Notes under the pieces: generated by a model
What the model was told of the DNA's origin: nothing
Databases searched by the model: none
The model's input: the letters and a program-made list of their open reading frames with translations, nothing else
Assembly: GCA_903851195.1 (NCBI GenBank)
Contig: CAINNJ010000025.1
Coordinates: forward strand, 310,001-374,000
Source: an uncultured Acidobacteriia bacterium
Lineage (GTDB): Bacteria; Acidobacteriota; Terriglobia; Bryobacterales; Bryobacteraceae
Direction of reading: 5' to 3'
Length of the DNA stretch: 64,000 nucleotides
Program-made: the position numbers and the translations under genes
Shown here: positions 1 through 64,000 of the stretch, piece after piece
How positions within the stretch are numbered: position 1 is the stretch's first letter
Layout of the letters: each line of letters begins with the position of its first letter

Positions 1-70
1 TCTCCTGACGTAAGGGACTTCTCGTCCAGCTTACCTTGTTTCGAAGATCCGGCCGCTACACTCAAGACGG

Positions 71-1474
71 ATGGAACAGTTCGCCCTCAGCTTCACCTCC
101 GAGCCGGTGATACCGGAACGCCGCGTCTTCAGCCTGCGCGAGCTGAGCGATGCAATCCGCGGCACGCTGGAGCGGGGCTTCACGAATATCTGGCTTTCGG
201 GCGAAATCTCCGGCACCAGACTGCTGCCCAGCGGACATTGTTACTTCACGCTGAAAGATTCCGAAGCCCAGATCAAGTGTGTCTGCTGGAAGCTCTCGTA
301 CTGGCGCCTGAAGTTCAAACCGAAGGACGGCGTCGAGGTTCTGGTGCGCGGCCGGGTGGATATCTACGAGCAGCGCAGCGAGTACCAGTTCGTGGTGGAG
401 ACCATCGAGCCGCAGGGGCATGGCGCGCTGCAGATCGCGTTCGATCAGCTGAAGTCGCGATTACTGAAAGAGGGCCTGTTCGAAGCGTCTGGCAAACGCC
501 CGCTGCCGCGATTTCCGCTCCGGATCGGTATTGTGACGGCTCCCCAGGGCGCCGTGATCCGGGACTTCGTCGAGATCCTGTCACGCCGCTTCCCGGGCCT
601 GCATGTCCGCCTGTTTCCGGCGCGCGTGCAGGGCGTGGGGTCGATCGAGGATGTCTGCCGGGGGATCCAGTACTTTGGCCGCACCGGCTGGGCGCAGGTA
701 GTGGTGATCGCGCGGGGCGGCGGCTCGCTCGAAGACCTCTGGACATTCAACGAAGAGGCGGTGGCGCGCGCGATTGCCGATTCGCCGGTGCCCGTGGTCT
801 CCGCCATCGGGCATGAGACGGACGTCACCATCGCGGACTTCGTGGCGGATCTGCGGGCGCCCACGCCCTCGGCGGCCGCGGAGATGGTGGTCTGCACGCG
901 GCAGGAGGTGCTGGACCGCGTCGCTTCGCTGCAGGCGCGTATGACACAACTGCTTCGTTACCGGCTGGCCACGCTCGCCCGCCGGCTGCACGAACAGGCC
1001 ATCGACCGGGCCACCACGCTGCTGCACCGCAGTCTTTCCCGCCGGCTGCAGCGGGTGGACGACGCGGAGGAACGCCTCCGCAACGCCATGCGCCGCCAGT
1101 TGGCCGGGGAAGAAAAGAAACGGCGCGCGCTCGAAGAAAAGCTGCGCTATTTCGATCTGCGCCCGCGCCTGCGCCGGGACCGGGAACGCCTGACTTACGG
1201 GACGGCGCTGCTGGAATCCCTGATCAAAGCTTCCCTCAACAAACGCTGCCAGCGCTATGAAACGCTGGACGCGAAGCTGAGCCAGCTGAATCCTCGTCTG
1301 GTGCTGGCGCGGGGTTATGCGATTGTGCTCAACCCAGGCGGCGAGATTTTGAAAACAGCAGCCCAGGCGCCCGTTGGCACGGACCTGAAACTGCTGTTCG
1401 AAAAAGACGCCCTTACTGCTCGTGTGCTGGAGGCAGAGCTTCAGCAACGCGATCCGCGAAGCGCTGCAGAATGA
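71..1474 (+). CDS. xseA: Exodeoxyribonuclease VII large subunit
   Basis: 467 residues, the usual XseA length. It is the large subunit of exonuclease VII, a cytoplasmic enzyme that degrades single-stranded DNA to oligonucleotides in repair, together with XseB (not in the window). The N-terminal OB-fold is at about residues 18-115. The conserved catalytic-domain stretches GIVTAPQGAVIRD, ARGGGSLEDLWTFNEE, SAIGHETDVTIADFVAD and RAPTPSAAAE follow in order, then a long charged helical region and the typical end LARGYAIVLNPGG. The ATG at 71 gives a standard N-terminus. The 3' end overlaps the convergent SRPBCC gene by about 60 bp. Identification is secure. Confidence 0.96.
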   Translation: MEQFALSFTSEPVIPERRVFSLRELSDAIRGTLERGFTNIWLSGEISGTRLLPSGHCYFTLKDSEAQIKCVCWKLSYWRLKFKPKDGVEVLVRGRVDIYEQRSEYQFVVETIEPQGHGALQIAFDQLKSRLLKEGLFEASGKRPLPRFPLRIGIVTAPQGAVIRDFVEILSRRFPGLHVRLFPARVQGVGSIEDVCRGIQYFGRTGWAQVVVIARGGGSLEDLWTFNEEAVARAIADSPVPVVSAIGHETDVTIADFVADLRAPTPSAAAEMVVCTRQEVLDRVASLQARMTQLLRYRLATLARRLHEQAIDRATTLLHRSLSRRLQRVDDAEERLRNAMRRQLAGEEKKRRALEEKLRYFDLRPRLRRDRERLTYGTALLESLIKASLNKRCQRYETLDAKLSQLNPRLVLARGYAIVLNPGGEILKTAAQAPVGTDLKLLFEKDALTARVLEAELQQRDPRSAAE

Positions 1475-1940
1475 GACTCCAGCCGCCCGGGGAATCGACG
1501 GCGTTCCGCATCGGTTCGAAGCCCGCGCCCTGGCGGCCGAAGTGGCGATGCTCCAGATCCACGCGCGTCGAGCCGTCCGGCTCCGAGGTGAAGCTTACTT
1601 CCACTTCGCTCGATTTGGCGACGTCCGGCTGGTACTTCCATTCTTTGTAATCGATCTGCCAGGCCATCACGAAACGGGCGGGCGGTTCCCAGGCCAGAAT
1701 GCTGCCCCAGTCGCAATCGGTGCCGTCCTCCTGTTCGGTGTAACAGCGGCCGCCGAGGCGGCATTCCATGATGCCGCGTTTCATGGGCGATTTTCCGATG
1801 TGATGCGTGCGGGGCCACCAGGAATCGAGGTCGGCGGTGAACACCTGAAAGGCGAGTTCACGGCTGGCTTTCACGGTGATGCTTTTGCGCACGGGCTGGT
1901 CTGTGTCAACGGGCGTTGCGGGCATTTCCTGAGTCGTCAT
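1413..1940 (-). CDS. SRPBCC (AHSA1-like) domain protein
   Basis: 175 residues with an AHSA1/START-like fold: a start such as KSITVKASRELAFQVFTADLDSWWPRTHHIG, a central FVMAWQIDYKEWKYQ strand and a C-terminal GGWSLILQRFADRV helix. Members bind hydrophobic ligands in a helix-grip pocket. The start ATG overlaps the stop of the upstream ArsR gene by 4 bp, so the two are translationally coupled. ArsR plus SRPBCC pairs are common; the regulator probably controls the pair. The ligand cannot be read from sequence. The 3' end is convergent with and overlaps xseA. Confidence 0.85.
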   Translation of the reverse strand: MTTQEMPATPVDTDQPVRKSITVKASRELAFQVFTADLDSWWPRTHHIGKSPMKRGIMECRLGGRCYTEQEDGTDCDWGSILAWEPPARFVMAWQIDYKEWKYQPDVAKSSEVEVSFTSEPDGSTRVDLEHRHFGRQGAGFEPMRNAVDSPGGWSLILQRFADRVAEALPPAHEQ

Positions 1941-2260
1941 TGCAGTTCCTTTTTAGCGCGTTTTTCAACCTCTCTGGCGAATGCGGAGAGGGCCTGCGAC
2001 CAGAACTGGTCGAGGTACTCGCGAAGCGTCTCGAAACCGGCCGGGTTGAGCCGGTAGAGACGCCGATTGCCGGCCGGCTGATCCAGCACGAGTTGCGCGT
2101 CTTTGAGAATGCGCAGATGCTGCGAGATGGCCGGACGGCTGACAGGCAGGCCGCTGGCGAGTTCGCCAACGGGCAACGGGCCCTGCAGCAGACGGGCGAG
2201 AATGGCCCGGCGCATGGGGTCACCCAAAGCATCGAGCTGCGCCTCTCCGTAAGTATTCAC
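1937..2260 (-). CDS. ArsR-family transcriptional regulator
   Basis: 107 residues forming one winged helix: DALGDPMRRAILARLL, then PVGELASGLPVSRPAISQHLRIL as recognition helix, then a wing ending NRRLYRLNP. No cysteine metal-binding cluster is visible, so this is the SRPBCC-linked kind rather than a metal sensor. The start is read as GTG at 2260. A 20-bp inverted repeat (2247-2266) overlaps the start and is a plausible autoregulatory operator. It is coupled by a 4-bp overlap to the SRPBCC gene downstream. Confidence 0.9.
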   Translation of the reverse strand: MNTYGEAQLDALGDPMRRAILARLLQGPLPVGELASGLPVSRPAISQHLRILKDAQLVLDQPAGNRRLYRLNPAGFETLREYLDQFWSQALSAFAREVEKRAKKELQ

Positions 2261-2266
2261 TTACGG
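2247..2266. promoter_or_regulatory. Inverted repeat at arsR start, putative operator
   Basis: CCGTAAGT-ATTC-ACTTACGG has perfect 8-bp arms and a 4-nt spacer, and lies across the start codon of the ArsR gene. A second overlapping repeat, CTTACGGTAAG, is at 2260-2270. ArsR dimers bind this kind of dyad, so autorepression is the likely role. This is inference from position and symmetry. Confidence 0.5.
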
Positions 2267-2325
2267 TAAGCATAGGCTAACCTTGTCGGGCTGTCAACTG
2301 GCCGGGGCCGGCACCGGGTATTTCC

Positions 2326-2354
2326 TTGACACACCCGGAACGGTCGCATAGAAT
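2326..2354 (+). promoter_or_regulatory. Sigma-70-type promoter for the TonB receptor genes
   Basis: TTGACA at 2326-2331 and TAGAAT at 2349-2354 are separated by exactly 17 bp, a near-consensus housekeeping promoter about 55 bp upstream of the receptor ATG at 2408. An AAGG Shine-Dalgarno sits about 9 nt before that ATG. Confidence 0.7.
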
Positions 2355-2407
2355 CCACCCAGTAGCTTTCATTCAGGGACCGACAGAATTCCTGCCAAGG
2401 TGTTTCT

Positions 2408-5400
2408 ATGAACCAACGAACTCCGTATGTTCACCCGGCTGTGCTCGCTCTTTTGTTTGCGCTGCCGGCGTTTTCACAACTTGATAACGGCGTGATCTCC
2501 GGGCGTGTCAGCGATGCCAGCGGCGCTGTGATCGCCGGAGCACAGATCGTCGCGACCAATACCGCCACCAATTTCACCAGCGAGAGCAGGACGAATGCGG
2601 ACGGACTCTATCGCATCCCGTCTCTGAATCCCGGGCCGTACCGGGTGACCGTGCAGAGCGGCGGATTCCGGAGTTACATCCGCGAGGGCATCGACCTGCG
2701 CGTGGGCGAAAACGTCGAGGTCACGGTGGCGCTGGAAGTGGGCGCGGCCTCGGAGTCGATTAAAGTGACGGCGGAAGCGCAGCAGTTGCAGACGGAGACA
2801 TCGTCGGGCGGCGCGATTCTGGAAGGCGCTTACATCCGCCAGTTGCCGCTGTATCAGCGCAATGTCAAAGCGACTTTCTACCTGCTGCCGAACGTGGACG
2901 TATCGGGCTTTGGTTACTCCGGCAATCTGCAGGGATTTCACATCGACGGTCTGCCCGACAATAAGATCGGCTACTTTCAGGACGGCACCTATGCCGTGGG
3001 CAATAACAACGGCACCATCTACACGACCGACCCGATTCAGAGCACCGTGGAAGAGGTGAAGATGCTCTCAAGCGCGCTGCCGGCGGAGTACGGGCATTCT
3101 TCCGGAGGCGCGATGATCGCGGTGCAGAGGACCGGCACCAACACGCTGCACGGAGAGATTTCGGAGTTCGGCCGCGTCAGCGCCATGCAGCACCGCAAGT
3201 TTTTCGATCTTTACCACTTCGGGCAGGTGCAGCCGGGGCAGGTCGCCACGCCTTCGGAATTGTTTCAGCAACCCAACGCCACCCTGCACGGGCCCGTCTA
3301 TTTGCCGAAGCTCTATAACGGAAAGAACAGGACGTTCTTCGTTTTCGCCGTGGAGCGCCTGATCGAAAAACAGGCCAAACAGCAGGCCTACACGGTGCCG
3401 GACGCCGCGGAACTGGCCGGGGACTTCAGCTTCGCGGGACATGGTGTCGCGGCCAATCAGCTGTATGATCCGCTGAGCACCATTCAGACCGGCACGAATA
3501 CCTACTCACGCACGCCGATCGCCGGGAATGTAATTCCTCCCTCGCGAATCGATCCGGTGGCCGCGAAATTCATCGCGCTGACGCCTTACGCGCTGCCCAA
3601 TGCGCCGGGCACTTACAGCAACACGGGGCCGACGAATAATTTTCAGGGCACTTATCTGAAGAAAGTGTTCTGGGAAAATTACACGGGCCGCATCGATCAC
3701 CAGCTCAGTCCGGACTTTAAAGTTTTTGCGAACTGGACTTATAATTCGCGGTATCAGCGCAGTCCCAATCCGCAGATCGCGAATCCGCTGTTCGACGGCA
3801 GCCTTTCGACCGAACAGGATTATCAGAACACGGCGACCATCGGCGTCACTAAGGTGATCACACCCACGCTGATCAATGAAGCCCGCGTCGGTTATTACCG
3901 TTTCGAAGCCAACGTGATTTCTCCCGACCTGAACAAGAACACCGCGCAATTACTGGGAATTCCGAATGTATCGGGCGCGCTGCTGCCGGGCGGCCTGCCC
4001 CTGAGCGTCGGCGGCGGGTCGGAGAATGTGATCGAGAACTTCACCGCAAAGGACGATGTGACGTGGGTGAAGAACAAGCATAGTTTCAAGTTCGGGTATG
4101 ATCTGCTGCACTCCCGGCAGAATAACTACAATCCCGGCACACCCAGCGGTTCCTTTAGTTTCGACAATGCGAACGGCCTGGCAGGCACCGGGACCACTTC
4201 CATCCCGAATACCGGCGGGATCAGCTTTGCGTCGTTCCTCCTCGGCTCGGTGACTTCGGCGACGTTCTCGATTCCGACCGCAAGCTGGCTGCCGCGGGAT
4301 AACATCAATAGCTTCTACTTCCAGGACGACTGGAAAGTGAGTCCGACACTGACACTGAACCTGGGAATCCGGTACATGCTGGAAAGCCCGTGGCATACCA
4401 AGTACGGTCAGTTCTCACAGTTCAATCCGACAGCAGCGGACACTGTGGTGCCCGGCGCCGCGGGCCTGATCACACATCCGGGCGGCAATCTGACGAAGTG
4501 GGACACCAATAACTTCGAGCCCCGCGTGGGGATTGCGTGGCATGCGATGCCGAAACTGGTGGTCCGCACGGGCTTCGCCATGCAGCATGCCGATCTCGGG
4601 CTGATGCCCTCGCAACTGGACGAGTACAGCATCTCGACGACCCAGTCCCAGGCATCCGGCGTTCCGATGCCGATCTACCAGATCAGCCGGGGGCCGAATC
4701 CGATCGTGTATCCCTCGCTGCGTTCAGACGGCACGCAGCCGTACCTCGGCTGCACCACGTCGGCGGGGATTACCAGTTGCGGTTCGCGCAACACCACGTT
4801 CACGGACACGAATCTGCGGAATCCGTACACCATGACGTGGAATATGAACCTGCAATACCAGCTGGGGACCGATTATCTGGTGGAACTGATTTACGACGGC
4901 ACGGCAGCGGTGGGTCTGCTGGAAACGCCACAGTACAACGCGCTACCGGAGAATTATCAGGCGGGTAATTCGACGGCTCTGGCGGCGCTGGTGGGAAACT
5001 CGCAGATCTATCGGCCTTTCGTCAACTACGGCACCATTACTTACCGCGGCAATATCAGCCACTCCACTTATCATGCCGGCACTTTCCACATGCAGAAGAG
5101 ACTCTCGCGGGGCTTGACATTCGACGGCTTCTATACGTATGCGAAGAGTATCGACGGCACCGGCGTCAGCAACGTTGACGTCGATACGAAGCTGTTCAAA
5201 GGTTTGTCTTCCTTCGATCGGAAACATCGTTTTGTCGGCAACTTCAGCTACGATCTGCCTGTCGGGAAGGGGCGAATGCTGATGAACAAAGGTGGCTTAC
5301 TGGATGCCATGTTCGGCGGCTACACGCTGGTGTTCTCTTATTCCGCCTATACGGGAAATCCGGTAACGCCGGGCTTCACGAACAGCCCCTACACGTATTT

Positions 5401-5860
5401 GCCCGGCTATATCGGGATCGGCGGGCGTCCGAACGTTCTGGGACAGGCGGTGCTCCGCGACAACTGGCAGGATCTGGGTGGCGACCGGTTCAATCAGGGC
5501 AATCACAACAGCACCATCTGCTGCCTGAGCGACTATGCGTATCCGGGACAATACCAGTTCGGCAACGAGGGCAAGAACACGTTCATCACGCAACGCGCGA
5601 TCGCGGCCAGCTTTTCGGCGCGGAAAGAATTTCAGCTGAAGGAAAGAATGAAGCTGCAGTTGCGCTTCGATTTCCAGAATCCGTTTAAGTGGTACCAATG
5701 GGGCAACATGAACACCACGGTGGATCTGAAGAACGTGGATGCCGCGGGGAAACCGACCTCGGGCAACCTGTTCGGGAAGATTCCGTCGGGCAACGAAGCG
5801 ACGTCGGTGGCCGATGGCGGCGTGCCGATGATGAACGCGACCATTCGGGTGATTTGGTAA
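2408..5860 (+). CDS. Oar-type TonB-dependent receptor
   Basis: 1150 residues. A signal peptide ends near ALPAFSQ. A carboxypeptidase-regulatory-like (Ig-type) domain follows, from GVISGRVSDASGAVIAGAQIVATN to about residue 115, then a plug-like region (GFHIDGLPDN, PAEYGHSSGGAM) and a very long beta-barrel ending in an aromatic residue (IRVIW), as in outer-membrane proteins. These Oar/OmpA-related receptors are greatly expanded in Acidobacteria and are thought to import large or complex ligands; the ligand here is unknown. It is preceded by a strong promoter and followed 48 bp later by a second receptor of the same kind, probably co-transcribed. Confidence 0.9.
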   Translation: MNQRTPYVHPAVLALLFALPAFSQLDNGVISGRVSDASGAVIAGAQIVATNTATNFTSESRTNADGLYRIPSLNPGPYRVTVQSGGFRSYIREGIDLRVGENVEVTVALEVGAASESIKVTAEAQQLQTETSSGGAILEGAYIRQLPLYQRNVKATFYLLPNVDVSGFGYSGNLQGFHIDGLPDNKIGYFQDGTYAVGNNNGTIYTTDPIQSTVEEVKMLSSALPAEYGHSSGGAMIAVQRTGTNTLHGEISEFGRVSAMQHRKFFDLYHFGQVQPGQVATPSELFQQPNATLHGPVYLPKLYNGKNRTFFVFAVERLIEKQAKQQAYTVPDAAELAGDFSFAGHGVAANQLYDPLSTIQTGTNTYSRTPIAGNVIPPSRIDPVAAKFIALTPYALPNAPGTYSNTGPTNNFQGTYLKKVFWENYTGRIDHQLSPDFKVFANWTYNSRYQRSPNPQIANPLFDGSLSTEQDYQNTATIGVTKVITPTLINEARVGYYRFEANVISPDLNKNTAQLLGIPNVSGALLPGGLPLSVGGGSENVIENFTAKDDVTWVKNKHSFKFGYDLLHSRQNNYNPGTPSGSFSFDNANGLAGTGTTSIPNTGGISFASFLLGSVTSATFSIPTASWLPRDNINSFYFQDDWKVSPTLTLNLGIRYMLESPWHTKYGQFSQFNPTAADTVVPGAAGLITHPGGNLTKWDTNNFEPRVGIAWHAMPKLVVRTGFAMQHADLGLMPSQLDEYSISTTQSQASGVPMPIYQISRGPNPIVYPSLRSDGTQPYLGCTTSAGITSCGSRNTTFTDTNLRNPYTMTWNMNLQYQLGTDYLVELIYDGTAAVGLLETPQYNALPENYQAGNSTALAALVGNSQIYRPFVNYGTITYRGNISHSTYHAGTFHMQKRLSRGLTFDGFYTYAKSIDGTGVSNVDVDTKLFKGLSSFDRKHRFVGNFSYDLPVGKGRMLMNKGGLLDAMFGGYTLVFSYSAYTGNPVTPGFTNSPYTYLPGYIGIGGRPNVLGQAVLRDNWQDLGGDRFNQGNHNSTICCLSDYAYPGQYQFGNEGKNTFITQRAIAASFSARKEFQLKERMKLQLRFDFQNPFKWYQWGNMNTTVDLKNVDAAGKPTSGNLFGKIPSGNEATSVADGGVPMMNATIRVIW

Positions 5861-5908
5861 GACCGCTCAATTTCGCAAGACCGGCTCATCGGGTAAGACA
5901 GGAAAAAC

Positions 5909-8900
5909 ATGAGAATACTCAGTGCAATCGGCCTGGCCCTGTGCCTGGCCACCTCGCTCGCGGCGCAGGATACGCGCGGCGCCATATCAGGGAACGTCAG
6001 TGACGCCCAGGGCGCGGTGGTATCCGGCGCCGCGGTCACCGTTACCAATACCGATACGAATATTTCCGTCCAGTTGACGACCAACTCAATCGGCTTTTAC
6101 GAAGCCCGCCTGCTGCAACCGGGCTCTTACCAGGTGACGGCAAGCGCATCGGGCTTTAAGAAGGTGGTTCGCTCGGGTCTTACCATCGGGCTGGGTCAGG
6201 AAGTCACCATCGACCTGAAACTGGAAGTGGGCGCGGTGACGGAATCGGTCACTATCTCGGGCGAGACGCCGATTCTCGAGACCGACTCGGTATCGACAGG
6301 TCGCGCGCTGACGACACGTGAACTGATGGATCTGCCGGTGATGACGAACAACATCGTTCTGCAGGCCATGCTGGCGCCGGGCGTGCAGAGTCCGGGGACG
6401 ACGCAGTATCTCTCGCAGGGACAGATCGGCGGCAGTTCCGGCAGTTATTTCTCGCCGGGCAACGTGGGCGGTAATGAATGGACGGTGGACGGCCAGCCCA
6501 ACCAGGGCTCGGGCCGTAACACCGCCTTCACGCCCAACACGGACATGGTGGAAGAGTTCAAAGTGGAGACGTCGAATTTCGATGCGTCCTTCGGGCACTC
6601 CACGGGCCTGAATCTGCAGGTGTCGACGAAATCCGGCACGAACCGGATGCACGGCACACTGACCGAGCAGTATCTGAACGCGCACTGGAATGCCGCGCCG
6701 TTTTTCGTGAAGCAGAATTACTATTCGAAGATCGCCGCCGCGCACGCCGCGGGTAACAACACGCTGGCCGACCAGCTGGCCTCGCAGCCGATCACACCTG
6801 GCGGGCACGACAATAATTTCGGGGCCACCATCGGCGGGCCTGTGATTCTCCCGAAAGTCTATAACGGCAAGGACAAACTGTTCTTCTTCTTCGCTTACGC
6901 CGGCGTGCGCAGCCGGGAACCCGCGCGTGCCACGGACATCAACGATACGGTGCCGACAGCCCTGCAGCGGGTCGGTAATTTCTCCGAGTTTCTGGCGTTG
7001 CCGAACAGCGCGCAGTACGCCGTTTACGATCCGCTGAGCATCCAGCCGGATCCGGCGCGCGCCTCGCACTTTGTCCGCACCATGTTCCCCGGCAACATCA
7101 TTCCGCAGAGCCGGTTCAACAATCCCGCGCTGAGTTTCGTGAGTAAGTACATCCCGCTGCCGAACAACAGCACCAATCCGACCGCGGTGAACTACCTGGC
7201 CACCAGCCAGGTGGATAACAATAACTACAACGCGTTCGATCAGCGGACGGATTACCAGATCTCCGATAAAGACCGCGTGACGTTCCGCTGGAACTGGAGC
7301 CACTACATCGAGTATTACGGCGATTTCACGTCCACCGGCCTGATGTCCGCCGACGACACGCGGAACAATGTCAGCGGCGTGGCGAACTGGAATCATATTT
7401 TCAACCCGACCACGCTCCTCGACGTTTCGGTCGCCGCCAACCAGTGGTTTCAGCGACTTTACAACAGCGGGCTGACGTCGAAGAAACCATCCGATTTCGG
7501 TCTGCCGAGCTATGTGGACCAGCAGTGCGCGGCGTTCAGCGACTGCAGCGCGCCGGTGTTCAACCTGCCTGGCTATTACTTCTACAACGGCTCGAATTTC
7601 GGCCGTTCGCTTTCCTCTTATCCGAAGACCCGTTCCCAGGGCGTGAAGGCGAATCTGTCCCATATCGCCGGACGGCATTCGCTGCGCGGCGGCATCGATT
7701 TCCGCGATCAGGTTCGCAACGATATCGGCTTCAACGGCAACTCGGCGGGCGCGTTTACTTTCGCCAATAACTTCGTCCGCAAAGATGACGACGGGAATGC
7801 CCCGAACGCCAGTGTGGGACTGAGCTGGGCCACTTTCCTGCTGGGAATTCCAACTTCGGCGTCGATTGACAACAACACCAGTCTGTCGCAGGTCAACCAG
7901 TATTACGGCTGGTACGGACAGGACACCTGGCGCGTGAGGAACAATCTCACGCTGACGCTGGGACTGCGCATGGAGTTCGAGACGGGACCGACGGAGCGCT
8001 ATAACCGCGCCATCACGTATTTCGACCCCACCGCGCAGTTGCCGATCACGGCGGCGTCCCAGGCGGCGTACGCGGCAAACCCGCTGGCCCAACTTCCCGC
8101 CAGCGCGTTTTCGGCTCTCGGCGGCAACGTTTATGCGGGGACCAACGGTGCGCCGCGAAATCTCTGGCAGAACCAGCTCATGTATCTGCCGCGCGTCTCG
8201 GCGGCCTGGCAGTTCAATCCGAAGATGGTGTTCCGCGCGGGTTACGGAGCTTACTATGACACCCTGAGCCCGATTGTGGAAGCAGCGAATCAGGCGGGGT
8301 TTTCGCGCACCACATCCACGAATATCAGCAACGATTTCGGCCAGACCTGGCTGTCGGGAAATCCCGCCGCCGGCGTTTCGCCGCTCACCGACCCGTTCCC
8401 GGTTCGCTCCGACGGCACCCGGTACGATGCGCCCTTCGGCAACTCACTGGGATCTTCTTATCAGGCCGGACGCGGCTTCAGTTTTACACCTTATGACCGC
8501 AAGCATGCGCGCGTGGATAAGTGGCGCGCGGGCGTGCAGCGGCAGATCACGGGCGACATTCTTGTGGAAGCCTCCTATTGGGGCCAGTATGCCAGCGATA
8601 TCGGGATTTCAAAAAAGCTGGATTTTCTGCCGGCTTCTTACTGGAACAACAGTGAGACCCGCAATAATGCGCTTGCCTCGGCGCTGAACGCCAACGTCTC
8701 CAATCCGTTTTACATTAATAACTTCTCGGCGCTGAAAACGTCGAACCCGGTGCTTTATCAGTCGATGACCACCCTCGGCTTCTTCACCAGCCCCACCATT
8801 CAGGTGAATAAGCTGCTGCGCCAGTTCCCGCAGATGAACGGCCTTACGGAGAATAACGCTCCCTTCGGGAAAGACCGCATCCATGCGCTGGAGCTGAATT

Positions 8901-9568
8901 TCACGAAGAGGTTCTCCTCCGGCTTTAATCTGAACGCTTCTTATACCTGGATGAGTGTCCGGCAGGCGACCACTTACGACAATGAATTCGACGCTTCTCC
9001 AACCTGGTATGGCAGCAACAACGGAAGGCCACGGCGTCTTACGCTCAGCGGCATTTATGAAATCCCGTTCGGAAAGGGCCGGCGCTACCTGACCAGCGGC
9101 CCCGCCAGCTGGATCCTCGGCGGCTGGCAGACTTCGTGGACCTATCAGTACCAGCCGGGCGATCTGCTGAACTTCTCGACCAACGACTTCTATTCAGGTC
9201 AGATCAACAAAATGAGCAGCGCGCTCACGAATGTCAAACAGAGCCTGACACAGTGGTTCAACACCAATGCCGGCTTCGAACGGAACTCGGCGAACGGCCC
9301 GGCCGCTTATCAGATCCGCATGTTCCCGCAATATATCGACGGAGTGCGCGGCGATAAGATGAGCGTGATCAACGCGAATATCCGGCGTGACTTCCGTCTG
9401 CGGGAAAGGGCTACATTCCAGATCCGGCTCGACGCGCTGAACGTGCAGAACCGGTCGCAGTTCAACGACCCCGACACGAATCCGTTCAGCTCGACGTTTG
9501 GACAGATCACCAGCCAGACGGCGTCCACGAACCGGTTCTACGATATTCAGGCGCGCATTCAGTTTTAA
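5909..9568 (+). CDS. Oar-type TonB-dependent receptor, second copy
   Basis: 1219 residues with the same layout as its upstream neighbour: signal peptide (to SLAAQD), CarboxypepD_reg-like domain (GAISGNVSDAQGAVVSGAAV), plug with the GNEWTVDGQPNQG stretch, then a long beta-barrel ending ARIQF. AGGA lies ahead of the ATG. The two receptors are clearly related in the N-terminal domain but diverge through the barrel, so this is an old duplication or independent recruitment rather than a recent copy. Its stop overlaps the stop of the convergent Uma2 gene by 4 bp. The substrate is unknown. Confidence 0.9.
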   Translation: MRILSAIGLALCLATSLAAQDTRGAISGNVSDAQGAVVSGAAVTVTNTDTNISVQLTTNSIGFYEARLLQPGSYQVTASASGFKKVVRSGLTIGLGQEVTIDLKLEVGAVTESVTISGETPILETDSVSTGRALTTRELMDLPVMTNNIVLQAMLAPGVQSPGTTQYLSQGQIGGSSGSYFSPGNVGGNEWTVDGQPNQGSGRNTAFTPNTDMVEEFKVETSNFDASFGHSTGLNLQVSTKSGTNRMHGTLTEQYLNAHWNAAPFFVKQNYYSKIAAAHAAGNNTLADQLASQPITPGGHDNNFGATIGGPVILPKVYNGKDKLFFFFAYAGVRSREPARATDINDTVPTALQRVGNFSEFLALPNSAQYAVYDPLSIQPDPARASHFVRTMFPGNIIPQSRFNNPALSFVSKYIPLPNNSTNPTAVNYLATSQVDNNNYNAFDQRTDYQISDKDRVTFRWNWSHYIEYYGDFTSTGLMSADDTRNNVSGVANWNHIFNPTTLLDVSVAANQWFQRLYNSGLTSKKPSDFGLPSYVDQQCAAFSDCSAPVFNLPGYYFYNGSNFGRSLSSYPKTRSQGVKANLSHIAGRHSLRGGIDFRDQVRNDIGFNGNSAGAFTFANNFVRKDDDGNAPNASVGLSWATFLLGIPTSASIDNNTSLSQVNQYYGWYGQDTWRVRNNLTLTLGLRMEFETGPTERYNRAITYFDPTAQLPITAASQAAYAANPLAQLPASAFSALGGNVYAGTNGAPRNLWQNQLMYLPRVSAAWQFNPKMVFRAGYGAYYDTLSPIVEAANQAGFSRTTSTNISNDFGQTWLSGNPAAGVSPLTDPFPVRSDGTRYDAPFGNSLGSSYQAGRGFSFTPYDRKHARVDKWRAGVQRQITGDILVEASYWGQYASDIGISKKLDFLPASYWNNSETRNNALASALNANVSNPFYINNFSALKTSNPVLYQSMTTLGFFTSPTIQVNKLLRQFPQMNGLTENNAPFGKDRIHALELNFTKRFSSGFNLNASYTWMSVRQATTYDNEFDASPTWYGSNNGRPRRLTLSGIYEIPFGKGRRYLTSGPASWILGGWQTSWTYQYQPGDLLNFSTNDFYSGQINKMSSALTNVKQSLTQWFNTNAGFERNSANGPAAYQIRMFPQYIDGVRGDKMSVINANIRRDFRLRERATFQIRLDALNVQNRSQFNDPDTNPFSSTFGQITSQTASTNRFYDIQARIQF

Positions 9569-10173
9569 TCCTGCGCGAGAGGATCCCAGACCGGGCGCAG
9601 GTGCAGTGTGAAGCCTGCGACCGGTCCTTCTCCTTCGATTTTCTCCTGTTGCAGGCGCGTTTCCGGCTCGCCCGCGGGCCGGAAGATCTCGACGGCGCGG
9701 CGCTCCGGATCGATAAGCCACGCCAGTTGAGCGCCATTCGAAATCCACTCGCGCATCTTGTCCCGAAGAACCGGAAGACGGTCGAAAGGGGACCGGAGTT
9801 CGATCACGAAGTCGGGACAGAGGTGCCAGTAACGTGCCATGTCCCGCGGGTCCATCTGGCGGACGCGCCCCAGGGCCGTCCAGGCCGCGTCCGGCGAACG
9901 GCGCGCCCCGTTCGGAAGGACGAAGCCGGTTGAGGAATCGCTGGCGACACCCGTGCCGTCGCGCAGGGTCCAGGCTTCCAGCTGGAATCCGATTTTCCCG
10001 TTGCGAATCCCGGCCAGCGTGTAGTTCGGCGGCATGATGATCAGCTCACCTCCGGCGCTCATTTCAAAGAAGAAGTCCGGATGCTCGGAACAGAATTCCG
10101 AAAACTCCTCGTCGGTCATGGGCGCCATCGTAAGCGTCGCGGGCAGCCATGATTCTTCAATCACGAACGGCAT
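9565..10173 (-). CDS. Uma2-family (PD-(D/E)XK) putative endonuclease
   Basis: 202 residues from the ATG at 10173; a longer in-frame extension lacks a plausible start. It has the Uma2/DUF820 pattern: RRSPDAAWTALGRV, then DFVIELRSPFDRLPVLRDKM and MREWISNGAQLAWLIDPERR, corresponding to the restriction-endonuclease-like core. Uma2 proteins are abundant in cyanobacteria and Acidobacteria; their targets are mostly unknown. Its start is only 17 bp from the divergent fucosidase ATG at 10191, so the two share an extremely short regulatory region. Confidence 0.85.
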   Translation of the reverse strand: MPFVIEESWLPATLTMAPMTDEEFSEFCSEHPDFFFEMSAGGELIIMPPNYTLAGIRNGKIGFQLEAWTLRDGTGVASDSSTGFVLPNGARRSPDAAWTALGRVRQMDPRDMARYWHLCPDFVIELRSPFDRLPVLRDKMREWISNGAQLAWLIDPERRAVEIFRPAGEPETRLQQEKIEGEGPVAGFTLHLRPVWDPLAQD

Positions 10174-10190
10174 GTGAGTATTGTAGCGAT

Positions 10191-11690
10191 ATGACCGGGG
10201 ACACCAATTCTCGCCGAACCCTGACTCGCAGGCAGGCATTTGCCGCGTTGCCTGCCGCCGCAACCGCGCTGGCCGGGACCACAAACACGCCCGCGCCCTT
10301 CGGAGCGATTCCGTCCGCCCGCCAACTCCTGTGGCATGAGCTCGAAACCTACGCATTCCTTCATTTCACGGTCAACACCTTCACCGGCCGGGAGTGGGGT
10401 TACGGCGATGAGGATCCGAACCTCTTCAATCCCGCCGCTTTCGACGCCGATTCGATCCTCGAAAGCCTTGCCGCGGGCGGTATGAAAGCGGTGATCCTGA
10501 CCTGCAAACATCACGATGGCTTTTGTCTCTGGCCCAGCAAAACCACCAGCCATTCTGTCCGGAGTTCGAAGTGGCGCGGCGGCCAGGGCGACGTGGTGCG
10601 TGACGTCGCGGAGGCGGCCCGCCGGCGCGGCATGCGCTTCGGCGTCTATGTTTCGCCGTGGGACCGGAACACAGGGTCGTATGGCACGCCTGCGTACGTC
10701 CAGATGTACCGGGCTCAGTTGCGCGAACTGCTGACCGATTACGGCCCCATCGCCGAAGTCTGGCACGATGGCGCCAATGGCGGCGACGGCTACTACGGGG
10801 GCGCCAAGGAAAAGCGCAACATCGATAAGAAGAGCTATTACGGCTGGCCTCAAACCTGGGATCTGGTCCGGTCCCTGCAGCCGGAAGCCGTGATTTTCAG
10901 CGATGTGGGGCCGGATATCCGGTGGGTTGGGAACGAGCGCGGCATCGCCGGCGAGACCTGCTGGGCGACCTACGATCCGGTGGGGGAAGACGGCGGACCG
11001 GCATCGCCCGGCAACGTGAACGCCAAAGCGTCGCCAACCGGCACCCCGCATGGTTCGCGCTGGCTGCCGGCGGAGTGCGACGTGTCCATCCGTCCGGGCT
11101 GGTTCTGGCACGCCGAAGAAACCAGCCGGGTGAAAAGTCCGCGCCAGTTGTTCGACCTGTACTTCCAGTCCGTGGGCCGGGGCGCGTCTTTCCTGCTCAA
11201 CGTGCCGCCGGACCGGCGCGGCCTGATCGACCCCGCCGATGCGGCCTCTCTGCAGGATTTCGGCGCGCTGCTCCGGCAAACCTTCCGGGTGGACCTCGCC
11301 GCCGGAAGCAAGGTCACGGCCTCCAGCGTGCGCGACAAGGGCAAAGAATTCCGCGCCGCAAATATGGTGGAGGGCGGCGTTGCCCGTTACTGGATGACCG
11401 AAGAGAACGTCCACACCGCGGAGGCCGTGCTGGAGTGGAAGCGTCCTGTCACCTTCAACGTGATGCGCCTGCGGGAACAGATCGCCCTGGGCCAGCGTGT
11501 GGAAGAGTTTCAGGTCGACATTTGGCAGGATGGCGACTGGCGAAAGGCAGGCGAGGGGACCAGCATCGGCGCCTGCAGGCTGCTGCGGACCGGCGCCAAC
11601 CTGACCACCACGCGGGTGCGGCTGCGGATTCTGCAATCGGCCGCGCCACCGGCAATCTCCGAATTCTCGCTGCACCTCGCTCCGGCCTGA
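10191..11690 (+). CDS. Secreted alpha-L-fucosidase (GH29)
   Basis: 499 residues from the ATG at 10191. A Tat-type signal is visible (RRTLTRRQAFAALPAAATALA). The GH29 (beta/alpha)8 domain carries LTCKHHDGFCLWPS at residues 103-115 and the nucleophile region AEVWHDGANG, with D192 as the expected catalytic aspartate. A C-terminal beta-sandwich (F5/8-type, carbohydrate-binding-like) starts around residue 370 (KVTASSVRDKGKEFRAANMVEGG). It hydrolyses terminal alpha-L-fucose, and a fuconate dehydratase later in the window would act downstream in fucose catabolism. An upstream ATG at 10149 is less likely because it would precede the Tat motif with unrelated sequence. Confidence 0.9.
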   Translation: MTGDTNSRRTLTRRQAFAALPAAATALAGTTNTPAPFGAIPSARQLLWHELETYAFLHFTVNTFTGREWGYGDEDPNLFNPAAFDADSILESLAAGGMKAVILTCKHHDGFCLWPSKTTSHSVRSSKWRGGQGDVVRDVAEAARRRGMRFGVYVSPWDRNTGSYGTPAYVQMYRAQLRELLTDYGPIAEVWHDGANGGDGYYGGAKEKRNIDKKSYYGWPQTWDLVRSLQPEAVIFSDVGPDIRWVGNERGIAGETCWATYDPVGEDGGPASPGNVNAKASPTGTPHGSRWLPAECDVSIRPGWFWHAEETSRVKSPRQLFDLYFQSVGRGASFLLNVPPDRRGLIDPADAASLQDFGALLRQTFRVDLAAGSKVTASSVRDKGKEFRAANMVEGGVARYWMTEENVHTAEAVLEWKRPVTFNVMRLREQIALGQRVEEFQVDIWQDGDWRKAGEGTSIGACRLLRTGANLTTTRVRLRILQSAAPPAISEFSLHLAPA

Positions 11691-11736
11691 GACCACCCTC
11701 AGATCGGAACCGGGAAGCACGTTAACCTGACTGGAT

Positions 11737-12825
11737 ATGGACAGCGTCAGAATTCGCAACTGGAACGAGTTGAATGACCGGCTGTTCGAAGATACGTGGT
11801 ACCGGCCTCACGGGCGCTTTCGCGGGCCTTTCGTCTTCCGCGGCATGTCCAACGCGGGCTGGGATCTGCAAACCAGCCTGATGCGCCTGGCCGGCCAGTT
11901 CGAAAAACTGGAAGGCAGTCTGCTGCGGAATTTCCAGAAATACGGGCACAGTAAGACAAGTTCCGGAGATTCGTTCTGGCACTGGCTGGTGGTCGCGCAA
12001 CATCACGGCCTGCCGACGCGACTGCTTGACTGGACGTACTCGCCGCATATCGCGGCGCACTTCGCAACCGAGGATTTCGACCAGTTTCAGCATGACGGCG
12101 TGATCTGGGCCGTGGATATGATCGGCGTGCATGACCGCCTGCCGGACAGCCTGCGCAGCGTGTTGCGGGAAGAACATGCTTTTGTGTTCACCACCGTGAT
12201 GCTCGACAGCTTCGCCAAATCGCTTACTCAGTTCGATCTCCGGTTCAATAAAGCGCCCCGGGTGGCGGGCGCGCTGTTTCTGGAGCCGCCCGCGCTCGAC
12301 GACCGGATCGTGAACCAGGCGGCGCTGCACTCCATCATGTCGCCATCGAATGCCCGCCTCGACCGCTGGTTCGCGGAAACCGCGCCCGACCTGTTCCGCA
12401 AGATTGTGATTCCGGCCAGCGTCAAGCTGGAGATACGGGACAAGCTCGACATGATGAACATCACCGAGCGGCTGATGTATCCGGGGCTCGACGGTCTGAG
12501 CAAATGGCTCCGGCGATATTACAGCCCGCTGAATATTGCCGAGGTGGTGTACCCGCCAGGCGCCGTGGATCTTCCGCTGAGAAGAGTGGCGGTGATCCTG
12601 GAGGTAAGCGACGGCGTAATGGAGCTGCAGATATTGCAAAGCGAGGGCACGCCCGACTTCTGCTCAAAAGTCACATCCCGCGAAGATGGTCTCTGGTATG
12701 ACCTGCACCTGCAGTGCCCGGTCACGGTGCAACTCCGTACGCCCGGGGAACTGACAGAAGGCCTGCTCGCGTACCTGCGCGATTTAAAATCCGCACAGGA
12801 GACTCACGTTCGCGTGATCGTCTGA
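11737..12825 (+). CDS. FRG-domain protein
   Basis: 362 residues. The FRG domain is plain at the N-terminus: GPFVFRGMSNAGWDLQTSL, then WLVVAQHHGLPTRLLDWTYSPHIAAHFATED. The middle and C-terminal parts match nothing I know. The FRG domain has no settled biochemical role; it occurs in phage- and defence-associated proteins. The stop codon overlaps the start of the ECF sigma factor by one base (TGATG), so the two are coupled. Confidence 0.85.
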   Translation: MDSVRIRNWNELNDRLFEDTWYRPHGRFRGPFVFRGMSNAGWDLQTSLMRLAGQFEKLEGSLLRNFQKYGHSKTSSGDSFWHWLVVAQHHGLPTRLLDWTYSPHIAAHFATEDFDQFQHDGVIWAVDMIGVHDRLPDSLRSVLREEHAFVFTTVMLDSFAKSLTQFDLRFNKAPRVAGALFLEPPALDDRIVNQAALHSIMSPSNARLDRWFAETAPDLFRKIVIPASVKLEIRDKLDMMNITERLMYPGLDGLSKWLRRYYSPLNIAEVVYPPGAVDLPLRRVAVILEVSDGVMELQILQSEGTPDFCSKVTSREDGLWYDLHLQCPVTVQLRTPGELTEGLLAYLRDLKSAQETHVRVIV

Positions 12826-13391
12826 TGGAAGAAGCATCGGGAGAAGTCACCAGGTTATTGCAGGCATGGAGCGGCGGGGACCGGGCGGTGGAAAATCAGC
12901 TGTTCGGACTCGTGCAGCCGGACCTGCACCGGCTGGCGCGCCGGCTGATGAGTTCCGAGCGGCAGGACCACTCGCTCCAGGCTACCGCGCTGCTGAACGA
13001 GGCTTACGTCAGGCTCGTCAGCGCGCGGGAACGCGATTGGGAGAATCGCAGGCACTTTTTCGCGGTCGCCGCCCGGGCCATGCGGCATCTGCTGGTGGAC
13101 CATGCCCGCGCGCGTCCCAAAGGCGGCAAGGTCGCTCTCGACGGAGTGGAACACCAGCTCGGCGGGCCGGACGCGAACCTGGAGCTGGGTCTGGCCATCG
13201 ACGGTCTGTTGGAAGAGATGGAGCAAAAACATCCGGACTGGGTGACCATCATCGAGATGAAATTTTTTGCGGGTTTCACCGACGATGAGACCGCGGAAAC
13301 TCTGGGCATTCCGCTGCGGTCAATGCAGCGGCGTTTCGGTGAAGCCCGCAAATGGCTGTTTGAAAGAATGGAACCGCGGCGCACGTCATAA
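12825..13391 (+). CDS. ECF sigma factor, Sig-70_X6 type
   Basis: 188 residues from the ATG at 12825, whose first base is the last base of the FRG stop. Region 2 reads DHSLQATALLNEAYVRL and HFFAVAARAMRHLLVDHARAR. Region 4 reads VTIIEMKFFAGFTDDETAETLGI with the helix SMQRRFGEARKWLFERM. This is the subfamily expanded in Acidobacteria, Planctomycetes and Verrucomicrobia and often paired with protein kinases. No anti-sigma factor or kinase follows here; instead it is coupled to an FRG protein. Targets are unknown. Confidence 0.9.
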   Translation: MEEASGEVTRLLQAWSGGDRAVENQLFGLVQPDLHRLARRLMSSERQDHSLQATALLNEAYVRLVSARERDWENRRHFFAVAARAMRHLLVDHARARPKGGKVALDGVEHQLGGPDANLELGLAIDGLLEEMEQKHPDWVTIIEMKFFAGFTDDETAETLGIPLRSMQRRFGEARKWLFERMEPRRTS

Positions 13392-13412
13392 TTCACGCTG
13401 TCAGCAAGGGAA

Positions 13413-14078
13413 TTAGGCCGCGAGCGACGACACCATCGCCGGGAGCACGGCCGATTGAGCCAGACTGGCCAGGGCCTGCATCCAGGCCTGCGTCATGGGT
13501 TTCACGCCGCGGACGTAGTTCTGCAGATCCTGCCGCCGGATTCCCAGCAACTGCGTCTCGAACTTCACCCCGTAATACTGGCGCGGCGCCGCCAGCGGCT
13601 GAAAGCCGAACATGCGCTGATACGTCTCGGCATGCTCCACGCGGGGACAGGCCACCAGCCACCCGACTTCGTAGAAATCCGCCAGCGCCGCCATATTGCC
13701 CAGCAGCCGGACAAACGTGTCCCGCCGCGCCTGCGGACCGAAACAGAGCCGGCTGGCTTCGACGTACGATTCGCCGGACATCCGGATCAGTTCAGGGTGA
13801 TCGCCATAAACATGCTGCGCGGGCGAGTCCGTCCAGCCCCGCGCGGGGTTTACCACACTGATGCGGACGGTGGCCAGCGCCTGCTCGGCGGCATCGCGGA
13901 CCAGAAAGCTGAAGTTGCTTTCCATCTCGTCGAAGGGATCCGTGAACCGTTCGTCGGCGCGCGGATCGATGGAATTCTTCCGGCGGTAGCAGGCGTAACG
14001 AAGACGATAGACTTCGTCCAGTTCTTCCCGGGTGCGGGCAATCCGGCAATCGTGAGCGGGTGAGGTTTTGTTGAGCAT
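13413..14078 (-). CDS. FeeM-like N-acyl amino acid synthase / GNAT-fold acyltransferase
   Basis: 221 residues from the ATG at 14078, chosen because GAAGGAAG lies about 6 nt upstream; an in-frame ATG at 14129 has no such site. The protein has the autoinducer-synthase/FeeM shape: EELDEVYRLRYACYRRKNSI, a central DEMESNFSFLVRDAAEQALATVRIS, then ESYVEASRLCF. Related enzymes transfer a long acyl chain from acyl-ACP to an amino acid (FeeM) or to SAM (LuxI). The acceptor cannot be read from sequence. No NRPS or PEP-CTERM gene lies beside it. Confidence 0.7.
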   Translation of the reverse strand: MLNKTSPAHDCRIARTREELDEVYRLRYACYRRKNSIDPRADERFTDPFDEMESNFSFLVRDAAEQALATVRISVVNPARGWTDSPAQHVYGDHPELIRMSGESYVEASRLCFGPQARRDTFVRLLGNMAALADFYEVGWLVACPRVEHAETYQRMFGFQPLAAPRQYYGVKFETQLLGIRRQDLQNYVRGVKPMTQAWMQALASLAQSAVLPAMVSSLAA

Positions 14079-14127
14079 GTTTTCGCTTCCTTCACCCACC
14101 AGAGCGGAGGAGGCGAAAAAGTCCGCC

Positions 14128-14147
14128 AAAAAATTCCGAAATTTTTT
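14128..14147. other. AT-rich 20-bp palindrome between hydrolase and acyltransferase genes
   Basis: AAAAAATT-CCGA-AATTTTTT forms perfect 8-bp arms just upstream of the FeeM-like gene and overlapping the stop of the hydrolase gene. It could be a weak terminator for the hydrolase, an A-tract promoter element or a protein site. It is too AT-rich for a typical intrinsic terminator. Confidence 0.35.
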
Positions 14148-15030
14148 ATGCGCGCAAAAACGCGGTGGTTTCCCGGAGGAACAGTTCGCGCTGATCGTGA
14201 TGAAGCCAGTGGCCCGCGTTGGGAACGGTCACCAGGCGGCAATCGGGAATGGCCTCGAACCGGGGATCGCCGTGCGGCAGCGGCGCGAAACTCTCGAGTC
14301 CCCAGAACAGCAGCGTCGGGCAGGCGATGCGGCGGAAGATCTCGGTCGCCTCGCCGATGTCGTGCCCGTAGGGCGCCAGTGCGCGCATGTAGTTATCGAA
14401 CTTCCAGGTCATGGAGCCATCGGCGTTCCAGTTCGTCCCGTGCAGCGTGAGGTGGCGGGCCACCTCGGCCGAGAGACGCGGATTCGCCTCGCGCATCCGG
14501 GCGACGGCGGAATCGAGATCCGGGTACGCTTTGGCCGTTCTGGTTTCGACGTTTCGCACGGCTTCGATCCAGCGCCGCATGCGCTGCGGCGCCGGTTCAC
14601 TCATCCGGTGTTGCGGAGGGAAACCGATCCCTTCGATGGACACCGCGCGTCCCACCCGTTCCGGATACAGGCCGGAGTAATGCAGCACGATCATGCCGCC
14701 GAGCGAATGACCCACCAGACGGACCGGCACGCCGCCGTGCAGCGCGCCGACGATATCGAGCAGACCGGAAAGATCGAGGACGTTTTCCGCCATGCTGTAC
14801 ATCGCGCCGGGCGCCCAGGCGGAGTTGCCGTGTCCGCGCAGATCGTACGCGTAAACGTGATACTCCGGGCAAAGGGAACGCGCCACCCAGTCCCAGCTGC
14901 GGGCATGGTCCATCCCGCCGTGCACCAGCACCAGCGGCGGCTTGCCGTCCTGCCCGTAGTCCCAGAACTGCAGCTTCAGGCGGTCGGAGTAGAAGAAGTG
15001 GGAAATCGGTTCCAGATATTTATTACCCAG
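14146..15030 (-). CDS. Alpha/beta hydrolase with no normal start codon
   Basis: The core reads LVHGGMDHARSWDW, AYDLRGHGNSAW, then LVGHSLGGMIVLHYSG (nucleophile serine in GHSLGG), LLFWGLESFAP and a late GHWLHHDQ histidine, so the fold and triad look intact. The first usable GTG (14931) falls inside the first beta-strand (PPLVLVHGG). Codons in the same frame continue upstream, encoding a normal N-terminus (EPISHFFYSDRLKLQFWDYG), back to the TGA that ends the SDR gene at 15034-15036. No ATG, GTG or TTG lies between. The best in-frame candidate is a CTG at 15030. See the finding on this junction. The protein is probably a secondary-metabolism-type or epoxide-hydrolase-like esterase; the substrate is unknown. 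Confidence 0.75.
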   Translation of the reverse strand: MGNKYLEPISHFFYSDRLKLQFWDYGQDGKPPLVLVHGGMDHARSWDWVARSLCPEYHVYAYDLRGHGNSAWAPGAMYSMAENVLDLSGLLDIVGALHGGVPVRLVGHSLGGMIVLHYSGLYPERVGRAVSIEGIGFPPQHRMSEPAPQRMRRWIEAVRNVETRTAKAYPDLDSAVARMREANPRLSAEVARHLTLHGTNWNADGSMTWKFDNYMRALAPYGHDIGEATEIFRRIACPTLLFWGLESFAPLPHGDPRFEAIPDCRLVTVPNAGHWLHHDQRELFLRETTAFLRA

Positions 15031-15033
15031 ATT

Positions 15034-15768
15034 TCATTGATGCAAAGACGCCAGCAGGCGTCGCATCCCCTTCAGCCAGCGATCGTAATCGGTAGCTTTG
15101 CGCCGGAAATACTCGGCCACTTCCGGGTGCGGCAAAATGAGGAAACGCTCGTCGGCCAGGCCTTCCATGACGGCGTCGGCCACCTGCTCCGGGGTCAGAG
15201 CGGTTTCCAGCAACTTCGCGGCGATTCCGCTCTCCGGCGCGCCGAGCATGCTGGTCCGAACGCCTTGCGGGCAAACGGCGGAGACGCGAATTCCCTGCTC
15301 GTAGTGCGTGATCGCGAGCCATTCCGCAAGCGCCAGGGAGGCGTGTTTCGTCACTGCATACGGCGCGGAACCCAATTGCGTGAGCAGTCCGGCGGCCGAG
15401 ACCGTCTGCAGCAGGTAGCCGCCGCCGCGCGCGATCATGCCGGGAAGCACGGCGCGCGCCGCGTAGAGGTGCGCTTTCACGTTCACGGCCCAGATCCGGT
15501 CCCAGTCTTCGTCGGAGGTCTCGACGCCGCCCTCGATCAGAATGCCCGCGTTCGAGCAGAAGAGGTCGATCGGCCCGTGTTCCCGCTCCACGGCGCCCAC
15601 CAGACGCTGCAGATCGCACTCCTTTGCCACATCGAAACCGTTTTCCAGATCGGCGGACACCACGGCGCGCGCCCCTTCGGCTTCAAAGCGGCGGCACAGC
15701 GCGCGGCCGATGCCGTTCGCGCCGCCCGTCACTACGATGACTTTGTTCGCAGGATGCACAGCGTTCAA
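15034..15768 (-). CDS. Short-chain dehydrogenase/reductase
   Basis: 244 residues with classical SDR features: TGGANGIG at residues 14-21 for NAD(P) binding, NAGI, the catalytic serine in VSAAG, and YAVTK. The cofactor loop has [14 protein letters not shown], which leans towards NAD, though this is not certain. The substrate is unknown. The following alpha/beta hydrolase lies in the same reading frame immediately after this gene's TGA, so the two may be an operon or a split fusion acting on one substrate. Confidence 0.88.
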
Positions 15769-15795
15769 CCTATCACCGAAAGGCTGACAGCCGCC

Positions 15796-18700
15796 TCAGC
15801 GGGAAACCAGTGCAAGCAGCCTCGGATCCGTCTCGCGCGACATAAAACGCTCCATACTCCTGGCCGAGAGCGGGCGCGACAGCAGGAACCCCTGCGCCAC
15901 ATCGCAATCCACACTGCGCAGCAGCGCGTGCTGCGACCAGCGCTCCACGCCCTCCGCAATCGCGCTCAGTCCCAGGTTATGCGCCAGATCGACAATCGAG
16001 TGGACCAGCGGCAAGGTGCCGGACGGCGAATCGATTTCGCGAATGAACGAGCGATCGATCTTCAGTACGTCGATGGGGAGGCGGTGCAGGTAGCTCAGGG
16101 ACGAATACCCGGTTCCGAAGTCGTCGAGAGCGATGGTAAGACCCAGTGAACGCAGTTTTTCCATCTGACGGACGGACTCCTCCAGATGAACCATGACGAC
16201 GCTCTCCGTGACTTCCAGTTCCACTGCGTTGCCGGTAGTTCCGCCCTCGCGCAGCGCCCGCGCGACGCTCTGGGCAAAATCCGCCTGGGCGAACTGAAGC
16301 GTGGAGACGTTGATGGCGATCTTCGGGGGGATGAAACCGGCCTGGACCCAGGCTGCGCGTTGCCGGCAAACCTCCCGCAGCACCGAGGCGCCAATCTCGA
16401 GAATCAGGCCGGATTCCTCGGCGATACCAATGAAATCGCCCGGGGGGAGCAGACCAAGCTGCGGATGGCGCAGCCGGATCAGAGCTTCCATTCCCGCCAG
16501 AGCCATGCCGGCCGGGACGGCTTCGCCAGCGCCGCCGGAAGACTCCCCCGCGCCGTCGGCACGTTCGCCGATCATGAACTGCGGCTGGTATTCCAGTTCG
16601 AACTGGCTCTGCTCCAGCGCCTGGCGCATGTTCCGATCCATGTCCAGCCGGTGAAACGCCGTGCCGTTCATATCGTGCGTGAAACACTGGAAGCGATTTT
16701 TGCCCTGGTCTTTGGCGCGGTACATGGCATTGTCCGCGTGCTTCTGCAGAGTGGACGGGTCTTCGCCGTCCGCCGGGTAGAAACTGATGCCGATGCTCGC
16801 GGTGACAAACAGTTCGTTGCCGGCCACTACGACGGGTCGGCTGAGTGCCGCCAGCAGGCGCATTGCGGCATCCCGGGCGATATGCTCGTCGTCGATTTCC
16901 AGCAGCAGCATGAATTCATCGCCGCCCATGCGGGCGATGATGTCGCTCTTGCGGAGGCAGGCGGAAAGGCGGCCGGCAACCTGCTGCAGAAGCACGTCGC
17001 CGGCGCCATGGCCCAGCGAGTCGTTGACCTGCTTGAACCGATCCAGATCCAGATAAAGAAGCGCGAGTTTCTGTCCGTTCCGCCGGGCCCGATCCACCGC
17101 TTCCTGCAATCTTTCGGTGAAAAAGAAGCGATTCGGCAGCCGCGTGAGACTGTCGTACTGGGCCCGGTAGGCCAGTTCCCGATATAGGTGCGCATTCTCG
17201 ATAGCGCTGGCCGAGAGTCCGGCCATCGCTTCCAGCAGATTCAGGCGGTAAGCGGACGGCTTTGCCTTGTAAGGCCAGTACGCCTCGAGTGCGCCCAGGA
17301 TCTCGCCGGCGCCGGAGAGAATGGGTACGGTGGACGCGGAATGATAGCAGGCGGAGAGGAATTCCGTCTCGGCGGGAGACCAAACCTGTTCGGACGGGGC
17401 GGAGCCGGGACGCGCGATCGGACGCGCCGGCGCGTTGGAGGTCGGAGTCCGCGCCTGTGCCGCGGCAGCCCGGATCCTGGCGTGAAACATTTCGCCTGTC
17501 CCTTTGTCACGGAGGGCGTCCGCCCAGACCTCCGGCAGTCCGGCGCTGGCGGTAAAGGTAAAATCCCCGGCCGAGGCGGTGACCGCCACACAGGCGGAAC
17601 CCGGCTCGCTGGCCGCAATCAGTTGCGCCACCCGCCCCAGCACCACGCGGAGCGGTTCGCGACGGGCGATGAGCTCCAGCGTTTCCTTCCGGTCGTGATC
17701 CAGCTTTCGCGCCACTTCCAGCTGCGCCAGCAATTTCCCGCGGTTCCGGTAACTGCCGGACGCAGTCACCAACAGAGCCACGAAGGAAAATATGCCCAGC
17801 ACGGTGACGATCCGGAACCCGGTGCTGCGGTACCAGGGCACCAGAACAGTGAAAGCGAGGCGGGCCGGGTGCGGGTCGACGTTGCCGTTCCGGTCCATCG
17901 CGCGCACTTCGAAGCGGTGGGCGCCCCCGGCCAGTTTCCGGAATGACGCGGAGTTGCCCTCGGCGAAATCGCTCCACTTGTCGTCGTCGAGCCGCCAGGA
18001 GAACAGCAGCATCTCCGGCAGCGTCATATTCCACTTATCCACGCCCGAAAACAACAGGTGCACGGGCGCGTCCGGGGCCGCTTCCCGCGGGTTCACATCT
18101 TCGCTCAGCGTCGTTCTCGGCGGAGCCGGATCGGCTTCCGGATGGAAAAGAGAAATGCCCCGCGTGGTGCCGGTCCAGATGCGCCCCTGGCGATCTTCGA
18201 ACACGGTATAGACTACGGACGAAGGCAAGCCGTCTTCGCCGCTGTTCACAATCCAGGCGCCGTTCCGGAAACGGTCAACGCCGGTGCCGGAAGCCACCCA
18301 GATGGTGCCGTCGCGCGCGCGCAACATGTTGCGGACCCGGTCGAAACCCTTGTGAACGGAGGTCCACCTGTGCCCGTCGAACTCCTGGATTTCCAGTCGT
18401 CCGCCAACCCAGAGCCGGCCCGGCGACGGCTCGAAAAGGGAGAAAGCCCCGGTCAGGGTGAATCCGTCCGCCGCCCGCACGGAGCGATATTTCCCCTTGC
18501 TGTAGACACCGAGGCCACTGGAGCCGCCGATCCACAAATCGCCATCCGACGTCGCGCAGAGTGCCCGCAAATCGGTGTTTAACGAGGTGTTTTCCGGGGC
18601 GAGAAAAGGATGAAACTCGTTGCCGTCGAAGGTTTCGAACCGCCACGCGGCCAGATCGTCCTGCACCTGCGTCTGCACCAGAAAGCCACCGTCGCGGCGC

Positions 18701-20058
18701 GGCAGGAACGGCCGGATCTTGCGCCCTTCCGGGTGCCGGACCAGTTTGAAACGAGCGGTGCCCGGATCGAAGACAAGCACGGTGCCGGGTATTCCGGAAA
18801 GGATCGCGATTCGGCCGTCCGGGAGCGCCCGGAGCGCGTCCGTCAGGGTATTCGAAGGCCGTTGACCGCCTGGCAGCGGGTATTTCGTCCATTGGTCGCC
18901 TTGCAGGCGGATCAGGGTTTTGGGACTGAGGAACCAGACATTTCCCGCGGCATCGTCGGTAATCGCATTAATCAGCTCGTCGTTCTCGGGGCCGCGAACG
19001 GCGGCCGGAGTCCTCCAGATCGAGGGAGAATAGCGCGCGATGCCCTGGCTGGTGGACACCCAGAACGTGCCGTCCGCGGCCGGATTGATGTCGAGCACGA
19101 TGCCGGAAAGGGCGCCCAGGCGGCCGGCCGGTTCCTCCCGGCCGCCGGTCAGGCGCATGATCTGGTCGCTGTCCGCCACCCAGATGTCCCGATCGGCCCC
19201 TCGCCATCCCGTCAGCAGTTTGCTCTTGCCCCGATAAAACGGATGCCAGTCTTTGCCGTCGAAACGGATCAGAACCCTGCTCTGCCCGGATGAGGCGGCG
19301 ACGAATACCTCGCCGTCAACGCCTTCGCGAGGCTGGTCGAAATCGAAATAGGCGGCGGGCGCCACGTATTCCTGCCACTGCAGCCGGTCGTCGCCGGGAG
19401 TTTCGTGAACCAGAGCCGTGCCGCGCTGTCCGGAAACCCAGATTCGGCCGCCGGGCGTCCGGTACATGGCAATGAACCGCTGCAGGGCGCTTTCCGCCGC
19501 GGTCTTGATGGTGCGTGTGGCGCCGGTGCCGGAATCGAATTCCACAAGTTTGTCCGGCAGCAGGACCAGGACACGCCCCCCTCGGAGTGGACACAGAGCG
19601 ACGTAATAAAGCGGATCCGCGCCGCCCGGCAGTACCCAGCGAAGGCGGATGTCCCGGGTGAACTTCGGCCACCGCTTCAGTTCGGGCAGTTCGAAAGAAG
19701 TCCACTTCGCGCCGTGATAACGACGGAGACTGGTGCCGTCAAACATCCAGAGGTCGCCGTCGCTGCCGATGGTCAGCCGTCCCAGTCCCGTGGGATCGGG
19801 TACGGTCTCCACGCCATATCCCGTAAGACGGGAAATGCGCTCGACATCGCCGTGTTTTGCCAGCGCGGCTCCGGAAGAATCGATCGCCACATTGGCGGTA
19901 TACGATTCCGTCATGCCTTCCGCGGTGCTCCAGAAACGCCACGCGGGAGGCGCCTGCGCCGCCGCGGAGACGGACAAAACGGCAAGCGCACTCATGGCGC
20001 GCAACAGGGCGAAAGCTGTCACGCTCTTCTCAAGCCCGCCTTTTCCGTTCCGTCTCAA
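15796..20058 (-). CDS. Propeller sensor - Y_Y_Y - TM - GAF - GGDEF - EAL protein
   Basis: 1420 residues. A signal-like start is followed by a two-component-type regulator propeller (repeated G-x-LWIG/IWVG units such as DGDLWIGGSSGLGVYS, to about residue 640), a Y_Y_Y beta-sandwich (about 665-730), one membrane helix near 750-775 and a GAF domain (about 800-950). A GGDEF domain follows (RMGGDEF near 1044, with an RxxD inhibitory site five residues before it), then an EAL domain (MEALIRLRHP near 1190, INVS, EVTES, DDFGTGYSSL, AEGVE). Both c-di-GMP synthesis and hydrolysis motifs are complete. The periplasmic propeller probably senses a glycan-type ligand and sets c-di-GMP levels. The layout is like the N-terminus of hybrid two-component systems, with the kinase replaced by GGDEF-EAL. 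Confidence 0.9.
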   Translation of the reverse strand: MRRNGKGGLEKSVTAFALLRAMSALAVLSVSAAAQAPPAWRFWSTAEGMTESYTANVAIDSSGAALAKHGDVERISRLTGYGVETVPDPTGLGRLTIGSDGDLWMFDGTSLRRYHGAKWTSFELPELKRWPKFTRDIRLRWVLPGGADPLYYVALCPLRGGRVLVLLPDKLVEFDSGTGATRTIKTAAESALQRFIAMYRTPGGRIWVSGQRGTALVHETPGDDRLQWQEYVAPAAYFDFDQPREGVDGEVFVAASSGQSRVLIRFDGKDWHPFYRGKSKLLTGWRGADRDIWVADSDQIMRLTGGREEPAGRLGALSGIVLDINPAADGTFWVSTSQGIARYSPSIWRTPAAVRGPENDELINAITDDAAGNVWFLSPKTLIRLQGDQWTKYPLPGGQRPSNTLTDALRALPDGRIAILSGIPGTVLVFDPGTARFKLVRHPEGRKIRPFLPRRDGGFLVQTQVQDDLAAWRFETFDGNEFHPFLAPENTSLNTDLRALCATSDGDLWIGGSSGLGVYSKGKYRSVRAADGFTLTGAFSLFEPSPGRLWVGGRLEIQEFDGHRWTSVHKGFDRVRNMLRARDGTIWVASGTGVDRFRNGAWIVNSGEDGLPSSVVYTVFEDRQGRIWTGTTRGISLFHPEADPAPPRTTLSEDVNPREAAPDAPVHLLFSGVDKWNMTLPEMLLFSWRLDDDKWSDFAEGNSASFRKLAGGAHRFEVRAMDRNGNVDPHPARLAFTVLVPWYRSTGFRIVTVLGIFSFVALLVTASGSYRNRGKLLAQLEVARKLDHDRKETLELIARREPLRVVLGRVAQLIAASEPGSACVAVTASAGDFTFTASAGLPEVWADALRDKGTGEMFHARIRAAAAQARTPTSNAPARPIARPGSAPSEQVWSPAETEFLSACYHSASTVPILSGAGEILGALEAYWPYKAKPSAYRLNLLEAMAGLSASAIENAHLYRELAYRAQYDSLTRLPNRFFFTERLQEAVDRARRNGQKLALLYLDLDRFKQVNDSLGHGAGDVLLQQVAGRLSACLRKSDIIARMGGDEFMLLLEIDDEHIARDAAMRLLAALSRPVVVAGNELFVTASIGISFYPADGEDPSTLQKHADNAMYRAKDQGKNRFQCFTHDMNGTAFHRLDMDRNMRQALEQSQFELEYQPQFMIGERADGAGESSGGAGEAVPAGMALAGMEALIRLRHPQLGLLPPGDFIGIAEESGLILEIGASVLREVCRQRAAWVQAGFIPPKIAINVSTLQFAQADFAQSVARALREGGTTGNAVELEVTESVVMVHLEESVRQMEKLRSLGLTIALDDFGTGYSSLSYLHRLPIDVLKIDRSFIREIDSPSGTLPLVHSIVDLAHNLGLSAIAEGVERWSQHALLRSVDCDVAQGFLLSRPLSARSMERFMSRETDPRLLALVSR

Positions 20059-20232
20059 GCCCTGGACCTAATATAACGAAAGCGGGAACATGTCGCGCGA
20101 AAATACCGTTCCCCGCGGATACCGGATTTTGCGAATTCCTGAAAAATCGATCCGATTTGCCGCATTCTCAGCGAAGCGTCGTTTCCGGGCCGCGCCGCCC
20201 CCCGGGGCGATATCCGCGAGATACTTGAGAAC

Positions 20233-21216
20233 ATGCGCGCATGGCAGGTGAAGCAGTGGTGTGAGCCGTCGGAGATGCTCCTGGCCGACATTCCCGTTCC
20301 GGAACCCGGCCCCGGTGAGGTCCGCGTCCGGAATCGCGCGGCGGCGCTGAACTTTTTCGACGTTCTGCAGATTCAGGGCAAATACCAGGTGAAACCGCCG
20401 TTTCCGTTCACGCCGGGCGCGGAGATTGCCGGCACCGTGGAAGCCGTTGGCGAAGGCGTTACCGACTGGACGCCGGGTGACCGCGTGCTGGGCATTCCCG
20501 AGGGTTCCGGCTTCGCCGGGCAGACTCTGGTGGACGCCCGCAAAATCTTCCGGATTCCGGCCGGGATGAGTTTCGCGCAGGCCGCCGCGTTCCCCATCGT
20601 CTATCACACGTCGTGGCTGGCTTTGAAAGACCGCGCGGCGATCCGGGAAGGAGAATGGCTCCTGGTGCATGCTGGCGCCAGCGGTGTGGGCATGTCCGCC
20701 ATTCAGCTCGGCCGCGCGTTCGGCGCGCGCGTGATCGCGACGGCGGGTTCGGCCGAAAAACGGGCTTTTGCGAGTCGGCAGGGCGCGGAGCACGTGCTCG
20801 ATTACGGGGACCCGAAATGGGTGGACGAGGTCAAAGCAATCACCGGAGGCCGCGGCGCCGACGTCATTTATGATCCGGTGGGCGGCGATATTTTCGATCT
20901 TTCCGGGAAGTGCATCGCCCCGTATGGACGCCTGCTGGTGATCGGTTTCGCTTCGGGGAAAATCCCTTCCATTGCCGCCAATCGCATTTTGTTGAAAAAT
21001 ATCTCCGTCGTGGGCGTCTTTTGGGGCGGCCACGTCAAAATGCACCCGGGTTACACCCGGAAGACGCAGCAGTCTCTCGACGAACTTTGGGCCGCCGGCA
21101 AACTACTGCCGGAAATTTCAGATTCCTGGCCGCTCGAAGAGCTTCCCGCCGCCATGCAGGCTCTGACGGAGCGGAAAGTGCTTGGCAAGGCCGTGATTAC
21201 CATCGAACCGTCGTAG
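20233..21216 (+). CDS. MDR-family NADPH:quinone oxidoreductase-like protein
   Basis: 327 residues of the zinc-free medium-chain dehydrogenase type: an N-terminal GroES-like domain (PVPEPGPGEVRVRNRAAALNF, PFTPGAEIAGTVEAVG), then a Rossmann domain with VHAGASGVGMSAIQLGRAFGARVIAT and DVIYDPVGGDIF. No zinc ligands are evident. Members reduce quinones or enones, or act as acyl-CoA reductases; the specificity here is open. It stands alone on the plus strand between minus-strand genes. Confidence 0.88.
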   Translation: MRAWQVKQWCEPSEMLLADIPVPEPGPGEVRVRNRAAALNFFDVLQIQGKYQVKPPFPFTPGAEIAGTVEAVGEGVTDWTPGDRVLGIPEGSGFAGQTLVDARKIFRIPAGMSFAQAAAFPIVYHTSWLALKDRAAIREGEWLLVHAGASGVGMSAIQLGRAFGARVIATAGSAEKRAFASRQGAEHVLDYGDPKWVDEVKAITGGRGADVIYDPVGGDIFDLSGKCIAPYGRLLVIGFASGKIPSIAANRILLKNISVVGVFWGGHVKMHPGYTRKTQQSLDELWAAGKLLPEISDSWPLEELPAAMQALTERKVLGKAVITIEPS

Positions 21217-21235
21217 CCGGCAAAATCCGGCGCGC

Positions 21236-22618
21236 TCAGGGCGCGGGAGTCAGCTTCACATCCCGTTCCCAGTCCCGCAGTTTTTCCATCAGGAAACGGA
21301 CGCGTTCCGGCTGCTCGTTCGCCAGATTCTTCTTCTCGGAGCGATCCGCTTCCAGATTGGAAAGCCAGATACGGTCTACCTGCTCTTCGCCGGGAAACTT
21401 GGGCGGGTTCAGGATCAGTTTCCAGTCACCCTGCCGGACCGACCGCTGATTTTCGTGGCTCCAGAACAGAAATTCGTGATCGGGCGCCTCACCCCGCAGC
21501 ACCGGGAGAAGATTCTGTCCGTCGATGCCGGCCGGGGGCTTTGCGCCGGGGTCGGCGAGGGCGAGCAGCGTGGGCAAAATATCCATGGAAATCATGGGCC
21601 TGTCCCAGACCGTTCCGGGTTTTACCGCGCCGGGAACGCGCAACAACGCCGGAACGTGCATGCCGCCGTCGAACAGGCCCAGCTTATAGCCGCGGAAAGG
21701 CTCGTTGCTGCCGCCGTGGTACGGTTTGCCGTCGCTCGACGCGCGCACCTCCCGGGTAGCGCCGTTATCGGCCTGAAAATACACGATCGTGTCGTTCTCC
21801 AGGCCCTGCCGTTGCAACTGGTCCAGCAGGCTGCCGATGACGTCGTCCACGGCCGCCACCATGGCGAGGTGCATGCGCCGGTCCCGTTCCATGGTGACCG
21901 GAAAGCGGTCCAGATATTTTTTCGGAGCCATCATGGAATAATGCGGCGCGCCGAATGCCAGGTACATCAGAAACGGCTGCCCGCTGGTTTGCCGCGACAG
22001 CCAGGCCTGCGTTTCGCGCCCCAGCAGTTCCGTCATGTAGGCCGGCTCTTCGAACACCTCCGTGTCATTGCGCCAAAGGTCGTGGAAGATCTTTCCGGGG
22101 GCGGAACCAAGCTGATAATAGCGGTGCGAAAAGGCGTCGAGCCAGCCCGAATACCACCCGAAGAACTCATCGAAACCCTGTTGCATGGGCCGGCTCTCCG
22201 GCGCGCTGCCCAGATGCCATTTGCCGAACGCCGCGGTCCGGTAACCCGCCGCCCGCAATAAGCCGGGCAGGGTGGTTTCGCCGGCGTGCAGCCCCTTCAC
22301 GTCCCAGGTGGGCTCCGAAGGCAGAGCGCCCTTGACACCGGCGCGGTCGGGATACTTTCCGGTCAGGATCGCGGCACGGGAAGCCGAACACACCGGCGCA
22401 TTCGAGTACCACTGTGTGAACCGGACGCCGGACGCCGCCAGCCGGTCCAGATTCGGGGTTCGCGCTTCGGGATGTCCGTAGCAGCCGACGTCCCCGATGC
22501 CGTGATCGTCGGTCACGATGACGACGATGTTGGGTCTGCGTGTGTTCTGTGCCGCGGCGGGAAGAGCAACCGCGGCGGGCATCAGTCGCAGAAATTCCCG
22601 CCGGTCGAAAATGGCCAT
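21236..22618 (-). CDS. Secreted sulfatase (arylsulfatase family)
   Basis: 460 residues. A Tat-like signal (DRREFLRLMPAAVALPAAAQ) is followed by the metal-binding VIVTDDHG and the sulfatase signature CSASR at residues 77-81, where C77 is expected to be converted to formylglycine. GKWHLG and a late FFWSHENQRSVRQGDWKL are also typical. It hydrolyses sulfate esters in the periplasm or outside. With the GH29 fucosidase and fuconate dehydratase in this window, sulfated fucose-rich glycans are one possible substrate, but this is inference. No dedicated sulfatase-maturing enzyme is in the window. Confidence 0.9.
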   Translation of the reverse strand: MAIFDRREFLRLMPAAVALPAAAQNTRRPNIVVIVTDDHGIGDVGCYGHPEARTPNLDRLAASGVRFTQWYSNAPVCSASRAAILTGKYPDRAGVKGALPSEPTWDVKGLHAGETTLPGLLRAAGYRTAAFGKWHLGSAPESRPMQQGFDEFFGWYSGWLDAFSHRYYQLGSAPGKIFHDLWRNDTEVFEEPAYMTELLGRETQAWLSRQTSGQPFLMYLAFGAPHYSMMAPKKYLDRFPVTMERDRRMHLAMVAAVDDVIGSLLDQLQRQGLENDTIVYFQADNGATREVRASSDGKPYHGGSNEPFRGYKLGLFDGGMHVPALLRVPGAVKPGTVWDRPMISMDILPTLLALADPGAKPPAGIDGQNLLPVLRGEAPDHEFLFWSHENQRSVRQGDWKLILNPPKFPGEEQVDRIWLSNLEADRSEKKNLANEQPERVRFLMEKLRDWERDVKLTPAP

Positions 22619-22635
22619 GACGGTATTATCTTCTA

Positions 22636-23322
22636 ATGTCCAACAATCCCGAGGCGCCCCGGAAACTCGCGTTCCTTCACACCAGTCATGTCCTGATTCC
22701 GCTGTTTACTCAATTGGCGAAAGAACACCTGCCCGGAATCGAAACCTTTCACATGACGGATGAGTCTCTGATCCGCAATACCATCGCCGCGGGCCGGCTG
22801 ACGCCGAACACCATCCGCCGGGTGGCCGCGATGATCGGACTGGCGCACGACGGCGGGGCGGATGCGGTGATGGTGACGTGTTCCTCGATCGGGCACGCGA
22901 CGGCACTGGCCCGGAGCCAATACGATTTCCCGGTTCTGCGCATCGATGAGGCTCTGGCGGATACAGCGGTAGCCGCGGGGACCCGGATTGGTGTGGCAGC
23001 CACCCTCAGCACCACGCTGAATCCGACTCTGGAACTGCTGAGAGAAACGGCCGCGCGTGCGGGCCGTGAGGTGGAACTGATTCCCGCGCTGGCGGCCGGA
23101 GCGTTCGAAGCCGTACTCGCGGGCGATACGAAACGTCACGACGAACTGCTGCTGGCCGCGCTGCTGGGTTTGCAAGGCCGCGTGGATGTGATCGTTCTGG
23201 CGCAGGCCTCGATGGCGCGCGTGGCGGCACTGCTGCCGGAAAACAGCGGACCGCCAATGCTTTCCAGCCCCGTAATGGCCATGCGCCGCGCCGCGGCCGT
23301 GCTTGGATCGATGACGGCCTGA
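22636..23322 (+). CDS. Asp/Glu/hydantoin racemase-family protein
   Basis: 228 residues with the family's paired half-domains: FLHTSHVLIPLFTQL, then ADAVMVTCSSIGHATALARS (Cys82, expected first catalytic cysteine), GTRIGVAATLSTTLNPTLELL and VDVIVLAQASMARV. In the second half the position usually holding a catalytic cysteine appears as AQASM, so the two-cysteine racemase mechanism is doubtful; it may be an arylmalonate-decarboxylase-like or isomerase variant. Its start lies 17 bp from the divergent sulfatase start. Confidence 0.75.
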   Translation: MSNNPEAPRKLAFLHTSHVLIPLFTQLAKEHLPGIETFHMTDESLIRNTIAAGRLTPNTIRRVAAMIGLAHDGGADAVMVTCSSIGHATALARSQYDFPVLRIDEALADTAVAAGTRIGVAATLSTTLNPTLELLRETAARAGREVELIPALAAGAFEAVLAGDTKRHDELLLAALLGLQGRVDVIVLAQASMARVAALLPENSGPPMLSSPVMAMRRAAAVLGSMTA

Positions 23323-23368
23323 GGGCCTGACGCGATTCAACGGGTGAGAGAAGTTGCGAGGTCAGAGA

Positions 23369-24013
23369 TTATCGGGGAAGATAATCGCGAACTGCCGGAT
23401 AAGCCGCGCGGACGAAATCCCTTCCCAGAATTTCCGCGTTGTTGTCCTCTCCCGGAGGCACGGCGACCACAACACGAACCAGGGCGGTATCGCTGCGGTG
23501 ATTGCGTATGGAGTTGGAAACGAGGTAAAACTTGGCGGCGAACTCATCCGCGATAACGCGGCCCTGAGACTGATACCAGTAAAGGACAAGGCTCTTGTTC
23601 GTGCCTTTGGAAACCACGAAGTGATTGATATTAATGGTTTCGCCCGGCACCTGAACATCCACTTTTCCACTCTCTTCCTGCTGCCACCCGGCGCCGGGAA
23701 GGCAGTTCTTGGGTGAGTGCGGCGATTGCCCCTGGCGTTGCGTCCTGAAGTACGCGATGAAAAGGTTGGCGCTGCCCAGCGGACCGGTATAGAAGCGCGT
23801 CAGCGTATCGTCGGCCCGCAGAACTTCGAGAGTTTCTTTGTCCACGTAGCCTTCCTGAGCGAGGCGGTAATCGCCGATTTCGCGAGGAAAGGCGATGAGC
23901 GGGGAAGCCAAGGGCGTCGCTTCCCCGTGGGAAGCGCTGTAAAAAAGGACCGCCTGCCCGATCAGCACAAGGGTGAGGAGGCGAAGGTAATTATTGCGCA
24001 GCAGTTGTTTCAT
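23369..24013 (-). CDS. EpsI-family exosortase-associated protein
   Basis: 214 residues from the ATG at 24013, which overlaps the exosortase stop by 4 bp. An N-terminal membrane helix is followed by the EpsI-like domain: LASPLIAFPREIGDYRL, IAYFRTQRQGQSPHSPKNCLPGAGW (with the conserved HSPKxCLPG stretch), NHFVVSKGTNKSLVLYWYQSQGRV and a late GEDNNAEILGRDFVRA. EpsI domains accompany exosortases and are sometimes fused to them. The longer in-frame ORF upstream is antisense reading of the exosortase gene. Confidence 0.85.
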   Translation of the reverse strand: MKQLLRNNYLRLLTLVLIGQAVLFYSASHGEATPLASPLIAFPREIGDYRLAQEGYVDKETLEVLRADDTLTRFYTGPLGSANLFIAYFRTQRQGQSPHSPKNCLPGAGWQQEESGKVDVQVPGETININHFVVSKGTNKSLVLYWYQSQGRVIADEFAAKFYLVSNSIRNHRSDTALVRVVVAVPPGEDNNAEILGRDFVRAAYPAVRDYLPR

Positions 24014-24885
24014 GCCGTTTTTCCCGCCACATTCGAAACCCGGATCAGGAACTGGTGAAATAAGGCCAGAATCGCGAACGCCACCATAAATATCACCCAG
24101 CCCTGGGCTTCGTGAAAGAGTCCCTCCGCCAGTTCCGGCCGGAAGTTCGCGATGATGCCGGTCATGGTGACTCGTCCGGCGTTGGCCACGATCGCGATCG
24201 GAATGGTCGAAAGAAACAATGTGACGCGCACCCACGTGCGCTTTTCCGCGAAGTAGCCGTAAACGAGGGAGAAAAATGTCAGGGTGAGCAGAGACCGGAT
24301 GCCGCTGCAGGCCTCCACCACGTTCAGTTTCTGCTCGGCCAGTTCCAGTACGTTGCCTTCCCGCAGCACGGGAATTCCGATGTTCGAGATCGTGTTCTCC
24401 GCCACCTGGCTCGCCAGCAACTGAAGCGGGAACGTGATCTGGTTATAAATGATCGCCGGGATGGGAATCATGAAGAACAGCAGGAAAAGCGGAAACGCGA
24501 AAATCCGGAGATAGGGCATACCCCCGAGCAGCAGAGTCGCACCAATGATCGAGATGACGAAGGACGTGCGGGTAAGGAACAGTTCGGCGCCCAAAGTGGC
24601 CAGGTAGAGCTGGAGGGCCGCCCAGATCATGATCGCGAGTCCCCACCAGTTCGGCGACGCGGGGGTCTCGGCGATCTTATCGCGGTGCTGCCACGCGATG
24701 TATGCGGCGATGGCGGGCACGAAAAAGCCGTGACCCATGTCGGGGTCGTCGTACCACTGCCAGAGCAACCCCTTCAGCATGGGTGCGTAACAAACAATCA
24801 GGAGTGCGGATACCCATGAGACAGTCAACCATGAGAATGGGGCAGAAGTCCGGGCGGACGGAGACCCGGTAAGCGCGGGGGTCAT
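24010..24885 (-). CDS. Exosortase (Xrt family)
   Basis: 291 residues with about eight hydrophobic helices. All three catalytic residues are present in family context: C193 in VVEACSGIRSLL, R238 in ANAGRVTMTG and H258 in LFHEAQGW. Exosortases cleave and sort PEP-CTERM proteins at the inner membrane. The gene is coupled to epsI by a 4-bp overlap. No PEP-CTERM substrate or exopolysaccharide synthesis cluster is in the window, so this is a detached Xrt-EpsI pair. Confidence 0.92.
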   Translation of the reverse strand: MTPALTGSPSARTSAPFSWLTVSWVSALLIVCYAPMLKGLLWQWYDDPDMGHGFFVPAIAAYIAWQHRDKIAETPASPNWWGLAIMIWAALQLYLATLGAELFLTRTSFVISIIGATLLLGGMPYLRIFAFPLFLLFFMIPIPAIIYNQITFPLQLLASQVAENTISNIGIPVLREGNVLELAEQKLNVVEACSGIRSLLTLTFFSLVYGYFAEKRTWVRVTLFLSTIPIAIVANAGRVTMTGIIANFRPELAEGLFHEAQGWVIFMVAFAILALFHQFLIRVSNVAGKTA

Positions 24886-24971
24886 GAGTTAAGTGTTTCC
24901 AGCATACCATTCTGTCGGCGGACAGCAGTCAATGTGAAAATTCGATCCCGTCGTCCGGAGACTACACTGAA

Positions 24972-26765
24972 ATGGTGAACCGTCTCACGCCCCCGACGTT
25001 GGCCGGAATGCTGCTTTGCGCATTTGCCGCCTCGCAAGCCGCCGTCCCGATTATGCCGCTCACGGACATTCGCGCCGGAATGCACGGAACCGGCCGGACC
25101 GTGTTCACCGGCGACAAGGTGGAAGATTTCGATGCCGAGATTCTGGGCGTACTGCAGAACACCGGCCCCCGCGAATCCCTGATCCTGGCCCGTCTGTCCG
25201 GTGGCCCACTGGAACACACCGGCGTCATGCAGGGGATGAGCGGTAGTCCGGTTTACATCGATGGCAAGCTGATTGGGGCCGTTGCCATGGCGTTCCCCTA
25301 CGCGAAGGACCCGATCGCGGGAATTCGGCCCATCGAAGAGATGTTTCAGGTGGATTCCATGTCGGGACAACCCCCTGTCAGTCCGGCGATGGTGCGGCCC
25401 GCGGTAAACCGCGCCGCTGCCGGCAAGGATCTTTCCCCGCTGTTCCCCGCCCGGCCCGCTGGCAGTTTCGGAAACCAGTCGCTGACGGAGGTCGCGACCC
25501 CGCTCTCGCTTTCCGGCTTCACCTCCGCGGCAGTCGAGCAGTTTGCGGGCGGCCTGCGCTCCCTGGGCCTCGAACCAAGGCAGGGCATTTCGCTCGGTGG
25601 CGCCCCGGAGATGCGCATGGGCGATCCCGCCCGCCTGCAACCCGGCTCCATGATCAGCGTGGAACTGATGACCGGCGATATGAGCGTCGGCGCGGACGGA
25701 ACCCTGACCTGCATCGATGGAAACAAGGTCTACGCGTTCGGCCACCGCTTCCTCGCGATCGGTCCCACCGAGTTGCCGTTCACGCGTTCCGAGGTGATTA
25801 CGCTGCTGGCGAACGTAAACACGTCGTTCAAGATCTCCGCGGCGAAGGAACTGATGGGCGTGATTACACAGGACCGGAATACGGCCGTTGCCGGCGCGCT
25901 GGGACGCCAGGCTGCCATGCTGCCGCTGGATATTTCCGTTACACAGGAGTTCGGCGGGTCGAAGCCGGTCGGCGAGTATCACATGCAGGTGGTCAACGAT
26001 CGCTTTTTGTCTCCCTATCTGATGCAGATGGCGGTTTTTTCGGCCATCGACGCGACGGAGCGGGCCACCGGCGCAAACAGCATCCTGGTGCATGCGTCCA
26101 TTGAATTCAGGAATTCTCAGAAACCGGTGGAAATCCGCAATATTTATGCCGGCGAGGGCAGTTCCGCCATGGCGGCGGCCATGAATACGGCTGTCCCGCT
26201 CTCCTATCTCATGCAGGCTGGCTTCGATACGCTGGGGATCAGAAGGCTGTCGGTAAAGCTGGAAAGTTCCAATGTAAAAAAGGATCTGAGCATCGGCCAG
26301 GTCTATCTTTCGAAGAAGGAAGTGAAGCCCGGCGAAACCGTGGAACTGATGACCCTGCTGGACGGTCAGAATGGTGTGGAGCTGACGAATACCGTGAAAT
26401 ACACGATTCCTCAGGGCGCCGCGCCGGGACTGCTGTACTTCACCGTGGCGGACGGCGGACAGACCAGTATCGCCGAATTGCGGCAGATTCTGACCGAAAC
26501 ACCGCATTCGCCCGAACAGCTCATTTCCAATATCAATCGCCTGCATTCCAGCGATAAGGCCTACGTGCGAGTCTGGCGGGCCGAGCCCTCTTATCAGGTG
26601 CAGGGCGAGGAGATGCCCGATCCCCCGCCCTCACTGGCGCTGGTGCTCGGCAGCACCCAGAACGTGACGCAGAACCGGAATTCGAAAATGGCGGAAATCG
26701 TCATCGACGCGGGCAACATGATGGTCACGGGTTCGAAGACCGTCCAGCTTGAGGTGAAAGAATAA
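24972..26765 (+). CDS. SpoIVB-like peptidase S55 domain protein
   Basis: 597 residues with a signal peptide. The S55-type segment DIRAGMHGTGRTVFTGDKVE leads to the serine motif GMSGSPVYIDG (GMSGSP at 88-93); later GTLTCIDGNKVYAFGHRF (FGH at 256-258) provides a histidine. As I recall SpoIVB, the histidine segment comes before the serine, so the order here looks reversed. The C-terminal half is a large beta-rich region ending in LEVKE. It is probably periplasmic. The next gene starts on the last base of its stop codon (TAATG), so the two are coupled. Function in non-sporulating bacteria is unknown. Confidence 0.85.
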   Translation: MVNRLTPPTLAGMLLCAFAASQAAVPIMPLTDIRAGMHGTGRTVFTGDKVEDFDAEILGVLQNTGPRESLILARLSGGPLEHTGVMQGMSGSPVYIDGKLIGAVAMAFPYAKDPIAGIRPIEEMFQVDSMSGQPPVSPAMVRPAVNRAAAGKDLSPLFPARPAGSFGNQSLTEVATPLSLSGFTSAAVEQFAGGLRSLGLEPRQGISLGGAPEMRMGDPARLQPGSMISVELMTGDMSVGADGTLTCIDGNKVYAFGHRFLAIGPTELPFTRSEVITLLANVNTSFKISAAKELMGVITQDRNTAVAGALGRQAAMLPLDISVTQEFGGSKPVGEYHMQVVNDRFLSPYLMQMAVFSAIDATERATGANSILVHASIEFRNSQKPVEIRNIYAGEGSSAMAAAMNTAVPLSYLMQAGFDTLGIRRLSVKLESSNVKKDLSIGQVYLSKKEVKPGETVELMTLLDGQNGVELTNTVKYTIPQGAAPGLLYFTVADGGQTSIAELRQILTETPHSPEQLISNINRLHSSDKAYVRVWRAEPSYQVQGEEMPDPPPSLALVLGSTQNVTQNRNSKMAEIVIDAGNMMVTGSKTVQLEVKE

Positions 26766-29017
26766 TGCGGCTTCGCCTCCCGGCCCTGCTGGCGCTGACC
26801 GCCGGCGCCGCGGCCGCCTCGTCTTCCTCGGTCTGGGAAATGTCGTCTTTCGCGGATTTCATGAAAGGGAAATTCGAGGGCGTTTCGCTGGGACGAGACG
26901 GCCGGATGTCGCTCGCGCCGAAACTGGACGTTTTCTTCAATTCCGAGCAGCCGGTGGTCTGGAATCTGGCGGCGGGACCGGACGGATCGCTTTATGCGGC
27001 GACCGGACATCGCGGTCGGGTGTTCCGGATGGATAAGACAGGCGCGCCTCGTCTTCTGTGGGTGGCGGACCGCCCCGAAGTTTTCGCCCTGGTTGTGGAC
27101 CCGAAAGGCGTCGTCTTCGCCGCGAGTTCGCCCGACGGCAAGATCTTCCGCATCGAGAACGGTAAAGCCACGGAATATTTCGATCCGCAGGCGAAATACA
27201 TCTGGTCTCTGGCTCTGGCGGCGGACGGAACTCTCTATGCGGGCACGGGCGATGGCGGAAAGATTTTCCGCATCACGGGCCCGGGCAAAGGCGAAGAGTA
27301 TTACGCGACGGGTCAGGGAAACGTCACCAGCCTGATGCTGGACGCGGAAGGCCGCCTGCTGGCGGGCACCGAACCGAACGGCATCCTGTATCGCATCACC
27401 GCGAAGAACAAAGCGTTCGCGCTCTACGATTCCACGCTGCCGGAAATTCGCGCCATTGCCCCGGATGGCGAGGGTGGCTTCTATGCGGTCGGCCTGGGCG
27501 GCGCTCTCGCCAAGAAGGTGCAGGCGGCTCAGCAGGCCACACAGGGCGCGCAGCAGGACAGCACCACCTCGGTAACCAGTGTGACAGTAACGGCCGACGC
27601 CGGCGGCGACCTGAAGCCGAATCCGCCGGAACCGGCCAAGCCACAACCAACCACCACGGCTCCGGCCCAGCCCACCGTAACCGCGACCACAACAACGGCT
27701 GGCGTGGATCTGAGCGGCATCGAAAAAAGCGCCATTTACCGCATTCGCGCGGACAATACGGTCGACACGCTTTGGAGCTCGAAAGAGGAGAACGTGTTCG
27801 ATATTCTCCCGGCGTCCGGCGACAGCCCGCTCTACTTCTGCACGGACCAGAGCGGGCGCGTTTATCGCCTCACCGCCGACCATAAGCTGACTCTGGTCGC
27901 GCAGACGAATGAAGCCGAAGCGGTCCGGCTGCTCCGGTGGAACGGGGCCATGCTCGCCGCCACGGCGAATATGGGCAGGATTTATCGTCTGGGCGAGAGC
28001 GCGGGGAACACCTCGGGCCTGTATGAATCCCCCGTTTTCGATGCCGGCAGCATCGCGCGCTGGGGGAAACTTCGCTGGCAGGGCGCCGGGGCCGTCACCA
28101 TGCTGACGCGCGCCGGCAACAGTCTCCGGCCTGACTCTACGTGGAGCGACTGGTCGGAACCTCTGCGCGACAGCGCGGGCGCGCAGATCACGAGCCCGAA
28201 CGCCCGCTACCTGCAATTCAAAACGACCTTCGCGGGAGCCGGGGCGGCGGTGGAGAACGTAAGCGCGGCGTATCTGCCGCAGAACAACCCTCCGGTAATT
28301 CGCTCCGTCACGGTGCTGACGCAGCCCGTCGCGGCATCAGCGGCGAAGACCGGGGCATCGGCTTCCAACAGTTCCAGCGCGGCTTCCGTGCCCTTTACCG
28401 TAACCGTGACCGACACTGGCGATGCCGCTCCCGTATCTTCCACCGGCACGCCGACGCAGACCCTTTCCCGCGCCCAGGGCCAGCAACTGCTGGTCTCCTG
28501 GCAGGCAGACGACCCCGACAGCGACAAGCTGGTTTATCAGCTGGATTTTCGGGGCGAGGGAGAGCGCGACTGGAAAGCCCTGCGCAAAGGCCTTCACGAG
28601 AACAGCTTTACCATCGACGGCGACGCCCTGGCGGACGGCCGCTATCTCTTCCGCGTCACGGCTTCGGATCGGGAAGCAAACGCCGCGGGTTCCGCGAAAG
28701 ACGCGGAACTGGTCAGCTCTCCGGTGCTGATCGACAACACGCCGCCCGTGTTGCGCGTGCAGTCCTCCACACGGACCGCGGGCGCTGCGGACATCGTGTT
28801 CGACGCGCGCGACGAAGCCTCCACGCTGAAGCGCGCGGAGTGGAGCCTGGACGCCGGGCCCTGGACCGCGATCGCCCCCGCCGACGGCATTCTCGATTCG
28901 CAGTCCGAACAGTTCCGGCTGCATCTCGCGGAAGTGCCGCCGGGAGAACACGTGCTGGTAATCCGCGTGGCCGATGGCGGCAACAACACCGGACTGGCGA
29001 AGGTCATTCTGCGCTGA
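26765..29017 (+). CDS. Exported beta-propeller / fibronectin-like protein
   Basis: 750 residues, signal peptide at the start. Residues about 55-430 are a propeller built of repeats such as GPDGSLYAATGHRGRVFRM, ADGTLYAGTGDGGKIFRI and AEGRLLAGTEPNGILYRI. A Pro/Thr-rich low-complexity insert (about 255-315) breaks the propeller. A beta-sandwich region from about 440 to the end includes ADDPDSDKLVYQLDFRGEGERDWK, resembling Fn3/Ig domains. No catalytic motif is visible. It is coupled to the S55 protein, and the pair probably acts together in the periplasm or at the surface. Not assigned to a named family. Confidence 0.75.
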   Translation: MRLRLPALLALTAGAAAASSSSVWEMSSFADFMKGKFEGVSLGRDGRMSLAPKLDVFFNSEQPVVWNLAAGPDGSLYAATGHRGRVFRMDKTGAPRLLWVADRPEVFALVVDPKGVVFAASSPDGKIFRIENGKATEYFDPQAKYIWSLALAADGTLYAGTGDGGKIFRITGPGKGEEYYATGQGNVTSLMLDAEGRLLAGTEPNGILYRITAKNKAFALYDSTLPEIRAIAPDGEGGFYAVGLGGALAKKVQAAQQATQGAQQDSTTSVTSVTVTADAGGDLKPNPPEPAKPQPTTTAPAQPTVTATTTTAGVDLSGIEKSAIYRIRADNTVDTLWSSKEENVFDILPASGDSPLYFCTDQSGRVYRLTADHKLTLVAQTNEAEAVRLLRWNGAMLAATANMGRIYRLGESAGNTSGLYESPVFDAGSIARWGKLRWQGAGAVTMLTRAGNSLRPDSTWSDWSEPLRDSAGAQITSPNARYLQFKTTFAGAGAAVENVSAAYLPQNNPPVIRSVTVLTQPVAASAAKTGASASNSSSAASVPFTVTVTDTGDAAPVSSTGTPTQTLSRAQGQQLLVSWQADDPDSDKLVYQLDFRGEGERDWKALRKGLHENSFTIDGDALADGRYLFRVTASDREANAAGSAKDAELVSSPVLIDNTPPVLRVQSSTRTAGAADIVFDARDEASTLKRAEWSLDAGPWTAIAPADGILDSQSEQFRLHLAEVPPGEHVLVIRVADGGNNTGLAKVILR

Positions 29018-29021
29018 ACCG

Positions 29022-29747
29022 ATGCAGACGAAATCGGGTCAGAAAACGCTGGAGCGCGTGATTTCGAAGGCAGGTCTGGGGTCGCGCACGCAGGCCCGCA
29101 GCTGGATCCACGCCGGGCGCGTTCGCGTGAACGGGAAGATCGTGGAAAATCCGGACCACTGGATCGATTTCGACCGCGACCGCGTCCTGTTCGACGACAA
29201 ACCGCTGCAGGTCCGGGACCGCGTCTACCTGCTGCTGAACAAGCCGGCGGGCTACATCACCACGTTCAAAGATCCGGAACGCCGGCCCACGGTTTACGAC
29301 CTCATCACCGGCGTGGACACCTTCGTGTCGCCGGTCGGCAGGCTCGATCTGGAGACCAGCGGTTTGCTGATTCTCACCAACGACACGCAGTTCGCCGAAC
29401 GGCTCACAAACCCGGATCACCGGATTTCCAAGACCTATCTTGTGCGCTGCGAAAGCGTGCTGCCGGATGGCGCGCTGGAGCAACTGCGGCGCGGTGTGTC
29501 GCTGAACGACGGCCCGACGCGTCCTGCGGAAGTGCGTCGCCGGGAAGGCACCGAAGTGGAGATCGCCATCACCGAGGGCCGCAATCGCCAGGTCCGCCGC
29601 ATGATCGAAGCGGTTGGCAGCAAAGTCGCGGATTTGCGTCGTGTACGAATTGGCGGCCTGGGCATTGGTGGTCTGGCGGAAGGGTCCTGGCGCGAACTGA
29701 ACGCCGGGGAGATCGGTGCTTTGGGCGGAAGGGAAGTCCGCCGATGA
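29022..29747 (+). CDS. RluB/RsuA-family pseudouridine synthase
   Basis: 241 residues from the ATG at 29022, 4 bp after the propeller gene's stop. An N-terminal S4 RNA-binding domain (LERVISKAGLGSRTQARSWIHAGRVRVNG, residues 10-38) is followed by the catalytic domain with LLNKPAGYITT and SPVGRLDLETSGLL; D109 in GRLD is the catalytic aspartate. TEGRNRQVRRMIEAVG is typical near the end. It modifies rRNA, probably a 23S uridine as in RluB, though RsuA/RluE-type specificity cannot be excluded. Confidence 0.92.
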   Translation: MQTKSGQKTLERVISKAGLGSRTQARSWIHAGRVRVNGKIVENPDHWIDFDRDRVLFDDKPLQVRDRVYLLLNKPAGYITTFKDPERRPTVYDLITGVDTFVSPVGRLDLETSGLLILTNDTQFAERLTNPDHRISKTYLVRCESVLPDGALEQLRRGVSLNDGPTRPAEVRRREGTEVEIAITEGRNRQVRRMIEAVGSKVADLRRVRIGGLGIGGLAEGSWRELNAGEIGALGGREVRR

Positions 29748-30346
29748 GATTTCTCGCCGGATTCCTGACAGGTCTTGCGCTCGCCGCGTTGTCGGGAGTC
29801 CTGCTGCTGCGCAACGCCGGAGGTTTCAGCGCGCGTGAAGCGCCCGGGACTTTAGAGGTGTGGGCCGCCGGCACGGCGCGAAGGCTCTCTCTGCCCGCCG
29901 GTGCCAGGGACCAACGCAACCCGGTTCCGGACTCGCCCGAAGTTTTGTCCGAAGCGAAGGAGCACTGGGCGGATCATTGTGCCTCCTGCCACGCCAACAA
30001 TGGCAGCGGTGACACGGTGCTCGGGAAAGGGATGTTCCCGCCCGCGCCCGACATGCGGCTGCCTGGCACGCAGGGGCAAACCGACGGCGAACTGTTCTTC
30101 GCGATTCAGAACGGCGTCCGGCACACCGGCATGCCCGCATGGGGTTCGCCCGGCGATGCCGGCACCGACTCCTGGAAACTGGTCCGTCTGATCCGCTATC
30201 TGCCGCGGCTCACCTTCGAGGAGCAAAAGCAGATGGAGAAAATGAATCCCAAGAGCGAGCAGGAGAGACTGGAAGAAGAGCGGGAAGAAAAGTTTTTGCG
30301 AGGAGAAAGCGACGATGCACCAACGGCTGCCCATCGGCATCACTAA
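29744..30346 (+). CDS. Membrane-anchored c-type cytochrome
   Basis: 200 residues. An N-terminal membrane anchor is followed by one class I cytochrome c domain with heme motif CASCH at 79-83 and a likely Met axial ligand in RHTGMPAWG. The C-terminus is highly charged (KQMEKMNPKSEQERLEEERE) and ends in histidines. The start overlaps the pseudouridine synthase stop by 4 bp. The next gene begins inside its last 32 bp. It probably carries electrons in the periplasm; the partner is unknown. Confidence 0.9.
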   Translation: MRFLAGFLTGLALAALSGVLLLRNAGGFSAREAPGTLEVWAAGTARRLSLPAGARDQRNPVPDSPEVLSEAKEHWADHCASCHANNGSGDTVLGKGMFPPAPDMRLPGTQGQTDGELFFAIQNGVRHTGMPAWGSPGDAGTDSWKLVRLIRYLPRLTFEEQKQMEKMNPKSEQERLEEEREEKFLRGESDDAPTAAHRHH

Positions 30347-30632
30347 GATTTTCAGGCTTATTGCTACCGGCCTGATGGCAATTTCCCTGTTCGCGCACGG
30401 CAATTTCGATCATGTCGTCGGAACCGTCGTTAAGATGGAAAACCAGACGGTCACCGTCCACACCGCCAAGGGCAACGTGGACGTGAAACTGGATGCGAAA
30501 ACCGAGGTCACCAAAGAAGATCACAAGTTCACGCCCTCCGATCTGAAGGCCGGAATGCGGGTCGTGATCGACGTGGAAAAAGGAAGTAAAACAGCGCACT
30601 CGGTCAAGGTGGGCGTGCAGGCCGCGCATTAA
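30315..30632 (+). CDS. Small exported DUF5666-like protein
   Basis: 105 residues. The start at 30315 lies within the cytochrome gene and gives a good signal peptide (RLIATGLMAISLFAHG). The mature part is one small beta-barrel-like domain: HVVGTVVKMENQTVTVHTAKG, KTEVTKEDHKFTPSDLKAGMRVVIDVEKG. This resembles DUF5666/OB-like periplasmic proteins. The 32-bp overlap with the cytochrome suggests coupling. A metal-related role has been suggested for such proteins, but nothing here proves it. Confidence 0.75.
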   Translation: MHQRLPIGITKIFRLIATGLMAISLFAHGNFDHVVGTVVKMENQTVTVHTAKGNVDVKLDAKTEVTKEDHKFTPSDLKAGMRVVIDVEKGSKTAHSVKVGVQAAH

Positions 30633-30663
30633 GCCGGATCTTCAATCAGGAGCGATCAACACA

Positions 30664-31572
30664 ATGCAGATTCAATCCACAAAGCGTTTGCCCTTCCACC
30701 TTGCGCTGACCGCGGCGCTGACGCTCGGGAGCCTTTGTGCCCAGACCCCGGAGTATGGTCCCGAGAAAGGCACGCTCGTGATTCAGGGCGGCGGCTCGGC
30801 GGCCGGCACCGGGATCATGGAAACGTTCGTCAACAAGGCGGGCGGCCCGAATGCGAAGATCGTTGTGATTCCCACCGCCGGAGGCAACCGGAATCCGGAT
30901 GGGTCGATCAAGGCCTATGAAGAAGACAAGGTGGTGGCCGTCTGGAAAAAGCTGGGTCTCACGAATGTCCACATGTTGCACACGGCGGACCCGAAGGTGG
31001 CCGATACGGAAGAGTTCGCGTCCGTTTTGAAAGATGCCTCGGGCGTCTGGTTCGATGGCGGCCGCCAGTGGAACGTTGTGGATTCCTACGCCAACACACG
31101 CACTCTGGCGGAATTCAGGAAGGTGCTGCAGCGTGGCGGCGTGATCGGCGGCAGTTCGGCCGGGGCCACGATCCAGGGCGATTATCTGGTTCGCGGCGCG
31201 GTGGCCGGCTCGGAAATCGTGATGACGCCCGAGCCGCAGCATGAGCGCGGTTTTGCCTTTTTGCGGAAAAGCGCGATCGATCAGCATATTAATACCAGAA
31301 ATCGCTGGGACGATATCATTCCGGTGATCAAAAAATATCCGGAGATGCTTGGAATCGGCATTTCGGAAGGCACCGCGATCGTGGTGACGGGCGACCGTTT
31401 CGAGGTGATCGGTAAATGGAAGGTCGCCATTCATGACAATACCCGCGCTTATGAACCGTGGGAGAAACCGTATTACGTTCTCTCTCCCGGCGACGTTTAC
31501 AACATGAAGACCCGCAAGATCGAGAAGTATGGCACCGGAGTGTTGATGCCAGCCACTATCTCCGCTAAATGA
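30664..31572 (+). CDS. Exported cyanophycinase (peptidase S51)
   Basis: 302 residues with a signal peptide (FHLALTAALTLGSLCAQ). The S51 core is clear: GTLVIQGGGSAAG, IVVIPTAGGN, VWFDGGRQ and the nucleophile elbow GVIGGSSAGAT (Ser165 expected), followed by NTRNRWDD and ALGIGISEGTAIVV-like sequence. Cyanophycinases cut the Asp-Arg polymer cyanophycin. The signal peptide suggests it degrades external polymer or other beta-aspartyl peptides rather than an internal store; no cyanophycin synthetase is in the window. It overlaps the next gene by 4 bp. Confidence 0.88.
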   Translation: MQIQSTKRLPFHLALTAALTLGSLCAQTPEYGPEKGTLVIQGGGSAAGTGIMETFVNKAGGPNAKIVVIPTAGGNRNPDGSIKAYEEDKVVAVWKKLGLTNVHMLHTADPKVADTEEFASVLKDASGVWFDGGRQWNVVDSYANTRTLAEFRKVLQRGGVIGGSSAGATIQGDYLVRGAVAGSEIVMTPEPQHERGFAFLRKSAIDQHINTRNRWDDIIPVIKKYPEMLGIGISEGTAIVVTGDRFEVIGKWKVAIHDNTRAYEPWEKPYYVLSPGDVYNMKTRKIEKYGTGVLMPATISAK

Positions 31573-32756
31573 AGATGACCAGACGGGAATGCCTGCCCGC
31601 CCTGTTTGCGGGCCTGACCGTCGCGTCCGCCGCGGCGCAGCGCGATGCGCGCAAGATCCTGGCTGGCGCTCTGGAGATTTTTCAGGTGCACGTCAATGCA
31701 CGAGGCAACTGGGTCCTGGTGAGACTGGGCAGCAGCGCGGGGCTCACCGGAATCGGGGAAGCGTCCCACGGGGCCAGTGACGAAGCGACGGTGCGCTATC
31801 TGCTGCGGTTTTCGGAGCGCCTGCGGGGCCGGAGCATCTTCGATATCGAGTGGCTTCGGGCTGCCGTGGCTGCGGATCTGGCGTCCGGCGGCACCAGCGC
31901 GGCGTGCGCTTTCAGCAGCCTGGAACAATGCCTCTGGGATCTGATCGGGCAGGCGCTGGACGTTCCCGTGTACGACTTTTTTGGAGGCGCGCTGCGGACC
32001 AGCATCCGGAACTATGCCAATATCAACCGCTCGACGGACCCGCGCACTCCGGCGGGGTTTGCGTCGATGGCGGCGAAGGCGGTCGATGCCGGGTTCAATG
32101 CCGTCAAACTGGCCCCGTGGGATGACATGCCTCGCGACTTGGCCGACGCGCGGAAGGTCGAAGAAATCACGCAACTCGGGATCGAGCGGGCCGAGGCCGT
32201 GCGCGGCGTCCTGGGATCCGACAAAGACCTGCTGCTCGATGCGCACAGTAAGTTCGATTTGCGCCGTGGACTGGCTTTGCCGCGCCGGTTGGAACACCTG
32301 CAGCTGTTCTGGCTGGAGGAGGTGACGCTGGTCCCCGACCTGCCCGCCGTGCGGCGCGAGGCGCGGATGCCGTCCGCCGGCGGAGAAGTGATTTATGGGG
32401 CGAAAGGCTTTCTGCCGTACATTAACGCCGGGTCCGTGGACATCACGATGCCGGATGTGAAATATTGCGGCGGATTGCTGGAGTTGAAGAAGATCGCCGG
32501 GCTGTCCGAGGCCGCGGGGCTGAAGGTGGCGCCGCACGGGCCTGCCAGTCCGGTGGGAAATGTCGCGGCCGCCCATGTTTGCGCGGGTCTGCCCAACTTT
32601 TTGATTCTGGAGTTTTCGTTCGGCGAGGTGCCGTGGAGAGCGGAACTGATCGATCCGCCGGAGGTGATGGATAAGGGGTATCTGTCCCTGAGTTCGAGGG
32701 CGGGCCTGGGGATCCGGCTGAACGAGAAGACTCTGGCGAAGTACAAGGTGAAATAG
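31569..32756 (+). CDS. Enolase-superfamily enzyme (mandelate racemase/DgoD-like), exported
   Basis: 395 residues. MTRRECLPALFAGLTVASAAAQ looks like a Tat-type or short signal. The N-terminal capping domain is followed by a TIM barrel with K in NAVKLAPWD, metal ligands D in LLLDAHSKFD and E in FWLEEV, then GGEVIYG and MPDVKYCGG, and H in LKVAPHGPASPVG. The pattern is closest to galactonate/gluconate-type dehydratases. The reaction is probably sugar-acid dehydration, but the substrate is undetermined and an exported enolase-superfamily enzyme is unusual. It is coupled to the cyanophycinase by a 4-bp overlap. Confidence 0.8.
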   Translation: MKMTRRECLPALFAGLTVASAAAQRDARKILAGALEIFQVHVNARGNWVLVRLGSSAGLTGIGEASHGASDEATVRYLLRFSERLRGRSIFDIEWLRAAVAADLASGGTSAACAFSSLEQCLWDLIGQALDVPVYDFFGGALRTSIRNYANINRSTDPRTPAGFASMAAKAVDAGFNAVKLAPWDDMPRDLADARKVEEITQLGIERAEAVRGVLGSDKDLLLDAHSKFDLRRGLALPRRLEHLQLFWLEEVTLVPDLPAVRREARMPSAGGEVIYGAKGFLPYINAGSVDITMPDVKYCGGLLELKKIAGLSEAAGLKVAPHGPASPVGNVAAAHVCAGLPNFLILEFSFGEVPWRAELIDPPEVMDKGYLSLSSRAGLGIRLNEKTLAKYKVK

Positions 32757-32818
32757 AGGTACCGGATATATCGAAAGATGTATTGTGATCGGGAACTTCG
32801 CTGTTGCAGAATTGAGGT

Positions 32819-32884
32819 GCGATCCCGGGACTGTTCCGGCCCGCGAAGGCGGGCTGCCAGCAATGGCGGGATCGCGCGATTTTT
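32819..32884 (+). terminator. Nested hairpin with T-tract after the seven-gene run
   Basis: An outer stem pairs GCGATCCCG (32819-32827) with CGGGATCGC (32867-32875). It encloses a second perfect stem, GCCCGC-GAAG-GCGGGC (32839-32854). Five Ts follow at 32880-32884. It most likely ends transcription of the upstream operon before the tRNA gene. The two-level fold is larger than a usual intrinsic terminator, so a small structured RNA is an alternative. Confidence 0.5.
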
Positions 32885-32966
32885 GTCAGGCGTTGGCGGA
32901 ACGGTGCCCGGGGGACGGGTGCCAGACGGGTGATCGGCCAGGTGCTAAACTGGAGTTTCTCGCTCA

Positions 32967-33043
32967 GGGCGGTTAGCTCAGCCGGTTAGAGCACCTGCCT
33001 TACAAGCAGGGGGTCCGCGGTTCGATCCCGCGACCGCCCACCA
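32967..33043 (+). tRNA. tRNA-Val (anticodon TAC)
   Basis: A complete cloverleaf: acceptor GGGCGGT pairs with ACCGCCC, the D arm contains AGCTCAGCCGGTTAGAGC, the anticodon stem-loop is CCTGC-CTTACAA-GCAGG (anticodon TAC), and the T arm is CGCGGTTCGATCCCGCG. CCA is encoded. It reads GTA/GTG valine codons. Its 3' half is duplicated at 41331-41367, marking the integration site of the island that follows. Confidence 0.97.
33004..33040 (+). repeat. Attachment-site repeat, tRNA-proximal copy
   Basis: 37 bp from the anticodon stem to the discriminator base of tRNA-Val, identical to 41331-41367. This is the usual position of a tyrosine-integrase crossover site in a tRNA gene; after integration the tRNA stays intact. 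Confidence 0.9.
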
Positions 33044-33113
33044 CTTCACCCCTTTTAGAATCAATACTTTGTAGTTCTCCGGATTTATCATTTGCCTTCT
33101 CCGAGTCAAAAAC

Positions 33114-33134
33114 GTATCAAAACCGTATCAAAAC
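33114..33134 (+). repeat. GTATCAAAAC direct repeats, putative arm sites (left)
   Basis: Two copies of GTATCAAAAC at 33114-33123 and 33125-33134, 11 bp apart. The same doublet occurs near the other end of the island at 41191-41211. Paired arm-type sites for an integrase or excisionase fit the position; this is inference. Confidence 0.5.
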
Positions 33135-33154
33135 CCCTCCGGTTCTGAACTGCC

Positions 33155-33164
33155 GTATCAAAAC
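33155..33164 (+). repeat. Third GTATCAAAAC copy, overlapping the integrase stop
   Basis: A single GTATCAAAAC whose complement supplies the TGA stop of the integrase gene at 33158-33160. Confidence 0.45.
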
Positions 33165-33694
33165 CCGGGGTCAGGTTTTTCATTGGCGCGCCGATTCAGT
33201 TTGCTCAGCGCCTCCCGCTTCATTTGCAGTTTCATCTGCGAGTATTTCTTGAACACCTTCGCGTCAGTCTGCCGAAGCATCTGCGTCACCCACTCATCGG
33301 CCACGCCGCCGGCGCTCAGCCGCGTCGCGTGAGTGGACCGAAGATCGTAGAGCCGGAAATACGGGATGCCCGCCTTCCGGAGCGCCGTTTGCCAGGGCTT
33401 CTTGAAACTCAGCTGATGGCCATCGGGATTGACCGGACTCGGAAACAGCCACGGGCCGGGTCCGGCCAGTTCGATCTGATCCCGGAATGCTTCAACCGCG
33501 ATGTCCGTCAGAGGAACCTCGGCGACGCCGGTGGGCGTTTTCGAGTCCTCGATGAAAACGACGCGGTTGTCCGGATCGATCTGCTCTTTCCGTAGCGGCG
33601 CGAGTTCCTTGTACACGCGCAGCCCCGTCTCGGCGAGGATCCGGACGCCGCGAGTCAAGTCAGGCGATGTATTTCCCCAAATTTGACTTCGCAA
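33158..33694 (-). pseudogene. Tyrosine recombinase/integrase, N-terminally truncated
   Basis: 178 residues covering only the catalytic domain of a tyrosine integrase: ILAETGLRVYKELAPLR (first arginine), IEDSKTPTG (lysine region), DLRSTHATRLSAGG (H-x-x-R) and FKKYSQMK with the nucleophile tyrosine. Family members are usually 350-450 residues with N-terminal arm-binding and core-binding domains. Upstream of 33694 the sequence runs into the retropepsin remnant and no core-binding domain is found, so the gene is a remnant. The catalytic residues themselves look intact. Its 3' end points to the attachment site in tRNA-Val. Confidence 0.85.
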
Positions 33695-33755
33695 TTTCCG
33701 TTTATCGCGTTTGCATTATCCATTAAGGGGCCGGATGGCCCGGGAGTCAAGCGAT

Positions 33756-34164
33756 TTATTCCAGCTTCGCTGCGCGGCCGAGGAATAACCTCCGCTCGGC
33801 GTGCACGATCCCCAGCCGAACCCGATCCAGCCAGCCCCGTCGGCCGACAAACGCGTGCGCCGGATTTCCCAGCGCGTGGAAGAAGACAAGCGCCCACTAT
33901 TGAAGCCCAATGGTCTCGATTTCAATCTCGTGCCCGATCGCCAGAAACGACCCGGTTACGGTCCGATACTGCCGCTCGACTCCGGAGTCGGGGAGCTGCA
34001 GGACCTCCGCATAGGAGCGATCAAAAAGACAGTCGGCCGCCCCTGTATCCAGACGCGCTGTCAGTTCCCACGCTGCGGTCCCCGTAGCTAAGCCGGACAG
34101 GGACCAGAATCCCGGCACTGGTTTCCTGATATTCCAGGTCCGCGTCGAAATCCAGAGATCTCAA
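33756..34164 (-). pseudogene. Retropepsin-like aspartyl protease gene, frameshifted and with a stop
   Basis: The gene can be rebuilt across two lesions. From a TTG at 34164, overlapping the upstream gene's TGA, it reads LEYQETSAGILVPVRLSYGD. A one-base shift near 34070 moves it to the frame WELTARLDTGAADCLFDRSY, with the aspartyl-protease motif DTGA. That frame continues to ETIGLQ, meets an in-frame TAG at 33897-33899, and then continues in the same frame as WALVFFHALGNPAHAF and GRRGWLDRVRLGIVH to TAA at 33756. An intact gene would encode about 135 residues, the normal size for this family. It pairs with the RHH/DUF5678-like gene immediately upstream. Confidence 0.8.
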
Positions 34165-34520
34165 TCGAGCCATCCGCCGGCGAACGGCTGCTCGTCATGC
34201 GGGGAAACGAAGATCAGGAACGGTGACAGGTCGCCGCCGGCCCGCGCGTCTTCGTACAGCTGTTTCGGATTCGGGCCACTTGCCACTACCCGGCTGCCTT
34301 CCAGAACCACCCATTGACCGATGAACCGAGCCTCTGGCCGCGAAGCCCAAGCCAGTTCGGCGGCGCGCGGACGGGATGGCGTTGGACGGACCGCAGGGAC
34401 CGGCGTCTCGCCCAGGTATGCCCGGACCGCCGCCGAGATCAGCGTGCTCACATCCATCCCGCGCCCGGCCGCTTCCGCGCGGAGCCCGGCTTCGATATCG
34501 GGAGCCAACTGGATACTCAT
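34161..34520 (-). CDS. RHH-like / DUF5678-like small protein
   Basis: 119 residues from the ATG at 34520, chosen for its GGAGGGGAGG Shine-Dalgarno. The N-terminus (IQLAPDIEAGLRAEAAGRGMDVSTLISAAVRAYL) looks like a ribbon-helix-helix DNA-binding or antitoxin segment. The C-terminal part (FIGQWVVLEGSRVVASGPNPKQLYEDARAGG) matches the DUF5678 pattern. Its stop overlaps the start of the decayed retropepsin gene (TTGA). Such pairs are widespread and have been suspected of being toxin-antitoxin-like; that is not established. Confidence 0.75.
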   Translation of the reverse strand: MSIQLAPDIEAGLRAEAAGRGMDVSTLISAAVRAYLGETPVPAVRPTPSRPRAAELAWASRPEARFIGQWVVLEGSRVVASGPNPKQLYEDARAGGDLSPFLIFVSPHDEQPFAGGWLD

Positions 34521-35091
34521 CGCGATCCTCCCCTCCAGCATAGCGAACCCGGCCGCCGGTCCTGGCCTGCTGGCCGATATCACCCGCTATTAGAGAGCGC
34601 GGTGCTTGTGGAAATGTGGAAAACGCGAACCGCAGCCGCCTCCGGAAGGGGGGAAAGTCCGATTCGTGGGAGGACGATCACGGTTGCATGGGTTCTCTTC
34701 GGCACCTGGGGTGAACGTGTTCGGCCCTCGCGGGTTTTAGCCGATTTGGCATTGCCGCTCTGTACGAGTGGCCGACAATACAGACAGTCGGTCCTATACA
34801 TCGCAAGGGGTTCGCGCAAGCGATGCTGAGATCCGAGCTAACAGGACGTCGATGGGCGCGGATGCCGGTTTCTACATTCTCGATTACGGGGCTTTCACCA
34901 GTGCCGGAAGGCTTGCAAATCAACGTGCGTGGCGAGTTTGAATCTCACTTTCGGAGACGGGAAACAACTGCCCGACCGGGCCAGCTCGGAATCGAGCGCT
35001 CGCAGATTAGAAACCGACCCATTGGCGGCCTGGCTCTTATAAAATCCTCTTGCCAATTAGAAGTTTTCGATGGTTGGGCGCTCAATGGCCT
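34521..35091. other. Intergenic stretch in the island, nothing assigned
   Basis: About 570 bp between the RHH-like gene and the end of the Ebony-like gene. Short ORFs on both strands (for example 34580-34819 minus, 34823-35167 plus) have no recognisable domain and no good ribosome site. I see no repeat or RNA motif here. Confidence 0.4.
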
Positions 35092-37542
35092 TTACAGTCC
35101 ACCCTCGAACAGGACGGCGCCCGGATGGCCAGACCCGATCGATTCGAACGGCGTACGGTTCTGGTAAACAAATTCAGAGTACCGGGTAACGGCGAGGCTC
35201 TCGAAAAGGTGAACGCGTTCACTGAGGAACACGGTTGCCTGGTGAGTACAGATGGTGATCACTCGCCGATAGCCATGTGCCCTGAGGCGGCCACATACCT
35301 CGCGTTCCATACTCGCGGCCAGAGACAAGGCATCTAAACCAGGAGCGCATCCGGTCATAAATATTTCGGCGACCTCACATGGCTCGAACGGGCCTCGCAA
35401 CGCGACATATTTGGCCTGGAGTTCCTCCATAAGCGCGAAGATCGGTGACATGCTGGGGTACTGGGCCTCGCCGGATGCGGCCGGCATCGCCCCGTCGAAC
35501 CCGTGAGCCATGCAGAAACCAACGAGCTTGCCACTGACCCGGTCGCGGGCAACCACCGATGTGCCGTGCCTCATGCTTTCGTCTACAACCTGACGGCAGA
35601 AGAGGCGGAATTCGTGGGACGGCAGTTCGAGAGCCTGAGCCATTGGCTCAGCTCGCAGAAACGATTCCATCGCCAGCGCGGCGGTCTGGTCCACATCGGC
35701 ATGCGTCAACGATTCGATGATGATTCCTTCATCGGGAATGGGCGAGACCGGCCCGGCCCCATCGAGGATAAGCGCTGCTTCCAGCGCTGACATTCGCATC
35801 GTGAGTGCACTTTCCTGCCGTTCGCCGATTGCCTGGCGGCGGCCGAGACGCAACAGGAAACGGATCCACTGCATGGAATCGCCACCAAGCCGCAGGAAAC
35901 TGTCGGTCCGGCGCACCGGTGAAACGTTGAGAAGGTCAGACCAGGTCGCGGCGATCCATTGCTCGGAGTCCGTTGCCGGCAGGTCGTTGGGACTGACATC
36001 GGGGTCCGGATGGGACTGCGGCGCCCACCGCGAAATATCACGCGCCAGTTTTCCGTTCGGGAGCCGTGGCAGGGCTTCCATTCCGATGAACTTGCCGGGG
36101 CAGGCGAACTCCGGCAGAACCTGGCCCAGCAACGTCGACAACTGGCAGGAGTTCGCCTCCGTCGGCGCTATATAAGCGATCAGCCGCAGTTCACCCGGAA
36201 GCCCTACGGCCGCCACAACAGCTTCCCTGATGCCCGCATTCAGGCCGATCAAGGCATTCTCAATTTCTTCCAGTTCCACTCGATTGCCGCGAATCTGAAC
36301 CTGCCGGTCGCCGCGGCCGGCATAGTAAAGCATTCCATCCGGCCCTTCGAAAACCCGATCGCCGGTCCGGTACATGCGTTCAGCCGGCGCCTCAGGATCG
36401 GGCAGGAATCGCGCGGCCGTTTCTTCAGGCCGGTTGTAATACCCCAATGCGACCGCCTGGCCGCCGACATACAACTCGCCTTCCTCGCCAGGCTGAACGG
36501 GCTTCTGCCCGGGACCCAGCACGTAGCAACGAGTATTAGCAATCGGTCTGCCGATCGGTATGCGCGCTCCGATTGGCTGAGTAGGCGATGCCACAATCGC
36601 GAAAGTTGCGTCTCCGGCGATCTCGGTGGTTCCGTAGAGGTTCAGGAGCGTGGCATTCGGAGCGGCCGCATGGAAGCGAATGGCCGTATCGCGCGGGAGC
36701 GCCTCTCCGCTCGATGTCCACAGGTTCAATGCCGGCAACGCATTGCCCAGCCGTGGTTCCGCTTCGAGCAGAAGGTTGAGTAGCGCCGGAACGACGGTAA
36801 TTCGCGTTGCGCGGCTCTCGCGCAGGAGGGCAATCAGCCTGGTGGGATCGGAAGAATCGCGAGACGGGACAATGAGCGTGGGGATTCCGGCAAGGAGACC
36901 TCCATACAGTTCCCAGACCGAGTCGACGAACGCCGGCGAGGTGCGGGCCGCCAATACATCGGAACTTCCGAATGGAAATGCGTTCCACATCCACTCGATC
37001 CGATTTGCGGTTGCGGCGGCGGACCCGGCCACTCCTTTGGGCGTCCCGGTGGAACCGGAGGTGTAGATCAGATACAGGGGCGTTTGGGGCGGCCGTTGCT
37101 CGATCGACTGAAATCGACCGGGCTCAGCTTCGAGATCCTCCAACCAAAGAACGGGCCAGGGTGACAATTCGGATTTTTGGCCGGAGCGGTCGGGCGTCCA
37201 GGAGTCGAGCACATACTTAGGGCGGCAATCTGCGAGGATAAAGCTGCGACGCGCCATTGGGTAGAAGGGATCGAGCGGAACGGCCACGGCCCCCGCCAGG
37301 CCAACGCCCAGCATCGCGGCAAACGCGTCAACCGAGCGGGACATGTGGATCGCGATCCTGTCTCCCGGGCACACGCCTCGGGCGGCGAGACCGGCGGCGG
37401 TCGATTCGGCTTTGAGCCGCAGTTGGTGAAACGAAACGTTCCCGGAACCGCTTAGGTTGAGGAGCGCAGGCTCGTCGGGCCGGGCCAGGGCGACAGTCTG
37501 GAAGCGCGCGAAAAGGTCGCCCCGTATTGTGGGTTCCGGCAT
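35092..37542 (-). CDS. Ebony-like adenylation - carrier - GNAT protein (predicted beta-alanyl-amine synthase)
   Basis: 816 residues in three parts. The adenylation domain (about 1-505) has YTSGSTGTPKG at 160-170, NLYGTTE, YRTGDR, GRGDRQVQIRGNRVELEEIE and LPNGKLARD with K498. The carrier domain (about 520-590) has LGGDS with Ser556 for phosphopantetheine. The C-terminal part (about 605-816) is GNAT/arylalkylamine-N-acyltransferase-like (FLRAEPMAQALEL, SVVARDRVSGKLVGFCMAHG). This A-T-GNAT order and length match insect Ebony, which activates beta-alanine and couples it to amines such as dopamine and histamine. Pocket residues aligned to GrsA 235-517 are V206, D207, W210, T249, T276, S278, L302, G310, D311, K498. 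The shifted Asp (236, not 235) and VDW..SLGDK fit beta-alanine. It starts 5 bp after the ATPase stop. The acceptor amine is unknown. Confidence 0.85.
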   Translation of the reverse strand: MPEPTIRGDLFARFQTVALARPDEPALLNLSGSGNVSFHQLRLKAESTAAGLAARGVCPGDRIAIHMSRSVDAFAAMLGVGLAGAVAVPLDPFYPMARRSFILADCRPKYVLDSWTPDRSGQKSELSPWPVLWLEDLEAEPGRFQSIEQRPPQTPLYLIYTSGSTGTPKGVAGSAAATANRIEWMWNAFPFGSSDVLAARTSPAFVDSVWELYGGLLAGIPTLIVPSRDSSDPTRLIALLRESRATRITVVPALLNLLLEAEPRLGNALPALNLWTSSGEALPRDTAIRFHAAAPNATLLNLYGTTEIAGDATFAIVASPTQPIGARIPIGRPIANTRCYVLGPGQKPVQPGEEGELYVGGQAVALGYYNRPEETAARFLPDPEAPAERMYRTGDRVFEGPDGMLYYAGRGDRQVQIRGNRVELEEIENALIGLNAGIREAVVAAVGLPGELRLIAYIAPTEANSCQLSTLLGQVLPEFACPGKFIGMEALPRLPNGKLARDISRWAPQSHPDPDVSPNDLPATDSEQWIAATWSDLLNVSPVRRTDSFLRLGGDSMQWIRFLLRLGRRQAIGERQESALTMRMSALEAALILDGAGPVSPIPDEGIIIESLTHADVDQTAALAMESFLRAEPMAQALELPSHEFRLFCRQVVDESMRHGTSVVARDRVSGKLVGFCMAHGFDGAMPAASGEAQYPSMSPIFALMEELQAKYVALRGPFEPCEVAEIFMTGCAPGLDALSLAASMEREVCGRLRAHGYRRVITICTHQATVFLSERVHLFESLAVTRYSEFVYQNRTPFESIGSGHPGAVLFEGGL

Positions 37543-37547
37543 TGTGC

Positions 37548-39695
37548 TTATCTCACGCCAATCTCGCTTTGCGCGTGCTTGCGTACTGGCCGCATCGCGA
37601 GACCCAAACCGGCAAATAACGAGGCCAGCCAGATGACGGTCCCGCCGACGATACCGACCACGCCAAACATTGCCCCACCGATGATCACCACTCCCTGGCT
37701 GATAGCGGCGAAAGCCCCGGCGTTCATATTGTTCTCAAGATCGCGGGCGAGATCGAACAGCAGTGGCAACTGGCTAAGGCTCTGACTCATGAAAACGATC
37801 TGCGCCGTGTCGGTGGCGGCAGTGGATGAGCCACGAAGTGAGATTGAAACATGTGCCGACTTTAACGCGATGGTGTCGTTGATTCCGTCCCCGACAAAGC
37901 AGACAGACCGGCCTTCCCTTTGAAGCTCCTTGACGATCGCCGCTTTGCCGGCGGGCAGCGTATCGTAAAAATAACGTGAGATGCCCAGCTTCGCGGCAAT
38001 ACGCCGCGTAGGCTGCTCGTGGTCGCCGGAGACGATACAGACGTCCAGCTTGCGTCTGCGCAGCTCGGTCACCACCAGGTGGGCTTCCGGTCGCAGAGTG
38101 GGGCGCAACTCGATGGCGCCGTGCAGAACGGAGTCGACGGCGACCATGACCAGCGAATTCGCCTCTTCCCTGCTGGTCATCAGCAACTCCTGAAAGCTGT
38201 CTGGAATTGGGACTTGCTCATCGGCCATAAACCGCGCGCTTCCCACCCGGATCCAATGCCCGTCCAGGCGCACACTCAGGCCGAACCCGACGCGGTAGTC
38301 CGCATTGTCAGCTTCCGGGACGGTCAGGCCGCGGCGTCGGGCTTCGGTTAGAATTGCCTTTGCTATTGGGTGCGTCTGGCGATGCTCCGCGGCTGCGGCC
38401 TGCATGACCACGGTATCGGCGTCTATCCCCGGCAAAGTGTGGACCTGCGCCGCTTGCAACTCATCCAGGGTTAAGGTCCCGGTTTTGTCGAACACCACGG
38501 TGTCCACGTCCCTTAGGAGCTCGAGCGAGCGGCCGTCCTTCACCAGAATTCCCTGCGTGGCGGACGCGTTCAGGAAATTCAGAAGCGCAATCGGCGCGGT
38601 GAGCCGTATGTTTAATCCAATGGCCGATCCCAGAATCGTGACCATCGACTGATAGCCGGAGAGAGGCAGGGCGACGAGCGCCAAGGCCAGGCTGGGCGCC
38701 ACCGAGCGGTCGGCCAATCGCTCGCCTTTTGACACGACGCTCGCCTGATAAGAGGCCGTCTTGTTTAGAATCGCACCGATTTGGGCCGCCACCGTCTCCT
38801 CACCGGTTTTCTCAACCCTGACCACCGCCCTGCCCGATACCATCATTGTCGCGGTCAGGACCGGATCGCCGGCGCCTTTCTCCACCGGTTCACTTTCGCC
38901 GGTCAACAGATGTTGATCGACCATCGCCGCGCCTTCAATGACAATGCCGTCGACTGGAATCACATCGCCGGCCTGGAAGACGAGGGAATCGCCTGCCCGG
39001 ACGGACTCAAACGGGACTTCAATATCGGCACCGCCGGCGTGCTTCCAGACGGTCTTGGGCTGCTGGCGGAAGACTTCGCTCATCGTCTTGCGCGAACGGT
39101 CCTGGGTTACCAGTACGAGCTTTTCGCCGATGTAGTAGGCAACAAGACTGAATGCCCCGGGAATCAGGTAGCCGCCGCAAAATAAACCGATGAAGTAGAG
39201 CGACCCCATCACATCCATGCGCAGTCTGCGTTCCCGCACTATGGCCTGGTAACCGTTGCGAAAGATGACGCCGGTGCTGTACAGCGCGGTGCCGAGAGTG
39301 ACAATGACGAGTGGTGGGTACACAATCGCGCCAACAGCCGCCGTAATGCTCACGGCTGCGGCCGCGATACAGCGGTTCAGTTGGCGCTCATATGCTCCCG
39401 TGGCCGGGTCGGCATCCGCTGAGGCGAGTTCGTCGCGGTACCGGCCGAAGACCGGATCGACCTTCTCGGCGACCAGCTTTTGGAAGCGTTCGTCAATCCC
39501 GGCCAACAGGGCCCTGGTGCGGCCGGCCTCTCGCCGGTAGAAGAGCGGGCCAGCCTGACGGGTCTCGAGCCACGACTCTTCGAGGCGGCTTCGGATGCGC
39601 CGGATCCCGGCGTCGAGGCTCTGCGCTTTGAGGCGTGCCCGCGCCGCACGCGCCGGAGCCGCCATCTTGGGTAAATCACTCGTATAGGTTGGCAT
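37548..39695 (-). CDS. P1B-like P-type ATPase without the CPC motif
   Basis: 715 residues. P-type ATPase motifs are complete: TGES at 265-268, DKTGT with phospho-acceptor D403, a P1B-type HP in EHRQTHPIAKA, and VGDGINDTIALK. No N-terminal HMA domain is present; an Arg-rich helical N-terminus (about 100 residues) takes its place. In the membrane segment before DKTGT, where CopA/ZntA have CPCALGLATPTA, this protein reads IGLNIRLTAPIA, so all three CPC residues are missing. The transported ion is therefore uncertain and may not be a soft metal. The start at 39695 overlaps the upstream gene by 20 bp; the ATG at 39665 is a possible alternative. It lies between the unknown gene and the Ebony-like gene in one operon. 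Confidence 0.88.
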   Translation of the reverse strand: MPTYTSDLPKMAAPARAARARLKAQSLDAGIRRIRSRLEESWLETRQAGPLFYRREAGRTRALLAGIDERFQKLVAEKVDPVFGRYRDELASADADPATGAYERQLNRCIAAAAVSITAAVGAIVYPPLVIVTLGTALYSTGVIFRNGYQAIVRERRLRMDVMGSLYFIGLFCGGYLIPGAFSLVAYYIGEKLVLVTQDRSRKTMSEVFRQQPKTVWKHAGGADIEVPFESVRAGDSLVFQAGDVIPVDGIVIEGAAMVDQHLLTGESEPVEKGAGDPVLTATMMVSGRAVVRVEKTGEETVAAQIGAILNKTASYQASVVSKGERLADRSVAPSLALALVALPLSGYQSMVTILGSAIGLNIRLTAPIALLNFLNASATQGILVKDGRSLELLRDVDTVVFDKTGTLTLDELQAAQVHTLPGIDADTVVMQAAAAEHRQTHPIAKAILTEARRRGLTVPEADNADYRVGFGLSVRLDGHWIRVGSARFMADEQVPIPDSFQELLMTSREEANSLVMVAVDSVLHGAIELRPTLRPEAHLVVTELRRRKLDVCIVSGDHEQPTRRIAAKLGISRYFYDTLPAGKAAIVKELQREGRSVCFVGDGINDTIALKSAHVSISLRGSSTAATDTAQIVFMSQSLSQLPLLFDLARDLENNMNAGAFAAISQGVVIIGGAMFGVVGIVGGTVIWLASLFAGLGLAMRPVRKHAQSEIGVR

Positions 39696-40779
39696 GCAGG
39701 GCTGGGAATGGGAGTTCAGTCAGACTGGATGCGCTCTCAGGTTGACCAGGTTCAACAGAATCCGGAACATTGCGGAGGTTCGGCGGCTGATTCTCTGCGC
39801 ACTTTGCGCTGAATGGAGAGGTATCGGGAATCGGACCAGCCCAATTTGCGAAAACGATGAGTACGGCCTTCATCGAGTCGAAAAGTTCCTCGGCGACGGC
39901 GGGTTCAAGGCGATGTCCAACCAGGAGGTCCGCGAGCACCTGTTCCATAATGTCGCTTACCTCGTACACGTACTCAGCACGCGTTAGGACGGGATGTCGC
40001 TCGATCCCAAACCATTGATCCAATTCCCCAAACGCGGCTTCGTCCACCCTGGGCATCTCATGGTGCTGGCGGTAGTACTCGGCCCGAAGAGATTCTCCTT
40101 TCGTAGCCGCGCCACGGCTTCGGTCCGGTCCATCCACCACTTTCGGAACGGCACGGACCATGCACTTTTCGTGAAGCTCGTGATATCGTAGCTCGGCGGC
40201 GATCCAGATCGAGCGAATGCGCTGGATGAAAGGATCAGAGCTGCACTTCGGGAAAGCCTCCTTGAACGCCTCGACGCCTGGTTGGAAGGCGTTCTGCCGC
40301 TCGCGGATTTGGTAACCGGTGAACCCCGGTGGCATATGATTTCGGATCTGGCCGCGATAAATCACACTGCACGGCTCGAAGTCCGTACCATACAGAAAGA
40401 GGGAACCCAAGCCTCGCCGCAGCCGAGCTCCAAGTACAAGCCAATCGAGGGCCAATGATTGGCGCCCCTCTCGCATGGCCTTTGCGGAATTCGAAAGCGC
40501 ATGTCCGGCGATCGCCATCATGGGGATGAACAATCCGTGGCTTAGCCTCCATCGTTTATCGCCAAGATGGGACTCGGCGCCGGTTGGATGCGATGCGGCA
40601 CACATCCGCCGTTGACTTGTCCCTGCGACAGTTGCTACGGCATTCCACAAGCAGGAGATCTGCGACAGCAGGATGCCCTGTTCCGGATCGTCAATGGCTC
40701 CGGCGGCTGGCGGTATCAGTCCGCCGTCGGGCAGCGTAATGATCTTCGCGCGCCTGTGATAACCGTTTGGCGGGCTCAT
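39676..40779 (-). CDS. Unrecognised helical protein, first gene of the Ebony-like operon
   Basis: 367 residues from the ATG at 40779; in-frame ATGs further up (for example 40842) cannot be excluded and no site has a convincing Shine-Dalgarno. I do not recognise the family. It looks soluble and mostly helical: ILLSQISCLWNAVATVAG, WRLSHGLFIPMMAIAGHAL, LGARLRRGLGSLFLYGTDFEP, RIRSIWIAAELRYHELHEKC, then YVYEVSDIMEQVLADLLVGH and SMKAVLIVFANW. Several His, Glu and Asp residues in the helices could bind metal, but this is speculation. It has no signal peptide. It overlaps the P-type ATPase by 20 bp, so it almost certainly works with it and the A-T-GNAT enzyme. Confidence 0.65.
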   Translation of the reverse strand: MSPPNGYHRRAKIITLPDGGLIPPAAGAIDDPEQGILLSQISCLWNAVATVAGTSQRRMCAASHPTGAESHLGDKRWRLSHGLFIPMMAIAGHALSNSAKAMREGRQSLALDWLVLGARLRRGLGSLFLYGTDFEPCSVIYRGQIRNHMPPGFTGYQIRERQNAFQPGVEAFKEAFPKCSSDPFIQRIRSIWIAAELRYHELHEKCMVRAVPKVVDGPDRSRGAATKGESLRAEYYRQHHEMPRVDEAAFGELDQWFGIERHPVLTRAEYVYEVSDIMEQVLADLLVGHRLEPAVAEELFDSMKAVLIVFANWAGPIPDTSPFSAKCAENQPPNLRNVPDSVEPGQPESASSLTELPFPALHANLYE

Positions 40780-41190
40780 GAACCTGCTGCTCGCGCCGAA
40801 GTGCCCGCGTAAAGGACCGTGACTCGTTGATTCGATCCGCATGACGAGGTTTGCCGGAGTACTTTGAGGGCTGGTGTTCCTGATCGTCCGGGGGCGACCT
40901 TCCAGGTTTCTACGAAGAGATGGGCTGCCTTGGCGGAAAGGGTGCAAGCCAGACTCGAAACAGAAACACTCGGCATGCGGTGATGGATAGTACCTCCTCT
41001 GAAGAGTCTACCAACGGCGCGCTTCCGTTCGCCTTCCGGATCGTTGTCCGTAAGGCCGAAAGGGAAGATCTTCACCGTGCCCCCCATGGGCAAGCCGTCG
41101 CTGCTCACCGGCAACCAGTGTGCACTGGCTCCAACAGCTCGGGAAGTGCCGTTGTGGGAACTGTAGGGCCTCGCTATGAGCGGATCAGGC
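40780..41190. other. Upstream region of the Ebony-like operon
   Basis: About 410 bp with no assigned gene. A strong AGGAGGT ribosome-site-like sequence on the minus strand (about 40991-40997) precedes a minus-strand ORF of uncertain status that starts at an ATG near 40978 and ends at 40776, overlapping the next gene. It could be a leader ORF, but its translation is not recognisable. The operon promoter should lie here; I cannot pick it confidently. Confidence 0.35.
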
Positions 41191-41211
41191 GTATCAAAAC
41201 CGTATCAAAAC
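41191..41211 (+). repeat. GTATCAAAAC direct repeats, putative arm sites (right)
   Basis: GTATCAAAAC at 41191-41200 and 41202-41211, 11 bp apart, in the same orientation and spacing as at 33114-33134, about 120 bp inside the right attachment repeat. Confidence 0.5.
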
Positions 41212-41330
41212 TCCATCCGTTCAGGCACCTGAAGTTACCCTTTGAGCGAGAGCAGATTCCCCAGGTTGCTGAAAACAAAGAAAAAACGATAGAAACCACA
41301 AAGCCAAAAGAAGCCTTCTCCACGTCTTAT

Positions 41331-41367
41331 AAGCAGGGGGTCCGCGGTTCGATCCCGCGACCGCCCA
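41331..41367 (+). repeat. Attachment-site repeat, distal copy
   Basis: Exact copy of 33004-33040 (3' end of tRNA-Val) without the 5' half of the tRNA, followed by AACA instead of CCACCA. It is the distal boundary of the island. Confidence 0.9.
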
Positions 41368-41613
41368 ACATAACTACTTTAATTTCAATAGCTTACGGAA
41401 TCTCTGAGACTCCTGCCAGAAAGCACGACACCAACAACTTAACCTCTGTTGGCCCCGTATAAGCAAGGCCAATGGTATCTTTGACCGCCGCGAGGATGTT
41501 CACGCTGTAGTAAGGATTGCTGGTAGGCATCACGGTGCGGTTGTCGCTGGAGCGCGTTCCCCCGCGGGTACGCCGTGACAAGGCTGGCCGCTTTTTGGCG
41601 TTTGGCCCGCGAA

Positions 41614-42015
41614 CTACCAGATCGTCTTGAGTCCGGACCTTCGGATGTTCTCGTCCCGCGTTACCAGCGGAACCCTCAGGGCCAGTGCCGTAGCGGCAAT
41701 AATCCGGTCAGGCATATCAGGCACCAGATCCCGCGCTATTATGCGCAGTTGGCAGGCAACCGCCAAATCCAGTGGCGCGGTACGGAAGCCTGCCAGCGGA
41801 TTCCGGAGCGCCGCTGTGAGCCGTTCCAGCGCCAACCAGGGAATCCTGCCCTTTTCCGCAAGATAGGTCGCCTCGACAAGACAGATACTCGGAACATAAA
41901 TCGGATCCCCGTTGACTCCGGCCGCATCCATCGACCGCGCCGCGCGTTCGGACAAGCGGGGATCGGAAAAGATGTACCACAGCACCGCGTGTGTATCCGC
42001 GACAACGCTGGCCAT
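41614..42015 (-). CDS. vapC: VapC-type PIN-domain toxin
   Basis: 133 residues from the ATG at 42015, whose first base is the last base of the antitoxin stop (TGATG). PIN acidic residues are present: ADTHAVLWYIF (first Asp), ICLVEATYLAEKG (Glu), and DMPDRIIAATALALRVPLVTRDENI (Asp pair near the end). It is a predicted ribonuclease toxin, neutralised by the adjacent VapB. The locus lies just beyond the distal attachment repeat. Confidence 0.9.
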   Translation of the reverse strand: MASVVADTHAVLWYIFSDPRLSERAARSMDAAGVNGDPIYVPSICLVEATYLAEKGRIPWLALERLTAALRNPLAGFRTAPLDLAVACQLRIIARDLVPDMPDRIIAATALALRVPLVTRDENIRRSGLKTIW

Positions 42016-42239
42016 CAGCCTTCGTCGCGTGGGAAGTTCTTCCACATTTCGAGTCGCTCCGCGGCAATGTCCTGCTCGGAGACGGATACCCCGAGATCGG
42101 CACAGAGCCCACGCATGCTGAGCAGCGGACGCGGAACATCGGTGCGGTATTGCAGGAACTCAGCAAAGTCCAGCACCTCTTTTTGCCGGTCTGGCGCCAG
42201 TCCCCTCACCCGCTCCAGGATAGCCTCTTCAATGCTCAT
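42015..42239 (-). CDS. vapB: VapB-like antitoxin (DUF2281 type)
   Basis: 74 residues. The N-terminal MSIEEAILERVRGLAPDRQKEVLDFAEFLQY is the DUF2281-type antitoxin start, and a Pro-rich linker with a C-terminal toxin-binding part (SEQDIAAERLEMWKNFP) follows. The stop overlaps the vapC start by one base. A TATAAT -10 hexamer lies at 42256-42261 on the minus strand. Confidence 0.88.
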   Translation of the reverse strand: MSIEEAILERVRGLAPDRQKEVLDFAEFLQYRTDVPRPLLSMRGLCADLGVSVSEQDIAAERLEMWKNFPRDEG

Positions 42240-42255
42240 CGACCACTCCGCCCAT

Positions 42256-42286
42256 ATTATACGATCCGGCGGCCATCAGGACTCAA
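42256..42286 (-). promoter_or_regulatory. Probable vapBC promoter
   Basis: On the minus strand a perfect TATAAT (42261-42256) lies about 17 bp before the vapB ATG. The best -35 is TTGAGT (42286-42281) with a long 19-bp spacer, so the -10 is convincing and the -35 weak. Confidence 0.45.
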
Positions 42287-42347
42287 ACAGTATGGGTTCA
42301 CGAGGGAGAGCGGGTACAGTCAAATTTTACTCGCGGGCACTCGGCAG

Positions 42348-43098
42348 TCACACTCCGCGTTTTTCCCGCACAGCGGTTGCCTGGTGCAGTTCGGGAAAGG
42401 CTCCGTTGCTCGCCACGACTGCCGGGCATTCCGGCCAGCAAAGACGAACCAACTCGAGCCATTGTCGAATCCGTTCCCGGAACTTCCGCTCCCTCGCGTA
42501 GTCCTGCACACCCAACTGACTACCCAGTCCCATCGGACCGAACAACGGAATCCGCTGGACCTCTCTGGCCTGATAGCACCGCCACGTCAGCCACGTGTAC
42601 AAGTCGAGGCATCCGGGATTGTTCGCCAGCGCCCGCACGACTTCTGTATCGACCGGCATTGGATGGGTCCTGAGTTCCTCCCGGAATGCCGGCGAAAGTG
42701 TGACTGTATTCTCTCCCTTCTTTCCGCCTGCTGCCGAAGACCCGGCGGAAGCCGTCATGCAGCCGCCGAAAATGCGATCCATTGGTCTGCATTCCCCACT
42801 CGACCAGAATTTCGGTGGCGCTGCCGAAACGAACCACGGGGCTCTTCTGGCGGACGGCGGCCGTGGCGAGCCACAGCAGGACAAGCCGGTCCTGCCCAAA
42901 CGGCACGCCGTACTCAGGATGCCCCACGATCTCCAGCAAGAACCGTCCGTTCCGGCGCGAATACTTCAGCGTCTGAGGCGGTAGTCGGCGAATGGATTCG
43001 ATCTGTTCTACCTTGCCAACCGCACGTACAGCGACGGGCGGGGCGACGAGGACATCTTCAAACAGATCGCGGACACACGCACCGGCGTGTTTCAGCAT
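42348..43098 (-). pseudogene. RepA-type plasmid replication initiator, frameshifted
   Basis: Two overlapping reading frames together make one RepA_C-like initiator. The first (from 43098) contains EYGVPFGQDRLVLLWLATAAV and SATEILVEWGMQTNGSHFRRLHDGFRRVF. After about 42720 homology continues in another frame with NTVTLSPAFREELRTHPMPVD, VVRALANNPGCLDLYTWLTW, RIPLFGPMGLGSQLG and ARERKFRERIRQWLELVRLCWPECPA to 42348. The piece between the two blocks is shorter than I expect for the family, so a deletion with frameshift is likely. It is a remnant of a plasmid or replicating element in the chromosome, outside the attachment repeats. Confidence 0.8.
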
Positions 43099-43259
43099 TG
43101 CGATCCTCCGGAGACGTTTGCCACCCGACGCACGCGCGTTAAGGTGGGGACTCCAAAAAGTTGTTCAGAAAGTTGTGCAATAAGCGCCGGAGAAACACGA
43201 AGACGCCGCAAAAACGAGGGGCAACCGCCATAACAACCAACAACCTGAGCGCCCCCACC

Positions 43260-45569
43260 CTACCGGACACAAATCGATACCGTATTACTGGGGAACGCTC
43301 CCACGCGAATCTGCAGCGGCAGAATGCCGCTCTTGCTCGGAGCCTGCAGATTCACCTGCATCACGCCGGTAAGCGATGGCGCCATACCCGCAAATACCAC
43401 CGGAGCATTCACTCCTCCTACCGTTGCTGTCGTCTTCAGCGTTTCATTCGCCAGCGGCGACAGCGGCGTCGGGGCGCCCGTTGGAATCGGTTGATCTAAC
43501 GGCCCGGTTCATATCAAATAGGCCGTCAGATAACTCCCGGCCGCCGCGCAGTTCGTAGCGGAGTTCACGCTGAAATCCTGATTCTGCACCACGCCCCAGT
43601 TATCCCCGTAAGTGAGGATGCTCGGCGCCGCCGCCTCCACCGTGATGGCATTCGACAGACTCGCCCCCGCTGCGCTCTTCACCTGAACCAGCACCGAACC
43701 GGTCCCCGTCTCAAAAGGCATCTGAAAAACAACCAGGTCCGCCGATTGGTAATAGGCAGGCGCCGCCTTGCCGTTTACCGTCACCTGCGCGCCGACAAGA
43801 TTACTTCCGTAAATATCCACCAGCGAACCGGGCGAAACCACCGTCGACCTGCCGCCGTGAATCACGATTCCGTTCGTGAAAATCACCGGCGGATTTCCCT
43901 GCCCGCCCAGCTGAGACTTGATTGAATTCGCCGCGGTCTTCGCGTTGTACTTCGTATCGAACAGCAGGGCCGCGCCAAATCCCGGATAATTACCGGGAAT
44001 CCACGAATAACTGTCGGTCACACCCCACGTCAGCAGCGCCGTGCAGTTCGAATTGGCCTGACACGCCGCCAGCACATTCTGATAAGCCGCCGCCTGCGCG
44101 CTCAGATTCGCGCCCGTTGCCGCCCCGCCGGAATCCACCGGAACCCGCACATCCATCTCCGTAATATGCACCTCAAGACCAAGCGCCGCATAGCGCGCGA
44201 TATTGGTCGAAATATCCGCCATCGCAGGCGGGCTCGACGCGGTAATGTGCATCTGCAGCCCCACGCCGTTCACCGGCACGCCCCGTCGCACCATTCCCGA
44301 CACCAGGTTATACACGGCTTCGGACTTGGCGCCCAGCCCTTCCCCGCCCGTGTCGTTGTAAAACAGCTTGGCGTTCGGGTCCGCCGCGTGCGCCCACTGA
44401 AAGGCCAGGTCCACATAACCGCTGCCCAGCTGATTCAGCCAGTACGACGGCTGCGCCCCATAGGGCGCGCCGTAGGCGATCGCTTCATTGACCACGTCCC
44501 AATCGATCAGTTGGCCCTTGTAATGCCCCAGAACCACCTCTATGTGTTCCTTGAGAATGTCGGCCGCCTGCGCCGGCGTGTAGCTGCCCGTGGTGAGCCA
44601 CCCCGGCAGCGCCTGCTGCCAGACCAGAGTGTGTCCCCGGACCTGCATCCCGTTCGCCTGCGCGTACTGCACAATCTGATCCGCGGCGCAGAAGTTGAAC
44701 TGGTGCGGTGCCGGTTCCGTTGCCGCGAACTTCATGGCGTTTTCCGCCACCACCAGATTGAACTCGCGCCCCAGCGCCTGCGCGTAACCAGGATCGGAGA
44801 AGTGAGACGGATCCACCGCCGCCCCGATCAGCAGCCCCCTGGCCGCCGCGGCATCCCGCAAACCCGTGCCGCTTCGCGCCGCCGTCTGCAGATACGGCGC
44901 CGAGAGCGCATTCGACTCGCCCTGCGGCATCGCCGCCGCCAGACTCGTCACCGTCAGCGTGTTGCCGGGAGCCACGTTGAAGCCGAAGTACACCCGCCCC
45001 GCCGCAAACAGGCCGGGATCGGCGAACGCCCCCACCTGCATGCCCCCCGCGAACACCACAATCTGGTTCGAGATCCGCGCCACTTCCAGATCCACCGTGC
45101 CGGAAACGCCGTCCGGCAGCGGCATCGTCACCCCGGTTCCGTTTCCCGACCCGCCGGTCCAATAGCTCACGCCGATCGCATTCCCCGCCAGCCCGACATC
45201 GAGCCGTTTCAGTCCCTCCCACCAGTTCGCCCCGGTATTCAGCGCTCCCACCAGCGTAAGAAACACGCCGGAACCGGAATTCGACGAAGAAGTCGAGACT
45301 GTCGTCAGAACGCTGAAATCGCCCGTCACCTGCAGCAGCGGACCTGTGGTATTGGTAATGGTGTTATAGCCGGATCCCGCCTGGATCGTCAGCGAATTCG
45401 CCGAAGCCGTCAGCCCGCTCACGCACCCCCACTTCCCCGCCCCGATCATCTCCTGAGCGCCGGGCACATAGACCCAGCCGCTCCGCAGAGGGGGCGCGGC
45501 ACTGAGTGCCGAAGCCAGGAACAATGTGAGACAGAAGCGCCTGAGTGAAAGGGATGGAATGGCCGGCAT
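43260..45569 (-). pseudogene. GH10 endo-xylanase with TIGR03437-type tail, interrupted by in-frame TGA
   Basis: From the ATG at 45569 the gene encodes a signal peptide, a beta-sandwich region (about 30-225), a GH10 TIM barrel (about 235-550) with acid/base E362 in WDVVNEAI and nucleophile E471 in VHITEMDVR, and the start of a TIGR03437-like C-terminal domain. A TGA at 43509-43511 ends the frame after GSYLTAYLI. Directly behind it the same frame continues as TGPLDQPIPTGAPTPLSPLA and GVMQVNLQAPSKSGILPLQI to a TAG at 43260. In relatives this site is glycine, so GGA to TGA is the likely change. The secreted catalytic part (686 residues) is complete and may still be active; only the last 83 residues are lost. 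Confidence 0.85.
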
Positions 45570-45730
45570 CTCACTGTTATACCGTTTACAAATCCCGGCT
45601 GCCGGCTCGTTCTGCAAGGCCAGTCGAACGGAATTCGGAACTGTCACCGCTGGCTGTCACGGCCGGAGCGGCCTTTGCCATCCGTCTATTCCCGGCCGCC
45701 AATCTGGCAAAACGCTGTATATTAGGGGGT

Positions 45731-45997
45731 ATGCCGCGAATGCAGGTCGACCTGCCGACGGATCTTCGCGAGATGGTGGAGCAGCGTCGACTGCCCGCAT
45801 CCGAACTCCTCCCGGAAGCGGTGCGAACGGAAGATGCGGTGCGAATGGAAATCCATCGCGAGGAACTGCGCGCCGCCAGTCTGCTCTACACGGCCGAACT
45901 TGCGGTACAGGTGGGTCAGCCCGCGCCGAGGCAGCGTGCTGCCGCGGCAGAGGTGGCTCGGCGAATTGCCGGCCGTAAGGACCTGAAGATCGGCTAG
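45731..45997 (+). CDS. Antitoxin-like small protein
   Basis: 88 residues from the ATG at 45731, preceded by AGGGGG. The N-terminus MQVDLPTDLREMVEQRRLPASELL is ribbon-helix-helix- or antitoxin-like, and the rest is a charged helix. It lies just upstream of a decayed PIN-domain toxin gene, so it is probably the surviving antitoxin of a VapBC pair. Confidence 0.65.
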   Translation: MPRMQVDLPTDLREMVEQRRLPASELLPEAVRTEDAVRMEIHREELRAASLLYTAELAVQVGQPAPRQRAAAAEVARRIAGRKDLKIG

Positions 45998-46002
45998 CCC
46001 TG

Positions 46003-46070
46003 TGTTGATCCGGGATTGGTGTTGATCCTGAATTCGTTTTGATCCTGAATTTGTGTTGATACTGGATTCG
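46003..46070 (+). repeat. Four imperfect 17-bp tandem repeats at the start of a PIN-toxin gene
   Basis: Units at 46003-46019, 46020-46036, 46037-46053 and 46054-46070 follow the pattern TGTTGATCCTGAATTCG. The last unit is coding sequence for the first residues of the PIN domain (LILDS), so the start of the toxin gene has been duplicated upstream. Confidence 0.75.
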
Positions 46071-46432
46071 GGCGCGGTCAGCCGGTTGGCGGAGCGCTCG
46101 CGGAGCGCGCTGGCGTTGATCGTCGCCCTTCGCGACGACGGTCTGTGGCCACCGACGGTACCCGCCGTGGTTCTCGTCGAGTGCCTCCAGACGCGCCCGG
46201 GTCGCGACGCGAATCAGAATCGCTTCTCAAGACCTGTGAAATCGCCGTAGCGGTCCCTGAGACTCTCGCGAGGCAGGCAGCCTGCTCCGACGCCTGGCGC
46301 GGCGAGGGTCAGCCATCAATGCGCTTGTCGGTGGCATTCGCGGAGCCCGGTGGAACCGTACTCACGTCCGATCCTGACGACCTGAAGGCGCTGGCGGATC
46401 ATGCGGCTGACGTGGTGATTGAGCGGATCTGA
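46053..46432 (+). pseudogene. VapC-like PIN-domain toxin, multiply frameshifted
   Basis: Three reading frames together spell a PIN protein: LILDSGAVSRLAERS and PTVPAVVLVECLQT from 46053; then LKTCEIAVAVPETLARQAA in a second frame; then LLRRLARRGSAINALV in a third; then back to VAFAEPGGTVLTSDPDDLKALA to 46432. At least two or three indels are needed. The PIN acidic residues (Asp in LILDSG, Glu in VLVECL, Asp in TSDPDD) are recognisable. It is dead, beside a surviving antitoxin-like gene. Confidence 0.75.
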
Positions 46433-46604
46433 AAACACCGGAAAAAGCGCGAGGAAAAGGCGTAAGCTTTGCAGGAAACGTTCCTCATCTTTCCTGCTCC
46501 GCACCTACTGCCCGACGCGACTTAGACAAGACTTCACCTCGGCTGTCACTGCCTGCTGTTGTAACCGGATCCGGCTCATTGGCGTGCGCTGGCCCATGTC
46601 TTCC

Positions 46605-46999
46605 TCAGGCTTGCGAATCGAGGATTCGGCGCTCCGCGATGCGCTGGTCGGCGTTGAGCCGAAGCAGGCGAACAGTGGCGGCGCCCACGGGAGTAAGTGG
46701 CTCGATCCGATAGCCGCGCCATTCGAAGTGATCCTCCCATGATCACGGCGGGGATGAAACAGAGGAATGGCTTCACCGGTTTCGGGGTCGATAGCGCTGA
46801 CATCGCTGCCCTTCCATGCATTGCATCGCGTGCAGGCCCACGCAAGGTTTTGCGAATCGGATGTTCCGCCATGCTTTTGACTCACAATGTGATCCACCTG
46901 ATGCGGAGTGTACGAATCGCGCTCGTCGAGTAGGCAGTATTCACAGCAACTGCGGGCTCGTTCTGCGACGACCCGGCGCAGGGTTTTCGAAACCGTCAC
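46605..46999 (-). pseudogene. HNH endonuclease, frameshifted
   Basis: The N-terminal 90 residues are a normal HNH domain: CEYCLL, HQVDHIVSQKHGG, NLAWACTRCNAWKG, then LFHPRRD. After about 46740 the open frame runs on to 46505 as unrelated sequence, while the expected continuation lies in another frame: WEDHFEWRGYRIEPLTPVGA, ATVRLLRLNADQRIAERRIL, stop at 46605. One indel near the HPRRD codons explains this. The HNH core is intact, so a truncated product may still be made. It overlaps the upstream 79-residue gene by 4 bp. Confidence 0.75.
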
Positions 47000-47235
47000 C
47001 GCCGGCTGTTGCGGCGAGCGCGGGCCTTCGCCACAATCATCAGGTGTTCGAGCTGCAGAAAATCGTCAAGCTCAGCACGTTCTTCGGAACTCAGAGCATC
47101 GCCTTTGGCCAGTTCGATCAGGTGAGAAACGCGCGCCAGCGTTTCTTCCGAGGGCCGGAACGCGTCGATCTGCTCGGGCGATTTTCCGGCAACGATGAAG
47201 TCAATGATTTCATCGCCGGCTGTGGCAGGGACCAT
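46996..47235 (-). CDS. Small helical protein upstream of the HNH gene
   Basis: 79 residues: PEQIDAFRPSEETLARVSHLIELAKGDALSSEERAELDDFLQLEHLMIVAKARARR. This type of short protein is often found directly before HNH genes, here with a 4-bp overlap. Its role is unknown; an antitoxin or an HNH partner are possibilities. Confidence 0.65.
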   Translation of the reverse strand: MVPATAGDEIIDFIVAGKSPEQIDAFRPSEETLARVSHLIELAKGDALSSEERAELDDFLQLEHLMIVAKARARRNSRR

Positions 47236-47740
47236 GATCCGTGAACCTCAAAGCTATTGTAACTCCGGCCGACGCCTTTACCGTCCGAATCATCGGCTGG
47301 CACCAACGGCACACGCGCTCGGGCTGGCGTTCAGTGCCGGAATTTGGCCGGGGAAATTAGCAAACACCGTGAATCGCGCCCCTTCCGAAATCGCACGGCG
47401 TTTCGCGGAGCGCGCGGCCGACGCAGAGCGGGGTGAGGTCATCAGAGGCAGCGGCGGGCCCAGCCCGGCGGATGAAAGGCAAATTCCATCGGCACATCGG
47501 GTAAGTCCCTGCAGAGTCCGAGGTGCTCAAGACTATCGGCGCGGAATCCAGGCGTGATGGAAGGGACAGGCATACATTGCTGCAGATCGATCAAATCATC
47601 GGGAGCACACGCGCGGATGCGGCGAAACGAGAGGATTTGCGCAGCAACACCGATGGGAAGTGAGCCCGCACATTCATCGCGCGTGAACATGCGCGAGAAT
47701 CAAAGGTTTGCAATACAATACGTGCCTGCTAGATTAGCCC
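47236..47740. other. Intergenic stretch before the restriction-modification genes
   Basis: About 505 bp. Small ORFs on both strands (for example 47442-47690 minus) have no recognisable domain. I looked for a controller-protein gene of the type linked to restriction systems and saw none. Confidence 0.4.
47708..47735 (+). promoter_or_regulatory. Possible promoter of the restriction endonuclease gene
   Basis: TTGCAA (47708-47713) and TAGATT (47730-47735) with a 16-bp spacer lie just before the ATG at 47741. If used, the transcript would be nearly leaderless, in keeping with the lack of a Shine-Dalgarno there. Confidence 0.35.
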
Positions 47741-48703
47741 ATGCCCATCAACGCCGACAAGCCGCATCTGTGGAAGGCCGACACCCGCGCCTCCGTTGAC
47801 CAGTTCAATCAATGGTTCATGAAGTTCGCACCGAAAGCGTATCGCGAAACTCGGAAGAAGACAATTGAAGATGTCGAGAAGGGGCTTTCACAGACGAAAG
47901 ACCTCACCATCATAACGCCGGACGTAATCAAAGCCAATCCAGGCATTCTGCCGACCCTTAGGATGTCCACCTGTCCGCCGCTGGCGCGCGACCGGCTCAT
48001 CGGCCTTGCCGATTCGACCAAAAATTTCGTGGGTTGCCTCGAGGAAGGCAAGCTTCCCCGGCTCCTGTCGCCCGAACTGCTCGACGAACACCTTGGCAAG
48101 ATTACCCGCATCCTCTCACGGATGCTAGACGCGGATATTTTTCCGTGGCTGAAGGAAATGCGCCGTCCCACCAAAGAAGAGCGCTACCGCTCATCGACCA
48201 TCGTTGCCGACCGGCTATGCGGCGCAGTGGCCGAACCGATCGTGCGCAACGCGCAGGAGAAGCGCCAGCTTGCGCTGATCGAGAAATATCTGACCGAACG
48301 CGGCTACAAATTGAAGGCACCCCATGCGGCAACCCCGCTCAATCAGATGGAGCCAGGCACATTTTCTTTTCGGCTCAATGTTCTCGTGAAACCGTCAAAA
48401 GAGGAAGCCAAGATCGTTAAAATTCCTATCGACGCGGTGATCCAGCCCAAGAAGGCTAAACTCCCGCACTTGCCAGTCCTCATCGAGGCAAAATCGGCAG
48501 GCGATTTTACGAATGTAAACAAACGCCGAAAGGAAGAAGCCATAAAAATCACCTATCTGAAAGCCACCCACGGACAGGATGTAGTTTTCGTTCTTTTCCT
48601 GTGCGGGTACTTTGATGCGGCGTATTTGGGCTACGAAGCTGCTGAAGGGATCGACTGGATATGGGAACATCGTACTGAAGACCTCGCGCGGCTCGGACTC
48701 TGA
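47741..48703 (+). CDS. XamI-family type II restriction endonuclease
   Basis: 320 residues resembling the XamI restriction enzyme family: WKADTRASVDQFNQWFMKFAPKAYRETR, ILPTLRMSTCPPLARDRLIGLA, TRILSRMLDADIFPWL, and a C-terminal catalytic-looking segment IDAVIQ followed by PVLIEAKSAGD (D...ExK, PD-(D/E)XK type). XamI cuts GTCGAC; the target here is inferred from the family only. The gene looks intact and is followed 8 bp later by a DNA methylase. Confidence 0.82.
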   Translation: MPINADKPHLWKADTRASVDQFNQWFMKFAPKAYRETRKKTIEDVEKGLSQTKDLTIITPDVIKANPGILPTLRMSTCPPLARDRLIGLADSTKNFVGCLEEGKLPRLLSPELLDEHLGKITRILSRMLDADIFPWLKEMRRPTKEERYRSSTIVADRLCGAVAEPIVRNAQEKRQLALIEKYLTERGYKLKAPHAATPLNQMEPGTFSFRLNVLVKPSKEEAKIVKIPIDAVIQPKKAKLPHLPVLIEAKSAGDFTNVNKRRKEEAIKITYLKATHGQDVVFVLFLCGYFDAAYLGYEAAEGIDWIWEHRTEDLARLGL

Positions 48704-48711
48704 AGGAGCGT

Positions 48712-50277
48712 ATGGAAATCATCGCGTCAAACAGCATTGAGGAGCGTCGCCAACAGGAGCAGGTACGCCTCGACTGCCTCAAGAGCGCAACGGAACGTAA
48801 CAAATGGGGGCAGTTTGCCACTCCACACGAACTAGCCTTGAGCTTGGCCCGCTACGCGCATGCGCTCAGCGGGAGGACCGCCGTGCGTTTTCTGGACCCG
48901 GCCATTGGCACCGGCTCGTTTTACTCGGCGGCGCTTGAGGCATTCGGCGAAAAGCACATGGATGCTGCTACCGGCATCGAGCTAGACCCGCTCTTCGCGC
49001 AAACTGCCGCGACGCTATGGGAAGGACAGGGGCTCCAGGTCATCAGGGGGGACTTTACCAAACAACACCCTCCCGCGCAACGATTCAACCTCGTGCTCAC
49101 CAATCCGCCCTATGTCCGCCATCATCATCTGGAGGCAGGAGAAAAAGACCGCCTCAAGGCGCGACTCGCGCAGTCTTTACACCTCGACATCAGCGGTCTT
49201 GCCGGACTGTACTGCTATTTTCTCTTGCTGTGCCACGACTGGATGGAAGAGCAGGGGCTTGCCATCTGGCTGATTCCCTCGGAATTTATGGACGTGAATT
49301 ACGGTGTCACCATACGCCGCTATCTCACCGAGCACGTGACGCTCCTGCAGATTCACCGCTTTTGCCCCACAGACGTGCAATTCACTGACGCCCTGGTATC
49401 TTCCGCTGTCGTAATATTCCGCAAAGCGCCGCCGCCTGCGGGCCATACCGTCCGGTTCTCATTCGCAGGCCCGATTGAGCGTCCCGAGAAAGAAGCGCAG
49501 GTGTCGCTTGGCACCTTGCGCCAGGCGCGCAAATGGACACAGTTCCCGGCCACGACGACCGTAAACGATACCGGCGAGCTGAACTTGGGGAATCTCTTTG
49601 CAATTAAGCGCGGCCTTGCGACCGGCTCCAACAGCTTCTTTATCCTGACTGAGGACGAGATCAAGGAACGACACATCCCGCACAAGTTCGTAACGCCGAT
49701 TCTGCCCGGCCCTCGCCATCTCACTGGCGACGTCATCGACGCGCTGCCCAATGGAGCGCCGGACGTGTCGCCGCGTTTGTATCTGATCGATTGCAGCGAG
49801 CCGGAGGAACGCATCAAGGCGAACTGGCCCCGCCTCTATGATTACCTTCTGGTCGGCAAGGCACAAAACATTCACGAGGCGTACCTCTCCAGCCATCGCA
49901 CGCCATGGTATTCGCAGGAGCAGCGCCCGCCCGCACCGTTCCTGTGCACCTATATGGGGCGTTCCCGCAATGGCGAGCATCCCTTCCGGTTCATTTGGAA
50001 CCGCTCACAAGCGACTGCCCACAACGTGTACCTGATGCTCTACCCGATAGGCCCGTTGCGCGCCGCGCTGAAAGAACATCCCGAATTGCACGCGCTGGTG
50101 TTTGAGGCGTTGCAGCGCATTACGCCAGCGCAGTTCATCACCGAAGGTCGCGTGTATGGCGGGGGGCTGCACAAGGTCGAGCCGAAAGAGCTGGCAAAGA
50201 TACCGGCGCGCGATGTATTAGCTGCAGTAAAGAGGCACGTGCACGTCGAAGAGCAACTGCCGATGCTGTTTACGTGA
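48712..50277 (+). CDS. Type II N6-adenine DNA methyltransferase
   Basis: 521 residues. SAM-binding motif I is LDPAIGTGSF (61-70), motif II IELD, and catalytic motif IV NPPY (131-134), with the RNKWGQFATPHELA lead-in typical of gamma-class enzymes; a target-recognition region follows, ending HKVEPKELAKIPA. AAGGAG precedes the ATG. It protects DNA from the adjacent XamI-like endonuclease, and the two form a compact restriction-modification operon with the endonuclease first. Confidence 0.9.
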   Translation: MEIIASNSIEERRQQEQVRLDCLKSATERNKWGQFATPHELALSLARYAHALSGRTAVRFLDPAIGTGSFYSAALEAFGEKHMDAATGIELDPLFAQTAATLWEGQGLQVIRGDFTKQHPPAQRFNLVLTNPPYVRHHHLEAGEKDRLKARLAQSLHLDISGLAGLYCYFLLLCHDWMEEQGLAIWLIPSEFMDVNYGVTIRRYLTEHVTLLQIHRFCPTDVQFTDALVSSAVVIFRKAPPPAGHTVRFSFAGPIERPEKEAQVSLGTLRQARKWTQFPATTTVNDTGELNLGNLFAIKRGLATGSNSFFILTEDEIKERHIPHKFVTPILPGPRHLTGDVIDALPNGAPDVSPRLYLIDCSEPEERIKANWPRLYDYLLVGKAQNIHEAYLSSHRTPWYSQEQRPPAPFLCTYMGRSRNGEHPFRFIWNRSQATAHNVYLMLYPIGPLRAALKEHPELHALVFEALQRITPAQFITEGRVYGGGLHKVEPKELAKIPARDVLAAVKRHVHVEEQLPMLFT

Positions 50278-50591
50278 GCATCCGGAGCCACGTGAAAGGA
50301 AGAATCAAATAGCCGTTGCGCCTACGCCTGCTTGCAAGCCGGAAAACTCCGGTCCGGTGGACAACGCCGTGGCGATTTTGGTCACCACCGGATCGTACTG
50401 GCTCAGTATTGGCGCACGGCGGACGCATCTCGGACATTTGAAACCCCGACTCCGCTCCAACCTCCTCCCCCCCAAAATCCCGTTCACAACTTCAAAAAAT
50501 AAATTTCCGCCCCAAAACCCCAATAAAACCGCCCCTCCCCATCTCACCCCCACCCCGTCCTCCCCCACCCCATCCCCCATAATCGAATCGC
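50278..50591. other. Intergenic region ending in an extremely C-rich tract
   Basis: About 310 bp without a gene. From about 50460 to 50580 the plus strand is almost free of G, with many C runs (CCCCCCC, CCCC, CCCCC); the minus strand therefore carries a dozen or so G runs. It sits directly before the ATG at 50592. Confidence 0.6.
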
Positions 50592-51413
50592 ATGAGGACC
50601 GAACTCCAGCGCGAAACCGCCCGCCGCAACGGTGCCAAATCCCGCGGCCCCCGCACGCCCGAAGGCAAAGCCGCATCCGCCCGCAACTCCCTCCGCCACG
50701 GCTGCTACTCCCGCGCCGGCTCCCCGGAAACCAACGCCGCCCTCGACGAACTCCGCCAGATCCTCGCCGAACGCCCCGAGCCCACCCTATCCGCCGACCC
50801 CCTCACCGCCCTCCATCTCCAGGCCCAATGGCTCCACTGGCGACTCCTCCGTATCGTCGAACTCGAGACCCGCCTCCTCAACGCCGAAATGGCCCGCCAA
50901 AGCCTCCTCCATCCCGATCAGAGCGGCCCCGCTCTCGCCTTTCACGCCCTCGCCTTCCATGCCATGAAGCGTCTGGGCGACGAAACGCGCACCCTGCAAA
51001 TCCTCAGCCGCATGGAAGACTTCCACCACCGCCGAATCGTCTTCCTCTGCGCCCGCATCGCCCAACTCCGCGCAAACACCGAACGGAACGAACCCGGCCA
51101 CCAGATCGTCGCCAAAGAAAAAATCGCGAAGGAACGAACCCGGCAGCCCGAACTTTCCAACCCCCTCAGCGCAGCCGTTCCGCCAGCGACGCCTCCAGCT
51201 TCACCCGCTTCCCCTCGCTTTCCACCACAATCTGCCCGTTTTCGATGCGAACGTCGTCAATTTTCACGAAACTCTCCGGCACATGAGCATAAAAAAACAA
51301 AAAATGCGCTTCGATCCTGCTCTTCGCCCCGAGCCACCGGTAAGTCGGCGCGCCGAACATCGTGCCCGTCGAAATCGCCTCCCGCCGCGGCACGTCATAA
51401 GGCTGCGTGCTGA
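50592..51413 (+). CDS. Conserved hypothetical protein with GPRTPEGKAxSxxNxxxHG motif
   Basis: The first ~190 residues form a recognisable conserved family: RRNGAKSRGPRTPEGKAAS and RNSLRHG at the N-terminus, then helices (LTALHLQAQWLHWRLLRIVELETRLLN, RTLQILSRMEDFHHRR). Members are common in Solibacter-like genomes and planctomycetes; function is unknown. The last ~80 residues are low-complexity Pro/Ala/Arg and lie opposite the 3' end of the minus-strand gene (51166-52347), overlapping it by about 250 bp. The natural stop was probably lost by an indel near 51165. Confidence 0.65.
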   Translation: MRTELQRETARRNGAKSRGPRTPEGKAASARNSLRHGCYSRAGSPETNAALDELRQILAERPEPTLSADPLTALHLQAQWLHWRLLRIVELETRLLNAEMARQSLLHPDQSGPALAFHALAFHAMKRLGDETRTLQILSRMEDFHHRRIVFLCARIAQLRANTERNEPGHQIVAKEKIAKERTRQPELSNPLSAAVPPATPPASPASPRFPPQSARFRCERRQFSRNSPAHEHKKTKNALRSCSSPRATGKSARRTSCPSKSPPAAARHKAAC

Positions 51414-52347
51414 ACTCCATGCCCCGGGAAAACTTCCCCGTCGCCGGATAATTCCCCCACGTCTGCAGCCACGGGAACTCGTCCCGGCGAAATACATAAC
51501 CGATCGCCAGATGCGATTTCGTATTCAGCGCCGTCACCCACTCAATCCGCCGCGCCGGGTCGAGCAAAGTCGCCGTATGATCCAGAAAATGCGGATTGGC
51601 CGGCGTCTCGCGCATATTCACCACGCTGCCGTCCAGCGCCGGAGCCGAAGGCCACGTAAAGTCCTTTCCCTTCGGCAACCGCCGCTGGCTTTGCGGATTC
51701 GGATTGGTGCTGTCCGCGTACGGCCGCGTCTGCGAACGCGATCCCGAAACGTCGAAAACAGTCGCCCCCGATTCCAGAAACGGCGACCCGACCGTGGCAT
51801 GCTCCGCCCAGATCACCGGCCGGTCGAAACCGAGCAGGTTTTCGAGCACCGTATCGACATAGACCACGTTCTCTCCGTCTACCATGCGGACCGTGCGGGT
51901 CACGTCTTCCTGCACAATCGGGAGCCTGCCCCGCATCACGACCTGGGACGTCTTGCCGGTCCGTCCCGCCTCGGCCTCGAACATTTGCAGATGAGCTTCA
52001 CCGTGGCCGGGCAGTCCCGCGGCACGCTCTTCCGCCGATACCGGACCGAAGCCGTCCAGGCAAAGGAAGTGCCCGGTGCCCGGATTAAATGCCGCCGGCC
52101 CCCGGCCGAGTTCGCGATTCATGCGGGTCGGGTTCCACAGCGGGCTGGGCAGTCCCGGCTCGGCCTTGAGCAGCAGTTCGGCGAAACCCGTGCCCTGCTT
52201 CAAAATGGTGAGGGCCAGCTTGTCGTTCGAAAGCGTAACGGCCGGCTGTCCCTCGAAACTGGTCTGGCCGAATGCGGACAGCGCCGCCAGACAAAGCGTA
52301 ACGGAGAAGGTAACAGAGCGATAAGTCACGACGCCCAGATATATCAT
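51166..52347 (-). CDS. Exported mutarotase-like hypothetical protein
   Basis: 393 residues with a signal peptide (SVTFSVTLCLAALSAFGQ). The body is all-beta: LTILKQGTGFAELLLKAEPGLPSPLWNP, VTRTVRMVDGENVVYVDTVLENLLGFDRPVIWAEHATVGSPFL, and ending VVESEGKRVKLEASLAE. The pattern of a supersandwich with a conserved W-x-EH segment suggests a galactose-mutarotase-like fold (as in aldose epimerases or DUF4432-type proteins). No assigned reaction. It is divergent from the PQQ dehydrogenase, with starts 23 bp apart. Confidence 0.7.
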   Translation of the reverse strand: MIYLGVVTYRSVTFSVTLCLAALSAFGQTSFEGQPAVTLSNDKLALTILKQGTGFAELLLKAEPGLPSPLWNPTRMNRELGRGPAAFNPGTGHFLCLDGFGPVSAEERAAGLPGHGEAHLQMFEAEAGRTGKTSQVVMRGRLPIVQEDVTRTVRMVDGENVVYVDTVLENLLGFDRPVIWAEHATVGSPFLESGATVFDVSGSRSQTRPYADSTNPNPQSQRRLPKGKDFTWPSAPALDGSVVNMRETPANPHFLDHTATLLDPARRIEWVTALNTKSHLAIGYVFRRDEFPWLQTWGNYPATGKFSRGMEFSTQPYDVPRREAISTGTMFGAPTYRWLGAKSRIEAHFLFFYAHVPESFVKIDDVRIENGQIVVESEGKRVKLEASLAERLR

Positions 52348-52370
52348 TGTTCACAGAATTTCGCACACTT

Positions 52371-54314
52371 ATGCTGAAACCAATTTTGCTGGTCCTGGCC
52401 GCCATGCCCGCCTTGGCGCAGACGCCAAATCCCGGACGGACCGAGTTCGAAAGCCGCTGCTCGGTCTGCCACGGAGCCGACGCCACCGGCGGCGAACTGG
52501 GCCCGAACATCGTCAACCGTCTCACGCGTCTCAGCGATACCGATCTCGGCAACGTGATCCGCAACGGTCTGCCCGCGCGCGGCATGCCTGCCTCCACCGT
52601 GACCGACACGCAACTGACCTCGCTCGTCACTTTCCTGCGGACCCTGCGCGTTTCCCGCCAGCGTCCGGCCGTGCGCAAATCGGTCCAGACCACCACGGGC
52701 GCGAAACTCGAAGGTCTGGTCGTCAATGAGAGCTTCCTCGACCTCCAGCTCAGGACCGACGACGGCAACGTGCACCTGCTGCGTCCCGTCGGCGAGAAGT
52801 ATCGCGAAGTCACCTCCGGCGTCGATTGGACCAGTTACGACGGTGACGTGAAGGGCAACCGCTACACCACCCTGAAACAGATCGACAAAACCAACGGGAA
52901 AACCCTCGCGGCCAAATGGATGTTCACCCTCGAAAATACCACCCGGCTGCAGACCACGCCTCTGGTCGTCCAGGGCATCATGTACGTCACCAACGGCAAT
53001 GAATGCTACGCGCTCGATGCCGGCACCGGCCGCGAGATCTGGCACTTCCAGCGTCCGCGCACCAAGGGCCTCATCGGCAACGCCGCCGGCGGCCAGAACC
53101 GCGGCGCAGCCTGGGCCGGCAACCGCATCTTCATGGTGACCGACAACGCGCACGTCATCGCCCTTAACCGCATGACCGGCGAACTCGCCTGGGAAACCGA
53201 AATGGCGGACTGGCATCAGAACTACAACGCCACCGGCGCGCCTCTCATCGTAGGCCGGTCCGTCGTCACCGGAACCGCCGGTGGCGAACAGGGCGTGCGC
53301 GGCTTCATCGCCGCCTACGATCAGGAGACCGGCAAGGAAACCTGGCGCTTCTGGACCGTTCCCAAAGCCGGCGAGCCCGGTTCGGAAACATGGAAAGGCG
53401 CGGAGATCGAGCACGGCGGCGGCGCCGCCTGGTTCACCGGCATCTATGAGCCCGCCACCGAAACCATCTACTGGCCCACCGGAAATCCCGGCCCCGATTA
53501 CAACGCCGATAAGCGCCCCGGCGACAACCTCTACACCTGCTCCATCGTCGCTCTCGACGCCAAAACCGGCAAGATGAAATGGTATTACCAGACCTCCCCG
53601 CACGACCGTTTCGATTGGGATGCCACCGAGCCCATGGTTCTGCTCGACACCGCCTGGGAAGGCCAGCCCCGCAAGCTGCTTATTCAGGCGAATCGCAACG
53701 GCTTCTTCTACGTCCTCGACCGGACTAACGGCAAGCTGCTCCTCGCCAAACCGTTCGTCGATAAAGTGACATGGGCGAAAGAAGTGGGCCTGGACGGCAA
53801 GCCCGTGCTGCTGCCTCTTCCCACCGTAGGCCGCGGCACGCAGGTCTGCCCCTCGCAGGATGGCGCGACGAACTGGTTCTCCACTTCGTACAACCCCGTC
53901 ACCAGCCTCTACTATGTGCAGACGCTGGAAAAATGCGGCATCTATACCGTGGCGCCCGTCGAATGGGAAGCCGGCCGCGGCTATCTCGGCGGCGCGCAGC
54001 GAAACGTGCCCGGCGAAGCGGCGCAGAAAATCCTCCGCGCCATCGACATCAAGACCGGAAAATCGGTCTGGACGCTGCCGCAGAAAGGCCCCGGAAACTC
54101 CTGGGGCGGCGTCATCTCCACCGCCACCGGCCTGGTCGTCTTTGGCGATGACAGCGGCATGCTCGTCGTCGCCGACGGCACTACCGGAAAACCTCTCTGG
54201 GAGTTCCAGACCAGCCAGATCCTGAAAGCCTCCCCCATCAGCTATGAGTTCGATGGCAAACAGTACGTGGCCATTGCCGCGGGCTCGAACGTCCTGGCGT
54301 TCGCACTCCCATGA
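52371..54314 (+). CDS. PQQ-dependent dehydrogenase with N-terminal cytochrome c domain
   Basis: 647 residues from the ATG at 52371. Signal peptide, then a cytochrome c domain with heme motif CSVCH (30-34) and GLPARGMPAS for the Met ligand. A quinoprotein eight-bladed propeller follows: VDWTSYDGDVKGNRYTTLKQID, AKWMFTLENTTRLQTTPLVV, NGNECYALDAGTGREIWHFQ, YWPTGNPGPDYN, WYYQTSPHDRFDWDATEP and GNSWGGVISTATGLVVFGDDSG. It oxidises alcohols, sugars or polyols in the periplasm and passes electrons through its own heme; the heme-first order differs from the commoner heme-last quinohemoproteins. It overlaps the esterase gene by 4 bp. Confidence 0.9.
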   Translation: MLKPILLVLAAMPALAQTPNPGRTEFESRCSVCHGADATGGELGPNIVNRLTRLSDTDLGNVIRNGLPARGMPASTVTDTQLTSLVTFLRTLRVSRQRPAVRKSVQTTTGAKLEGLVVNESFLDLQLRTDDGNVHLLRPVGEKYREVTSGVDWTSYDGDVKGNRYTTLKQIDKTNGKTLAAKWMFTLENTTRLQTTPLVVQGIMYVTNGNECYALDAGTGREIWHFQRPRTKGLIGNAAGGQNRGAAWAGNRIFMVTDNAHVIALNRMTGELAWETEMADWHQNYNATGAPLIVGRSVVTGTAGGEQGVRGFIAAYDQETGKETWRFWTVPKAGEPGSETWKGAEIEHGGGAAWFTGIYEPATETIYWPTGNPGPDYNADKRPGDNLYTCSIVALDAKTGKMKWYYQTSPHDRFDWDATEPMVLLDTAWEGQPRKLLIQANRNGFFYVLDRTNGKLLLAKPFVDKVTWAKEVGLDGKPVLLPLPTVGRGTQVCPSQDGATNWFSTSYNPVTSLYYVQTLEKCGIYTVAPVEWEAGRGYLGGAQRNVPGEAAQKILRAIDIKTGKSVWTLPQKGPGNSWGGVISTATGLVVFGDDSGMLVVADGTTGKPLWEFQTSQILKASPISYEFDGKQYVAIAAGSNVLAFALP

Positions 54315-55804
54315 AGAGCCTGATCGCGATACTCATCCTCTCGGGGGCAGCTTTCAGTCAGACCGTGCCCACCGTCTTCATCGCCGGCGATTCCACCGCC
54401 AGCAACACGGAGCGCAAAGGCTGGGGCGATCCCGTCGCGGATTACTTCAACCCCGAAAAGGTCCGCGTCGTGAATCGCGCCCGCGCCGGCCGCAGCGCCC
54501 GGACCTTCCTCAACGAAGGCCTCTGGGACAAGCTCGCCGCCGATCTGAAAACCGGCGACTACGTCCTGATCCAGTTCGGCCACAACGATGGCGGCCCGCC
54601 CGATAAACCGCCCGCCCGCGGCGATCTCCCCGGCATCGGCGAGGAAGCCCAGGAACTCACCATGCCCGATGGCCATATCGAACAGGTCCACACCTTTGGC
54701 TGGTACTTGCGAAAATTCATCGCCGATACCAAAGCGAAGGGCGCGCACCCCGTCGTGCTCTCATTGACCGTCCGGAACATCTGGGCCGCGGGCAAAGTGG
54801 AACGTGGCTCCGGCCAGTTCGCGCTTTGGTCGCAGCAGGTGGCCGAGGCCGAAAAAGTCCCGTTCATCGACCAGACCAACATCATCGCGGACGCCTACGA
54901 AAAACTCGGCGAACCGCGCGTCAAAGAACTCTTCCCCGTCGACCACACCCACACCAGTCAGGAAGGCGCGGACCTCAACGCGCGCCTCGTCGTGGCCGGC
55001 CTCAAAGGGATCCGGTCGCCGCTCGCGGGCTTCCTGTCCGCGAAGGGCGAGGCCGTCAAAGCCGCTCCGTCGCTCGCGGTGCTGCACCTCCCCGTGCCCG
55101 CCCGCGCGGACCTGCCCACGCTCTTCCTCATCGGCGATTCCACCGTGCGCAACGGACACGGCGACGGCATCGACGGCCAATGGGGCTGGGGCGAGCCGAT
55201 CGTCTCGCTCTTTGACACCTCGAAGATCAACGTCGTCAATCGCGCTGTTGGCGGCCTCAGCAGCCGGTCGTTTTACACCGGCGTCTACTGGGAAAAAGTG
55301 CTCGCCATGCTCAAACCGGGCGACTACGTCATCATGCAGTTCGGCCATAACGACGGCGGCTCTCTCGACGGCGCCACTGGCTATCGCGCCAGCCTGCCCG
55401 GCTCCGGTGACGAGACAAAGCAGGTAGGCGACGAAACAGTCCACACCTTCGGCTGGTATCTGAAACAGTACGTCGAACAGGCCCGCGCGAAGGGCGCCAT
55501 TCCGATCGTCTGTTCGCTGGTGCCGCGCAAAATCTGGAAAGACGGCAAAATCGAGCGCAACTCAGCGACCTACCGGAAATGGGCCGCCGAAGTGGCCGCC
55601 GCCGAAAAAGCGCCCTATATCGATCTGAATGAGCGCATCGCGCGCGAGTACGACGCGCTGGGGCCCGAAAAGGTCGACGGCTTGTTCGCCGACCCGCATA
55701 CGCATACCAGCCGCGCCGGCGCGGAGCTCAATGCCGCTGTCGTCGTGGCGGGCCTGAAAGCGCTACCGGAGAAACCGCTCGATTCCTACCTCCTGGTCAA
55801 ATGA
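54311..55804 (+). CDS. Tandem SGNH esterase (rhamnogalacturonan acetylesterase-like)
   Basis: 497 residues: a signal peptide and two complete SGNH domains. Domain 1 has [29 protein letters not shown] and DHTHTS; domain 2 has [30 protein letters not shown] and DPHTHTS. Each has its own Ser, Gly, Asn and His/Asp. Related single-domain enzymes remove acetyl groups from rhamnogalacturonan or similar glycans. Start and stop overlap its neighbours by 4 bp, making an operon of dehydrogenase, esterase and fuconate dehydratase. Confidence 0.88.
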
Positions 55805-57102
55805 ACATGTCCATCACAATCACGTCCGTTGAAGCCCGCGATATCCGGTTCCCCACCTCGCGCGAAAAGATCGGTTCCGATGCGATGAACGCGGATCCGG
55901 ACTACTCGGCCGCCTACGTAGTGTTGAAAACCTCCGACGCGGCCCTCGAAGGCCATGGCCTTACGTTCACCATCGGACGCGGCAACGAACTCTGCGTGGC
56001 CGCCGTGCAGGCGCTGGCCCCTCTGCTGATCGGCAAAACCTTGGAGAGTTTCACGGCGGACATGGGCGCCTTCTGGCGGATGATCACGGGCGACAGCCAG
56101 CTTCGCTGGGTGGGCCCGGAAAAGGGCGTCATCCATCTGGCCACCGCCGCCGTCGTCAACGCCGTCTGGGACCTTTGGGCAAAGTCCGAAGGCAAGCCGG
56201 TCTGGCGGCTCCTCTGCGGCATGACGCCCGAAGAAATCGTCCGCTGCATCGATTTCCGCTACATCACCGACGCGCTCACTCCGGAAGAAGCGCTCGGTAT
56301 CCTGCGGGCGAACGAGCCAACGCGCGCCGCGCGCATCGCGGAGATGGAGCGCGACGGCTTCCCGGCTTACACGACATCCGCGGGCTGGCTCGGCTACACC
56401 GACGAGCACCTGCGCCAGTTATGCCGCGACGCGCTGGCCGAGGGCTGGACGCACTTCAAAATCAAAGTCGGCGCGGATATCGAGGACGATATCCGCCGTT
56501 GTTCCATCATCCGCGAAGAAATCGGCGACCGGCGCCTGATGATGGACGCAAACCAGCGCTGGGACGTGGGCGAGGCAATCGCCAACATGCGCCGTCTCGC
56601 GCGCTTCGAACCCTGGTGGATTGAAGAGCCGACCAGTCCGGACGATGTGCTCGGCCATGCCGCCATCGCGCGGGCCATCGCGCCCATCGGAGTGGCGACC
56701 GGCGAACACTGTCAGAACCGTGTGATGTTCAAACAGTTGCTGCAGGCGGAAGCGATTCAGTTCTGCCAGATCGACAGCTGCCGGCTGGGCGGCGTCAATG
56801 AGATTCTCGCCGTGCTCCTGATGACGAAGAAGTTCGGCGTGCCGGTCTGCCCGCACGCGGGAGGCGTGGGCCTCTGCGAGTACGTACAGCACCTGTCGAT
56901 CTTCGACTACGTGTGCGTAGGCGCATCGCTCGAGAACCGTTTACTCGAGTTCGTGGACCACTTGCACGAGCATTTCCTCGATCCCGTGCGGATGCGGAAC
57001 GGCCGTTATATGCCGCCGGAACGTCCCGGCTACAGCATCGAAATGAAGCGCGAATCCCTCGACGCTCACGAATTTCCGGGCGGACCGGCGTGGAGGGACT
57101 GA
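55801..57102 (+). CDS. L-fuconate dehydratase (enolase superfamily)
   Basis: 433 residues, the usual FucD length. Family features: [17 protein letters not shown] near the start, WTHFKIKVG with the catalytic lysine pair, metal ligands D in [10 protein letters not shown] in [11 protein letters not shown] and E in [14 protein letters not shown], and H in [15 protein letters not shown]. It dehydrates L-fuconate to 2-keto-3-deoxy-L-fuconate in the non-phosphorylative L-fucose pathway. The dehydrogenase and aldolase steps are not in the window, but the GH29 fucosidase at 10 kb could supply fucose. The start overlaps the esterase stop by 4 bp. Confidence 0.92.
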
Positions 57103-57482
57103 GTGCCTGCTTCGAGGACCGACCTCACCTTTTCCGCAAGGGTGCGCACCGTGTAGGGCTTGAATAGCAGGCCGGCGATCCCGCGCCCCTGCAGGCGTCT
57201 GGACGCTTCATCGTCGCCGCCGCCCGTCGAGAGAACCACGCGTACGGCCGGCTGAATTCGCTGCATTTCGAGCAGAACGTCCTCGCCGCTCATTTCGGGC
57301 ATGTTGAGGTCGAGGATGACAAGATCGATTTCCCGGGCATGTTCGGCGAAAATGGCCAGGGAGTTTCGGCCGTTTCTCGCGGTGAGTACGCGATATCCGG
57401 ATCTCTCGAGAGCGATTTTGGCGAAGCCGAGGACGCCTTCTTCGTCGTCCACGAGTAAAATCTGTGGCGAAAGTGGTGTCAT
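57066..57482 (-). CDS. Single-domain response regulator
   Basis: 138 residues from the ATG at 57482 (a TTG 12 bp upstream is less likely). Receiver-domain residues are all present: acidic pair in LLVDDEEG, phospho-acceptor D in [14 protein letters not shown], switch residue in LSTGGGDDE and K in LLFKPY. There is no output domain, so it acts by protein contact. No kinase is adjacent. Its 3' end overlaps the convergent fuconate dehydratase by 37 bp. Confidence 0.9.
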
Positions 57483-57653
57483 TTGGACAGCCAAGAATCA
57501 GTTTGCGGGAATCTCACGTGGGGGGCAACACTCGGCAGGCCCGATATGTCCCGTATCGTACAACGGGTAATTTACCGGAACTTCACAAAAAGACGGGCAC
57601 GACGAACGATGTCTTTACAGTCGGGTGCTGAAGTGGAAAGCGGAGCAGAGAAA

Positions 57654-59579
57654 ATGAAAACAATCGTCGTTCTGATGTTGACGGTCGGCACGACCTTACT
57701 CGCCCAGCCCCCCGGCGGTGGACCCGGAGGCGGTCCCGGCGGACCGGGCGGCGCCAGCGGGGATGGCATCTGGACGCGGAACGCGGCCTTCGGAGAACTG
57801 GAAACTTTCGACCTGTGTAACGGCCACCAGCCGGGTATGGGCGCGTATCACCACCATCTCAATCCCGTTTGTTTGCGCGCGCAGTTGAATGACAACGTGG
57901 TCGCGCTGAATTCGGGGCGCCTCGGCACGAAATACGTGGAAAAGGCTTCGGGCTGGACTCATTCGCCGATATTGGGATGGTCTTTCGACGGCTATCCGGT
58001 TTACGGGCCGTACGGCTACACGAATCCGGCCGATGCGAAAAGCCCGATCCGGCGCGTGCAGACCGGGTTTTCGCTGCGGAACATCACCCAGCGGCACTCC
58101 CTGCCCGCATGGTCGCTGCCCTTTCATTCGGCCGTGCAGCAGAACCTGACAAGCGCGCAGTACGGGCCGGACGTCAGCGCGAAATTTCCGCTCGGACGCT
58201 ACGTGGAAGACTACGACTATGTGTCCGGTTCCGGCGATCTGGACCAATACAATGGCCGTTTCACGGTCACGCCCGAATATCCCAACGGAACCTACGCCTA
58301 CTTCGTGACGCTGTCGCAGGATGGATCCACGCCGGTGTTTCCGTACATCTTCAATCTGCAGTACTACGGCACAAGTTCCGGCGGTGCGGCAAACAATGTG
58401 CCGTCCGACGCGGCGGACTACTTTGCGAACGGCGCTCTGACGCAGACGGCTTCCACGGATCCGCGCATCGCGACCTGGCTGACAAAGAACTCGTCGACCT
58501 TTGCGCAGGCGATTACCGGCTATGACCCGTCGGCTGGTCCTTCCACCACATGGCCCTCGATCAAGCCGGCGGGCGCGACCATCATGGGCGGAACCTCGAC
58601 ACCGACAGCGGCGGATGTGCAGCGGGTGCGGGTCAGCGCCGCGTCGGTCTATGTGAACTCGAACAACCTGCCGTCGTACGTGATCGGACCCTGGTTCGAC
58701 TCGAATATGACGAGCGGCGTCTTCATGAACTGGGCCGCGCCGCAGACCGTGCAGGTGCAGTTTCCGCGCACGCCGGCCTTGGCGACAACCAAGACGGGCA
58801 CGCCGGGTGGCGCGGTGGGGATCTGGGTGAACGGCGTCTCGATCTTCAACACGGTGGATGGCGCGAGCTACAGCAACGCGTCCGGCGCCGATGCGGGTGG
58901 CGGCGGGGTCGCGACACACGCGGCGCACGTGTCGTCGGCATCCGGCGAAAGCGGGCCGCTGGCGGCGGGGTCGCTGGTGACGGCCTACGCGCAGTTCGAC
59001 GCGGTGCTGGCGACCACCACGACGGGAGCGACCGGCAACGTGTGGCCAACATCGCTGGGCGGGACGACCGTGACCGTCACGGATTCGGGCGGGGCGGTGC
59101 TGCCGGCGGGCGTGTTGTACGTGTCCCCGGGGCAGGTGAACTACCAGATGCCGGCGGCGGCCGCAGCGGGCTTCGCGAAAGTGGCGATCGCTTCGGGCGG
59201 CGTCGCGGTGAACGGCAACGTGAACATCGCAGCGGCGTATCCGGGCATCTTCCGGGCTGCGGCGGACGGTTTAGCCGCGGCACAGACGTTCACCTTGAAC
59301 GGAGCGAAGCAGACGTACGGGCCGGTGAGCGCGGTGGACCTCAGCGCCGGACAGGTCTCGCTGATTTTGTATGGGACCGGAATCGGAAACTCCACGGTGA
59401 CAGCAACCATCGGCGGCGTCAACGCGACGGTCGCGTACTCCGGGCCGCAGGGCACGTATCCGGGGCTCGATCAGGTCAATCTCGTCATTCCTCCGAGCCT
59501 GGCGGGCAAGGGGAAAGTCACCGTGGTGCTGACCGCGGGCGGCAAGGCGTCAAATCCGGTTTACATCGTGATCTTATGA
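57654..59579 (+). CDS. YHYH-domain protein with TIGR03437-type C-terminal domain
   Basis: 641 residues from the ATG at 57654 (signal peptide VVLMLTVGTTLLAQ, then a Gly/Pro-rich linker); the ORF extension upstream lacks a sensible N-terminus. The YHYH domain has NGHQPGMGAYHHHLNP, SPILGWSFDGYPVYGPYGY, GRYVEDYDYVSGSGDLDQYNGR and PEYPNGTYAYF. The C-terminal ~220 residues are a TIGR03437-like Ig-type domain (LPAGVLYVSPGQVNYQMPA, PGLDQVNLVIP), common in this phylum. Function is unknown; the His-rich motif suggests metal binding. It is coupled by a 4-bp overlap to a second YHYH protein. Confidence 0.85.
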   Translation: MKTIVVLMLTVGTTLLAQPPGGGPGGGPGGPGGASGDGIWTRNAAFGELETFDLCNGHQPGMGAYHHHLNPVCLRAQLNDNVVALNSGRLGTKYVEKASGWTHSPILGWSFDGYPVYGPYGYTNPADAKSPIRRVQTGFSLRNITQRHSLPAWSLPFHSAVQQNLTSAQYGPDVSAKFPLGRYVEDYDYVSGSGDLDQYNGRFTVTPEYPNGTYAYFVTLSQDGSTPVFPYIFNLQYYGTSSGGAANNVPSDAADYFANGALTQTASTDPRIATWLTKNSSTFAQAITGYDPSAGPSTTWPSIKPAGATIMGGTSTPTAADVQRVRVSAASVYVNSNNLPSYVIGPWFDSNMTSGVFMNWAAPQTVQVQFPRTPALATTKTGTPGGAVGIWVNGVSIFNTVDGASYSNASGADAGGGGVATHAAHVSSASGESGPLAAGSLVTAYAQFDAVLATTTTGATGNVWPTSLGGTTVTVTDSGGAVLPAGVLYVSPGQVNYQMPAAAAAGFAKVAIASGGVAVNGNVNIAAAYPGIFRAAADGLAAAQTFTLNGAKQTYGPVSAVDLSAGQVSLILYGTGIGNSTVTATIGGVNATVAYSGPQGTYPGLDQVNLVIPPSLAGKGKVTVVLTAGGKASNPVYIVIL

Positions 59580-61477
59580 CCGGGCGGATGTTGGGGCTGC
59601 TGGCGATCACGGCGGTGTTCGCGACAGGTTCGGAGCCTGTCGCGACATCGTGGATTCTGAGTCCGGCGGGCAATGCGCAAGTGGCCGCGATCCTTCCCGA
59701 GGTGCAGGCCGTGGAGTTGGGCGACGAGTTCGTCACGGTGCGGTCCGCCGGGCTTTCCCTGCGGTATCTGGGGCCGCTCGAATCGAATCCCGCGCCGGAG
59801 AATTCGACCCGCAGTTTTGCATACCGGTTCCCCCGGCATCCGGTCCCGGCCACCGGTCGTCATCCGCGACTGCCGGCGGGAGTGGCGGGCGCATTTCTGA
59901 ACGGCATGCCGATTTACAACCAGTTCGAGACGTTGTCGTTCAACGGCGCGAATATCTGGCATTACGACCGGCTCGCTCTGAACGCCCGCGCCGATGGGAG
60001 TCACGCGCCGGCGCCGGGCCTGCTGGAGCAACTCGCGGCGGCCGGAGAGAAGCATTCGCCTCTGGTTGGTTTCGCGATCGATGGGTATCCGGTATATGGT
60101 CCGTTTGGGCGCGTGAATGGCGCGTTGCGGCGGATGCGTTCAGGTTACCGGCTTCGCCAGATTGCGGCGCGGCATGAGCGGGGCGACGGTGTCGAGTTAA
60201 CTCCCGCGCAGTATGGTCCTGAGGTGAGCGCCGAAAATCCGCTGGGTACGTTTGCCGAAGACTACGAGTACGTGGCTGGTTCCGGCGATCTGGATGAGTT
60301 CAACGGGCGGTTCGTGGTGACGCCGGAATATCCGGAAGGAACCTATGCCTACTTTCTTAGTTCCAATGAGAATGGTCAGTGGGCATTTCCTTATTTACCG
60401 GGACCGCGCATGTACGGGAATTCGCCGGACCCGGTGAATGGCGCTTACACCGTCCTCGGGCATCAACGGGTGGAACTCAGTATAGACTCCGGAAAATTGA
60501 CGGCGGGTAAGCCGGTGCGGATCCGGCTAAGATCTCTCGATAAGAGCGGCGAGCCGATCCGGCATTTCGAATATGTGCATGAAAAGCCGATTCACCTGTT
60601 GGTCGCTTCGGCGGACCTGGCGGAGTTCGACCATATCCATCCGGAATTAGCGGCTGACGACTCTTATGAGGTGAGGTACTCATTTGCGCACGGGGGTAAG
60701 TATCGCTTGTGGGCGGATTATTCGTTGCCGGGCGAGGCGCCGCGCGTGGAGGCGTTCGATGTGACGGTCGAGGGTCCGCCGCGGAAACAGCAGCGTTTGA
60801 AAGAGTCCCCGAGTCTCGTGAGCCAGGCTGGTTCGCTCGGTGTCGAACTGGTTGCGGAGAAACCCTTACGGGCCGGTGAGGATATCCCGGTGACGCTGAA
60901 ACTAACCGGATCGCTGAGCGAGTTAGAGCCTTATCTCGGCGCATGGGCGCATGTGATTGTGATCGGCGAGGATTTGCAGAGCTTTTCGCACGCGCATCCT
61001 CTGGAGGCTGCGACCACCGCGGCGGGATTGACGCATACACATGCGGCGCTGGGTCCCGCGCCTTCGGAAATTCATGTCGTGGTGAATTTCTCTGCTGCCG
61101 GTTTATACGGATTGTGGGCGCAGTTTCAATCGGCGGGGAAGGTGCTGACCGTGCCTTTTGTGCTGCGGATAAAACCCTCCGCGGGGGGCACCGTGTCACA
61201 AGTCGCGATCCCGGCGGATGCCGTGCGCGTACGGGTCACGGCTCACGGTTATGAACCGGCGAGAGTCGCGATTCCGGTAAACCGCGCGGTCACGCTGGCA
61301 TTCAGCCGCGAGGCAAGTCCGAACTGCGGGGCGGAGGTGGTGTTCCCCGCCCTCGGAATCCGGCGGGCGATTCCATTGGGCGGGACAGCGCTGGTGGAGT
61401 TACCGGCGCAGTCCGCAGGCGAAATCGGATTCGCCTGCGGCATGGGCATGATGAGAGGGGTGATGATCGCGCGGTAA
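59576..61477 (+). CDS. YHYH protein with C-terminal cupredoxin-like metal domain
   Basis: 633 residues from the ATG at 59576 (ATGA overlap with the upstream stop). The YHYH-type domain (residues about 90-300) keeps SPLVGFAIDGYPVYGPFGR, GTFAEDYEYVAGSGDLDEFNGR and PEYPEGTYAYF, but NIWHYDRLALNA replaces the YHHH motif. Middle Ig-like domains carry FDHIHPEL and FSHAHPLE histidines. The last ~90 residues form a cupredoxin-like domain ending in the cysteine/methionine motif FACGMGMMRG, seen in EfeO-type or copper-binding domains. A periplasmic copper or heavy-metal role is likely by inference. Confidence 0.82.
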   Translation: MTGRMLGLLAITAVFATGSEPVATSWILSPAGNAQVAAILPEVQAVELGDEFVTVRSAGLSLRYLGPLESNPAPENSTRSFAYRFPRHPVPATGRHPRLPAGVAGAFLNGMPIYNQFETLSFNGANIWHYDRLALNARADGSHAPAPGLLEQLAAAGEKHSPLVGFAIDGYPVYGPFGRVNGALRRMRSGYRLRQIAARHERGDGVELTPAQYGPEVSAENPLGTFAEDYEYVAGSGDLDEFNGRFVVTPEYPEGTYAYFLSSNENGQWAFPYLPGPRMYGNSPDPVNGAYTVLGHQRVELSIDSGKLTAGKPVRIRLRSLDKSGEPIRHFEYVHEKPIHLLVASADLAEFDHIHPELAADDSYEVRYSFAHGGKYRLWADYSLPGEAPRVEAFDVTVEGPPRKQQRLKESPSLVSQAGSLGVELVAEKPLRAGEDIPVTLKLTGSLSELEPYLGAWAHVIVIGEDLQSFSHAHPLEAATTAAGLTHTHAALGPAPSEIHVVVNFSAAGLYGLWAQFQSAGKVLTVPFVLRIKPSAGGTVSQVAIPADAVRVRVTAHGYEPARVAIPVNRAVTLAFSREASPNCGAEVVFPALGIRRAIPLGGTALVELPAQSAGEIGFACGMGMMRGVMIAR

Positions 61478-61480
61478 GGG

Positions 61481-61855
61481 TCAGGCCGCGTGATTCCAGA
61501 TGTCGATATGCCATTTCCAGGCGCCGTCTTCCTGTTTCCAGACGACCACATATTTCACATCGACGGAACCCGCGACGCCGTCGTTCGAAGTAGAAATGGT
61601 GGCGCGGCCGATTTCGATGGCGGTGTCGGGCAGATATTCCACCTCCACCGTGTTCAGTTTGATTGCGGTGACGCCGAGAGCAACGGCGGCTCCGCTCCAG
61701 AACGCGGCGATATTCTCGGCGCCGGTGATCATTTCCGAGCCGGGGGGCAGAACGCGCGCGCCGGTCGTATAGACGCGGGTAAGCGCGCCGAAATCGCCCT
61801 TACCGACTACTTCTTCTTCGAAAATCCTGTTGGTTATGCTGAGATCGGGTGTCAT
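61481..61855 (-). CDS. NTF2-like (SnoaL/DUF4440-type) protein
   Basis: 124 residues with the cone-fold pattern: TNRIFEEEVVGKGDFGALTRVY at the start, GAENIAAFW, then strands ending VVVWKQEDGAWKWHIDIWN. Such proteins are small enzymes or ligand binders; nothing fixes the function here. It converges with the YHYH gene, ends 3 bp apart. Confidence 0.85.
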   Translation of the reverse strand: MTPDLSITNRIFEEEVVGKGDFGALTRVYTTGARVLPPGSEMITGAENIAAFWSGAAVALGVTAIKLNTVEVEYLPDTAIEIGRATISTSNDGVAGSVDVKYVVVWKQEDGAWKWHIDIWNHAA

Positions 61856-61870
61856 AGCTTAGTCAGTGTA

Positions 61871-63127
61871 CTATTCGTAACGCAGACAAACAATAGGATC
61901 CAGATTTGCAGCGCGGTTCGCGGGGTAGTAGCCGAAGAAGAGCCCGACGCCCACCGAAATACCGACGCCGAGCACCACCCACAACGGTGACACGGCGGCG
62001 GGGACATCCGGGATGGCGGTGCGCACCGCGAAGGCGATCAGCGCGCCGCAGAGAATGCCGATGATCCCTCCGATGCAGGAGAGCGTAATGGCTTCCATGA
62101 GGAACTGCACGCGAATATCCGATTTGCGCGCGCCCATGGCTTTGCGAATCCCGATTTCGCTGGTGCGTTCGGTGACCGAGATCAGCATGATGTTCATCAC
62201 GCCGATGCCGCCCACCAGCAGACCGATGGAAGAAATGATCCCGGTGAGCAGCACCAGCGCTCCGGTCAGTTGGTTCCAGAGAGCACTGAGAAAATCGGGG
62301 CTGGAGATTTCGAAATCGTCTTCGCCCATATGGGGGACGTGGCGTTTGCGGCGGAGAGCTTCCTCCACCTGATCGTGCACGGCGTCCATCGGCACGTCTT
62401 CGCGCGCGGCCACGGCGATGAAACGCTCCTTAATTTCAGGGAAGCTCTTGCGGAAATTGCTCATGGGAATGCAGGCGAACTGGTCGACGCCAAAGTTGGA
62501 GAAGAGGCCCTGGTCGGGCTCGAAAAGTCCGATGACTTCGTAGAGTCGTCCGTTGAGACGGACCTGCTTGCCAATCGGATCGGCGTGAGGGAAAAGCGAG
62601 TCGGCGATAGACCGGCCAATGACGATGACGTTACGGGCGTGCTCTTCGTCGTACTGCGAAATAAAGCGGCCCTGTGCGATCGCGAAGAGCGGCAGCGCGC
62701 GGGCATAGTTGGGCTGGGTGCCGCGAAGGAAGAAGCGCTGGACGCGGTTATCGCCGTAACGAATCTCATCCACCTGCTCGCCGAAATTGATGCGCTGGCC
62801 GAAGATGGTGGCATAAGAGACGCCAGGGCAGCTGTCCTCAATGAACTTCTCGTCGCCGTCCTCCAGGTATTTGCGCAGACGCACCTTCGCGGGCAGGCGG
62901 CCGGCGCCCTGCCCCGCGGGGATGCGGGTGACGAAGAGAGAATTCGAGCCGAGGCGGGCGACGCGTTCCTTGATGATGCCGTTCAGGCCGTCGATGATGG
63001 AGGCCACGGCGATGACCGACGTGACGCCGATGACGATGCCGAGAATGGTAAGCGCCGATCGGGCTTTGCGGTCGCGCAGAGTGTCGAGCGCGACCAGAAC
63101 GTTTTCGACGAATTCGTCACGGCGCAT
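61871..63127 (-). CDS. MacB/FtsX-type ABC transporter permease
   Basis: 418 residues: one N-terminal membrane helix (ALTILGIVIGVTSVIAVASI), a large periplasmic MacB-PCD domain (GSNSLFVTRIP, FEPDQGLFSNFGVDQFACIP), and three C-terminal helices with ISSIGLLVGGIGVMNIMLISVTERTSEIGIRKAMGARKSDI, the FtsX signature. This family drives efflux or mechanotransmission with a separate ATPase, not in the window. It is 4 bp after a second permease of the same kind. Confidence 0.92.
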   Translation of the reverse strand: MRRDEFVENVLVALDTLRDRKARSALTILGIVIGVTSVIAVASIIDGLNGIIKERVARLGSNSLFVTRIPAGQGAGRLPAKVRLRKYLEDGDEKFIEDSCPGVSYATIFGQRINFGEQVDEIRYGDNRVQRFFLRGTQPNYARALPLFAIAQGRFISQYDEEHARNVIVIGRSIADSLFPHADPIGKQVRLNGRLYEVIGLFEPDQGLFSNFGVDQFACIPMSNFRKSFPEIKERFIAVAAREDVPMDAVHDQVEEALRRKRHVPHMGEDDFEISSPDFLSALWNQLTGALVLLTGIISSIGLLVGGIGVMNIMLISVTERTSEIGIRKAMGARKSDIRVQFLMEAITLSCIGGIIGILCGALIAFAVRTAIPDVPAAVSPLWVVLGVGISVGVGLFFGYYPANRAANLDPIVCLRYE

Positions 63128-63131
63128 GGCG

Positions 63132-64000
63132 TCAGGCGTCCTTTCGGAGGGCGGTTACGGGGTCGAGCCGGGCGGCTTTGCGGGCCGGGTAGATGCCGAA
63201 GAAAAGGCCGATGACGGAGCTGATCACGACGCCAAGGACGGCGACCCAGAGTTTCACGGATGCGGGAAAGGACGTAAAAGACCGGAGCGCGGTGGCGCAG
63301 CCAAATCCAATCGAGATGCCGACAACTCCGCCGATGAGGCACTGAATCAGGCTTTCGGTGAGGAACTGGCCGAGGATATCGCGTTGTGTCGCGCCGAGGG
63401 CCCGGCGGACGCCGATCTCGCGGGTGCGTTCGGTGACGCTGACGAGCATCACATTCATGATGACGATGCCACCGACGACGGCCGAGATGGAGCTGACCAG
63501 GACGAAGACGGCGAAGAAGCTGCCGCTGATGCTCTGCCAGAGGGCGATGTAGCTTTGGGCGGTGCCGACGAAGAAGCTTTCGTCCTGTCCGGCGCGGTCG
63601 TGACGGCGGGTGCGCATCAGGCCGGTCACTTCGTCCTGCGCGGCATTGAAAGCTTTCTCTCCGCCGGACGCTTTAATCTCCAGAGTGAGGGAAGAGCGGG
63701 TGCCCCGGATTTTCAGGTAAGTGGTGAGAGGGATGATGGCGAAATTATCCTGATCCTGACCGAGCACAGCGCCGAGTTTCTCAAACGTCCCGATAACAGT
63801 GAATTCCTGGCTGCCGGTGCGGATGTTGCGGCCCACGGGGTTGACGCCCGGAAAGAGCTGATCCACCACGGAACTACCGATGAGGCAGACGTAGGCGGCA
63901 TGGAAGTCTTCGCTTTCGGTGAAGTAGCGGCCCTGGTCGACGGTGCGCGTGTCGATCTCGACCATGTTGGGCGTATAGCCGATGATGCTGGTGTCATCCA
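63132..64000 (-). CDS. MacB/FtsX-type ABC transporter permease, 5' end outside window
   Basis: Partial. The open frame continues through the window edge (codons for DDTSIIGYTPNM precede the apparent ATG at 63965), so the true start lies beyond 64000. The visible part has the end of the MacB-PCD domain (GTFEKLGAVLGQDQDNFAIIPL) and the C-terminal FtsX region (ISAVVGGIVIMNVMLVSVTERTREIGVRRALGATQRDI). With the next gene it forms a paired-permease transporter. Confidence 0.9.
   Translation of the reverse strand, partial: DDTSIIGYTPNMVEIDTRTVDQGRYFTESEDFHAAYVCLIGSSVVDQLFPGVNPVGRNIRTGSQEFTVIGTFEKLGAVLGQDQDNFAIIPLTTYLKIRGTRSSLTLEIKASGGEKAFNAAQDEVTGLMRTRRHDRAGQDESFFVGTAQSYIALWQSISGSFFAVFVLVSSISAVVGGIVIMNVMLVSVTERTREIGVRRALGATQRDILGQFLTESLIQCLIGGVVGISIGFGCATALRSFTSFPASVKLWVAVLGVVISSVIGLFFGIYPARKAARLDPVTALRKDA

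What the first reader, a model, noticed from the sequence alone, without database searches (positions are those of the whole stretch)
35092..40779. Ebony-like A-T-GNAT enzyme in a three-gene operon on a mobile island
Seen: a tight minus-strand operon (20-bp overlap, then a 5-bp gap) of an unrecognised 367-residue protein, a P1B-like ATPase without CPC, and an 816-residue adenylation-carrier-GNAT protein. Known: Drosophila Ebony has this A-T-acyltransferase order and joins beta-alanine to amines. Read from the sequence by hand alignment to GrsA, the pocket is V-D-W-T-T-S-L-G-D-K: Asp is shifted from 235 to 236 and the rest resembles the beta-alanine code as I recall it. Inference: the operon makes a beta-alanyl-amine (or another short beta-amino-acyl amide), and the ATPase and unknown protein link it to an ion or metal. 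P-type ATPases beside NRPS genes have a partial precedent in mycobacterial isonitrile lipopeptide loci (nrp near ctpB).
Basis: partly seen in the sequence, partly recalled or inferred. Interest (0 to 1): 0.88.

Follow-up and report, generated by a model that had tools for sequence, protein, structure and literature searches.

The report
Bacterial Ebony-type enzyme with unusual pump
A bacterium carries, on a small DNA island, an enzyme laid out and folded like the insect pigment and nerve enzyme Ebony, next to a membrane pump without the usual metal-binding site whose relatives often sit beside natural-product genes, which suggests a compact kit for making and moving a small amide.

Summary
Three minus-strand genes (367, 715 and 816 aa) overlap by 20 bp and are 5 bp apart, on an 8.3-kb island between 45-nt copies of a tRNA-Val 3' end. 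The 816-aa protein is adenylation–carrier–GNAT. A confident model of its last 212 residues has the solved C-terminal condensation domain of Drosophila Ebony as first Foldseek match (E 4e-14, TM 0.85). The pocket reads VDWTTSLGDK; of 13 adenylation domains read in this genome only this one has Asp at 236. That fits beta-alanine, though the reference code is recalled. The ATPase is P1B-like but has no Cys in its M4 transport motif, so a soft-metal role is unlikely. The three-gene set was found nowhere else. But 15 ATPases of this kind group together in a tree, and 7 lie beside adenylation, condensation or ketosynthase genes (5 of 7 in this genome). Most likely this is a minimal synthesis-and-transport cassette for a beta-alanyl amide; the bolder reading is a P-type ATPase family dedicated to natural products. 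The 367-aa protein stays unexplained.

The parts
35092..37542 (-). 816-aa adenylation-carrier-AANAT-fold (Ebony-type) synthetase
36040..37503 (-). adenylation domain, residues 14-501; core motifs present; pocket VDWTTSLGDK
35836..35961 (-). carrier domain (residues 528-569); LGGDS phosphopantetheine site, Ser556
35092..35730 (-). C-terminal AANAT/Ebony-fold domain, residues 605-816; Glu632 kept, CoA loop degenerate (DALSLAAS, residues 737-744)
37548..39695 (-). 715-aa P1B-like P-type ATPase without Cys in the M4 motif (NIRLTAPIAL, residues 362-371); LTGE 264, DKTGT 403, THP 441, GDGIND 602
39676..40779 (-). 367-aa protein of unknown family, first gene of the operon
32967..33043 (+). tRNA-Val (tac), probable integration target
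32999..33043 (+). attachment-site copy inside the tRNA 3' end
41326..41370 (+). second attachment-site copy, 96% identical
33113..33145 (+). CGTATCAAAAC repeat near the left end; 88% copy at 41190-41222 near the right end
33158..33694 (-). tyrosine recombinase, catalytic part only (178 aa)

Best explanation
The island carries a minimal amide-making and transport cassette. The adenylation domain activates a short beta-amino acid, most likely beta-alanine, and loads it on the carrier domain. The C-terminal domain, an AANAT-fold condensation domain as in Ebony, passes the acyl group to a free small amine. The ATPase, a P1B-like pump without the metal site, moves the product or its amine precursor across the membrane. 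The 367-aa protein may supply or modify the amine. Shown: gene order, domain order, predicted fold, pocket residues, absence of the metal motif, recurrence of the ATPase beside biosynthetic genes. Inferred: the substrates, the transport role, and any role of the 367-aa protein.
Against: No substrate was tested and the beta-alanine code is recalled, not looked up. Alone, the C-terminal sequence found no Ebony (best PDB hit A654L at 0.0082). By sequence profile, insect acetyltransferases score better than Ebony. The degenerate CoA loop could also mean an inactive domain. The whole three-gene set was not found elsewhere. The 367-aa protein gave no usable model (pLDDT 40). In the miuraenamide cluster, removing two gene regions that each hold a P-type ATPase left the yield unchanged in one case (0.07 to 0.07 mg/L) and raised it about tenfold in the other (0.07 to 0.70 mg/L; PMC10051162, passages); whether those ATPases are Cys-free was not tested.
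Confidence: 0.5

Rival explanations
1. The enzyme makes a beta-alanyl amide but the ATPase pumps an inorganic ion by a non-thiol site and is only genetically linked, for example as part of a resistance or homeostasis island.
For: The protein clearly belongs with the P1B group: TIGR01525 at 5.3e-117, over its cut-off, and CopA as best-scoring solved structure. Two relatives in this genome, and five of eight in sister genomes, have no A/C/KS gene or related gene in the stretches read.
Against: No Cys in the M4 motif, which varies from copy to copy, and no metal-binding domain found by Pfam. Proximity to biosynthetic genes is above chance in this genome: 4 of 6 other copies, P about 9e-6 with a hand-estimated 2.8% proximity fraction (from domain places); two of the four share one cluster, so this overstates it.
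Confidence: 0.25
2. The C-terminal domain is an ordinary or dead CoA-type acetyltransferase fused by chance, so the protein only loads an amino acid on its carrier for use elsewhere.
For: The relatives found are standalone GNATs in unrelated settings, and the CoA loop is degenerate.
Against: The Glu is kept while the CoA loop is lost, and the best Foldseek match is a carrier-dependent condensation domain. No condensation domain lies on the window's contig; all 15 matches in the genome are on contigs C58 and C64.
Confidence: 0.17
3. The operon makes the amide, but the adenylation domain activates another small acid, such as 3-aminoisobutyrate or another beta-amino acid.
For: Val235/Asp236 fits beta-amino acids in general; only beta-alanine-like codes were recalled for comparison.
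Against: Trp239 and the rest of the pocket are what I recall for beta-alanine itself.
Confidence: 0.2

Closest known systems
Drosophila Ebony (PDB 6dym, C-terminal domain)
   Different: Bacterial, on an island, 15-16% identity in the domain; the relatives found in genomes are bacterial standalone GNATs, so the architecture may have arisen separately; amine partner unknown.
Insect arylalkylamine/dopamine N-acetyltransferases and chlorovirus A654L
   Same: Fold, Glu before Pro, profile matches at 1.6e-13 (A654L) and from 3.1e-11 (insect enzymes).
   Different: Those use acetyl-CoA; here the CoA loop is degenerate and a carrier domain precedes the fold.
P1B heavy-metal ATPases (CopA, ZntA)
   Same: DKTGT, TGE, HP and GDGIND motifs and overall sequence.
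   Different: No CPC or other Cys in M4, no metal-binding domain found, recurrent neighbourhood of NRPS/PKS genes.
P-type ATPases in the miuraenamide PKS-NRPS cluster (orf16, orf23)
   Same: Annotated heavy-metal P-type ATPases inside a natural-product cluster; orf23's best match is from Nannocystis sp. MB1016 (PMC10051162, table passage).
   Different: Myxobacterial, sequences not compared here, and the regions that hold them are dispensable for production in the host used.
Mycobacterial isonitrile lipopeptide loci (nrp near ctpB)
   Different: Not examined here.

Membership tests
Ebony-type synthetase | adenylation and carrier domains followed by an AANAT-fold domain | tested here: met
   Pfam domains and structural match of the C-terminal model to 6dym
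Ebony-type synthetase | catalytic Glu of the AANAT fold (its role recalled) | tested here: met
   Glu632 aligned with the Glu before Pro of the fly enzyme and A654L
Ebony-type synthetase | activation of beta-alanine and transfer to an amine | not testable with these tools
   pocket VDWTTSLGDK is suggestive only
Ebony-type synthetase | common descent of the three-domain architecture with animal Ebony | tested here: inconclusive
   profile match to Ebony is weak (6.5e-4) and to acetyltransferases stronger; no tree with Ebony was made
AANAT/GNAT acetyltransferase using CoA | glycine-rich CoA loop of motif A (recalled) | tested here: not met
   LSLA where the standalone relatives have RGVA or RGIG
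P1B metal ATPase | P-type catalytic motifs and P1B sequence similarity | tested here: met
   TIGR01525 5.3e-117, above cut-off; motifs
P1B metal ATPase | CPC-type metal motif in M4 | tested here: not met
   NIRLTAPIAL, no Cys; the CPC copy at L069 served as control
tRNA-targeted integrative island | tRNA 3' end duplicated at the far border, with a tyrosine recombinase | tested here: met
   45-nt repeat at 96%, tRNA-Val, recombinase fragment
tRNA-targeted integrative island | present mobility (complete recombinase, empty sites) | tested here: inconclusive
   only the catalytic part of the recombinase is open; no empty site was looked for

The most novel reading that the evidence does not exclude
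P-type ATPases that descend from metal pumps have lost their metal site and become a family of dedicated transporters for small cationic natural products, recruited again and again beside NRPS, PKS and amidinotransferase genes. The island shows the smallest version, in which bacteria assembled the Ebony architecture independently of animals and paired it with such a pump.
Probability: 0.3. Interest if true: 0.87.

Novelty: new variant of a known kind. Interest (0 to 1): 0.68.

Why it matters
If right, the Ebony way of joining a carrier-bound beta-amino acid to a free amine is not an animal peculiarity, and bacteria offer a compact, perhaps separately assembled version for study and engineering. 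The ATPase group makes it testable what these Cys-free P-type ATPases carry, and gives a possible genome marker for natural-product loci that lack other exporters.

Tried and rejected
Homologue of the 367-aa protein: none in Pfam, NCBIfam or PADLOC, PHROGs only at E 0.37, PDB only a thioredoxin at 2.2, plasmids none. Of 396 phylum genomes, two besides this one had a hit (E 5.7e-5 and 1.2e-4, query residues 74-144 and 76-177): one lies inside a frame that looks like a protein kinase by eye, the other in a stretch with 4 stops, so I took both as chance. Of 11 relatives, 3 had hits at E 0.05-0.5. Its AlphaFold model (pLDDT 40) was not searched. I suspected a helical haem- or haem-oxygenase-like enzyme; comparison with the DUF3865-like neighbour in L063 gave nothing.

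A close relative of the 816-aa protein: the one genome-contig scan gave 3 adenylation hits of 24-25% identity only. Plasmids: 2022 records matched, all below 60% identity, 20 listed; the C-terminal domain alone had no match in plasmids or phages, nor the island DNA in plasmids. In the viral fold library one match has TM 0.76-0.83 and the rest are weaker, many of them annotated as acetyltransferases. The GNAT in L063 is not similar to the window's domain by BLAST.

Beta-alanine code in print: searches found no paper; 70 (15 listed of 19) and 95 (12 of 15) listed none from which I got it. I saw passages only of PMC3630128, PMC13126170, PMC12305651, PMC7756342, PMC11355689 and PMC11356792. Bacterial Ebony in print: searches (20 listed of 40; 20 of 91) list no such paper by title or abstract start; the passages I saw of PMC10531068, PMC11214079, PMC8072286, PMC11755721, PMC8097023 and PMC12943608 mention none. 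The Ebony structure paper is not held. P-type ATPases in natural-product clusters: searches (1 of 1; 20 of 185; 30 of 209; 20 of 186).
Full report
What is there. The window lies at C25:310001-374000 of a 7.72-Mb genome in 67 contigs; no call names the organism. Three minus-strand genes overlap by 20 bp and are then separated by 5 bp: 367 aa (39676-40779), 715 aa (37548-39695) and 816 aa (35092-37542). They lie on an island of about 8.3 kb. tRNA-Val lies at 32967-33043, its last 45 nt recur at 41326-41370 with 96% identity, and a CGTATCAAAAC repeat lies near both ends. The recombinase at 33158-33694 keeps only its catalytic part, so present mobility is doubtful. The island's G+C does not stand out (0.57-0.63 per kb).

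Function clues. Glu632 aligns with the Glu before Pro in the fly enzyme and A654L; that this Glu is the general base is recalled. Of the three standalone relatives one has Glu there and two have Asp. The CoA loop reads RGVA, RGVA and RGIG in the relatives and LSLA here. Catalytic residue kept and CoA loop lost is what one expects of a domain that takes its acyl group from a carrier, though a dead domain would also fit. Reading the ten pocket positions by motif anchors, on an alignment of the 13 adenylation domains found in the loci fetched, gives VDWTTSLGDK for the window. Three others give DFWNIGMVHK and one gives DLFNNALTYK, codes that I recall as threonine and alanine. Of the 12 others, 11 have Asp235 and one has Gly235; only the window has Asp236. 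In two of the 12 the last column is not Lys, so that column is less safe. A conserved Asp235 is described as the contact of the alpha-amino group (PMC11355689, passage).

The ATPase. It carries TGE, DKTGT, HP and GDGIND motifs and matches TIGR01525 over its cut-off. Where canonical copies read CPC, it reads NIRLTAPIAL, with no Cys in the M4 stretch. The genome holds 12 P-type ATPases: seven of this Cys-poor kind and five others, of which I read three motifs (CPC, TPCP and an MgtA-like one) and did not read two. A profile of five copies found 15 members in 4 of 150 genomes of the order at E 1e-130 or better: 7 here, 6 in a genome of the same genus, and 1 each in two others. Only up to 7 candidates per genome were scored, so counts are lower bounds; and the five copies behind the profile are all beside biosynthetic genes, which may favour such copies elsewhere. 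All seven copies of this genome are also among the 12 that the Pfam search found without that profile. In a tree of 20 rows, rooted at the midpoint, these 15 form one group (100/99). Four of the seven copies without A/C/KS or related neighbours form their own subgroup (100/99), and the window copy groups with three megasynthase-adjacent copies and one from G478 with modest support (81/80).

Neighbourhoods. In this genome, five of the seven lie beside adenylation, condensation or ketosynthase genes: the window copy, two at the C58 PKS-NRPS cluster, and one each at the C64 clusters near 224 kb and 400 kb. Those at C33 and at C64:302 kb do not within the 32 kb and 20 kb read; the last also has DKFAV for DKTGT. 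Of the five other P-type ATPases none lies within 8 kb of such a gene by the places; the nearest, at C64:194-195 kb, is about 11 kb from one. The NRPS locus at C64:73-88 kb has no ATPase of this kind. All 15 condensation matches of the genome lie on C58 and C64, ketosynthases on these and a few other contigs. With roughly 218 kb counted as near a megasynthase (8-kb flanks, my estimate from these places), four of six other copies near one has P about 9e-6; two of the four share one cluster, so this overstates the case. A simple hydrophobicity scan gave no protein in the C58 and C64 clusters read, other than the ATPases and one 4298-aa megasynthase (3), more than 2 hydrophobic segments; it also gave only 2-4 to the ATPases there, so it is a crude test. 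In the sister genome G478, two copies flank an amidinotransferase in a cluster with a carrier, an AMP ligase, a GNAT, flavin enzymes and a CADD-like protein, several of them below curated cut-offs. A third copy follows a methyltransferase 62% identical to one in the C58 cluster and a short frame whose first 18 residues match the amidinotransferase. Three more on C110 and the single copies of two other genomes have no A/C/KS gene in the stretches read (31, 7 and 16 kb). So 7 of 15 are beside A/C/KS genes, two of these beside a standalone AMP ligase only, and 1 more is beside related genes. The C58 amidinotransferase is close to SxtG (1.2e-109), and the one in G478 is 49% identical to it.

What does not recur. 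The 367-aa protein has no credible relative in 396 phylum genomes (two chance-like hits), in 11 relatives, in plasmids or in any family library used. The C-terminal domain matched 4 of 396 and 4 of 150 genomes, this one included in both. The five relatives whose surroundings I read (G340, G278, G350, G469, G526) are standalone, with no adenylation, condensation or ketosynthase match nearby; the P-type ATPase near the one in G350 is a CPC copy. The sixth (G503) was a partial hit, read only in a 3-kb stretch without such a neighbour.

Published precedent. The miuraenamide PKS-NRPS table lists two heavy-metal P-type ATPases, orf16 and orf23, the latter most like a Nannocystis sp. MB1016 protein (PMC10051162, table passage). 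Deleting orf14-16 left the yield unchanged, and deleting orf19-23 raised it from 0.07 to 0.70 mg/L with a more complex product profile; the authors found no plausible function for orf19-23 (passages). That tells against an essential role in production in that host and says nothing on export. The lusichelin paper counts such an ATPase among transport genes (PMC12210259, passage). The planarian paper describes beta-alanyl amines as products of Ebony and of the schistosome and planarian enzymes (PMC11214079, passages).

Verdict. A bacterial Ebony-type synthetase is well supported by predicted structure and layout; beta-alanine as its substrate is likely and untested. The metal reading of the ATPase is weakened, and a product-linked transport role is the better guess, supported by neighbourhood and not by biochemistry. 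The 367-aa protein is open.

Noticed in passing
L063 (G478:C77), 5958-19955: Compact natural-product-like cluster with SbnA-like PLP enzyme, CmlS-like flavin enzyme, carrier, AMP ligase, FAD enzyme, GNAT, CADD-like protein, two Cys-free P-type ATPases and an amidinotransferase; several family matches are below curated cut-offs.
   Followed up: partly
L037, 12526-14667 (C64:302 kb of the window genome): P-type ATPase relative in which DKTGT reads DKFAV, so probably without the usual phosphorylation site context.
   Followed up: no
L032, 11525-13698: ATPase of the C58 cluster split over two overlapping frames; natural split or sequencing error not decided.
   Followed up: no
window 42348-43098, minus strand: Two overlapping frames with plasmid-replication matches (RepA_C 1.5e-8; RPA 0.0085, below cut-off), next to the island's right border.
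   Followed up: no
window 41614-42239, minus strand: PIN-domain gene (4e-14) with a small 74-aa gene just upstream, looking like a toxin-antitoxin pair, just outside the island.
   Followed up: no
window 33897-34583, minus strand: DUF5678 protein (34161-34583, 3.4e-8) inside the island, followed by a short frame that looks protease-like by eye.
   Followed up: no
L035-L036 (C64:203-226 kb of the window genome): NRPS-PKS cluster with FAD enzyme, carbamoyltransferase-like and methyltransferase-like genes (by eye) ending in a Cys-poor P-type ATPase.
   Followed up: partly
L029, 26-2479 (Methylobacterium plasmid pMRAD05): P-type ATPase 39% identical to the window one with GIRMAAP in place of CPC; no NRPS gene among the 29 features listed for that plasmid.
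   Followed up: partly
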